A stretch of DNA of 32,531 nucleotides from Caulobacterales bacterium (lineage in GTDB: Bacteria; Pseudomonadota; Alphaproteobacteria; Caulobacterales; Caulobacteraceae). Shown here one piece after another: positions 1 to 32,531 of the stretch; the first letter of the stretch is position 1; each line of letters begins with the position of its first letter. A model generated the notes under the pieces. The model searched no databases and was not told where the DNA came from. It worked only from the letters and a program-made list of their open reading frames with translations. The position numbers were made by a program, and so were the translations under genes. The stretch covers positions 1-32,531 of the forward strand of contig JACRBD010000209.1 of the NCBI GenBank assembly GCA_016234625.1, written 5' to 3'.

Positions 1-1
1 T

Positions 2-253
2 GAAGTTTCCTATGCTGTCTACATGACCCACTTGCCCGTCGATATCGCCTACTTCCACGCGCTCGATCGCCTCGCACCGGGGCTCAGCGGGCCGGCTGCA
101 TGGCTGGCCTGGTCGGGCGTGTTCGTCGCTACATTGCTGGTGTCGATCGCAATCTACCATCTGGTCGAACGACCGGCGCGCGGGTGGATGAGAGCGCATG
201 ACCCGTTCCTCGCACGCGCCCCATCAGAACCTGACCATGACCCCATTATCTGA
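2..253 (+). CDS. Acyltransferase family 3 (OafA/YrhL-like), C-terminal fragment
   Basis: The reading frame is open to the left edge of the window, so only about 83 C-terminal residues are visible. The start SYAVYMTHLPVD resembles the SYslYLwH segment of the last transmembrane helices of acyltransferase-3 proteins. A hydrophobic helix (about WSGVFVATLLVSIAIYHL) follows, and then the family-typical ending YHLVERPARGW. These integral membrane enzymes transfer acetyl or other acyl groups to surface sugars or exopolysaccharide; the substrate cannot be inferred from this tail. The next gene overlaps its 3' end in another frame, which suggests cotranscription. Confidence is in the family, not in any specific role. 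Confidence 0.7.
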   Translation, partial: EVSYAVYMTHLPVDIAYFHALDRLAPGLSGPAAWLAWSGVFVATLLVSIAIYHLVERPARGWMRAHDPFLARAPSEPDHDPII

Positions 254-905
254 CGAGCGATGGCCTGGGACGACCGATGTGTGGAAGGCGGTAGCCGCGC
301 ACGTGGCCTTGCCGATCGGTCCGCGCGTGATCATGCTGGTGGTCGCGGCGATTGTCATCGCGACGTCCGGCTACGGCGACGCGGCGCTGGCGGGTGACTG
401 GCGATACATGCTCAGCCCGCCTCAAACGCTCGCGCAGGTCGAGCGCGAGGTGGCCGCTCGTTATCGCGACGTCGGTCAGATCACAGTCGGGGAGCTTGCG
501 ACGCTCCGGTCTCGCCAGACGCCCCTGTTGCTGGTCGATGTACGGGAAGCCGATGAGTTCGCCGTAAGCCGGCTCAGCGGCGCCGTGCGCATCGATCCGG
601 ACACCTCGGTCAGCGATGCAGGGTCAATGCTGTCCGGATCCGCCAGAGGTCGGGTGGTCGTCCTCTATTGTTCGGTCGGCCAGAGAAGCTCCGCGATGGC
701 CCGTCGTATTCAGGGGATGTTGATCGAACGCGGCGCGTTAAACGTCTTGAACCTCAGGGGCGGCATATTCGCCTGGCACAATGCCGGCCTTCCGCTGGCA
801 AATGCCTCCGGCGCGACGCGATACGTTCACCCTTTCAGCGGGCAGTGGCGAAGCCTGTTGATCCATCCGGACCTGGCGTCGCCAACGCCGCTGCAGGCGC
901 CGTGA
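198..905 (+). CDS. Membrane-anchored rhodanese-like sulfurtransferase
   Basis: A 235-residue protein with one hydrophobic segment (about residues 42-57) followed by a rhodanese domain (about 94-200). The domain shows LLVDVREADEF near 111-121, the active-site loop YCSVGQRSS with the predicted persulfide cysteine at residue 158, and the closing LRGGIFAWHNAGLPL. Rhodaneses carry sulfur as a cysteine persulfide or act in sulfide and cyanide handling. The anchor places this one at the inner membrane, with the domain probably periplasmic. The start is uncertain: ATG at 198 overlaps the upstream gene by 56 nt, while an in-frame ATG at 237 would shorten the protein by 13 residues and reduce the overlap. 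The roughly 35-residue extension after the domain has no motif I recognise. Confidence 0.8.
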   Translation: MTRSSHAPHQNLTMTPLSDERWPGTTDVWKAVAAHVALPIGPRVIMLVVAAIVIATSGYGDAALAGDWRYMLSPPQTLAQVEREVAARYRDVGQITVGELATLRSRQTPLLLVDVREADEFAVSRLSGAVRIDPDTSVSDAGSMLSGSARGRVVVLYCSVGQRSSAMARRIQGMLIERGALNVLNLRGGIFAWHNAGLPLANASGATRYVHPFSGQWRSLLIHPDLASPTPLQAP

Positions 906-956
906 TGTTGCCGGCCTACCGCCACCTGGAGGATCGCCCGCCCGCTGCAGCCGGCT

Positions 957-1556
957 CTATGGGCCTGCCTTTATCGGGCTAGGCCGCGAGGCCTCGAGCA
1001 TGATCGCCAGCTCCTCGGCCGCGTTTTCAATCGCGGATCCGCTGCGCTCGACTCGGGACTGTATCAGGGCGCCCTGAAGCGTTGAGACACACAGGACGGC
1101 CAGGCGTTCCGCCCGCGCGGGCGTGAATCCATCGGCAGCCAGCTTTTCGCGCAGGATGCCGAGGCGCGCCGAATAAACCCTGCGCCCGGCCTCGGAAACG
1201 TCACGGTAGCGCGGCGCGAGCTCAAGCAGGACCGTGGAGATCGGACAGCCGTCCCGAAATCCAGATTTGCGCATCCATCCCGAATATAGCCGTGCGTGCG
1301 CCCGCATCATGTCCGCGGTCGACTTCTGTTTACTCGCCAGCTCGACCATCGTTGTAATCACGCGCCGCCCGGCCTCTTCCACCGCCGCGACGGCGATGGA
1401 GGTCTTTCCGGCGGGAAAGTAATAGTAGAGCGATCCCTTCGGAGCGCCGCTGGCATCGACAATGTCGTTAAGGCCCGTGCCGGCGTAACCCTGTCGCCGA
1501 AACAGTGTCACGGCCGCATTCACGATGGGATCTCGATGCTTGGCTTTCGCCGCCAT
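957..1556 (-). CDS. TetR/AcrR family transcriptional repressor (LmrA/YxaF-like)
   Basis: A 199-residue regulator. The N-terminal helix-turn-helix domain (about residues 8-55) has the TetR pattern: AAVTLFRRQGYAGTGLNDIV, then GAPKGSLYYYFPAGKTSI. The ligand-binding half contains GCPISTVLLELAP, which is typical of the LmrA/YxaF-like C-terminal group. It is transcribed away from the crotonase gene at 1653, and the 96-bp gap contains a 16-bp candidate operator (1592-1607). The usual logic for such a pair is that the repressor controls both itself and the divergent gene, with an acyl-CoA or xenobiotic as inducer; that is inference. The start ATG at 1556 gives a complete DNA-binding domain. Confidence 0.88.
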   Translation of the reverse strand: MAAKAKHRDPIVNAAVTLFRRQGYAGTGLNDIVDASGAPKGSLYYYFPAGKTSIAVAAVEEAGRRVITTMVELASKQKSTADMMRAHARLYSGWMRKSGFRDGCPISTVLLELAPRYRDVSEAGRRVYSARLGILREKLAADGFTPARAERLAVLCVSTLQGALIQSRVERSGSAIENAAEELAIMLEASRPSPIKAGP

Positions 1557-1591
1557 GGGAGTCTCCGCCAGGAAAAATTTTGCATGGGAAT

Positions 1592-1607
1592 TATATTGAT
1601 CGGTCTA
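1592..1607. promoter_or_regulatory. Candidate TetR-family operator
   Basis: The 16-mer tatattGATCGGTCTA matches 13 of 16 positions of the palindrome TAGACCGATCGGTCTA, which resembles the TAGACC/GGTCTA half-sites known for NemR- and LmrA-type TetR regulators. The right half is intact and the left half is degenerate. It lies between the divergent tetR (start 1556) and crotonase (start 1653) genes, where an autoregulatory operator is expected. Confidence 0.45.
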
Positions 1608-1652
1608 CATCAAACTATCAACGTCTCGCGAAAGGCAAAGCGCGAGGGATTG

Positions 1653-2402
1653 ATGTCTGAGCAACTCGAATACCGTTTCGACGACGGCGTCGCCACGATC
1701 ACCATGAACGATAGCAAGGCGAACGTGATGTCGACCCGGATGCTGAGCGACCTTGGTGCGGCGTTTGACAAGGCCCAGCGGGACCAAGCCATCGTCGTCC
1801 TGCGTTCCTCGCTCAAGGGGATCTTCTCGGCCGGATTCGACCTCAAGGTCTTTGCGACAAATGACCCGGAACGGAGCCTGGAGATGGTCAAGGCGGGCGC
1901 CGAGCTCGCCTTGCGGCTGTTGACCTTTCCCTTTCCAACCATCGGCGTCATGGAGGGCGACGCCTTCCCCATGGGGGCTTTTCTGCTCCTTGCATGCGAT
2001 GTGCGCGTCGCCGCGCGCGGGCCATCCCGGATTGGCCTCAACGAGGTTGCGATCGGGATCTCGCCGCCTGGATTTGCGATCGAACTGGCGCGCAGCCGGG
2101 TTCAACCCGCGTGGTTGAGCCGCACAGTAACGCTTGGGGAGATGTTCGGACCCGACGAAGCCGCCGTGGCCGGGTTTCTGGATCGGGTAGTTCCTCCGTC
2201 CGCGGTCGATGAAACGGTCAACGAGATTGTCTCGGCGCTAAGGACGCTTCATGGACCATCTCACACGCTCGCCAAAAGGCGATTGAGGCATCCGACGGAA
2301 GTCGCCATGCGTAAGGTGATCGACCGGGAACTAACGCTCGACGCTTATGTGGCGTCGTCTGCCGCGAGGACCGCCGTGGCCCGGCCTGGGGCCAGCCGCT
2401 AG
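1653..2402 (+). CDS. Enoyl-CoA hydratase/isomerase (crotonase) family protein
   Basis: The protein has 249 residues from the ATG at 1653, which follows a GAGGGA Shine-Dalgarno. The open frame extends further upstream, but that part overlaps tetR and is not coding. The crotonase fold shows in the N-terminal FDDGVATITMND strand, in IFSAGFDLKVF (oxyanion-hole loop) and in the second oxyanion segment MEGDAFPMGAFLLLACDVRVA. That second segment normally reads G.a.GgG; here the glycines are partly replaced (DAFPMGA). The two catalytic glutamates of classical hydratases are not clearly present where expected, so the reaction could be hydratase, isomerase or hydrolase. The cytoplasmic substrate is an acyl-CoA by family. 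It is probably controlled by the divergent TetR protein. Confidence 0.82.
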   Translation: MSEQLEYRFDDGVATITMNDSKANVMSTRMLSDLGAAFDKAQRDQAIVVLRSSLKGIFSAGFDLKVFATNDPERSLEMVKAGAELALRLLTFPFPTIGVMEGDAFPMGAFLLLACDVRVAARGPSRIGLNEVAIGISPPGFAIELARSRVQPAWLSRTVTLGEMFGPDEAAVAGFLDRVVPPSAVDETVNEIVSALRTLHGPSHTLAKRRLRHPTEVAMRKVIDRELTLDAYVASSAARTAVARPGASR

Positions 2403-2650
2403 AGTGAAGGCGCTGCGGAACCCGCCGTCGGTCGTTGCCATTCGACTGAAGGCTGCGCTCTGGCACGGGCGCCACCTGCTTCGCACGCAGCGCCGCGCCG
2501 ACGTCAAATTACATTGTGCGGTCACTCCTGGGGCCTCCAATGTCGGGGATCAAGAACCCATCTTCAAAATCAGGTCGCGGAGAGAGTCGACGTCAGGATA
2601 TTCTACGATAGTATCCACCAAGAATAATCGAGTAACTCTGATCTAGAATT

Positions 2651-2708
2651 GGGTCTTTGATAGGCGTGACCCTCAAAAATGGGTCCCGAAAGATAGCGTC
2701 ACCACACA
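2651..2708 (-). mobile_element. Possible solitary IS21-family terminus
   Basis: Read on the minus strand from 2708, the sequence starts TGTGTGGTGACGC and contains two imperfect copies, about 31 nt apart, of a unit of the form GGTsACGC.TATC...GACCCA. Their plus-strand copies begin GGGTCTTTGATAG at 2651 and GGGTCCCGAAAGATAG at 2681. A TGT start followed by repeated GTGAC/GACCC units is typical of IS21-family ends, where the repeats are transposase binding sites. No istA or istB coding sequence or matching opposite end is present, so this would be a remnant. Recognition is by pattern only. Confidence 0.35.
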
Positions 2709-2797
2709 AATGTCATGCAGGTTATTTTCATCAATTCAATCAACGCCTCAATATTATGTCGGCTTGTGGGTTTGTATGGGTCACGGTATTGACGTAA

Positions 2798-2831
2798 AAG
2801 CACCCGCAAAAACAAAATATTGCGGGCGCTT
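2798..2831. terminator. Hairpin, possible bidirectional terminator
   Basis: Arms AAGCACCCGCAA (2798-2809) and TTGCGGGCGCTT (2820-2831) pair over 12 positions with a single A/G mismatch, around a 10-nt A-rich loop. Read on the minus strand the stem is followed by TTTTAC, as in a rho-independent terminator; on the plus strand the T run is short. No gene ends immediately beside it, so its function is unclear. Confidence 0.35.
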
Positions 2832-3136
2832 AAGTAATCGAGTGGGAGTGAGGGGCGGCGGGCATGCGTGGGCGACCTCGGGTGAGGGGCTTTGTCGACG
2901 ACAGGGCGACTTTAGCCAGCTGACCCGATCTGCTCGACCCGGAGCTCTACGGTAGTAGGCTTACGGAGATGGCGGCCACGGACGCCTTTTGGGGGCAACC
3001 CGGCCGCGAGTGGTCCAGTCTCTGGAAGGCTTGCTTCGCGCATTCTCCGCCCAACCCGCATCGAGACTTGCCGGTATCGCCGGGATCGTGTCCATCCGAA
3101 TCCAGGCGCTCGGCAGGCTCAGCCCGCGGCGAATAA

Positions 3137-4576
3137 ATGTCAGGGTCGGACCACCGGACGGTGCGCCGGATAGTGCGAATGACGACAAATGCCCTATCCT
3201 CGCTTGTTGGGTCGTCCTGCCTGGGCTCCGTCAAACATCGGGCATGGTGGGCCGAGCCCGCCGCGGACTACGAGCGGAGAATGACCTTGGGGGCATTGAT
3301 CGGAGCCGAGTTGCTGAACAGGGGGTGCTTCTGCATCACCCTTGATCGCCAGGCCCTGGAAAAGTCGCTGGATCAGGAAGCCGGGGCCGCGGGTTTCGCG
3401 GCGAGCCTGGCTCGCTCTCATCCGCTGCTGTTTTCAAATGTGCCGGTGTTCGTGCCGGCCGAGACTATGGCCGAGATGGCGCGGGTGGTGACGGCGGTCG
3501 AGGCCGCCGCCCTGTTGCCTGGATACCGGGACGCGGCCCTGGCGTGGGCGCCGGCTATTGCTCAGGAAGAGTTCGGCCCCCTCGGCGCCCTCATGGGCTA
3601 CGACTTTCACGTCACGCCGGAGGGACCTCGGCTGATCGAGGTGAACACCAACGCCGGCGGCGCCTTTCTCAACGCCATATTGGCGCGGGCCCAGAGCGCC
3701 TGCTGCGCCGAGGTTCTCGCGCCGTTCGACATTCGTCCCTCGGAGGGCTTCGGAGACCGCATCGCCGACATGTTCGTCGCCGAGTGGCGGCGTCAGGGGC
3801 GACCCGGTCGGCCGGCGACGATCGCCATCATCGACGATCAGCCGGAGGACCAGCATCTCTATCCGGAATTCCGGCTGGCCAAGGCTCTGCTGGAGTCGCG
3901 GGGGTTCAGGGCCGTCATCGCCGACCCGGGCGATCTGACCTTGGCCGGGAGCCGCGTGACGATCGGCGGGGAGCCCATCGATCTTGTCTACAACCGGCTT
4001 GTCGACTTCGCTCTCGACCAGCCGCGGCACGCCGTGTTGCGGGCCGCGTACCAGGCGGGCGCGGTGGTGGTGACGCCAAGTCCCAGGATCCATGCCCTGC
4101 TGGCCGACAAGCGCAATCTGATGCTCCTGTCCGACGCGGACCGCCTCCGGCGCTGGGGGCTGCCGCAAGACGAGGTGGCGCTTCTCGACGCCGCCGTGCC
4201 GAAGACCACGATCGTCACGGCCGCCAACGCCGACGACCTCTGGCGGGACCGGCGGCGGCTGTTCTTCAAGCCGGCCGGCGGTCACGGCAGCAAGGCCGCT
4301 TACCGGGGCGACAAGATCACCCGCGGGGTCTGGGACGACATCCTCGCCGGCGCCTATGTGGCGCAGACCTATGCGGCCCCTGGACCGCGCGCGATTGAGC
4401 ACGAAGGCGCGCGAACCGATCTGAAGGTCGATGTGCGGCTCTACACCTATGCCGGGGTTGTCTTGCTGGCGGCGGCGCGCCTCTACCAGGGGCAGACCAC
4501 CAATATGCGAACGCCGGGCGGCGGCTTCGCGCCGGTTCTGGAAGTTCCCGCCGCCCTGACGGCCGCCTGTACCTGA
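3137..4576 (+). CDS. ATP-grasp-like protein of unknown substrate
   Basis: This 479-residue protein resembles ATP-grasp and glutathionylspermidine-synthase-like ligases in motif order, but I do not recognise a named family. Visible elements are RLIEVNTNAGGAFLNA (about 165-180); a Rossmann-like stretch TIAIIDDQPEDQHLYPE (about 228-244); DLVYNRLVDFAL (about 282-293) and DKRNLMLLSD (about 324-333); a glycine-rich nucleotide loop FFKPAGGHGSKAAYRG (about 376-391); and DLKVDVRLYTYAG (about 428-440) before NMRTPGGGFAPV. The EVN and NR.VDF motifs plus a late glycine-rich loop suggest a circularly permuted ATP-grasp fold that joins a carboxylate to an amine or thiol. The start is uncertain (ATG 3137 or in-frame ATG 3179; neither has a clear Shine-Dalgarno). 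It is cytoplasmic and precedes the phosphoketolase-like operon by about 600 bases. Confidence 0.6.
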   Translation: MSGSDHRTVRRIVRMTTNALSSLVGSSCLGSVKHRAWWAEPAADYERRMTLGALIGAELLNRGCFCITLDRQALEKSLDQEAGAAGFAASLARSHPLLFSNVPVFVPAETMAEMARVVTAVEAAALLPGYRDAALAWAPAIAQEEFGPLGALMGYDFHVTPEGPRLIEVNTNAGGAFLNAILARAQSACCAEVLAPFDIRPSEGFGDRIADMFVAEWRRQGRPGRPATIAIIDDQPEDQHLYPEFRLAKALLESRGFRAVIADPGDLTLAGSRVTIGGEPIDLVYNRLVDFALDQPRHAVLRAAYQAGAVVVTPSPRIHALLADKRNLMLLSDADRLRRWGLPQDEVALLDAAVPKTTIVTAANADDLWRDRRRLFFKPAGGHGSKAAYRGDKITRGVWDDILAGAYVAQTYAAPGPRAIEHEGARTDLKVDVRLYTYAGVVLLAAARLYQGQTTNMRTPGGGFAPVLEVPAALTAACT

Positions 4577-4661
4577 ACAGGCTGAATTCTCGTCCGGACG
4601 CGGCGGAGGAACGCGTGCGCGGCCGTTGGCCTCCGCACGCGCCTAGCGGGCACTCGAACCC

Positions 4662-4985
4662 CTACTGAGGCGTGGGCGCCTGCGCCATCATCCCCGCGCA
4701 TTTCTTGTGCATGGCTTCCATCTCGTCCTTGGTCAGCGGCTTGCCTCCCGGCCAGGTCGGAGCGCCGGTCTTGTCGCGGCCATGGTCGTGGGGCGCCGCC
4801 TTGGGGGCCATCTGATCGCCCATGACGGCCTTGCACATGTCGTGCATCTGCGCGTCGGTGAGCGGTGCGACGGCGGGGGCGGGCGTCGCGGTGGCCGGAT
4901 CGGCCGGGTGATGGGGATCCTGCGCCAGCGCGGGCGCGGCCATCAGCAAGGCGGCGCTGGCGGCCGCCATCAACAGAGTTCTCAT
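4662..4985 (-). CDS. Small periplasmic His/Met/Cys-containing protein
   Basis: A 107-residue protein with a clear Sec signal peptide ending in APALAQ (cleavage near residue 21). The mature part is rich in Pro, His, Met and Asp. It has two short helical segments with metal-ligand residues, LTDAQMHDMCKAVMGDQM and MEAMHKKCAGMM, separated by a His-containing linker. Such content suggests copper or other soft-metal binding in the periplasm, which fits the copper genes further right, but no named family was recognised. A GGAG Shine-Dalgarno precedes the ATG. It is transcribed divergently from the phosphoketolase-like gene, with 197 bp between the starts. Confidence 0.7.
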   Translation of the reverse strand: MRTLLMAAASAALLMAAPALAQDPHHPADPATATPAPAVAPLTDAQMHDMCKAVMGDQMAPKAAPHDHGRDKTGAPTWPGGKPLTKDEMEAMHKKCAGMMAQAPTPQ

Positions 4986-4996
4986 TCTCGGGTCTC

Positions 4997-5010
4997 CTGA
5001 TCGCGCTCAA
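4997..5010. promoter_or_regulatory. Weak FNR/FixK-like site
   Basis: CTGATCGCGCTCAA matches the FNR/FixK consensus TTGAT-N4-ATCAA at 8 of 10 fixed positions. It lies in the divergent region between the small periplasmic gene and the phosphoketolase-like gene, 173 nt upstream of the latter's start. It also overlaps the ribosome binding site region of the minus-strand gene, which weakens the case. It would fit oxygen control of the fermentation genes, but the match is imperfect. Confidence 0.22.
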
Positions 5011-5182
5011 TCAGCGCTGCCGGATATGACGCGTTCGGCGCGGATCATTACGGGTGGCGGGACGCCAGCGACGCCGCTCGGAGCGTTGGCCGCGCTGTAA
5101 GAGTTCTCCGTCGGCGACGTCATTCCTTTCTGTTGGCCGTGGGCGCCGTGGCGCAGGTGCGGCCCGTTTGAAGGGCGTTCTT

Positions 5183-7567
5183 ATGACAGAGCTTTGGGTC
5201 GATCAGTGGAGGCCAGGCTACGGACCACTGCGGCGTGAAGCGGCGACAGTTGAGCGCGTCGAGGCCCTCGCGGCGCGCCTTGTGAAACGTGGCGCCTGGC
5301 CGGATGAGGAGACTGTCTACCGGGTCCTCGCCGCCGCCGATCGGCTGGCCAGCGCGGCGATGTGGGTTGTTGGGCACATGACCTACGCCCGAAAGGTGGA
5401 CCTGAGCGGGGTTCCGCTGGCGGCCGAGGCGTTCAAGACCGTCCCCGAGGGTCATATGGGCGGTTCGCTGAACATGGTCCCGGCCTTCGTCGGCTATCTC
5501 GCCGCCAATGTGCTGTCGGGAAAGACGCGCTCCTGGATCATGGGGCAGGGCCACTGCGTGGCGGCGATCGAGGCGGTCAACGCCCTGACCGGCGATGTTT
5601 CGCCGATGCAGAAGGGTCGCTACGACCGCACCGAGACCGGCCTCTCGCAACTGGTCTCCGACTTCTATTCCTACGCTATCGGCGCCGATGGGCGGCCCTC
5701 CGTTCCACTCGGCAGCCATGCCGGTCCGAATACGGCCGGGGCCGTTTCCGAGGGCGGCTACCTGGGTTTCGCCGAAGTCCAATACGTCCACATGCCCTTG
5801 GTCGGCGAGAGCCTGGTCGCGTTCCTCAGCGACGGCGCATTCGAGGAGCAGCGGGGGTCGGACTGGTCGCCGCGCTGGTGGCGCGCCGAGGACAGCGGCC
5901 TGACCGTTCCGATCATGATCCTCAACGGCCGGCGGATCGAGGAGCGGACCGCGATCGCCCAGGATGGCGGCGCGAGCTGGCTAGAGCAGCATCTGCGGCT
6001 CAGCGGGTTCGATCCTTTCACCATCGACGGCCACGACCCGGCCGCCTTCGCCTGGGCCATCCTCGAGGCGGAGGAAGGGCTCAAGCGGTTCACCAGCGAC
6101 CCTGCGCGAACCTATCCGGCGCCGATGCCCTATGTCATCGCCAAGGCGATCAAGGGCTTTGGATTTCCGGGCGCCGGAACCAACGCCGCCCACAATCTAC
6201 CGCTGGGCAAGAGCCCGCGCGTCGATGAGGACGCCCGGGCGGCCTTCAATGCCGCGGCGACGGCGCTGTTCGTTCCGGCGGATGAGCTCCAGGCGGCTAT
6301 CGGCGTACTTCAACCTCACGCCTTGCAACACCGTCCGTGTGAGAGCGACCATCCGAGCGCCAACCGCCGGCCGACGGACCCGGTTCGGCCGCTACCGCTG
6401 TGGTCGGCCGAGGCTCGCTCGCCCATGGACGCCCTGGACGCCTGGTTCGTGGCGTTCATCGACGCCAATCCCAATCTGCGTCCAAGGGTAGGCAATCCCG
6501 ACGAGCTGCGCAGCAACAGCATGGGGCGCACCTTGGACCGGCTCAGGCACCGGGTGAACGCGCCCGAGCCCGGCGTGCCGGAGGCGATCGACGGCGCGGT
6601 GATCACCGCGCTCAACGAGGAGGCCGTCGCCGGCGCGGCGCTGGGCAACAAGGGCGGGCTCAACCTGATCGTCAGCTACGAGGCCTTCGCCGTGAAGATG
6701 CTGGGCGGGCTGCGCCAGGAAATCGTCTTCGCCCGCCGGCAAAAGGAGGTCGGCGCGGCGCCGGGTTGGATCGCCATCCCGCTCGTCGCGACCTCCCACA
6801 CCTGGGAGAATTCCAAGAACGAGCAGTCGCACCAGGATCCGACCCTGGCGGAAGCCCTGCTCGGCGAGATGTCCGACACCGCCCGCGTGCTCTTCCCGAT
6901 CGATGCCGATAGCGCCGTGGCCGCCTTGCGAGGGCTTTACGGCGAGCGCGGGCAGATCGGCTGCCTGGTGACGCCCAAACGCGTCCTCCCTAACCGCCTC
7001 GATGGCGCTCAGGCCCAGGCTCTCTTCGACACCGGCGCCGTCCTCCTCTGTGGCGACCCGGCGACGGCGGAGGTGCAGTTCGTCGCCGTGGGCGCCTATC
7101 AGGTCGAGGAGGCCCTGAAGGCTCACGCCCGGGTTTCGGCGCGCGGCCGGCGCAGCTGCGTCACCGCCGTGCTGGAGCCCGGGCGGTTCCGAGAACCGCG
7201 AGACGAGATAGAGGCGGCCTTCGTCGTCGATGAGGCGGGTCTGAAGGCCCTTTTTCCCGCTGGCCTGCCGCGCGTGATCCTCAGCCATACCCGACCCGAA
7301 CCCATGATCGGCCTGTTGCGGCGGATTGATGAAGGACCGGGGCGCACCAGGGCCCTTGGCTACATCAGCCGGGGCGGGACGCTGGACGTTTCCGGGATGC
7401 TGTTCGCCAACCGCTGCACTTGGGCGCACGCGGTCGGCGCGGCGGCCGACCTGCTCGAAACCGACAAATCGACCATCCTTGAGGCCGTGGAGATCGCCGC
7501 GATCGAAGGCCGCCATCATCCCCGTGTCCTGGCGGGGGAAACCGAACCGAAGAGGAAGACAACGTGA
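5183..7567 (+). CDS. Divergent phosphoketolase-like ThDP enzyme
   Basis: The protein has 794 residues from the ATG at 5183, which follows AAGGG at a spacing of 8; upstream in-frame codons look noncoding. It aligns by eye to Xfp phosphoketolase (pentose or fructose phosphate plus Pi to acetyl phosphate) over its whole length. Correspondences: EGHMGGSLN (89-97) for LGHWGTTPGLN; MGQGHCVA (120-127) for GPGHGGP; SEGGYLGF (189-196); SDGAFEEQ (216-223) for the ThDP motif GDGEAETG; PIMILNG (243-249) for PILHLNG; NEEAVAGAALGNKGGLNLIVSYEAF (478-502); SHTWENSKNEQSHQDP (538-553) for SHT..DHNGFTHQDP. Several motif residues differ, so the substrate or reaction may differ; some databases give such proteins pentose-phosphate epimerase names. 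Its GTGA stop/start overlap couples it to the nuclease gene. Confidence 0.8.
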   Translation: MTELWVDQWRPGYGPLRREAATVERVEALAARLVKRGAWPDEETVYRVLAAADRLASAAMWVVGHMTYARKVDLSGVPLAAEAFKTVPEGHMGGSLNMVPAFVGYLAANVLSGKTRSWIMGQGHCVAAIEAVNALTGDVSPMQKGRYDRTETGLSQLVSDFYSYAIGADGRPSVPLGSHAGPNTAGAVSEGGYLGFAEVQYVHMPLVGESLVAFLSDGAFEEQRGSDWSPRWWRAEDSGLTVPIMILNGRRIEERTAIAQDGGASWLEQHLRLSGFDPFTIDGHDPAAFAWAILEAEEGLKRFTSDPARTYPAPMPYVIAKAIKGFGFPGAGTNAAHNLPLGKSPRVDEDARAAFNAAATALFVPADELQAAIGVLQPHALQHRPCESDHPSANRRPTDPVRPLPLWSAEARSPMDALDAWFVAFIDANPNLRPRVGNPDELRSNSMGRTLDRLRHRVNAPEPGVPEAIDGAVITALNEEAVAGAALGNKGGLNLIVSYEAFAVKMLGGLRQEIVFARRQKEVGAAPGWIAIPLVATSHTWENSKNEQSHQDPTLAEALLGEMSDTARVLFPIDADSAVAALRGLYGERGQIGCLVTPKRVLPNRLDGAQAQALFDTGAVLLCGDPATAEVQFVAVGAYQVEEALKAHARVSARGRRSCVTAVLEPGRFREPRDEIEAAFVVDEAGLKALFPAGLPRVILSHTRPEPMIGLLRRIDEGPGRTRALGYISRGGTLDVSGMLFANRCTWAHAVGAAADLLETDKSTILEAVEIAAIEGRHHPRVLAGETEPKRKTT

Positions 7568-8922
7568 TCACCTTAACGAGTCTGGGCGGCGCGGGAACGG
7601 TCACCGGTTCCAAGCACATGCTGGAGTTCGACGGTCGGCGGCTGCTGGTCGATTGCGGGCTGTTTCAGGGCCTGAAGGCGCTTCGTGAGCGCAACTGGGA
7701 ACCGTTCCCGATCGATCCGGCGAGTGTCGATGGCGTCGTCCTGACTCATGCGCACCTGGACCACTGCGGCTATCTGCCCAAGCTGGTCAAGGAGGGTTTC
7801 GGCGGCGAGATTTACGCCACGCCGGCGACCAACGACCTTTCCGAGATCATCCTCCTGGACAGCGCCCACATCCAGGAGAAGGACGCCGAGTTCGCCAATC
7901 GCAGGGGCTTCTCCAAGCACAAGCCCGCCTTGCCGCTTTATGGCGTGCGGGACGCGGAGCAAGCCTTAAAGCAGTTCTCGACGGTGGATATCGGCGCCCC
8001 GATAACTCTGCCCGGTGGAGCCGAGCTGACGCTCCGCCGGGCCGGACATATCCTGGGCGCCGCGACCGCGGAGCTGCGCTGGGCCGGCAAGACGATCGTC
8101 TTCTCCGGGGATCTCGGACGCTATGGCGACGCGGTCATGGTGGATCCTGAACCGGTCGCCGAGGCCGACTATTTGATCATCGAGTCGACCTATGGAAACC
8201 GTAAACACGAAGCGGGCGATCCGACGGCGGCTCTGGGCGACATCATCGAGCGCACGACCCGGCGCGGCGGTACCGTGATTATTCCCACGTTCGCGGTCGG
8301 CCGGGCCCAGTCGCTGATGTATCATCTGTGGAAGCTCAAACAGGCGGGCCGCCTCGGGCTGACGCCCATCTACCTCGACAGCCCAATGGCGATAAACGCC
8401 ACCGACCTGCTTCACAAGCATCGTGGGGAACACCGCCTCACACCCGAGGAGTGCGACGCCACCTGCGGGATCGCCACCTATATCCGGGACGTGGAGGAGT
8501 CGAAGGCGGTCACCGGCAGCCCGGTGCCGAAGGTGATCCTGGCCGCCAGCGGCATGGCCACCGGCGGGCGGGTGCTGCACCATATCAAGGCCTTCGGACC
8601 GGATCGCCGCAACACCATCCTGTTCTCCGGCTTCCAGGCTGCCGGCACACGGGGCCGCTCGATGATGGAGGGGGCCGGAGAGGTCAAGATTCACGGCCAA
8701 TGGATCCCCATCCATGCCGAGGTGGCCTACCTCTCGATGCTCTCGGCCCATGCCGACGCGGACGAGATCCTTCGCTGGCTCTCGGGCTTCCAGCGCCCGC
8801 CGAAGAAGACCTTTATCGTCCATGGGGAGCCGGACGCATCCGACGCGCTTCGTCTCCGCATCGAGGATCGCTTCGGCTGGGACTGCGTCATCCCGCAGAT
8901 GATGGAGACGCACGAGCTGTGA
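7564..8922 (+). CDS. Beta-CASP metallo-beta-lactamase-fold ribonuclease
   Basis: A 452-residue protein that starts with GTG inside a 4-nt overlap with the upstream stop. The metallo-beta-lactamase motifs are complete: THAHLDHCG (61-69) for motif 2, GHILGAA (161-167) for motif 3 and SGDLGRYGD (181-189) for motif 4. The beta-CASP insertion follows, with ESTYGNR (207-213), FAVGRAQ and ASGMATGGR, then the C-terminal SAHADADE and VHGEPDASD. This is the TTHA0252/YSH1-like group of zinc-dependent RNA endo- and exonucleases; bacterial members process or degrade RNA in the cytoplasm. The length is normal for the group. It overlaps the next gene as well (GTGA at 8919-8922), so it is translated as part of the metabolic operon. 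Confidence 0.9.
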   Translation: MITLTSLGGAGTVTGSKHMLEFDGRRLLVDCGLFQGLKALRERNWEPFPIDPASVDGVVLTHAHLDHCGYLPKLVKEGFGGEIYATPATNDLSEIILLDSAHIQEKDAEFANRRGFSKHKPALPLYGVRDAEQALKQFSTVDIGAPITLPGGAELTLRRAGHILGAATAELRWAGKTIVFSGDLGRYGDAVMVDPEPVAEADYLIIESTYGNRKHEAGDPTAALGDIIERTTRRGGTVIIPTFAVGRAQSLMYHLWKLKQAGRLGLTPIYLDSPMAINATDLLHKHRGEHRLTPEECDATCGIATYIRDVEESKAVTGSPVPKVILAASGMATGGRVLHHIKAFGPDRRNTILFSGFQAAGTRGRSMMEGAGEVKIHGQWIPIHAEVAYLSMLSAHADADEILRWLSGFQRPPKKTFIVHGEPDASDALRLRIEDRFGWDCVIPQMMETHEL

Positions 8923-10448
8923 GCAGCGCGACGCCCAATTCCACACAGCACCCCGCGGCCCTGAGGGCGCGCCGGCTGCGGCTGTTCACCCAGCACGAGT
9001 CGATCGTCGTCATGCGCACCGATTGTCATGTCTGTCGCTCCGAGGGCCTTTCGGCGCGCGCGCGGGTGTTGCTGGTCGCTGGTGACAGGGAGGTCCACGC
9101 CACTCTGTTCCAGGTCGAGGGCGATGCCCTCGTCGCCCCAGGCGAGGCGGCCCTCTCGGAAGAGGCCTGGAGGCTCCTGGGCGTCGGCGAGGGCGACCCG
9201 ATCCATGTGCGGCACGCGCCCGCCCTGGCGTCGATGGCCAGCGTCCGGCGGCGCATCTACGGCAATCGTCTCGATGAACCCGCCCTGCAGTCTATCGTCA
9301 CGGACGTGGTGGCCGGTCGCTACACCAACGTGCACCTGGCCGCCTTCCTCACGGCGACATCCGCCCTGCCGCTCGACGAGGCCGAAACCGTGGCGCTGAC
9401 CCAGGCCATGGTCGATGCCGGCGACCGCCTTTCCTGGCGAGCGACCACGGTCATCGACAAGCACTGCATCGGCGGTTTGCCGGGCAACCGCACGACGCCG
9501 ATCGTGGTGGCGATCGTCGCGGCCTGCGGACTGGTCGCCCCCAAGACTTCGTCCCGGGCTATCACCTCGCCGGCGGGGACGGCCGACACCATGGAGACGT
9601 TGGCGCCTGTCGACCTCGATCTTGCCGCCATGCGCCGGGTGGTGGAGGCCGAAGGCGGCTGCGTCGTTTGGGGCGGCGCCGTCCGATTGAGCCCGGCCGA
9701 TGACATCTTCATCCGCGTCGAACGCGTGCTCGACGTCGATACCGAAGGCCAGCTGATCGCCTCGGTGCTGTCGAAGAAGATCGCCGCCGGCTCGACGCAC
9801 GTCGTGCTGGATATCCCGGTCGGCCCCACCGCCAAGGTGAGGAGCGCGGACGCCGGCGAGCGGCTGGCCGAGCGGCTGTCCTCCACGGCGGCCCATTTCG
9901 GTCTTGTCGCCCGTTGCATCCAAACGGACGGAAGCCAGCCTGTCGGCCGGGGCATCGGCCCGGCTCTGGAGGCCATCGATGTCTTGGCCGTGCTCCAAGG
10001 TAATCCCGGAGCCCCGCAGGATCTTCGCCGTCGCGCCTGCCTGCTGGCGGGGGCGGCGCTCGAACTCGGCGGCGCGGCGGCCGAGGGCGAAGGCGAGGCC
10101 TTGGCGGAGGCCGTGCTGGCCGATGGTCGCGCCTGGGCCAAATTCCAAAAGATCTGCGAGGCGCAAGGCGGCATGCGCGCGCCGCCGCGCGCGCCGCTCC
10201 AAGCGCCGGTGAGCGCGCCCCGTTCAGGCCGGGTGATCCACATGCACAACCGAAAGATCGCCACCCTGGCGAAACTCGCCGGTGCCCCCGACGTCAAGGC
10301 GGCGGGGCTGAGCCTGAATGTCAGGCTGGGGGACGAAGTGGCGGCGGGTGATCCATTCCTCTTCGTGCACGCGGAAACGGCTGGCGAGCTCGGCTACGCC
10401 ATGGACTACGCGAGGGCCAACCCGGACCTGATCGAGATCGAGGCTTAG
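8919..10448 (+). CDS. AMP/thymidine phosphorylase family protein (long, archaeal-AMPpase type)
   Basis: Translation most likely begins at GTG 8919, in the GTGA overlap with the nuclease, giving 509 residues. This is the length of archaeal AMP phosphorylase rather than of DeoA thymidine phosphorylase (about 440). An extra N-terminal domain of about 95 residues precedes the helical domain. The phosphate-binding region is DKHCIGGLPGNRTTPIVVAI (180-199), where GGLPGN corresponds to GGVPGN of AMP phosphorylases and differs from the STGGVGD of DeoA. PKTSSRAITSPAGTADTME (208-226) follows. The reaction is phosphorolysis of a nucleoside or nucleoside monophosphate to free base plus ribose 1-phosphate or ribose 1,5-bisphosphate. 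A 4-nt gap leads to the PRPP synthetase gene. Confidence 0.85.
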   Translation: MSSATPNSTQHPAALRARRLRLFTQHESIVVMRTDCHVCRSEGLSARARVLLVAGDREVHATLFQVEGDALVAPGEAALSEEAWRLLGVGEGDPIHVRHAPALASMASVRRRIYGNRLDEPALQSIVTDVVAGRYTNVHLAAFLTATSALPLDEAETVALTQAMVDAGDRLSWRATTVIDKHCIGGLPGNRTTPIVVAIVAACGLVAPKTSSRAITSPAGTADTMETLAPVDLDLAAMRRVVEAEGGCVVWGGAVRLSPADDIFIRVERVLDVDTEGQLIASVLSKKIAAGSTHVVLDIPVGPTAKVRSADAGERLAERLSSTAAHFGLVARCIQTDGSQPVGRGIGPALEAIDVLAVLQGNPGAPQDLRRRACLLAGAALELGGAAAEGEGEALAEAVLADGRAWAKFQKICEAQGGMRAPPRAPLQAPVSAPRSGRVIHMHNRKIATLAKLAGAPDVKAAGLSLNVRLGDEVAAGDPFLFVHAETAGELGYAMDYARANPDLIEIEA

Positions 10449-10452
10449 ACCG

Positions 10453-11322
10453 ATGCGACTGATCCTCCCCCTGCCGGGCGCCGAGGCCTTGGCGTCCGAG
10501 ATTGCCGCCGGCCTGAGTGCCGAACTGGGCGCCGTCGAGACCCGGCGGTTCCCCGACGGCGAGTCTTATGTGCGTCTGCCGATGGAGGTCGCGGGCCGCG
10601 AAGTGATAATCGTCTGCACCCTGGCGCGGCCGGACGAGCAGTTCCTGCGCCTAGCGTTCGCCGCCCGCGCGGCACGGGAGCTCGGCGCGACCCGGCTGAC
10701 GCTGGTCGCGCCCTATCTGGCCTACATGCGCCAGGACAAGCGGTTCCAGCCGGGAGAGGCGCTCACATCGCGCCATTTCGCCGATCTGATCTCCCGGGAG
10801 TTCGACGCGCTGATCACCGTCGATCCCCACCTTCACCGTCACAAGGCGTTGAGCGAAATCTACCCGATCCCGGCGACGGCGCTGCGCGCTGCGCCGCTTC
10901 TGGCGGACTGGATCAGGCTCAACGTCGAGCGGCCGCTGATCATCGGTCCTGACATCGAGAGTGAGCAGTGGGTGTCGCAGGTGGCCGAGCGCGCGGCGGC
11001 GCCCCACCTGGTGCTGAGCAAGCAGCGGCATGGCGACCGCGACGTGGAGATCGCCATCCCGGACCTGGACGCCTGGCGTGATCGACAGCCGGTTCTCATC
11101 GACGATATCGTTTCGTCGGGACGCACGATGATCGAGACGGCGGAGGGCCTGGTCGCCGAGGGCCTCGCGAAGCCGGTGTGCGTGGCTGTCCATGCCCTGT
11201 TTGCCGACGACGCCTACCAGCGCCTGTCGGACCTTGCGCGATCGGTGGTGTCGACCAATACCGTCTCTCATCCCAGCAACGGGATTTCGGTCGCGGCGCT
11301 GCTGGTCGAAGCCCTGCGGTAG
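10453..11322 (+). CDS. Ribose-phosphate pyrophosphokinase (PRPP synthetase), short archaeal-like form
   Basis: A 289-residue protein, shorter than the bacterial housekeeping enzyme (about 315) and close to archaeal class III enzymes. Motifs: RRFPDGESYVRLP near the N-terminus; the ATP-binding loop APYLAYMRQDKRFQPGE (about 90-106), whose YMRQDKRF is archaeal in style; VDPHLHRH (about 123-130); and the PRPP loop VLIDDIVSSGRTM (about 214-226). It would make PRPP from ribose 5-phosphate and ATP, or run in reverse or on a related pentose bisphosphate to feed the upstream enzymes; this is inference. It lies 4 nt after the phosphorylase gene, the last gene of the tightly spaced run. The housekeeping prs gene is presumably elsewhere. 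Confidence 0.85.
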   Translation: MRLILPLPGAEALASEIAAGLSAELGAVETRRFPDGESYVRLPMEVAGREVIIVCTLARPDEQFLRLAFAARAARELGATRLTLVAPYLAYMRQDKRFQPGEALTSRHFADLISREFDALITVDPHLHRHKALSEIYPIPATALRAAPLLADWIRLNVERPLIIGPDIESEQWVSQVAERAAAPHLVLSKQRHGDRDVEIAIPDLDAWRDRQPVLIDDIVSSGRTMIETAEGLVAEGLAKPVCVAVHALFADDAYQRLSDLARSVVSTNTVSHPSNGISVAALLVEALR

Positions 11323-11330
11323 TCCGCGAG

Positions 11331-11344
11331 AGCCCCGTGGGGCT
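11331..11344 (+). terminator. Short GC hairpin after the metabolic operon
   Basis: AGCCCC and GGGGCT form an almost contiguous inverted repeat 8 nt after the PRPP synthetase stop codon. There is no T run after it, so it would be a weak intrinsic terminator at best. Confidence 0.3.
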
Positions 11345-11452
11345 TCCGATGGAGCATCGTTCGCTGGCGACTGTAATCAACCCGTTCCGATCACGTCTCT
11401 TCTTGCGGTGACAGCATCAGGGTCGCCAACAGCGGATTCTCGGGAGAGCGAC

Positions 11453-12103
11453 GTGACCAACCTCATGCGACGTTTCGCGCGCTTCGGCGCACTCATGCTC
11501 ATCCCGGTCGTGCTGGCCGGCTGCGGCATCAACACGATCCCCACCAAGGAAGAAAAGGCCAAGGCTGCCTGGGCCGATGTCCAAAGCCAATATCAGCGCC
11601 GGGCCGATCTGGTCCCCAACCTGGTCGCCACCGTGCAGGGCTATGCAGCCCAAGAGAAGACCGTGCTCACCCAGGTCACACAGGCCCGCGCCTCGGCGAC
11701 CCAGGTTCGGGTCGATGCCTCAACGATCACCGACCCGGCAGCCTTCCAGCGTTATCAAGCTGCTCAGAATCAGCTTTCCGGGGTGCTTGGGCGACTGCTG
11801 GCCATCAGCGAGAACTACCCGGATCTGAAGTCCAATCAGAACTTCCTGGCCCTGCAGAGCCAGCTGGAGGGCACCGAAAACCGCATCGCCGTCGCGCGGC
11901 GCGACTACAACGAGGCGGTACGCGACTACAATACCAGCCTGCGCACCTTCCCCACCATCATCTGGGCCAAGACGGCTTACTCCGCCTCCAGGCCCATGCA
12001 GCTGTTCCAGGCTACCGCTAGCGCGCAGGCCGCGCCCAAGGTGAGTTTCGCGCCGACCGCGACGCCGAGCGCCGGCGCCATATCGCCCGCGCCGTCCCAA
12101 TGA
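11453..12103 (+). CDS. LemA family lipoprotein
   Basis: A 216-residue protein from the GTG at 11453, which is well placed after GGGAGAG; ATG 11465 is an alternative start. The N-terminal signal peptide ends in the lipobox LAGC, so the protein is predicted to be lipid-anchored. The LemA core follows: QYQRRADLVPNLVATVQGYAAQEKTVLTQVTQARA, the QLSGVLGRLLAISENYPDLKSNQNFLALQSQLEGTENRI region and ARRDYNEAVRDYN. The usual FPxN..A ending is altered to FPTIIWAKTAY. A Pro/Ala-rich tail ends the protein. The role of LemA is unclear, but it is often encoded beside TPM-domain proteins, as here: its stop overlaps the next start (ATGA). Confidence 0.9.
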   Translation: MTNLMRRFARFGALMLIPVVLAGCGINTIPTKEEKAKAAWADVQSQYQRRADLVPNLVATVQGYAAQEKTVLTQVTQARASATQVRVDASTITDPAAFQRYQAAQNQLSGVLGRLLAISENYPDLKSNQNFLALQSQLEGTENRIAVARRDYNEAVRDYNTSLRTFPTIIWAKTAYSASRPMQLFQATASAQAAPKVSFAPTATPSAGAISPAPSQ

Positions 12104-12876
12104 AGGGCGCGGGCCGCTCGTTCCTGACGGCGGCCCTGGCGCTTGTCGCGGGGCTGGCCATCTGGACAGCCGTCGCGGCGGCTCCGACGTTTCCCAGCCT
12201 TACGGGCCGGGTGGTTGATGGCGCGAACATCCTCTCGCCCGCGACGGAGGCTGCGCTGACCACCAAGCTGGAAGCGCTTGAGACCCAGACCTCGCGGCAG
12301 CTGGTGATCGTTACCGTCCCGTCGCTGCAGGGCTATGAGATCGAGGACTATGGCTATCAGCTCGGCCGTGCCTGGGGCATTGGCGAAAAGGGCCGCGACT
12401 CGGGCGTGCTGCTGGTTGTCGCGCCCGACGAGCGGCGCGTGCGGGTCGAGGTCGGCTATGGTCTGGAAGGCCTGCTCACCGACGCGCTGTCGAGCGTCGT
12501 GCTGCAGGAGCGGGTGCTTCCAAAGTTTCGAACCGGTGATTTCGAGGGCGGCGTCGTCGCAGGCGCCGATGCGCTGATTGAACAACTGTCGCTGCCGGAT
12601 GATCAGGCGCGGGCCCGGGTCGCGGCCAGTTCCGCGGCGCGGGCGGCTCCCAACGGCTCCGCTCCAACGGTGTTTCTGGTTCTGCTGGGTCTCTGGGTCG
12701 TCCTTGGGTTCATCGGAATGATTACCGGCCGACCGGGCCATCGCATGGACCTTTGGCTGTTGCCGCTGCTTCTCCTGATGAGTGGGGCGGGCCACGGCGG
12801 CCGGCGGGGCGGCGGCGGAGGTTTCCGCGGCGGCGGCGGGTCGTTCGGCGGCGGCGGCGCTTCGGGAGGCTGGTAG
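12100..12876 (+). CDS. TPM-domain membrane protein (YgcG-like)
   Basis: A 258-residue protein that starts in the ATGA overlap with lemA. A signal peptide or N-terminal helix (about residues 8-28) precedes a TPM domain (about 35-160) with the family patterns GRVVDGANILSPATEAAL, LVIVTVPSLQGYEIEDYGYQLGRAWGIG, DSGVLLVVAPDERRVRVEVGYGLEG and DFEGGVVAGADALIE. A transmembrane pair (about 190-225) leads to a glycine-rich tail with repeated RGGGGGF/GGGGSF units, typical of YgcG proteins. The domain probably faces the periplasm. TPM domains have been linked to membrane protein quality control and acid phosphatase activity, but no function is firmly known for the bacterial form. Confidence 0.88.
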   Translation: MKGAGRSFLTAALALVAGLAIWTAVAAAPTFPSLTGRVVDGANILSPATEAALTTKLEALETQTSRQLVIVTVPSLQGYEIEDYGYQLGRAWGIGEKGRDSGVLLVVAPDERRVRVEVGYGLEGLLTDALSSVVLQERVLPKFRTGDFEGGVVAGADALIEQLSLPDDQARARVAASSAARAAPNGSAPTVFLVLLGLWVVLGFIGMITGRPGHRMDLWLLPLLLLMSGAGHGGRRGGGGGFRGGGGSFGGGGASGGW

Positions 12877-12877
12877 A

Positions 12878-13573
12878 ATGCTGCTGAGTTTTGAGGACCA
12901 CGCCCGCATCGAGATGGCGATCGCGACCGCCGAACGGGCCACCCGCGGCGAGATCGTCTGTGTCGTGACGGACGAGGTCGGGCCTTACGCCGAAGTCCCG
13001 CTCGCCTGGGCCTCGGCCGCCGCGCTGCTGCTCTCCTTGCTGGCGCTTGTGGTGGCCGGCGTCGCCAAGTCCTTCGACTACGCGCTCGGCGGCTGGGCCG
13101 TCGCGCAACTTGCCGCCACCCACGCCGCGGTGCTGACCGCGCTGACCATATACGCCCTGTTACAGTTCACGGTGTTCCTGACCGTCTTCGTGGTCGTTTC
13201 GATCCCGCCAATGCGGCGCCGGTTTACCCCGGCGTCGCTCAAACGCCTGCGGGTGCATGGGCGCGCCCGGGAGCAGTTCTTCGAGCGCGGCCTCGACCGG
13301 ACAAGCGAGCGGACCGGCGTGCTGATTTTCATATCCCTGAATGATCGTCTGGCCGAGGTGCTCGCTGATCGCGGCATCAACGATAGGGTCGATGCCTTGG
13401 CCTGGAGCGACGTCGTCGCCGACCTGCTGGCGGGCGCCAGGCGGGGTAAGCCCGCTGACGGCATCGTGGCCGCCGTCGGCCGCTGCGGGCGGCTGCTCAC
13501 GGAGCACTTCCCGGCAAGTCCCGACAACTCGAACGAGCTCTCCGACCGGGTCGTTGAATCGCCTCGGCTTTGA
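12878..13573 (+). CDS. Second TPM-domain membrane protein
   Basis: 231 residues from ATG 12878, with a strong GGGAGG Shine-Dalgarno 8 nt upstream inside the end of the preceding gene. The N-terminus carries ARIEMAIATAERATRGEIVCVVTDE, the opening of a TPM-type domain. Two transmembrane segments follow (about residues 46-70 and 88-110), then RRRFTPASLKRLRVHGRAREQFFERGLDRTSERTGVLIFISLNDRLAEVLADRGI, which is the rest of the domain and is interrupted by the membrane hairpin. Proteins of this form usually follow the LemA and YgcG-like genes. It is membrane-bound, with a probably cytoplasmic C-terminus. Confidence 0.85.
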   Translation: MLLSFEDHARIEMAIATAERATRGEIVCVVTDEVGPYAEVPLAWASAAALLLSLLALVVAGVAKSFDYALGGWAVAQLAATHAAVLTALTIYALLQFTVFLTVFVVVSIPPMRRRFTPASLKRLRVHGRAREQFFERGLDRTSERTGVLIFISLNDRLAEVLADRGINDRVDALAWSDVVADLLAGARRGKPADGIVAAVGRCGRLLTEHFPASPDNSNELSDRVVESPRL

Positions 13574-13675
13574 GGCGTTTCATCGACCTATGAGCCTTCG
13601 CTCGTGGTGTTGAGCTCGTCGATACAGCTGCCATGACACATCTTGACCCACCCGGATTGACCGGAGCGACGCCCA

Positions 13676-14944
13676 TTGAAGCCGATTTTTGCCCGACTGC
13701 GCGGTAGCGCCCTGCTCCAGAAATTGGGGCCCGGCCTGATCACCGGCGCGGCCGACGACGACCCCAGCGGCATCGCGACCTATTCACAGGCTGGCGCGCA
13801 GTTCGGCATCGATATGCTCTGGACCATGCCCCTGACCTATCCGCTGATGGTCGCGATCCAATCGATCTGCGCGCGCATCGGCCGGGTGACCGGCCTCGGG
13901 CTCGCCGCCAACATGGAGCGGATCTTTCCAGCCTGGCTGGTCACGCTTCTCGTCGGGCTGCTCTTTGTCGCCAATACCATCAACATCGCGGCCGACCTCG
14001 CGGCCATGGGCTCGGCGGCGGCTCTTGTGTTGGGCGGTGGGCCACACATCTTCACCATCGCCTTCGCGTTGGTCTCGCTGACCCTCCAGATACTGATGCC
14101 CTATCATCGCTATGTCCGTTATCTAAAATGGCTGACCCTGGCGTTGTTCGTCTATGTCGGCGTCGTATTCACCGTGAAGATCGATTGGGGAGACGTCGCG
14201 ATCCACACCGTGGCGCCGCGCCTTCCGCTGAACAGCGCGGCCATCACCCTGGTGGTAGCTGTCTTCGGCACGACGATCAGTCCCTATCTGTTCTTCTGGC
14301 AGAGTTCCGGGGAGGTGGAGGACCAGGAGGGCAAACAATCAGGGTCGCTGCTTGAGAATCCGGAGCAAGCTCCCGCCGAACTTGGCCGTATCCGGCTCGA
14401 CACACTCGTCGGCATGGCCTTCTCCAATCTGATCGCCTTCTTCATCATTCTGACCACGGCTGTGACCCTGCACGCCAACGGTCTCACCAATATCCAGACC
14501 TCAGCCGACGCGGCGCTGGCGCTGAAGCCGATCGCCGGCCCCTTCGCCTTCGTGCTGTTCAGCCTTGGGGTCATCGGGACCGGCCTCCTGGCCGTCCCGG
14601 TGCTGGCCGGCTCAGCGGCCTATGCGTTCGGCGAGGCTCGCGGCTGGAAGACCGGTCTCGAGCGGAAGCCCAGAGAGGCGGTGGGATTCTATTCGGCGAT
14701 CGGTCTGGCTACCCTGATTGGCTTGGCCATTCACTTTGCCCCCATTGATCCGATCAAGGCGCTGTTCTGGTCGGCCATCCTGAATGGTGTCGTCGCGGTG
14801 CCGATCATGGCGGCGACCATGATCGTCGCATCCCGTCGCCAGGAAATGGGGCCGTTCATCGCCTCGGCGGGGCAGCGAATCTTTGGCTGGGCCGCGACGG
14901 TCATCATGGCGATAGCGGTCATCGCGATGTTTGTCGTTCGGTGA
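13676..14944 (+). CDS. Nramp-family divalent metal transporter, noncanonical metal site
   Basis: A 422-residue polytopic protein starting with TTG at 13676, 9 nt after GGAG. The N-terminus LGPGLITGAADDDPSGIATYSQAG (17-40) is the first helix of the Nramp fold. The canonical metal-binding DPGN reads DPSG here (29-32), and the helix-6 MPH motif is replaced by ISPYLFFWQSSGE (201-213). Canonical Nramp proteins move manganese or iron with protons. Proteins with these replacements belong to an outlying branch that may prefer another ion such as magnesium, or have changed coupling. About eleven hydrophobic segments are visible. It stands alone between the TPM genes and the convergent sigma factor. 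Confidence 0.85.
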   Translation: MKPIFARLRGSALLQKLGPGLITGAADDDPSGIATYSQAGAQFGIDMLWTMPLTYPLMVAIQSICARIGRVTGLGLAANMERIFPAWLVTLLVGLLFVANTINIAADLAAMGSAAALVLGGGPHIFTIAFALVSLTLQILMPYHRYVRYLKWLTLALFVYVGVVFTVKIDWGDVAIHTVAPRLPLNSAAITLVVAVFGTTISPYLFFWQSSGEVEDQEGKQSGSLLENPEQAPAELGRIRLDTLVGMAFSNLIAFFIILTTAVTLHANGLTNIQTSADAALALKPIAGPFAFVLFSLGVIGTGLLAVPVLAGSAAYAFGEARGWKTGLERKPREAVGFYSAIGLATLIGLAIHFAPIDPIKALFWSAILNGVVAVPIMAATMIVASRRQEMGPFIASAGQRIFGWAATVIMAIAVIAMFVVR

Positions 14945-15072
14945 TGGCGACTGAATCCCGCGGGTCCGTCACGCACCGACGCCCGGTGTCCGGATTTTGG
15001 TCTCGCTGCTGTGCGCGTCGCGCTCGCCGATGCGATTGCTCGGGCTCCTCGCCAAAATCGACAAGGGGACCG

Positions 15073-15714
15073 TCAGCTGACCTGCCTGGCCAGGAAGCGC
15101 TCGGCGGCGGAGCAGCGGGCCGGGCAGGCGGCGCAACGCGCGCGCATCGACTGTCGCAGCGCCTCCCGGGCGCGGTGCAGGCGCACGGCGACGTTGTTGG
15201 CCGTGAGGTCCAGTTCTTCAGCCACGACCTTGAGGGGCGTCTGCTGCAGTTCAGCGCGGCGGATCAGGGTCGCATAGGCGGGCTTCAGTTCGCCGATGGC
15301 GCGGGACAGGCAGGCCATCGACGCCTCCATGTCCTCGTCGGTGTCGCCATGCTCCGCTGGCGGCGGCTCGCTCGCCACGCCTTGTTGCAACCTGCGGCGA
15401 GCGCCCTCCCGACGATAGCGGTCGAACAGGGTGTTGCGGAGGCTCACATTGAGCCAGGCGTCGATTTTCTGGGGATCGCTCAAACGCGCGGCGCCCTGGA
15501 TCGCCCTGATGGAAAAGTCCTGTAGCACGTCTTCCGCATCCTCCCGGCTCGGGAGTCTACTGGCGAGAAAGCGCAGCCGACGTTCGCGCTCGCCGGACAA
15601 CCTGGCTTCGATCAACCGCCCCATCTCTCCAGCGGAGAGCGAGGGGCGGACCACGGCCAGCGCCGCGGGAAACGAAGCGGGAAGCTCCCGGCGCTCAACT
15701 GACTGAACCCTCAT
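15073..15714 (-). CDS. ECF-type RNA polymerase sigma factor with cysteine-containing tail
   Basis: A 213-residue protein. Region 2 (about 42-105) shows SREDAEDVLQDFSIRAIQGA and AWLNVSLRNTLFDRYRREGARRR; region 4 (about 140-190) shows LKPAYATLIRRAEL and LKVVAEELDLTANNVAVRLHRAREAL, a clear helix-turn-helix. After region 4 comes CAACPARC, with cysteines at 194, 197 and 201. Cysteine-rich tails occur in metal-responsive ECF factors such as CorE, but this tail is shorter. No anti-sigma gene is adjacent, so control may lie in the tail, in the Fur-like box upstream (15790-15804) or in the hairpin over the start (15722-15742). The ATG at 15714 has GGAG 7 nt upstream. Confidence 0.88.
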   Translation of the reverse strand: MRVQSVERRELPASFPAALAVVRPSLSAGEMGRLIEARLSGERERRLRFLASRLPSREDAEDVLQDFSIRAIQGAARLSDPQKIDAWLNVSLRNTLFDRYRREGARRRLQQGVASEPPPAEHGDTDEDMEASMACLSRAIGELKPAYATLIRRAELQQTPLKVVAEELDLTANNVAVRLHRAREALRQSMRARCAACPARCSAAERFLARQVS

Positions 15715-15721
15715 GACCGTG

Positions 15722-15742
15722 CTCCATCACCAAGTGATGGAG
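15722..15742 (-). promoter_or_regulatory. Perfect inverted repeat covering the sigma-factor ribosome binding site
   Basis: CTCCATCAC-CAA-GTGATGGAG is a perfect 9-bp inverted repeat with a 3-nt loop, ending 7 nt before the sigma-factor ATG. In the transcript (minus strand) the Shine-Dalgarno GGAG lies in the 3' arm and would be paired. It could be a translation-blocking hairpin or a DNA operator for a dimeric regulator; the sequence alone does not decide between these. Confidence 0.55.
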
Positions 15743-15789
15743 GCAAGTTTTCATGGTCGGAAAGGAACGGGTTTGCTACAAATCAAATG

Positions 15790-15804
15790 TGAGAATGATT
15801 GTCA
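15790..15804 (-). promoter_or_regulatory. Fur-box-like operator over a TTGACA -35 element
   Basis: TGAGAATGATTGTCA matches the Fur core TGATAATNATTATCA at all but two of its fixed positions and is itself nearly palindromic. On the minus strand a perfect TTGACA (15805-15800) overlaps it, reading toward the sigma gene at 15714. The expected -10 region (about TTTGTA) is poor. The arrangement suggests iron-dependent repression of the sigma factor. Confidence 0.5.
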
Positions 15805-15995
15805 AAAAAGCTGAATAGCTTTGAGGGATTGATCGATTGGACGCGTATAGCGCCAGGAAGTGGTGCGGAACTGTTGATTGGGCTTGGGCCTGCTTGTTCC
15901 GATCAGCTCTACACTTTTTTGAGGGATTTTGGATTCTTGTGCGTATTGCACCCAGCACATGATTGAGAAGGGTCAAACCGTTCGTGGATCGACCG

Positions 15996-16014
15996 CCTGC
16001 GCCGATTGCGCAGG
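15996..16014 (-). terminator. Hairpin just beyond the DUF6629 gene
   Basis: CCTGCGC-CGATT-GCGCAGG is a 7-bp perfect inverted repeat just downstream of the minus-strand stop at 16018. It lacks a T run. Together with the 180 bases of gene-free sequence to the left it may end the transcript. Confidence 0.35.
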
Positions 16015-16017
16015 GAA

Positions 16018-16701
16018 TCAATGCGTCGCGGGCACCTCGACGGCTGGCCGAGCCGGTTTCCGCCACATCATCCAGGCGAGATAAAGAGATGCAATCGCCC
16101 CTCCGAAGCAGAACACGGAGATGTACGCCCACTGGAAGAACGCCAGGGTGACGACCAACACCAGCGCGATCAGACCGCCGAAGATCCTCAGACGGTGGTC
16201 CGAGGACAGCAGCATGGGAACGACCACCAAGCCGGAGTAGACCGCATAGGTCAGGGGCCTTCCGACGATCACATCCAGCAGCTGCTCATCGGTATAACGA
16301 ACCGCGTAGTCCAGAAAGCTCACCCTCAGCCACCCGGTATGGGCCAGATAGGGCAGCCACTGGATCGAGCCGAGCATCGCACCGACGATGATGAAGACGA
16401 GGTAGGCGGGCCGGCGCCGCTGCGGCTCGACGTAGTAGGCTGACAGCGGAATCCACACCGGCCAGGCGATCCAGGCGAAGAAGGTGTAGGCCAGCGACAG
16501 AATTTCCACGGCCTGCATATTCGAGCGGCTTCCCTCGATCCAGATGAACCCCTCGATCAGCTGTTGCACGCCGAGGAGGACCGGCAGGGTAGCCACCGCC
16601 AGATATCGTCGGTCGGTTCGCCATGCGCGTCTCACGGTCGCCGCGCCCAGTGGAATAAGGACTGCCGCCGCGGTTAGGCTGACCGGCGCTGAAAGGCACA
16701 T
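16018..16701 (-). CDS. DUF6629-like multi-pass membrane protein
   Basis: 227 residues from the ATG at 16701, which follows GGGGGA. The open frame continues upstream, but the N-terminus MCLSAPVSLTAAAVLIPLG matches the family opening MCFSA.aSf...vLlpiG, so this start is preferred. GVQQLIEGFIWIEG is the other recognisable conserved segment. About seven hydrophobic helices are predicted, including SLAYTFFAWIAWPVWIPLSA and the final FFQWAYISVFCFGGAIASLYLAW. Family members have no known function. It is divergently transcribed from the DUF305 gene across a 249-bp region and its own promoter is not obvious. Confidence 0.75.
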   Translation of the reverse strand: MCLSAPVSLTAAAVLIPLGAATVRRAWRTDRRYLAVATLPVLLGVQQLIEGFIWIEGSRSNMQAVEILSLAYTFFAWIAWPVWIPLSAYYVEPQRRRPAYLVFIIVGAMLGSIQWLPYLAHTGWLRVSFLDYAVRYTDEQLLDVIVGRPLTYAVYSGLVVVPMLLSSDHRLRIFGGLIALVLVVTLAFFQWAYISVFCFGGAIASLYLAWMMWRKPARPAVEVPATH

Positions 16702-16851
16702 GGTCCATCCCCCAGGAAGACGGATCGACCCTAGCGGACGCGACCACGATGTCACCTTCAATCGGTTTGCGGTCCATGAGCGGGCCGGTCCGCCGCAGCT
16801 CAACGGGAGAGGGGGCGGGGGTAGGTAGCGTCCTTGCCGGGACGTTGGAAA

Positions 16852-16877
16852 GGAACCTCGTGCAGGCCCGGTTCGTT
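16852..16877 (+). promoter_or_regulatory. EcfG-type general stress response promoter
   Basis: GGAAC (16852-16856), a 17-nt spacer and CGTT (16874-16877) match exactly the alphaproteobacterial EcfG sigma-factor consensus GGAAC-N16/17-CGTT. The element lies 73 nt before the ATG of the DUF305 gene and points toward it. Confidence 0.65.
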
Positions 16878-16950
16878 CGTTTTCCGCGAGCGGCAATGCC
16901 GTGTCCGGCCGGCGTGGCTTGGCCATCGGCGCGCGTGGGAAGGATGACGC

Positions 16951-17469
16951 ATGGCTCCCGAACAGCACGGTGACCACCAGAAGTCTGGTAGACCTTATGT
17001 CCGACTGCTCGGCATGGCGGTCGTCCACTTCCTGGCCATGTTTGTCTTGATGTACGCTATGGTGGCCTCCACAGCCGATGTCTTTCCCAACGGCAACCAA
17101 GCCTACATGGCGGCGCTAATGACCTCACCGATGCTCCTGATCGAGCCGTGGTTGATGGGAGCCATGTATCCCAGCAAGGTCCTGAACGTCGCGATGGCGC
17201 TGGCTGGCCTGGCCATACTGGCCGGATCGTTCCTGTTTATCCGGCAGCAGGTGTTCATCTCGGATCGGCAGTTCCTGAAATCGATGATCCCGCATCACTC
17301 GGCCGCGATTCTGATGTGCGAACAGGCCCAGATCAGGGACTCTCAGATCAAGGCGCTCTGCGGCGGAATCGGCGAGAGCCAGTCCGCGGAGATCGCGTGG
17401 ATGAAGGCCAAGCTCCGGGCCATGGATCAGGGACGCGCAACCCAGGTTCCCGCGCCGCCGGCGCGGTGA
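16951..17469 (+). CDS. Membrane-anchored DUF305 protein
   Basis: A 172-residue protein with three hydrophobic segments (about 20-40, 55-72 and 78-97) followed by a DUF305-type helical domain: DRQFLKSMIPHHSAAILMCEQAQIRDSQIKALC (105-137) and then GESQSAEIAWMKAKL. The MIPHH motif with its nearby Met and Cys is the family hallmark and a likely copper-binding site; related periplasmic DUF305 proteins bind copper. The protein sits in the inner membrane. Its position beside a copper operon fits metal handling. A perfect EcfG-type promoter upstream suggests induction by general stress. It converges on copB with a 67-bp gap. Confidence 0.85.
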   Translation: MAPEQHGDHQKSGRPYVRLLGMAVVHFLAMFVLMYAMVASTADVFPNGNQAYMAALMTSPMLLIEPWLMGAMYPSKVLNVAMALAGLAILAGSFLFIRQQVFISDRQFLKSMIPHHSAAILMCEQAQIRDSQIKALCGGIGESQSAEIAWMKAKLRAMDQGRATQVPAPPAR

Positions 17470-17536
17470 ACAGTCCTCCGAGGACGACCCGGAAAGCATT
17501 GACGTGACCGGTGACCGGGGCTTCGCGGGCGGTTGC

Positions 17537-18235
17537 TCAGAGGAGTAGCCGTAATCCAAGACGGATCGTCGTCTCCTCGCTATCCTCGCCCGCTGCCTCC
17601 CAAAGCCGGGCTGTCTCCCCCCGCTGGCTTGACCAGCCGATCCCGACGTAGGGCGCGACCTTGCGGGAGAATTCGTAGCGGAGGCGAACACCGGCCTCGA
17701 CGTCTGTGACGCCGGACCCTTCCAACAGTTGTTGATCGGCCTCGCCGGCGGCCCGCACCACCCCATAAGGCTCGGCGAACAGTCTCTGCGTCAGGGTTAG
17801 CTCGTAGCTGACCTCAAGGCGCGCGGAGACCCGGCCCCGATCGTCGAGAAAGGCGGCCGCATCGACCTCGAACCAATAGGGGGCGAGCCCCTGGACGCCG
17901 ACCACGGCGGCGGTCCGGCTGGTCGGTTCGACCGTCTGACGCAAGCCCGCCTGGACGTCCCAGAAGTCGCCAAAGGCCCGCGAAAACAGAACCTGAACAT
18001 CGGCCCGATCAGTCGGCCCCGCGGTCATGTCGCCGGCGCTCTTCAGCCACAGGCGGCGTTCGTCGCCGCCAACCCAGCCCTGCGCATCCCAGTCATAGCT
18101 CGCGCCGAAATCGGTCGAGAGGCCAATGTCGCCTCGTGCCAGAATGAAGGAATTGGGCGCGGGCCCGTCCATGGCCAGCACCGGCCAGGCCGAGAGGGCG
18201 GCGGTCGCGGTGGCGATCATCAGCAGCGGTCGCAT
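17537..18235 (-). CDS. copB: Copper resistance outer membrane protein CopB
   Basis: A 232-residue protein with a signal peptide ending in PVLAMD (cleavage near residue 21). The CopB/PcoB pattern is clear: alternating beta strands with LARGDIGLSTDFGASYDWDAQGWVGGDERRLWLKSAG near the start, VQVLFSRAFGDFWDVQAGLRQ, GVQGLAPYWFEVDAAAFL, ARLEVSYELTLTQRLFAEPYG, VEAGVRLRYEFSRKVAPYVGIGW and a final beta strand ending LRLLL, as in outer-membrane barrels. It lacks the Met/His-rich N-terminal linker of longer plasmid-borne CopB proteins. It is the last gene of the minus-strand copper operon, 40 nt after copA, and probably acts with CopA in sequestering or exporting copper. Confidence 0.92.
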   Translation of the reverse strand: MRPLLMIATATAALSAWPVLAMDGPAPNSFILARGDIGLSTDFGASYDWDAQGWVGGDERRLWLKSAGDMTAGPTDRADVQVLFSRAFGDFWDVQAGLRQTVEPTSRTAAVVGVQGLAPYWFEVDAAAFLDDRGRVSARLEVSYELTLTQRLFAEPYGVVRAAGEADQQLLEGSGVTDVEAGVRLRYEFSRKVAPYVGIGWSSQRGETARLWEAAGEDSEETTIRLGLRLLL

Positions 18236-18275
18236 GCGGTATCTCCGATAGCAGCAATTATGGGAGGCGAATGGG

Positions 18276-19901
18276 TCACGGCGCGCCGACTTCGCCGACC
18301 ACCATCGTCGTCATCATCCCGGTCGCGGCGTGAAACAGGATGTGGCAGTGGAACGCCCAGGTCTTCGTGGCCGTCACGGTGACATCGACGGTCACCGTCT
18401 GTCCCGGCTTGACCAGCACGGTGTGTTTGCGTGGACCCAGCGAACCGTCGGGATTGACCAGGTCCATCCACATCCCGTGCAGGTGCATCGGGTGGTCCAT
18501 CATGGTTTCGTTCACGATCCTCACCCGCACCCGTTCACCGTAGCGGACCTGAATCGGCGTGGCCTTGGGCCATTTGCGGCCGTCGATCGACCAGTAGTAG
18601 CGCTGCATCGAGCCGGTCAGGCGCAGCGTCACCTCCCGCTCCGGGGGCGTCCTGTCGACATAGGATCGAGCCGGGGAAAGGTCGGCGTAGCCGAGAACCC
18701 TCAGACCCTCCGGCGCAACGGCGGGCTCTTCGGCCATCTCGACCTCGCTCATGTCCATTTCGGGCATGGCCGCCGCGCCCGGATCGTGACCGTCGTGACG
18801 CGCGACGGGCGCGCCAGGCTCGTGCCGGTCATGGCCGGCATCGGCGCTGCCCATGTCGGCCATGGTCCGAAGCGGCCGGGGGTCCATCGGCGGAACCGGC
18901 GCGCTCATGCCTTCCCGGGGCGCCAGCGTCCCGCGCGCATAGCCGGTGCGATCGAAGGCCTGGGCGAAAAGGGTATAGGCGCGGTCAGAATCCGGCTCGA
19001 CGATCACGTCGTAGGTTTCGCCCATCACGATACGGAACTGGTCTACCGGAACGGGCGTCACGTCCTGGCCATCGGCCTGAACCACCGTCATCTTTAACCC
19101 CGGAATCCGGACATCGAAGAACGTCATCGCGGCGGCATTGACGAACCGCAGGCGAATGCGCTCGCCAGGCTTGAACAAGGCGGTCCAGTTCGTGGCCGGG
19201 TCCTTTCCGTTGACGAGAAAAGCGTAGCCCGAAACGTCGGTGAGGTCGGTCGGATCCATCCGCATCCGGCCCCAGGCCAGACGATCCCTGATGATGCTGG
19301 CGCGGGCTTCGCCGTCCGGCGCGCGCCGAAGCTCGGTGAAGAAGTCCCCGACCGTGCGACGGTTGTAGTTGTAGTAGTTGCTCTGCTTCTTGAGGTGGGC
19401 GAGCGCCTCGTAGGGGCTCTCCTTCAGCCAGTCCGACAGGATGACCACATATTCCCGGTCGGCATCGATGCCGTCGGGCGCGGCCGGATCGATGATGATC
19501 GGCGCGAACACGCCGAGCTGCTCCTGAAGGCCGGAATGGCTATGGTACCAGTAGGTTCCGGACTGCTGAACCACGAACTGATAAGTGCGTGTCTCGCCCG
19601 GCTTGATGGCCTCGAAACCCAGCCCCGGAACGCCATCCATCGCCTGCGGCAGGATGATCCCGTGCCAGTGGATCGAGGCGTCCTCCTTGAGCCGGTTTGT
19701 CACATTGATCGTGACGTCCTCGCCCTCCCGCCACCGCAGCACCGGGCCGGGAATCTGGCCGTTGATCGACAGCGCCGACGAGGTCTTTCCGGCCGCCGTT
19801 ACGGTCGTGGGTTCAAGCACCAAATTATAGGTGTCGGCCCAGGCCGGGACGACGAGAAACAGCGAGATCGCGCTGAGCGCGAGGGCGAGGAGGTGGCGCA
19901 T
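18276..19901 (-). CDS. copA: CopA-type multicopper oxidase
   Basis: A 541-residue periplasmic oxidase with a signal peptide (about 1-22; it has no twin arginine, unlike many CopA proteins). All four copper-ligand motifs are intact: HWHG (78-81), HSHSG (120-124), HPMHLHG (470-476) and HCHILFHAATGM (518-529), giving the type 1 and the type 2/3 sites. Between the second and third cupredoxin domains is a Met/His-rich insertion (about 340-395), with MADMGSADAGHDRHEP, HDGHDPG and MPEMDMSEVEM, which probably binds copper. It oxidises Cu(I) in the periplasm during copper detoxification. It lies 66 nt downstream of the MFS gene and directly before copB. Confidence 0.95.
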   Translation of the reverse strand: MRHLLALALSAISLFLVVPAWADTYNLVLEPTTVTAAGKTSSALSINGQIPGPVLRWREGEDVTINVTNRLKEDASIHWHGIILPQAMDGVPGLGFEAIKPGETRTYQFVVQQSGTYWYHSHSGLQEQLGVFAPIIIDPAAPDGIDADREYVVILSDWLKESPYEALAHLKKQSNYYNYNRRTVGDFFTELRRAPDGEARASIIRDRLAWGRMRMDPTDLTDVSGYAFLVNGKDPATNWTALFKPGERIRLRFVNAAAMTFFDVRIPGLKMTVVQADGQDVTPVPVDQFRIVMGETYDVIVEPDSDRAYTLFAQAFDRTGYARGTLAPREGMSAPVPPMDPRPLRTMADMGSADAGHDRHEPGAPVARHDGHDPGAAAMPEMDMSEVEMAEEPAVAPEGLRVLGYADLSPARSYVDRTPPEREVTLRLTGSMQRYYWSIDGRKWPKATPIQVRYGERVRVRIVNETMMDHPMHLHGMWMDLVNPDGSLGPRKHTVLVKPGQTVTVDVTVTATKTWAFHCHILFHAATGMMTTMVVGEVGAP

Positions 19902-19967
19902 GGGGGCTTCCGTGAATAGGCTTCGCGGCTAAAGACGTCCCATCCGTCGGGAGATTACGCCCCGCTC

Positions 19968-21158
19968 TCACTGGCGGGCGTTCGGGACTGGAGCGATGCG
20001 GCTCATCGCTAGGCAAAGCAGGCCCGCCGCCAGGGCGAATAGCCACAGCGCGCCCGCGCCGCGCGCGCCGCCCAGTCCACTCACCAGAGTCGATCCGAGG
20101 AACTGGCCCGTCGCCGCCGCGGCATATTGCAGACCCAGCCCCCATCCATGAGAGGCGGGCGTTAACCGCGAAATGAGGTAGCTTGAGAAGAGCAGCAGGG
20201 TCGCCGCGCTCCAGGCGAGGATCGAAATGGCGGCCGCCAGGCCCCAGAACCCGTCGATGAGGGAGACGGCCCCCAGCGCGATCACCTGGAGCGCCAGCAT
20301 GGGCGTTGTCAGGCGCGCGGCCTGCTGTCCGGTGTCGGATTTCAGGAATTGCAGGAGTTGGGCGCCAAGCATCAACAGCGAGCAGACGCCGAAAAGCAGC
20401 GACACCGAAGATCGTGTCAAGCCACGCGCCTCCGGCGCCATCGCCACCACGACTTCCATCGCGGCCAGGCCGCCCGCCGCCGTCGCCGAGACGGCTAGCC
20501 ACAGGGCCAGGCGGGTCCGCCCGGGCGGACTGGCCAGTGCTTGTTGAACCGTGGACCGCAAAGGCGTCGCCTTGGGCAGGAGGAAAACGGGCGCCGTCAC
20601 AGCGGCGGCGAGCAGGGCTGGCGCGGCGAAAAACCAGGTCCAGCCGACCCTCGAGAGCAACTCGCCAAGCACCGGCCCGCTCAGATAGCCGAAGACGACA
20701 ACGGCGTTGATCCAGGCGAACCGGCAGCCGCGCTCGGCAGCCTCCGGGAACAGGTCGGCCACGGTGGCGAGGGTGATCGGGACCACGGCTACACCGAACG
20801 CGCCGTTCAGGGCCCGAAATAGATAAAGTCCGGGAACGGAGTTCACGCGGGCGGTCAGCGCCAAGGTAAGCGCGAACCCGATCATGCCCGCCAGCAGTAC
20901 GGGCCGCCGGCCGAAACGATCCGAAAGCCAGCCCCAGAGAGGCGCGGTCAACAGGCCGCCGGCGAAGAACGCCGCCATGGCCAGGCCGACCTGATCCGCG
21001 CGATCGGCAGCCTCCGCTGTTTCGATTCGCTCCAGAAGGTCGGGCAGGAAGGGAAGCACGAACCCTTGCCCCACCGACACCGTGTAGGCCAGGACGAGCG
21101 CGATCCCGAAGATCCGGTCGCGGCGAGACGGCATTGGGACCGCCAACTTGGAGGTCAT
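19968..21158 (-). CDS. MFS transporter in the copper operon
   Basis: 396 residues from the ATG at 21158, which overlaps the upstream stop (ATGA); the open frame upstream is not coding. Twelve hydrophobic segments are visible. The MFS signature between helices 2 and 3 is GWLSDRFGRRPVLLAGMIGFA, and LYLFRALNGAFGVAVVPITLATVADLFPEAERG-like sequence marks helix 4. The style is that of the drug:H+ antiporter-1 (tetracycline/bicyclomycin) group. In this operon it may export a metal chelate or a siderophore-like copper ligand, which is inference. It sits between the small membrane protein and copA. Confidence 0.88.
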   Translation of the reverse strand: MTSKLAVPMPSRRDRIFGIALVLAYTVSVGQGFVLPFLPDLLERIETAEAADRADQVGLAMAAFFAGGLLTAPLWGWLSDRFGRRPVLLAGMIGFALTLALTARVNSVPGLYLFRALNGAFGVAVVPITLATVADLFPEAAERGCRFAWINAVVVFGYLSGPVLGELLSRVGWTWFFAAPALLAAAVTAPVFLLPKATPLRSTVQQALASPPGRTRLALWLAVSATAAGGLAAMEVVVAMAPEARGLTRSSVSLLFGVCSLLMLGAQLLQFLKSDTGQQAARLTTPMLALQVIALGAVSLIDGFWGLAAAISILAWSAATLLLFSSYLISRLTPASHGWGLGLQYAAAATGQFLGSTLVSGLGGARGAGALWLFALAAGLLCLAMSRIAPVPNARQ

Positions 21159-21466
21159 GAGGCTTGAGGACCCGCAAGCACCCGCCAAAGCGCATAGAGG
21201 CCAAAGGCGATGATGGCGGCCCAGCAACCCCAATAGAGCAGGCCTTCCCACCAGGTGGGATCGCGCTGCTGGCGATCCAGCCGATGCCGGCCGAACATGC
21301 CCCACAGATGGGCGATCAGGCCGATCGCCAGGAGCCAGCCGGCGATTGGTTTCAAGGCGGCCGGAAGCAGAAGGCCAAGGCCGATGCCCGCGACACCGGC
21401 GCCGACGGTCGAGAGCGTATCGAACGCCTTCCGACGCTGTTCCAGACGTGAGTCAGGAGGTTGCAT
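21155..21466 (-). CDS. Small membrane protein, unknown function
   Basis: 103 residues from the ATG at 21466. The start overlaps the end of the ATPase gene by 14 nt and the stop overlaps the MFS start by 4 nt, so it is tightly built into the operon. A charged N-terminus ([17 protein letters not shown]) is followed by three hydrophobic segments: [34 protein letters not shown] and, after the polar stretch [36 protein letters not shown] do not recognise a named family. It could be an accessory subunit of the ATPase or the MFS protein. Confidence 0.75.
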
Positions 21467-23837
21467 GAGCGACCTCCGGCGCGCTTTCCAGTGTGACGGT
21501 CCGGCCGCCCCAGGTTTCACCAAGCTTCAGGCGTTTGAGCAGAAGGGCGTTGACCGCCACCAGCGCGGAGCTGCCGGACATGGCGATCGCCGCCACCTCG
21601 GGGCTCAGGGTGAAGGGGTAGAGGACGCCCGCCGCCAGCGGGAAGGCGATCACATTGTAGGCCACCGCCCACCAGAGGTTCTGGTGCATCTTCCGCAGCG
21701 TCGCGCGCGACAGGTCGATCGCCTTGACCACATCCGCCGGATCGCTCCGCATCAGCACCACGTCGGCGCTTTCGATGGCGACATCCGTTCCGGCGCCGAT
21801 GGCGAAACCCACGTCGGCCTGGGTGAGGGCGGGCGCGTCGTTCACGCCGTCGCCCACCATGCCGACCTTGTTGCCCTGGTCCTGCAGTTCCTTGACCTTG
21901 GCCGCCTTCTCGCCCGGCAGGACCTCGGCCAGCACGATGTCGATGCCGAGTTCGGCGGCGATCCGCTTGGCTGTCCCGAGATTGTCCCCCGTCATCATGG
22001 CCACTTTCACGCCCAGCGCCTGCAGTCGCTGGATCGTCGCCCTGGCCGTGGGGCGAGGGGCGTCTGCGACGGCGATCAGACCGATCACCTGGCCGTCCCT
22101 GGCGATATGGGCGACCGTCCGGCCCGCGCCCTGGAGCCGGTCCGATTCAGCGGTGAGTTCGCCAAGCGCGATGGCGTTGTCCTGCATCAGCATGCGGTTG
22201 CCAGAGAAGACTGTCCGGCCGTCCACGACCGCGCGCACGCCCTTGCCCTCGAACGCGGCGAAGTCGGTGGCCGTCGGCAACGCCAACCCCTTGGCGCGCT
22301 CCTGGACCGCGACGGCGATGTGGTGTTCCGATCCCTGTTCGATGGCGGCAGCGAGGGCCAGGATCGCGGCCTCGTCATATCCCGCGGCCGGAACGACCTG
22401 CACCACCTTCGGCTCGCCCATGGTCAGGGTTCCGGTCTTGTCGAAGACCACGACGTCGAGCTTGACGGACTCCTCCAGGGCCGCGGCGTCCTTGATCAGG
22501 ATGCCGTGCTGGGCGCCGAGTCCAGTGCCCACCATCACCGCCATGGGGGTGGCCAGGCCCAGCGCGTCCGGGCAGGCGATGACGAAGACCGTGATGGTCA
22601 GCGTCAGGGCGACCAGCAGCGGTTGGCCGAGGATCCAGAACCAGACTGCAAAGGTCAGCACGCCAATGACGATCGCGGCCAGGACCAGCCACTGCGAAGC
22701 GCGGTCGGCCAGGAGTTGGGCCGGCGCCTTGGAGTTCTGCGCCTCCTGCACCAGCTTGACGATCTGGGCCAGGGCGGTGTCGGACCCGACCTTGGTGGCG
22801 TGGTAGCGGAACGCGCCAGTCTTGTTGATCGAGCCGCCGACCACCGCGTCGCCCAGACCCTTGCGAACCGGGAGGGACTCGCCGGTCAGCATCGATTCAT
22901 CGATGTCGGACGCGCCGTCCTCGATCACGCCATCGACCGGGATCTTGCCCCCGGGCCGGACCATGACCTGATCGCCGACCACCACCTCGGACGTCGCGAT
23001 TTCCACCTCCACCCCTTGGCGCATGACCTTGGCGGTGGGCGGGGCGAGATCCATCAGGTGGCGAATGGCGGCCGACGCGCCGGCACGGGCCCGCATCTCG
23101 AGCCAGTGGCCCAGCAGGATGAAGACGAGGAGCAGCACCGAGGCCTCGTAGAACTGCTCTGCTTGGTAGAGGAAGGTGGCGCCGACGCTGAACAGATAGC
23201 CGGTGCCGACGCTGAGCAGCACCAGCACCGCCATGTTGAGGACGCCGTGTCTCAACGCGCGGATCGCCGCGACGAAGAAAGGCCAGCCGGGATAGAGGAT
23301 GGCCCCGCTCGCCAGGACGAAAAGCACGGGTTCCAGTGGCAACCCAAAGGGCGGCGTGACCCGCATGAACTCCATGCCCATCGGGGCGAGGAAGAAAATC
23401 GGAACCGTGAAGGCGAGGGAGACCAGGAAGCGATTGCGCATGTCGCGGGCCATGGCCTGCATGTCCATGCCCGGGCCGTGACCCATGGCCGTCATGTCGT
23501 CAGCGTGATCATGGGCGCCGGCCTTGGCCGGGCGATGGACCTGGCCTGCCTCGTGGTGATGAGGCGCCCTCGGGCTCGCGGGAACCACCGTGTCCTCGCC
23601 GGGCGTGCAGAGGTGGCGTGGGACGATTTCGCCCCGACAATGGAATCCGCAATCGCGCACGGCCTGGCGCAGGGCTGCGACATCGGTCTCGGCTTCGTCG
23701 TAGACAACGGTGGCCGAGGCCGAGGCGAAATTCGCGGTCACCACCCGAACGCCGGGCAGGGCGCGCAGTCGCTTTTCGACCACGAGCGGATCGAGCGGCG
23801 TCTGAAAGCTCGTCACATCGACAGTGGTGGTTCGCAC
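21453..23837 (-). CDS. P1B-type metal-transporting ATPase with CPD membrane motif
   Basis: 794 residues from the GTG at 23837, which has GGAG 9 nt upstream. The N-terminus has an HMA-like fold in which the usual metal-binding CxxC is missing (TSFQTPLDP at 9-17), then [14 protein letters not shown] and a His/Met-rich linker (91-134). The ATPase core is complete: TGES actuator (318-321), DKTGTLT (466-472, phosphorylated Asp 466), MTGDN and GDGVNDAP. Two signature positions are unusual: the membrane metal motif reads [11 protein letters not shown] (421-431), so CPD rather than CPC or CPH, and the SEHP motif reads SEHH (503-506). The late helices retain YN (helix 7) and MSGSS (helix 8). Copper export is likely from the operon, but the changed ligand may alter specificity. 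Confidence 0.92.
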
Positions 23838-23884
23838 GCGAAAAGACTCCGGCGAGAGGGTTCGGCAGGACCGGACCGGCGGGA

Positions 23885-24544
23885 TCAGCTGGAGAGCGGT
23901 CCAGCCTCCTGTCGTGGAAACAAACGCGGGAAGAACGCCGGGGTTGTCCGGGCATAGGCCGTATAGCGGTCGCCGAACTCGGCCAGGGCCTGACGTTCCT
24001 CCGTCTTCGCCAGGCGCCAGTACATGATGACCAGGACCGGGAACATGGCCAGGGTGACCAGCGTCGGCCACTGCAGCAGGAAGCCGAACATCACCAGCAC
24101 GAAGCCGACATACTGCGGATGGCGGACGTTGGCGTAAGGCCCGGAGAGCGCGAGGACACCCTCCTTCTGGGCGCGGTAGAGCACAGGCCAGGCCGCCGCG
24201 ATCAGCCAGAAGCCGGCTCCCACGAATACGAGGCTCAGCATGTGGAACGGTCCGAAGTGCGGGTTGCCCCGCCAGCCGACCATCATCTCCAGCAGATGGC
24301 CCGCGTCGTGGCTGAACCAGTTCACGCCAGGGAACCTGTTCTGTAGCCAGCCCGAGAGGAGGTAGATGGTCAGCGGGAAGCCGTACATCTCGGTGAACAA
24401 CGCGACCAGAAAGGCGCTGAAGGCGCCGAACGAGCGCCAGTCTCGGGCCGTCGTGGGCTTGAAGAAGCTGAAGGCAAAAAAGATGAACAGGACCGAGTTG
24501 AGAACTACTAACGACCAGAGGCCGTAGGCTTGGGGTTCGGGCAT
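23885..24544 (-). CDS. Isoprenylcysteine carboxylmethyltransferase-like membrane protein
   Basis: 219 residues from the ATG at 24544, with GGAGG 5 nt upstream. It has five or six hydrophobic segments. The C-terminal half has the ICMT/PEMT signature [31 protein letters not shown], then [25 protein letters not shown], where RHPxY and the EF...Y region form the S-adenosylmethionine site. An N-terminal [21 protein letters not shown] helix and a long loop with [13 protein letters not shown] precede it. Bacterial members often accompany copper-ATPase genes; their substrate is not established. It lies 47 nt upstream of the ATPase start and 10 nt downstream of the DUF2933 gene. Confidence 0.85.
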
Positions 24545-24554
24545 GGGGGCCTCC

Positions 24555-24827
24555 TCAAGGATTGTGTTGGTGGGGGGCTTCCGGTCCGGAAGCGTCGCTT
24601 TTCTCGGGCCCGCCGTGACCGCCATGACCTCCGTGACCGCCATGCATGGTCATGTGCAGGAGCGGGCAGGCCAGCAGCAGCAGGAAGGGCAGCCAGCCGA
24701 GCATATGTACGCGGTGCTCGCCGAAAAACAGGAACACCAGCGCCGCGGCGAAGGCCACGATGGCGAGCGTCTCAAGGGGAAAGCCCGGTCGGGCCTTTGG
24801 ACTGGGGGTGTTTTGATTGAAGGTCAT
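24555..24827 (-). CDS. DUF2933-like small His-rich membrane protein
   Basis: 90 residues from the ATG at 24827, after GGAGGAG. Two hydrophobic stretches (about residues 18-35 and 41-58) are followed by HMTMHGGHGGHGGHGG, a tandem HGG repeat, and the ending APHQHNP. DUF2933 proteins have this layout and are usually found in copper or heavy-metal loci; the His repeat probably binds metal on the outer face of the membrane. Its position between the lipoprotein and the methyltransferase-like gene supports that role. Confidence 0.82.
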   Translation of the reverse strand: MTFNQNTPSPKARPGFPLETLAIVAFAAALVFLFFGEHRVHMLGWLPFLLLLACPLLHMTMHGGHGGHGGHGGPEKSDASGPEAPHQHNP

Positions 24828-24846
24828 TCTCGGTTCTCCTCCCGGT

Positions 24847-25332
24847 TTATTCAGGGCGTTGCAGTTCGAACCTTGCCCGGATCGGTTGGTGCCGGCCAAC
24901 GGTTCGGACCCGGAACTCCAGCCGGTAGCGGCCGGGCTCGGGCAGGACGACGTAGCGGCCGTAGGATTCCTGACCGGTGACCCTCATGGGTTCCATGGGA
25001 ATCGAGGCAAAGCCGGGATGGCCTGGTCCGGCGAGCGCCATGCTGACGTCCGCGTCCGGGATTCGTCGTCCGGAGCTGGCCTCGAAGACGGCCAGAACCA
25101 CATGATAGTTGCGCTGGTCCGGTGGCGGCCCGTTGTGCATGTCGGCTTCGGGATGGCCGACAGGGTGCGCCCGGATGTCCTCGCCGACGATCAGCCCGTA
25201 GTCCAGTTTCAGTCCATCGACGACCTGCGACTGGTCGCGCGTCGCGCGCGGTGCACAGGCCGACAACAGGCTCGCCAAGATAGTCAGCGCCAGTCCCGTT
25301 CGGACGATCTTGAGCGTCAGTCCCTGTTTCAT
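24847..25332 (-). CDS. Periplasmic lipoprotein with a beta-sandwich-like domain
   Basis: 161 residues from the ATG at 25332, with GGAGG 7 nt upstream; it is the first gene of the copper operon. The signal peptide ends in the lipobox LLSAC (Cys near 26). The mature part contains HPVGHPEADMHNGPPPDQRNYHVVLAVFEASSGRRIPDADVSMALAG, then MEPMRVTGQESYGRYVVLPEPGRYRLEFRVRT. The strand pattern and the HVVLAVFE / YGRYV.LPEPG.YRLEF blocks resemble FixH/YtkA- or P19-like periplasmic metal-binding beta sandwiches, but no family is certain. His and Met residues in the N-terminal half could bind copper. Confidence 0.75.
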   Translation of the reverse strand: MKQGLTLKIVRTGLALTILASLLSACAPRATRDQSQVVDGLKLDYGLIVGEDIRAHPVGHPEADMHNGPPPDQRNYHVVLAVFEASSGRRIPDADVSMALAGPGHPGFASIPMEPMRVTGQESYGRYVVLPEPGRYRLEFRVRTVGRHQPIRARFELQRPE

Positions 25333-25580
25333 CGCCGCCTCCTCAAGTTGATGGAGAGGGAGGGGGCTCGGCACGACTACCACGGCGCCAAGCCTTCCCG
25401 TCACATCCAAGGACGAACGCTGACCGCCGATATTACGCCCGCCGGCGACGATGCTCGCCAAGAGCGCGAAAGGAGTTTCGACCGATATCGTATGGAGTGG
25501 CCCCGAAATGACCGTAAGAATTCACTGCTACCACCGTCTTCTGTTTCGAAGCATCGGCGCCGTTGGCCGGAGGAGAGCAG
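25333..25580. promoter_or_regulatory. Divergent promoter region, copper operon / ABC exporter operon
   Basis: These 248 bases separate the minus-strand copper operon from the plus-strand HlyD-ABC operon and must hold both promoters. I see a short palindrome CGATATCG (25483-25490) but no CueR (ACCTTCC-N-GGAAGG), FNR or EcfG element. No regulator gene adjoins the region. Confidence 0.5.
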
Positions 25581-26552
25581 GTGAAGTTTCGCGCCCAGAC
25601 AGCAACGATCCTGGTGGCGGCCACCCTGCTCGCGCTTGCCGGCGGATCTGCCGTCGCCTACTGGCGGCTTCGACCCGAGCCGACGCCGCCGCAGATCATT
25701 TATGGCAGCGGGCGGATCGAGGCGGACGAGGTGAGAGTCGGTGTCGAGGTGGCCGGGCGACTGCTTGAGAATCGCGCTGTCGAAGGTCAGGCCTTGGCCA
25801 TGGACGCCCTGCTGGCCCGGATCGACCCCACCGACTACGAGTTGCAGGCGGACCGGGCGGATGCACAACGGCTTGCCGCCCTGCAGGCCGCGGCGCAGAT
25901 CGACACCCAGATCGGCTTGGCCGGCCACCACTCGATGGCGGCGAAGATCGATCTGGAGCGATACGAGGCGCTGGGTCGCCAGGGCTGGATCACCGCGCAG
26001 CGCCTCGATCTGGTTCGCAATGCCTATACCGCGGCGGTTGACCAGGTGGCCGTGCTCAGGCAACGGCGCGCCGAAGCCGACGCCCAGGCGCAGGTGGCGA
26101 TCAAGTCGCTCGCGCTCGCACGCTCGCAGCTGGACAAGACCCGGGTTCTGGTTCCGCTTTCGGGATCGGTGCTGGAGCGGCTTGTCGAACCTGGCGAGGT
26201 CGTCGCGGTCGGCCAGCCAATCGCCATTCTGGCCAAGCTGTCAATCGTGCGGTTGAAGGTCTTCGTCGGCGAACGCGATCTGGGAAAGGTGAAGCTGGGC
26301 GCGGCGGTGCGCATCCGGGTGGATGCGTTCCCGGAGCGATACTTCACGGCGAGGGTCGCCCGGATCGACGCCCAGGCCCAGTTTACGCCGCGCGATGTCC
26401 ACATGGCGGACGAGCGCAGTCGCACCGTCTACGGCGTCACTCTCGAGGCCGCCAACCCAGACGGGCTGCTGAAGCCCGGCATGCCGGCGGACGCCTGGAT
26501 CCTTTGGGATCCGCGCGCCGGATGGCCCGATCGCCTCCGTGTTCCGCAATAG
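25581..26552 (+). CDS. HlyD/YbhG-type periplasmic adaptor protein
   Basis: 323 residues from the GTG at 25581, chosen because GGAGGAG lies 5 nt upstream. The N-terminal anchor is ATILVAATLLALAGGSAVAYW. The barrel-sandwich half IIYGSGRIEADEVRVGVEVAGRLLE (about 42-66) and its partner LDKTRVLVPLSGSVLERLVEPGEVVAVGQPIAIL (about 190-223) flank an alpha-hairpin rich in Ala, Gln and Arg (about 90-185). A beta-barrel with VRIRVDAFPERYFTARV follows. It is the membrane-fusion subunit of the ABC exporter encoded directly downstream, linking it to the outer membrane or periplasm. It lies 5 nt upstream of the ATPase gene. Confidence 0.9.
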   Translation: MKFRAQTATILVAATLLALAGGSAVAYWRLRPEPTPPQIIYGSGRIEADEVRVGVEVAGRLLENRAVEGQALAMDALLARIDPTDYELQADRADAQRLAALQAAAQIDTQIGLAGHHSMAAKIDLERYEALGRQGWITAQRLDLVRNAYTAAVDQVAVLRQRRAEADAQAQVAIKSLALARSQLDKTRVLVPLSGSVLERLVEPGEVVAVGQPIAILAKLSIVRLKVFVGERDLGKVKLGAAVRIRVDAFPERYFTARVARIDAQAQFTPRDVHMADERSRTVYGVTLEAANPDGLLKPGMPADAWILWDPRAGWPDRLRVPQ

Positions 26553-26557
26553 CTGTC

Positions 26558-28258
26558 GTGGCCGCCGCACCCATCATCGAGGCCAGGGGCCTGGGCCGCC
26601 GATACGGTCGCCGCACGGTGCTCCAGGACGTGAGCTTCGACGTCGGCCCTGGGGAGGTCTTCGGCGTCGTCGGCCCGGACGGCGCCGGCAAGACCACCTT
26701 ACTGCAGATGCTGGCCGCAATACTTCGGCCAAGCACCGGCGACTGCCGTGTGCTGGGCGAGGATGTTCGGCGCAACCCCGACCGGGTTCAGGCCCGGGTC
26801 GGCTACATGTCGCAGGGCTTCTCGCTCTACGATCGCCTGACGGTCGCCGAGAACATCGCCTTCGCCGCCGACATCCGCGACGTACCCCGCGCCGTGTTCG
26901 CTGAACGCAAGGCGCGACTAGTCAAGATGGCCGGCCTCGAACGGTTCCAGGACCGCCACGAGGGCGCGCTGTCCGGCGGCATGCGCAAGAAGCTGGCCCT
27001 CTGCGCGAACCTGATCCACGAGCCGCCGCTGCTCATCCTCGACGAGCCGAGTCTGGGCGTGGATCCCCTGTCGCGGCGCGAGCTCTGGCGAATCCTGGAG
27101 ACCGCCAGGGAGGAGGGCCGCTCAATCGTCTTCGCGACCTCATACATGGACGAGGCCGATGCCAGCGACCGCGTGCTTCTGCTGCGCCAGGGCCGGCCTC
27201 TGGCGATGGGAACGCCCGCCGAGCTTCGCGAAACCGCCAGGGGCCACGTCTACAGCGTCAGGACCTCCGACCCGGCGGCGATGGAACGCCAGTTGACGGA
27301 GGCGACGGGCGTGTTGAGTTTCCAGCGCCGGTCCGGCGCTGAAATCCGGGTGCAGACATTGGCGGCGGCCCCACCTTCGCTCGCGACGATCGACGGCGCG
27401 ACGGTCGTTGGCGTCGAGCCCAGTATGGAAGACGCCTTCACAGTGGCTGCCGCCGAGACGGCGCCACGCGATCCGCCGGCCAGTGAGCTAGCCGCCAGGG
27501 AAGGCGCCGAAGTGTTGGTCTCGTCCGAAGGCGTCACCCGGCGCTTCGGCGACTTTATCGCCGTCGATAATGTGAGCCTGACGGTCAATGCGGGCGAGGT
27601 GCTCGGACTTCTCGGCCCCAACGGCGCGGGCAAGACCACGCTCATCCGCATCCTCTGCGGCCTCCTTGCGCCTTCGGCCGGCAAGGCGCTGGTCGCCGGG
27701 TTCGATCCAGCCGCGCAGAGCGAACAGGTTCGCGCGCGCATCGGGTACGTCTCGCAACGGTTCTCGCTGTTCGCCGACATGTCGGCGCGGGAGAACCTCA
27801 GGTTTTTCGGCCGGGCCTATGGCCTGCCGGCGAAAGACCTTGACGCCCGCATCGCGTGGGCGTCGGAGCGCGCGGGGCTTTCGGACGCGGCCGACGGCCT
27901 CGTGAAGAATCTGTCGGGCGCGGTGCGCCAGAGGCTGGCGTTAGCCTGTGCCATCGTTCACCGGCCCAAGGTTCTGTTCCTCGATGAGCCGACCTCGGGC
28001 GTCGATCCGCTGTCGCGCTTTCGCTTCTGGAGGCTGATCTCGGCGCTGGCCGCCGAGGGTGTCGCCGTGATCGTCACGACCCACTACCTCGAAGAGGCCA
28101 CCTATTGCGACCGGTTGGGCCTGATGATGGACGGCCGGCTGATCGCCCATGGTCCGCTTCAGGCCCTGCAGGATGAGCTTGGACTGACCGAGGCCCGGGT
28201 CGAGGATGTCTTCCTCGGCTTCATCGCGCGAGAGCGCGAGGCGGCGAGGGCGGCATGA
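26558..28258 (+). CDS. Fused double ABC transporter ATPase (YbhF-like)
   Basis: 566 residues if started at GTG 26558; an ATG at 26522 overlapping the HlyD gene is an alternative, and neither start has a good Shine-Dalgarno. There are two complete nucleotide-binding domains in tandem. First: Walker A GPDGAGKTTL, Q-loop MSQGFSLY, signature LSGGMRKKLAL, Walker B LLILDEPSLGVDP, switch His replaced in FATSYMDEAD. Second: GPNGAGKTTL, VSQRFSLF, signature LSGAVRQRLAL (third position not Gly), VLFLDEPTSGVDP, TTHYLEEA. The order and length match YbhF, the ATPase of the YbhFSR exporter. The first domain lacks the H-loop histidine and the second has an altered signature, so the two sites may be unequal. 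It overlaps the permease start (ATGA). Confidence 0.92.
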   Translation: MAAAPIIEARGLGRRYGRRTVLQDVSFDVGPGEVFGVVGPDGAGKTTLLQMLAAILRPSTGDCRVLGEDVRRNPDRVQARVGYMSQGFSLYDRLTVAENIAFAADIRDVPRAVFAERKARLVKMAGLERFQDRHEGALSGGMRKKLALCANLIHEPPLLILDEPSLGVDPLSRRELWRILETAREEGRSIVFATSYMDEADASDRVLLLRQGRPLAMGTPAELRETARGHVYSVRTSDPAAMERQLTEATGVLSFQRRSGAEIRVQTLAAAPPSLATIDGATVVGVEPSMEDAFTVAAAETAPRDPPASELAAREGAEVLVSSEGVTRRFGDFIAVDNVSLTVNAGEVLGLLGPNGAGKTTLIRILCGLLAPSAGKALVAGFDPAAQSEQVRARIGYVSQRFSLFADMSARENLRFFGRAYGLPAKDLDARIAWASERAGLSDAADGLVKNLSGAVRQRLALACAIVHRPKVLFLDEPTSGVDPLSRFRFWRLISALAAEGVAVIVTTHYLEEATYCDRLGLMMDGRLIAHGPLQALQDELGLTEARVEDVFLGFIAREREAARAA

Positions 28259-29352
28259 GCCCGCGCCGCATGTTGGCCTTCATGCGCAAGGAGGCGCTCG
28301 AGATCATCCGCGATCCGATCACGGTCGGCATCGCGCTGTTCATGCCGCTGTTGATGCTGTTCCTGTTCGCCTACGCCATCTCGCTGGATGTCGAGAACGC
28401 GCCGCTGGTCATCGTCGACCAGGACAAGAGCGCCGCCAGCCGGGCGCTCTCCGTGCAGTTCCTTGAGTCAGGTTACTTCAAGTTGGTGGCCGCGCCGGAC
28501 GATGCGGTGGAAGCAGAGCACGCCCTGATGCAGGGGCGGGCCAGGGCCGCCCTGTTCATTCCCGAGCACTTTTCCCGCCGCCTGGACCGCGGCGAGACTT
28601 CGCCGGTACAACTGATCGTCGATGGAACCTACGCCAGCACGGCGGCCATCGTCTCCGCCTACGGCCGGGCCATCCTCTACGCCTTTCCGGAGGGCGGCCT
28701 GAAGCTGCCGGTCCAGCCGGAAGTCAGGGTTTGGTACAACCCTCAGCTTCGCAGCCGCGATTTCATCGTGCCGGGCCTGTTCGCGGTGATCCTGATGGCC
28801 TTCCCGCCGCTGCTAACGGCCTTGGCCGTCGCTCGGGAAAAGGAACTGGGGACGATCGCCCAGATCTACGCCTCTCCCCTGACCAAGACCGAATTCATCG
28901 CCGGCAAGCTCGCGCCCTACGCGGTGATCGCCTTCCTCGAATTGCTGATCGTCGTGGGCGGGGGTCTGTTCTGGTTCAAGATACCGATGCACGGAAGCCT
29001 GACTCTGTTGATCGTGCTCGGCCTGCTCTACGTTATCTGCACCGTTTCGATTGGGCTGCTGATTTCGACCCTGGTGCGCAGCCAGCTGGCCGCCATGCTG
29101 GTCGCGCTGATCGTGACCCTGATGCCGTCGTTCCTGTTCTCGGGCTTCGTCTACCCGATCTTCACCATGCCGGACTTGTTCCAGGCCTATTCGGCCGCTC
29201 TGCCGACACCCTATTTCCTGGATATTTCGCGCGGAATCGTGCTCCGCGGCGCGGGGTTGAAGGAGCTCTGGGGCAACGTTGCGGTGCTCGCCGGCTACAC
29301 AGTCGCGGTGTTCGCGTTTGCGGCTTGGCGGTTCAAAAAGAGGATCGCCTGA
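28255..29352 (+). CDS. ABC-2 type permease (YbhS-like)
   Basis: 365 residues, starting in the ATGA overlap with the ATPase gene. It has the ABC-2 permease layout: an N-terminal MLAFMRKEALEIIRDPITVGIALFMPLLMLFLFAYAI helix; a large periplasmic loop (about 45-165) containing LVIVDQDKSAASRAL and ending in PEVRVWYNPQLRSRDFIVPGLF; then five helices including EKELGTIAQIYASPLTKTEFIAGKLAPY and SFLFSGFVYPIFTMPDLFQ. It pairs with the next permease to form the membrane channel. Substrates of YbhFSR-like exporters include cationic drugs and sodium or lithium ions; the substrate here is unknown. Confidence 0.92.
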   Translation: MSPRRMLAFMRKEALEIIRDPITVGIALFMPLLMLFLFAYAISLDVENAPLVIVDQDKSAASRALSVQFLESGYFKLVAAPDDAVEAEHALMQGRARAALFIPEHFSRRLDRGETSPVQLIVDGTYASTAAIVSAYGRAILYAFPEGGLKLPVQPEVRVWYNPQLRSRDFIVPGLFAVILMAFPPLLTALAVAREKELGTIAQIYASPLTKTEFIAGKLAPYAVIAFLELLIVVGGGLFWFKIPMHGSLTLLIVLGLLYVICTVSIGLLISTLVRSQLAAMLVALIVTLMPSFLFSGFVYPIFTMPDLFQAYSAALPTPYFLDISRGIVLRGAGLKELWGNVAVLAGYTVAVFAFAAWRFKKRIA

Positions 29353-30455
29353 TGTTGGGGCGGCTCTCGGGACTGCTGACCAAGGAGTTCACGCAATTTC
29401 TGCGCGACCCGGTGATGTTGTTCATCGTCGTGTTTTTCTACACGGCCGAGCTTGTGATGTGCACCCTGGCGCTGGGGTTCGACGTGCAGAATCTAAAACT
29501 TGGCGTCATCGACCACGACCGCTCGGAAACGAGTCGCGCTCTGGTACGGGAATTGACGTCCGGGGGTAGTTTCGTGTTGGCCGACGAATTTACGGTCATG
29601 GGCCAGGCGCAGGGTCGGCTGCAGCGCGGGGCGCTGGATGTGGTTGTGGAGATTCCCGCGAATTTCGCCACGCGCGTCGCGGCGGGCCGGCGGACCTCAA
29701 TCGGCGTCGTGGTGGACGGGTCCAATGGAAACGTGGCCGCGCGGGCCCGGGCCTATGTCATCGAGCTATCGGCCCGCTTCGCCCAGGAACGACTTGGCGC
29801 GGCCTCGGGTCGCAAGCGAGGCGTGCAACCCGAGGTTCGCGTCTGGTACAATCCAGACCTCACGAATACGCGCTTTATGGCGCTCTCGATGTTGGCCCAG
29901 GCAGGCCTGATCCTCGGCGTGGTGCTGCCGGCGGCGGCCATCGTGCGCGAGAAACAGGCCGGCACTATCGAGCAGCTGCGGGTCACGCCTATCCGGGCGC
30001 ACGAGCTGTTCATCGCCAAGGTGGCGCCAACGATCTCAGTCTGTATGGGCGCCATCTTCCCCGCCCTGCTGGTGGTGACGCTCATGGGCGTGCCGATGCG
30101 CGGCGATGTACCGACGCTGTTGTTGCTGACCTTCATCTTTCTGCTCAGCGCGGTCTCGATCGGCGTCTTCGTCGCCAGCGTCTCCAGCACCCTGCAGCAG
30201 GCCATGCTTCTGGGCTTCTTCGGCCTGTTCCCGTTGATGTTTCTGTCCGGAACCATCGCGCCCATCGAGAGCATGCCGCCGTGGCTTCAGATCGTGTCTG
30301 AAGCCAGCCCCCTGCGGCACTATGTCGAAATCGTCTCCGGCCTTTTCCTCAAGGGCGCGGGCATGGGCGAGCTCTGGCCCCATGCCGTGGCGTTGCTGGC
30401 GATCAGCGCGCCGATGTTTTTCGGCGCGTGGCTGCTGTTCCGGCGGCAATGGTGA
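29352..30455 (+). CDS. ABC-2 type permease (YbhR-like)
   Basis: 367 residues. The start is the ATG at 29352, overlapping the upstream stop by one base (TGATG); the frame is open upstream, but that part lies inside the preceding gene. The layout parallels the previous permease: MLGRLSGLLTKEFTQFLRDPVMLFIVVFF, LGVIDHDRSETSRALVREL in the periplasmic loop, then PEVRVWYNPDLTNTRFMALSML, EKQAGTIEQLRVTPIRAHELFIAK and MFLSGTIAPIESMPPWLQ. The two permeases share the PEVRVWYNP motif, showing an old duplication. It is followed after 6 nt by the lactate dehydrogenase gene. Confidence 0.92.
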   Translation: MLGRLSGLLTKEFTQFLRDPVMLFIVVFFYTAELVMCTLALGFDVQNLKLGVIDHDRSETSRALVRELTSGGSFVLADEFTVMGQAQGRLQRGALDVVVEIPANFATRVAAGRRTSIGVVVDGSNGNVAARARAYVIELSARFAQERLGAASGRKRGVQPEVRVWYNPDLTNTRFMALSMLAQAGLILGVVLPAAAIVREKQAGTIEQLRVTPIRAHELFIAKVAPTISVCMGAIFPALLVVTLMGVPMRGDVPTLLLLTFIFLLSAVSIGVFVASVSSTLQQAMLLGFFGLFPLMFLSGTIAPIESMPPWLQIVSEASPLRHYVEIVSGLFLKGAGMGELWPHAVALLAISAPMFFGAWLLFRRQW

Positions 30456-30461
30456 AGTGGC

Positions 30462-31469
30462 ATGAAGATCGTCGTCTACGAAACCGAGGAATGGGAACGG
30501 GCCGCCTGTCTCAGCCTTCTGCCAGGCCATGACCTTCGTTGCCGGCCCGAAGCGCTGACGCAAGCGAACGCGGGCGCCGACGGCGACGCGGAGGCGATCA
30601 CGACCTTCATCAAGTCCGACCTGCGCGGGACGACCTTGCGCCAGATGCCCGGCTTGAAGCTCATTGCCACGCGTTCGACCGGCTACGACCATATCGACCT
30701 GGACTATTGCCGCGCCGCGGGCATCGCCGTCTGCAACGTCCCGGACTATGGCGACCACACGGTAGCCGAACACGCCTTCGCCCTGCTGCTCGCGTTGACC
30801 CGCCATATCGTCGATGCGGCCGAACGCACGCGCCGTGGCGACTTTTCGCGGGCGGGGCTACGCGGCATGGATCTCGCGGGGAAGACGCTGGGCGTGATCG
30901 GCGCCGGCCATATCGGTCGCCGCGCGATCACGATCGGCCGGGGGTTCGGAATGGAGGTTCTCGCGTGCGATCTTCGGCCCGATCCGTCGGTCGCCCAAGC
31001 GCTTGGGTTTCGCTATGCCGACCTTGATGAGGTGCTCCGAGGGGCGGACGTGCTCACCCTGCACGTCCCCGGGGGCGTCGGATCGAGCCACCTGATCTCG
31101 GATGGCGAGTTCGCGGCGATGAGGCCCGGCGCGCTGCTGGTTAACACCGCAAGAGGCGGCGTGGTCGATCCCGAGGCTCTGGTCCGAGCGCTGGCTTCCG
31201 GTAAGCTCGGCGGCGCGGCGCTCGACGTTCTGCCTGAGGAGTCGGTGATCGGCGACGAGGCCGAGATCTTCAGGACCGGCCACTCGCCCGTCGATCCCCG
31301 CAGTCTTCGGACCATCCTGGCTAATCACGCGTTGCTGAGGTTTCCCAACGTGATCGTCACGCCGCACATCGCCTATGATACCCGCGAAGCCTTGGAGCGG
31401 ATTGTCGCCACGACCGTCGCGAACATCGAAGCCTTCGCGCGCGGCGCGCCCCGTAACCTGGTTGGCTAG
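30462..31469 (+). CDS. D-2-hydroxyacid dehydrogenase, probable D-lactate dehydrogenase
   Basis: 335 residues, starting 6 nt after the permease stop. The D-2-hydroxyacid dehydrogenase fold is complete: an N-terminal catalytic half with LKLIATRSTGYDHIDLDYC, VPDYGDHTVAEHAFALLLAL, the NAD-binding loop GKTLGVIGAGHIGRRAITIG (about 140-159), the Arg motif VNTARGGVVDPEALV, the Glu motif DVLPEES and the His motif NVIVTPHIAYDT. The YDHIDL and PEES patterns fit the LdhA/D-lactate branch (pyruvate plus NADH to D-lactate). Its position with acetate kinase supports a fermentative role, reoxidising NADH when respiration is limited. The stop codon shares the CTAG palindrome with the convergent kinase stop. 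Confidence 0.9.
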   Translation: MKIVVYETEEWERAACLSLLPGHDLRCRPEALTQANAGADGDAEAITTFIKSDLRGTTLRQMPGLKLIATRSTGYDHIDLDYCRAAGIAVCNVPDYGDHTVAEHAFALLLALTRHIVDAAERTRRGDFSRAGLRGMDLAGKTLGVIGAGHIGRRAITIGRGFGMEVLACDLRPDPSVAQALGFRYADLDEVLRGADVLTLHVPGGVGSSHLISDGEFAAMRPGALLVNTARGGVVDPEALVRALASGKLGGAALDVLPEESVIGDEAEIFRTGHSPVDPRSLRTILANHALLRFPNVIVTPHIAYDTREALERIVATTVANIEAFARGAPRNLVG

Positions 31470-32530
31470 CGTTGCTCCAGCCAGGTCAGCACGCCCTGGG
31501 CGATCGGGCGTTGTTCGTCGGTCGGGATGACCAGTACATCGACCGAGGAGCCGACCTCGTTGATCGAAACATCGCCACTCTGGTTGCGCCCGGTGTCCAC
31601 CGTCACGCCCAGCCAGGCAGCTGTTTCGGCGATACGGGTGCGAATAACCGGCAGGTTTTCGCCCACCCCGGCCGTGAAAACCAAGGTATCGAGGCCGCCG
31701 AGCGCCGCGGCCAAGGAGCCGATCTCTCGCCCAACGCGATACACGAAGAGATCAATCGCTTCCTGAGCGGCCGGGCTATTGCTGCCCAGCAGGTCGCGCA
31801 GGTCGCCTGATATTCCCGATACGCCGAGCAGTCCGGATTGCCGGTGGAGCATCTCGTTCACGGCCCCGGGGGACATGCCAAGCGACTGAATCAAGTGAAG
31901 CACGACGCCGGGATCGAGCGCCCCGCTGCGCGTGGCCATCGGGGGGCCATCGAGGGTCGAAAAGCCCATGGTTGTGGCGACGCTGCGCCCCTCGCGCATG
32001 GCGCAGAGACTGACGCCGTTGCCGAGGTGGGCGACGATCGCGCGACCGCCCGCGCTGGCCCCGAAGCGCTGCCTCAGAACTGAAGCGATGTAGCTATAGG
32101 ACAGGCCGTGGAAGCCATAGCCGATGATCCCCTGCTCGCTCAGTCTACGGGGCAGGCCGTAGAGCCGGGCCAGTCGCGGCTGGTCGGCGTGGAATGCAGT
32201 ATCAAAGCAACCAACTTGGGCAGCGCGAGGAAACGTCGTCATCGCGACCGCGACACCCGCAAGGCCCGCCGGCTGATGCGTCGGCGCCAGGGGAACGAGC
32301 TGGGCCAGAGCGCCCAATGCCTCTCCGTCCAGCCGGGCAGGCGCGACGAACGTGGTCCCACCGTGGACGATGCGGTGTCCGACCGCCGTTATGCCGTCGG
32401 TGTGGCCCAGCCGGCGGAGTTGATCGAGCACCTGGGGCAGGACCCGCCCTGGTTCGGTCGCGTCGCCCTCGATCTGGACGTTGGTGCGCGGCTTGCCCGC
32501 TCCCAGGTCTATAGTCAGGCGCGCTTCGCC
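31466..32530 (-). CDS. ackA: Acetate kinase, N-terminus cut by the window edge
   Basis: The frame stays open to the right edge, leaving 354 residues and missing roughly the first 50, which include the N-terminal nucleotide-binding strand. Motifs are clear: VGHRIVHGG, CFDTAFHADQP, IIGYGFHGLSYSYIA (phosphate-binding His), AHLGNGVSLCAMREGRSVATTMGFSTLDG, MATRSGALDPG and FTAGVGEN. It converts acetyl phosphate plus ADP into acetate plus ATP, the ATP-yielding step after phosphoketolase or phosphotransacetylase. It converges on the lactate dehydrogenase gene. Its own promoter and any gene upstream, such as a phosphotransacetylase, lie outside the window. Confidence 0.93.
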   Translation of the reverse strand, partial: GEARLTIDLGAGKPRTNVQIEGDATEPGRVLPQVLDQLRRLGHTDGITAVGHRIVHGGTTFVAPARLDGEALGALAQLVPLAPTHQPAGLAGVAVAMTTFPRAAQVGCFDTAFHADQPRLARLYGLPRRLSEQGIIGYGFHGLSYSYIASVLRQRFGASAGGRAIVAHLGNGVSLCAMREGRSVATTMGFSTLDGPPMATRSGALDPGVVLHLIQSLGMSPGAVNEMLHRQSGLLGVSGISGDLRDLLGSNSPAAQEAIDLFVYRVGREIGSLAAALGGLDTLVFTAGVGENLPVIRTRIAETAAWLGVTVDTGRNQSGDVSINEVGSSVDVLVIPTDEQRPIAQGVLTWLEQR

Positions 32531-32531
32531 A

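Follow-up and report, generated by a model that had tools for sequence, protein, structure and literature searches.

A mobile gene set joining a divergent phosphoketolase to nucleotide-cleaving enzymes, a candidate low-oxygen fermentation of nucleotide ribose

The archaeal AMP, or pentose bisphosphate, pathway of Thermococcus kodakarensis comprises AMP phosphorylase, ribose-1,5-bisphosphate (R15P) isomerase and type III RuBisCO. In the soil bacterium Bradyrhizobium diazoefficiens, two FixK2-dependent operons have been described, bll2518-bll2517 (phosphoketolase and acetate kinase, AckA) and bll3117-bll3116-bll3115 (phosphorylase, PRPP synthetase and a metallo-beta-lactamase protein); Table 2 of that study lists changes in the delta-fixK2 strain of -10.0 for bll2518, -10.2 for bll2517, -6.6 for bll3117 and -30.6 for bll3115, with bll3116 assigned to the operon and given no row of its own (PMC9104804). 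A second study reports bll2518 and bll3115-bll3117 as raised in microoxia and flags them as not being FixK2 targets (PMC6515984 Table 2); they fall outside its significance-tested top 66 and do not rise in bacteroids. The lxa locus of Burkholderia cenocepacia encodes acetate kinase, a phosphate acetyl/butyryl transferase, the MBL protein BCAM0300, PHB genes, ABC transporters and a cation ATPase (PMC4981469 Table 2; PMC6127331). In the collection of papers searched, we found no work that pairs AMP phosphorylase with phosphoketolase and, among the matches listed, no title on the gene set described below; the available portions of PMC9104464 and PMC11252147 held nothing on it.

The window, the whole 32,531-nucleotide stretch of Caulobacterales DNA analysed here, carries a string of four plus-strand genes at positions 5183-11322. 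The string opens with a divergent TPP-dependent phosphoketolase-family protein of 794 aa (XFP-like; 5183-7567), which starts at ATG 5183 and has its stop codon at 7565-7567. A beta-CASP metallo-beta-lactamase with an RMMBL RNA-specificity domain, 452 aa in length and ribonuclease-like (MBL; 7564-8922, stop 8920-8922), begins at GTG 7564 within a GTGA overlap with the preceding stop, and the same arrangement recurs at GTG 8919, the start of a 509-aa AMP-phosphorylase-like or 'thymidine phosphorylase family' protein (AMPpase; 8919-10448, stop 10446-10448). Four bases further on, at ATG 10453, lies the start of a 289-aa PRPP synthetase of the NF005537 subfamily (PRS; 10453-11322). An earlier note had described this string and its GTGA overlaps among the first three genes, and we could verify its open reading frames, junctions and family assignments throughout.

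The XFP-like protein matches Pfam XFP (5.2e-36, 124.5 bits against a gathering threshold of 22) and XFP_N (2.4e-12, 46.8 bits against 23.7), and its profile matches the solved phosphoketolase 3ahc with an E-value of 4.7e-35. Residues H91, H179, H337 and H550 align with H64, H142, H320 and H553 of the B. breve phosphoketolase, which are the residues mutated according to PDB titles on an assumed chain numbering of +20, and all four are invariant in two alignments (8/8 sequences in A1 and 19/19 in A3). With the predicted structure as a Foldseek query (model pLDDT 76.5), phosphoketolases occupy ranks 1-20 at TM scores of 0.67-0.74, and transketolases begin at rank 21. Compared with heterofermentative or bifid-type phosphoketolases, to which identity is 18-28%, the protein represents a divergent subfamily; its best score against the NCBIfam PRK05261 subfamily models, 105.6 of 777 bits, is under cut-off. 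By family, catalytic histidines and predicted fold it is a phosphoketolase-family protein, with xylulose 5-phosphate as its putative substrate. Many XFP-like proteins bear the database name 'xylulose 5-phosphate 3-epimerase', which we rejected: family searches match XFP only, and the structural matches listed are phosphoketolases or transketolases.

The phosphorylase contains Pfam Glycos_transf_3, Glycos_trans_3N and PYNP_C, and scores above cut-off for NF003338 and TIGR02645. T. kodakarensis AMP phosphorylase 4ga5 matches it with an E-value of 1.8e-95 and is also its top Foldseek match. At the positions that we take, after UniProt, to be the AMP-contact and acid residues of that enzyme, G168, S194-S199, D256, S264 and K288 are kept in all 73 bacterial phosphorylases compared and T203 in 72 of the 73, while V163K and K173R set all 73 apart from the archaeal protein. 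The description 'AMP-phosphorylase-type' holds as to family, likeness to 4ga5 and AMP-contact residues, but the AMP phosphorylase equivalog TIGR03327 falls short of its cut-off (470.4 of 535 bits). The PRPP synthetase carries Pribosyltran_N and exceeds the cut-offs of both TIGR01251 (198.7 bits against 113) and NF005537 (430.9 against 322); a second, higher-scoring TIGR01251 copy at G000:C212 is presumably the housekeeping enzyme and the window copy an extra one. MBL contains MBL, Beta-Casp (3e-33) and RMMBL (3e-19) domains, from which a role as ribonuclease is predicted. Among NCBIfam models it scores under cut-off for aCPSF1 (258 bits) and for Cas14 (369 bits), and we discarded a CRISPR type VII nuclease on the latter score.

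Across genomes, the gene set is a conserved, shuffled and mobile module. Our neighbourhood census, given as raw counts without matched control regions, covers the best 80 of at least 556 confirmed XFP-like loci and is tilted to close relatives because of that choice. Near these best 80 lie MBL in 68, AMPpase in 51 and PRS in 49; AckA occurs within 10 kb in 40 and within 300 bp in 13, and a type II GAPDH relative in 11. Among the 54 of the 80 with full flanks, 15 have all five genes and 16 all except AckA. From the other side, in a sample of 398 genomes, 40 of 49 AMPpase matches are followed by PRS within 500 bp and only 5 of the 49 have XFP-like within 10 kb; of the 20 AMPpases with an identity of 52% or more, 13 have MBL within 500 bp, as do 6 of 14 XFP-like matches. 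The 13 sampled genomes with XFP-like include MBL in 8 and AMPpase in only 4, and in three f45 genomes XFP-like adjoins MBL without AMPpase. In Fisher tests on the 398 genomes, which ignore kinship, phosphorylase and synthetase are associated at 3e-48 and XFP-like and MBL at 1e-6, but XFP-like and phosphorylase only at 0.048. Of the stretches sampled, 3 of the 7 that contain XFP-like also have AckA, as against 0 of the 13 that contain phosphorylase and no XFP-like. Individual arrangements vary: a canonical phosphoketolase replaces XFP-like in one genome (G162), with AckA, MBL, AMPpase and PRS inside 20 kb; on an Alteromonas plasmid AckA and XFP-like overlap by a single base; on a Phenylobacterium plasmid XFP-like is some 58 kb away from MBL-AMPpase-PRS; and type II GAPDH, above cut-off in 1 of 249 genomes (G273), sits about 10 kb from an MBL-AMPpase-PRS string. 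XFP-like also occurs on plasmids typed conjugative. The set co-occurs far outside the window genome, the outcome of the neighbourhood check that the earlier note had proposed.

Two further genes had been named as following the string. Both exist: a D-isomer 2-hydroxyacid dehydrogenase (30462-31469, plus strand; Pfam 2-Hacid_dh/_C), a candidate NADH-reoxidising partner, and an acetate/propionate kinase (31466-32530, minus strand; Pfam Acetate_kinase, 2.4e-89) whose 5' end lies outside the window. They are convergent, however, and about 20 kb from the four genes, with AckA on the opposite strand. The call of D-lactate dehydrogenase held as to the 2-hydroxyacid family but not as to the specific enzyme, since all 24 NCBIfam models listed for it, D-lactate dehydrogenases included, fall short of cut-off. 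Its relatives lie near only 3 of the best 80 of at least 556 XFP-like loci, which makes lactate dehydrogenase a weak candidate for a partner of the module; a 'hydroxyacid dehydrogenase' annotation is present in loci L003 and L009. A CPD-motif heavy-metal P-type ATPase (21453-24071, minus strand; TIGR01511 above cut-off) represents a recurrent companion, with relatives near 30 of the same best 80, and the window also encodes a CopA-type multicopper oxidase, CopB and a DUF305 protein.

The inference of the earlier note, that RNA is broken down as an energy reserve under oxygen limitation, is partly supported, by co-occurrence, by AckA often lying near XFP-like and by the FixK2-dependent counterparts in B. 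diazoefficiens, matched by product name and gene order alone. The window operon itself is preceded by no good FNR box. Its sole candidate, the weak FNR/FixK-like palindrome CTGATCGCGCTCAA (4997-5010, unstranded; one mismatch to TTGA-N6-TCAA), lies roughly 190 bp upstream of the XFP-like start and is unconvincing alone. The window genome holds a second operon, AMPpase-PRS-MBL-USP, with a perfect FixK-type box at position -131. Near the operons of relatives FNR-type boxes are enriched. Upstream of operons, FNR cores were counted at 26 sites, spread over 23 of 81 loci, whereas 11 permuted palindromes gave 1-10 sites. Exact FNR boxes occur 15 times in 1.605 Mb, where 20 other genomes lead one to expect 3.2; one precedes XFP-like and four, in two near-identical pairs, precede type II GAPDH, and most do not precede the module.

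Our preferred reading, to which we give a probability of roughly 0.55, is that the module is a mobile, low-oxygen-controlled fermentation of nucleotide ribose via phosphoketolase to acetate and ATP. The beta-CASP enzyme may help to turn RNA into nucleotides, which AMPpase, judged by its family, would split with phosphate into base and ribose phosphate. The linked PRPP synthetase might act on this ribose phosphate or on the pool of PRPP, and housekeeping isomerase and epimerase would carry pentose phosphate to xylulose 5-phosphate, from which XFP-like would produce acetyl phosphate and glyceraldehyde 3-phosphate. AckA, a frequent neighbour, would make ATP from acetyl phosphate, and GAPDH, found as an archaeal-type copy in some islands, would take the other half. 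With respiration halted, the cell would gain ATP and dispose of electrons, and it is plausible that RNA serves as an energy reserve.

How nucleotide-derived ribose phosphate might reach the phosphoketolase without R15P isomerase is the question that this scheme raises. The isomerase, noted earlier as missing from the window, is also missing beyond it: TIGR00511 is above cut-off in none of 25 genomes, with weaker matches in 8 (at most 180 of 314 bits) and none in the window genome, which is 91.75% complete. DeoB, for a ribose 1-phosphate route, is found in 5 of the 25, the window genome included, and therefore cannot be a general link. PhnN, above cut-off in 6 of the 25 with the window genome not among them, was set aside, as was a HAD hydrolase adjoining type II GAPDH, with matches in 2 of the loci compared. 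A speculative and quite improbable idea is that the phosphorylase and PRS together supply both the missing link and a source of ATP, such that RNA would be fermented to acetate by oxygen-starved bacteria without R15P isomerase in at least three substrate-level ATP steps. The phosphorylase, whose fold is common to PRPP-using TrpD, might free PRPP from nucleoside monophosphates with pyrophosphate, or might yield R15P for conversion by the synthetase-like partner, which would run PRPP + AMP to ribose 5-phosphate + ATP.

The same lack of an isomerase above cut-off in the 25 genomes would fit nucleotide-pool management without energy gain, in which the RNase, the phosphorylase and the PRPP synthetase serve to salvage bases and ribose or to maintain PRPP and AMP levels in growth arrest, and phosphoketolase with AckA forms a separate overflow under the same regulator. 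AMPpase-PRS is the tightest pair (40/49, against 5/49 for XFP-like within 10 kb), and the bll25xx and bll31xx operons of B. diazoefficiens are separate (PMC9104804). We nevertheless regard this explanation as unlikely: a single gene string unites both halves in the window and in many other loci, and they are together again in G162 around a canonical phosphoketolase.

The copper genes of the window and its heavy-metal ATPase suggest the other main alternative, a bypass of metal stress in which the module would supply spare or metal-tolerant enzymes and would travel with copper export genes; its type II GAPDH, phosphoketolase and PRPP synthetase would replace GAPDH, pentose-phosphate and Prs steps that are sensitive to copper. 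Copper inhibits Prs of S. aureus (PMC10249872), in 12 loci the distance between the PRS start and a P-ATPase with a CPH motif is -22 to 39 bp, and the operon sits amid copper genes on Agrobacterium, Paracoccus and Sphingobium plasmids. At least one metal-list gene occurs in 34 of the best 80 of at least 556 loci, but energy-list genes occur in 50 of these 80, with both lists in 23 and neither in 19. CueR-type boxes with at most one mismatch are absent from the window, and the 81 loci hold two exact and four one-mismatch boxes. Acetate kinase, MBL and phosphorylase would be unaccounted for, and the B. diazoefficiens counterparts depend on FixK2 (PMC9104804); we find a copper bypass rather unlikely. 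Least likely of all, in our view, is a gathering of useful stress genes on mobile islands without metabolic linkage. XFP-like is missing from all 24 genomes of the same genus searched, the plasmids are typed conjugative and the phosphorylase tree intermingles classes, all as such passengers would predict; yet start and stop codons overlap, the same families are recombined in several orders and the named B. diazoefficiens counterparts share one regulator (PMC9104804).

If fermentation of nucleotide ribose is the correct reading, many oxygen-respiring proteobacteria have a transferable means of surviving anoxia by burning their own nucleotides, gene groups already known as low-oxygen-induced acquire a joint role, and the epimerase name on many XFP-like proteins is wrong. 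Likeness to the lxa locus is by product name alone (acetate kinase, MBL, ABC, ATPase), and Table 2 of PMC4981469, with its many 'hypothetical' entries, names no phosphoketolase, thymidine phosphorylase family protein or PRPP synthetase. With the FixK2 regulon of B. diazoefficiens the module shares five identical product names, compared by name and there divided between two operons; unlike in the window these operons lie apart, and the available portions of the published accounts draw no pathway between them. Like the archaeal AMP pathway, the module has a related phosphorylase and would use nucleotides as its ribose source; it differs in that R15P isomerase is above cut-off in none of the 25 genomes and that the phosphorylase is adjoined by PRPP synthetase and phosphoketolase. 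With the heterofermentative or bifid-type pathway it has in common the phosphoketolase family, the catalytic histidines and an AckA often nearby, whereas its nucleotide enzymes and its place on proteobacterial mobile islands set it apart.

Open reading frame checks and family searches bore out, in position, GTGA overlaps and families, the four-gene string that the earlier note had read at 5183–11322; all four genes lie on the plus strand. The phosphoketolase-like protein (XFP-like, 5183–7567), a beta-CASP/RMMBL metallo-hydrolase (MBL, 7564–8922) and an 'ARCH_P_rylase/thymidine phosphorylase'-type phosphorylase (8919–10448) are coupled through GTGA overlaps, and the PRPP synthetase (10453–11322) starts 4 bases later. 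A D-lactate dehydrogenase and an acetate kinase had also been described; by family search the acetate kinase stands (31466–32530, truncated by the window end), but on the minus strand, and the plus-strand dehydrogenase (30462–31469) belongs to the 2-hydroxyacid dehydrogenase family.

A profile built from eight XFP-like relatives matched the B. breve phosphoketolase at 4.7e-35, and a Foldseek search with the structure model (pLDDT 76.5) returned phosphoketolases at ranks 1–20, with transketolases only below. The B. breve histidines named as mutated in PDB titles, H64, H142, H320 and H553, pair with H91, H179, H337 and H550, given a chain numbering of +20, and these are invariant in 8/8 and 19/19 relatives. 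Asn543 stands in the profile alignment at B. breve Gln546, a position that we take to be functional, so the pocket may differ from that of the B. breve enzyme. On a Phenylobacterium plasmid (L005), a transaldolase/6-phosphogluconate dehydrogenase fusion (14375–16564) directly follows the XFP-like gene, hinting at a substrate from the pentose-phosphate pathway. Annotations of 15 plasmid orthologs (identity 46% or higher) give phosphoketolase once and 'xylulose 5-phosphate 3-epimerase' 14 times, the latter a label for which we found no supporting evidence. XFP-like is the only PF09364 match in the draft genome (91.75% complete; the window is its contig C132), and the gene was found in none of 24 same-genus genomes searched.

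The nearest solved relative of the phosphorylase, by sequence and fold searches, is the T. kodakarensis AMP phosphorylase; the model has a pLDDT of 69.5, falling below 50 in parts of residues 101–274. The protein passes the TIGR02645 and NF003338 cut-offs and falls short of that of TIGR03327. It may act on a nucleotide or on a nucleoside. Residues that we presume to be AMP contacts are kept in all 73 bacterial phosphorylases compared (T203 in 72), and V163 is replaced by K and K173 by R in all 73. A phosphorylase of 73% identity is carried by MT836048.1, a short unannotated faecal 'Bacteriophage sp.' record that is probably bacterial DNA.

Co-occurrence across genomes, proposed earlier as a check, was examined in 398 genomes of the phylum, searched at set E-value limits and including related, non-independent genomes. 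Phosphorylase occurs in 45, synthetase in 41, MBL in 34 and XFP-like in 13; with kinship ignored, phosphorylase and synthetase are found together in 40 (Fisher 3e-48), and XFP-like co-occurs with MBL in 8/13 (1e-6) and with phosphorylase in 4/13 (0.048). At 40/49 phosphorylase matches the synthetase follows downstream in the same orientation, no more than 500 bp away. MBL lies within 500 bp of 13/20 phosphorylases of at least 52% identity and, at a strict MBL limit of 1e-100, of 0/29 remaining ones; an MBL of 37–39% identity directly follows the synthetase in three of the six lower-identity loci fetched (G000:C178 in the window's own genome, and the sampled genomes G075 and G166). XFP-like matches lie within 500 bp of MBL in 6/14 cases and within 10 kb of phosphorylase in 5/14.

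Near the best 80 of at least 556 confirmed XFP-like loci, which are the closest relatives and were counted without matched control regions, we found MBL (68), phosphorylase (51), synthetase (49), acetate kinase (40), P-type ATPase (30), multicopper oxidase (13), type II GAPDH (11) and hydroxyacid dehydrogenase (3). The 54 of these loci with full flanks include 15 with all five core genes (the four-gene string and acetate kinase), 16 with all but acetate kinase and two with XFP-like alone. Gene order differs between loci, and about 58 kb separates XFP-like from MBL-phosphorylase-synthetase on the Phenylobacterium plasmid that carries the transaldolase fusion; nine plasmid records cover 80% or more of the DNA of the four genes. 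The archaeal-type (type II) GAPDH also recurs beside the module at four compared loci (L003, L006, L008, L009), and only 1/249 sampled genomes passed its cut-off. Acetate kinase occurred in 3/7 fetched stretches of the sampled genomes with XFP-like versus 0/13 with phosphorylase only. In one genome (G162) a canonical phosphoketolase shares a 20-kb stretch with acetate kinase, MBL, phosphorylase and synthetase, so it seems to be phosphoketolase activity that is conserved, not one specific protein. The census also holds a family cluster of 16 loci to which a 479-residue protein of the window (3137–4576) belongs; it had no notable match in Pfam, NCBIfam or PDB, and its glycine-rich motifs allow a guess at an ATP-grasp enzyme.

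Judging from the protein families, nucleotides would feed the route through the phosphorylase, and gene neighbourhood supports the step from acetyl phosphate to ATP through acetate kinase. The connecting isomerase, noted earlier as not visible, is likewise without a match in the window's genome: ribose 1,5-bisphosphate isomerase exceeded the cut-off in 0/25 genomes, with weaker matches in eight. PhnN and DeoB occurred in 6/25 and 5/25. Since phosphorylase and synthetase are tightly paired and the window's genome has a separate, higher-scoring PRPP synthetase, we infer that the pair itself is the best candidate for linking the phosphorylase product to phosphoketolase.

Regulatory data point to low oxygen. 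For B. diazoefficiens lacking fixK2, at 0.5% oxygen, Table 2 of PMC9104804 gives −10.2 for bll2517 (acetate kinase), −10.0 for bll2518 (phosphoketolase), −30.6 for bll3115 (MBL) and −6.6 for bll3117 (thymidine phosphorylase family); bll3116 is listed as an operon member without a Table 2 row of its own, and a FixK2 box precedes both operons, bll2518-bll2517 and bll3117-bll3115 (PMC9104804). We base orthology on product names and on G075, which has the same phosphorylase-synthetase-MBL order. In the lists of PMC6515984, bll2518, bll3115, bll3116 and bll3117 are up in microoxia in protein and transcript (log2 FC 4.3, 2.9, 4.4 and 2.1; FC 8.2, 15.4, 7.7 and 5.1, in order), within a second list (log2 FC at least 1) outside the significance-tested top 66; there they carry '-' under FixK2 targets and show no increase in bacteroids. 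For the R. palustris phosphoketolase Rpal_1869, one of the six data columns in PMC3050613 shows a clear drop when FixK is absent.

Exact TTGAT-N4-ATCAA boxes number 15 in 81 loci (1.605 Mb) versus 3.2 expected from a count of 159 across 80.07 Mb of 20 other genomes (P 1.4e-6), or 11 with near-copies collapsed (P 4.8e-4). Only one of the 15 precedes XFP-like; four (two near-identical pairs) lie 40–65 bases before type II GAPDH. A scan of the regions before operons for TTGA-N6-TCAA, allowing one mismatch, gave 26 sites in 23/81 loci, against 1 to 10 for 11 permuted palindromes; among 19 further operons scanned, 9 carried a site of this or of the FixK type. A weak box, at 4997, is all that precedes the window's own operon. 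A second phosphorylase-synthetase-MBL-USP operon in the same genome (L109, G000:C178, 7662–12957; phosphorylase 46% identical) has two perfect FixK-type boxes, TTGACCTGCCTCAA at −131 and TTGACCATGATCAA ahead of USP.

The energy module read in the earlier note thus gains support as regards low oxygen and the pairing of phosphoketolase with acetate kinase; RNA may plausibly serve as its energy reserve. Two less likely alternatives, about equal in probability, are that the genes manage nucleotide pools without energy gain and that they serve in copper stress, the latter with real support. The window's copper cluster (16951–24071) encodes a DUF305 protein, CopB, a CopA-type multicopper oxidase, an MFS protein and, on the minus strand at 21453–24071, a heavy-metal P-type ATPase with CPD where CPC is usual, a motif present in 8/32 P-type ATPases examined, those of the window and of seven loci. 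Because 23 of the best 80 of at least 556 XFP-like loci hold genes from both metal and energy lists, copper-stress and low-oxygen roles could both be true.

Between the copper cluster and the dehydrogenase, 25563–30455 encodes an RbbA-like set of HlyD, a fused ABC ATPase and two ABC-2 permeases, with relatives near 10 to 19 of the same best 80 loci. Similar products are listed in a table for the low-oxygen-activated lxa locus of Burkholderia cenocepacia (PMC4981469).
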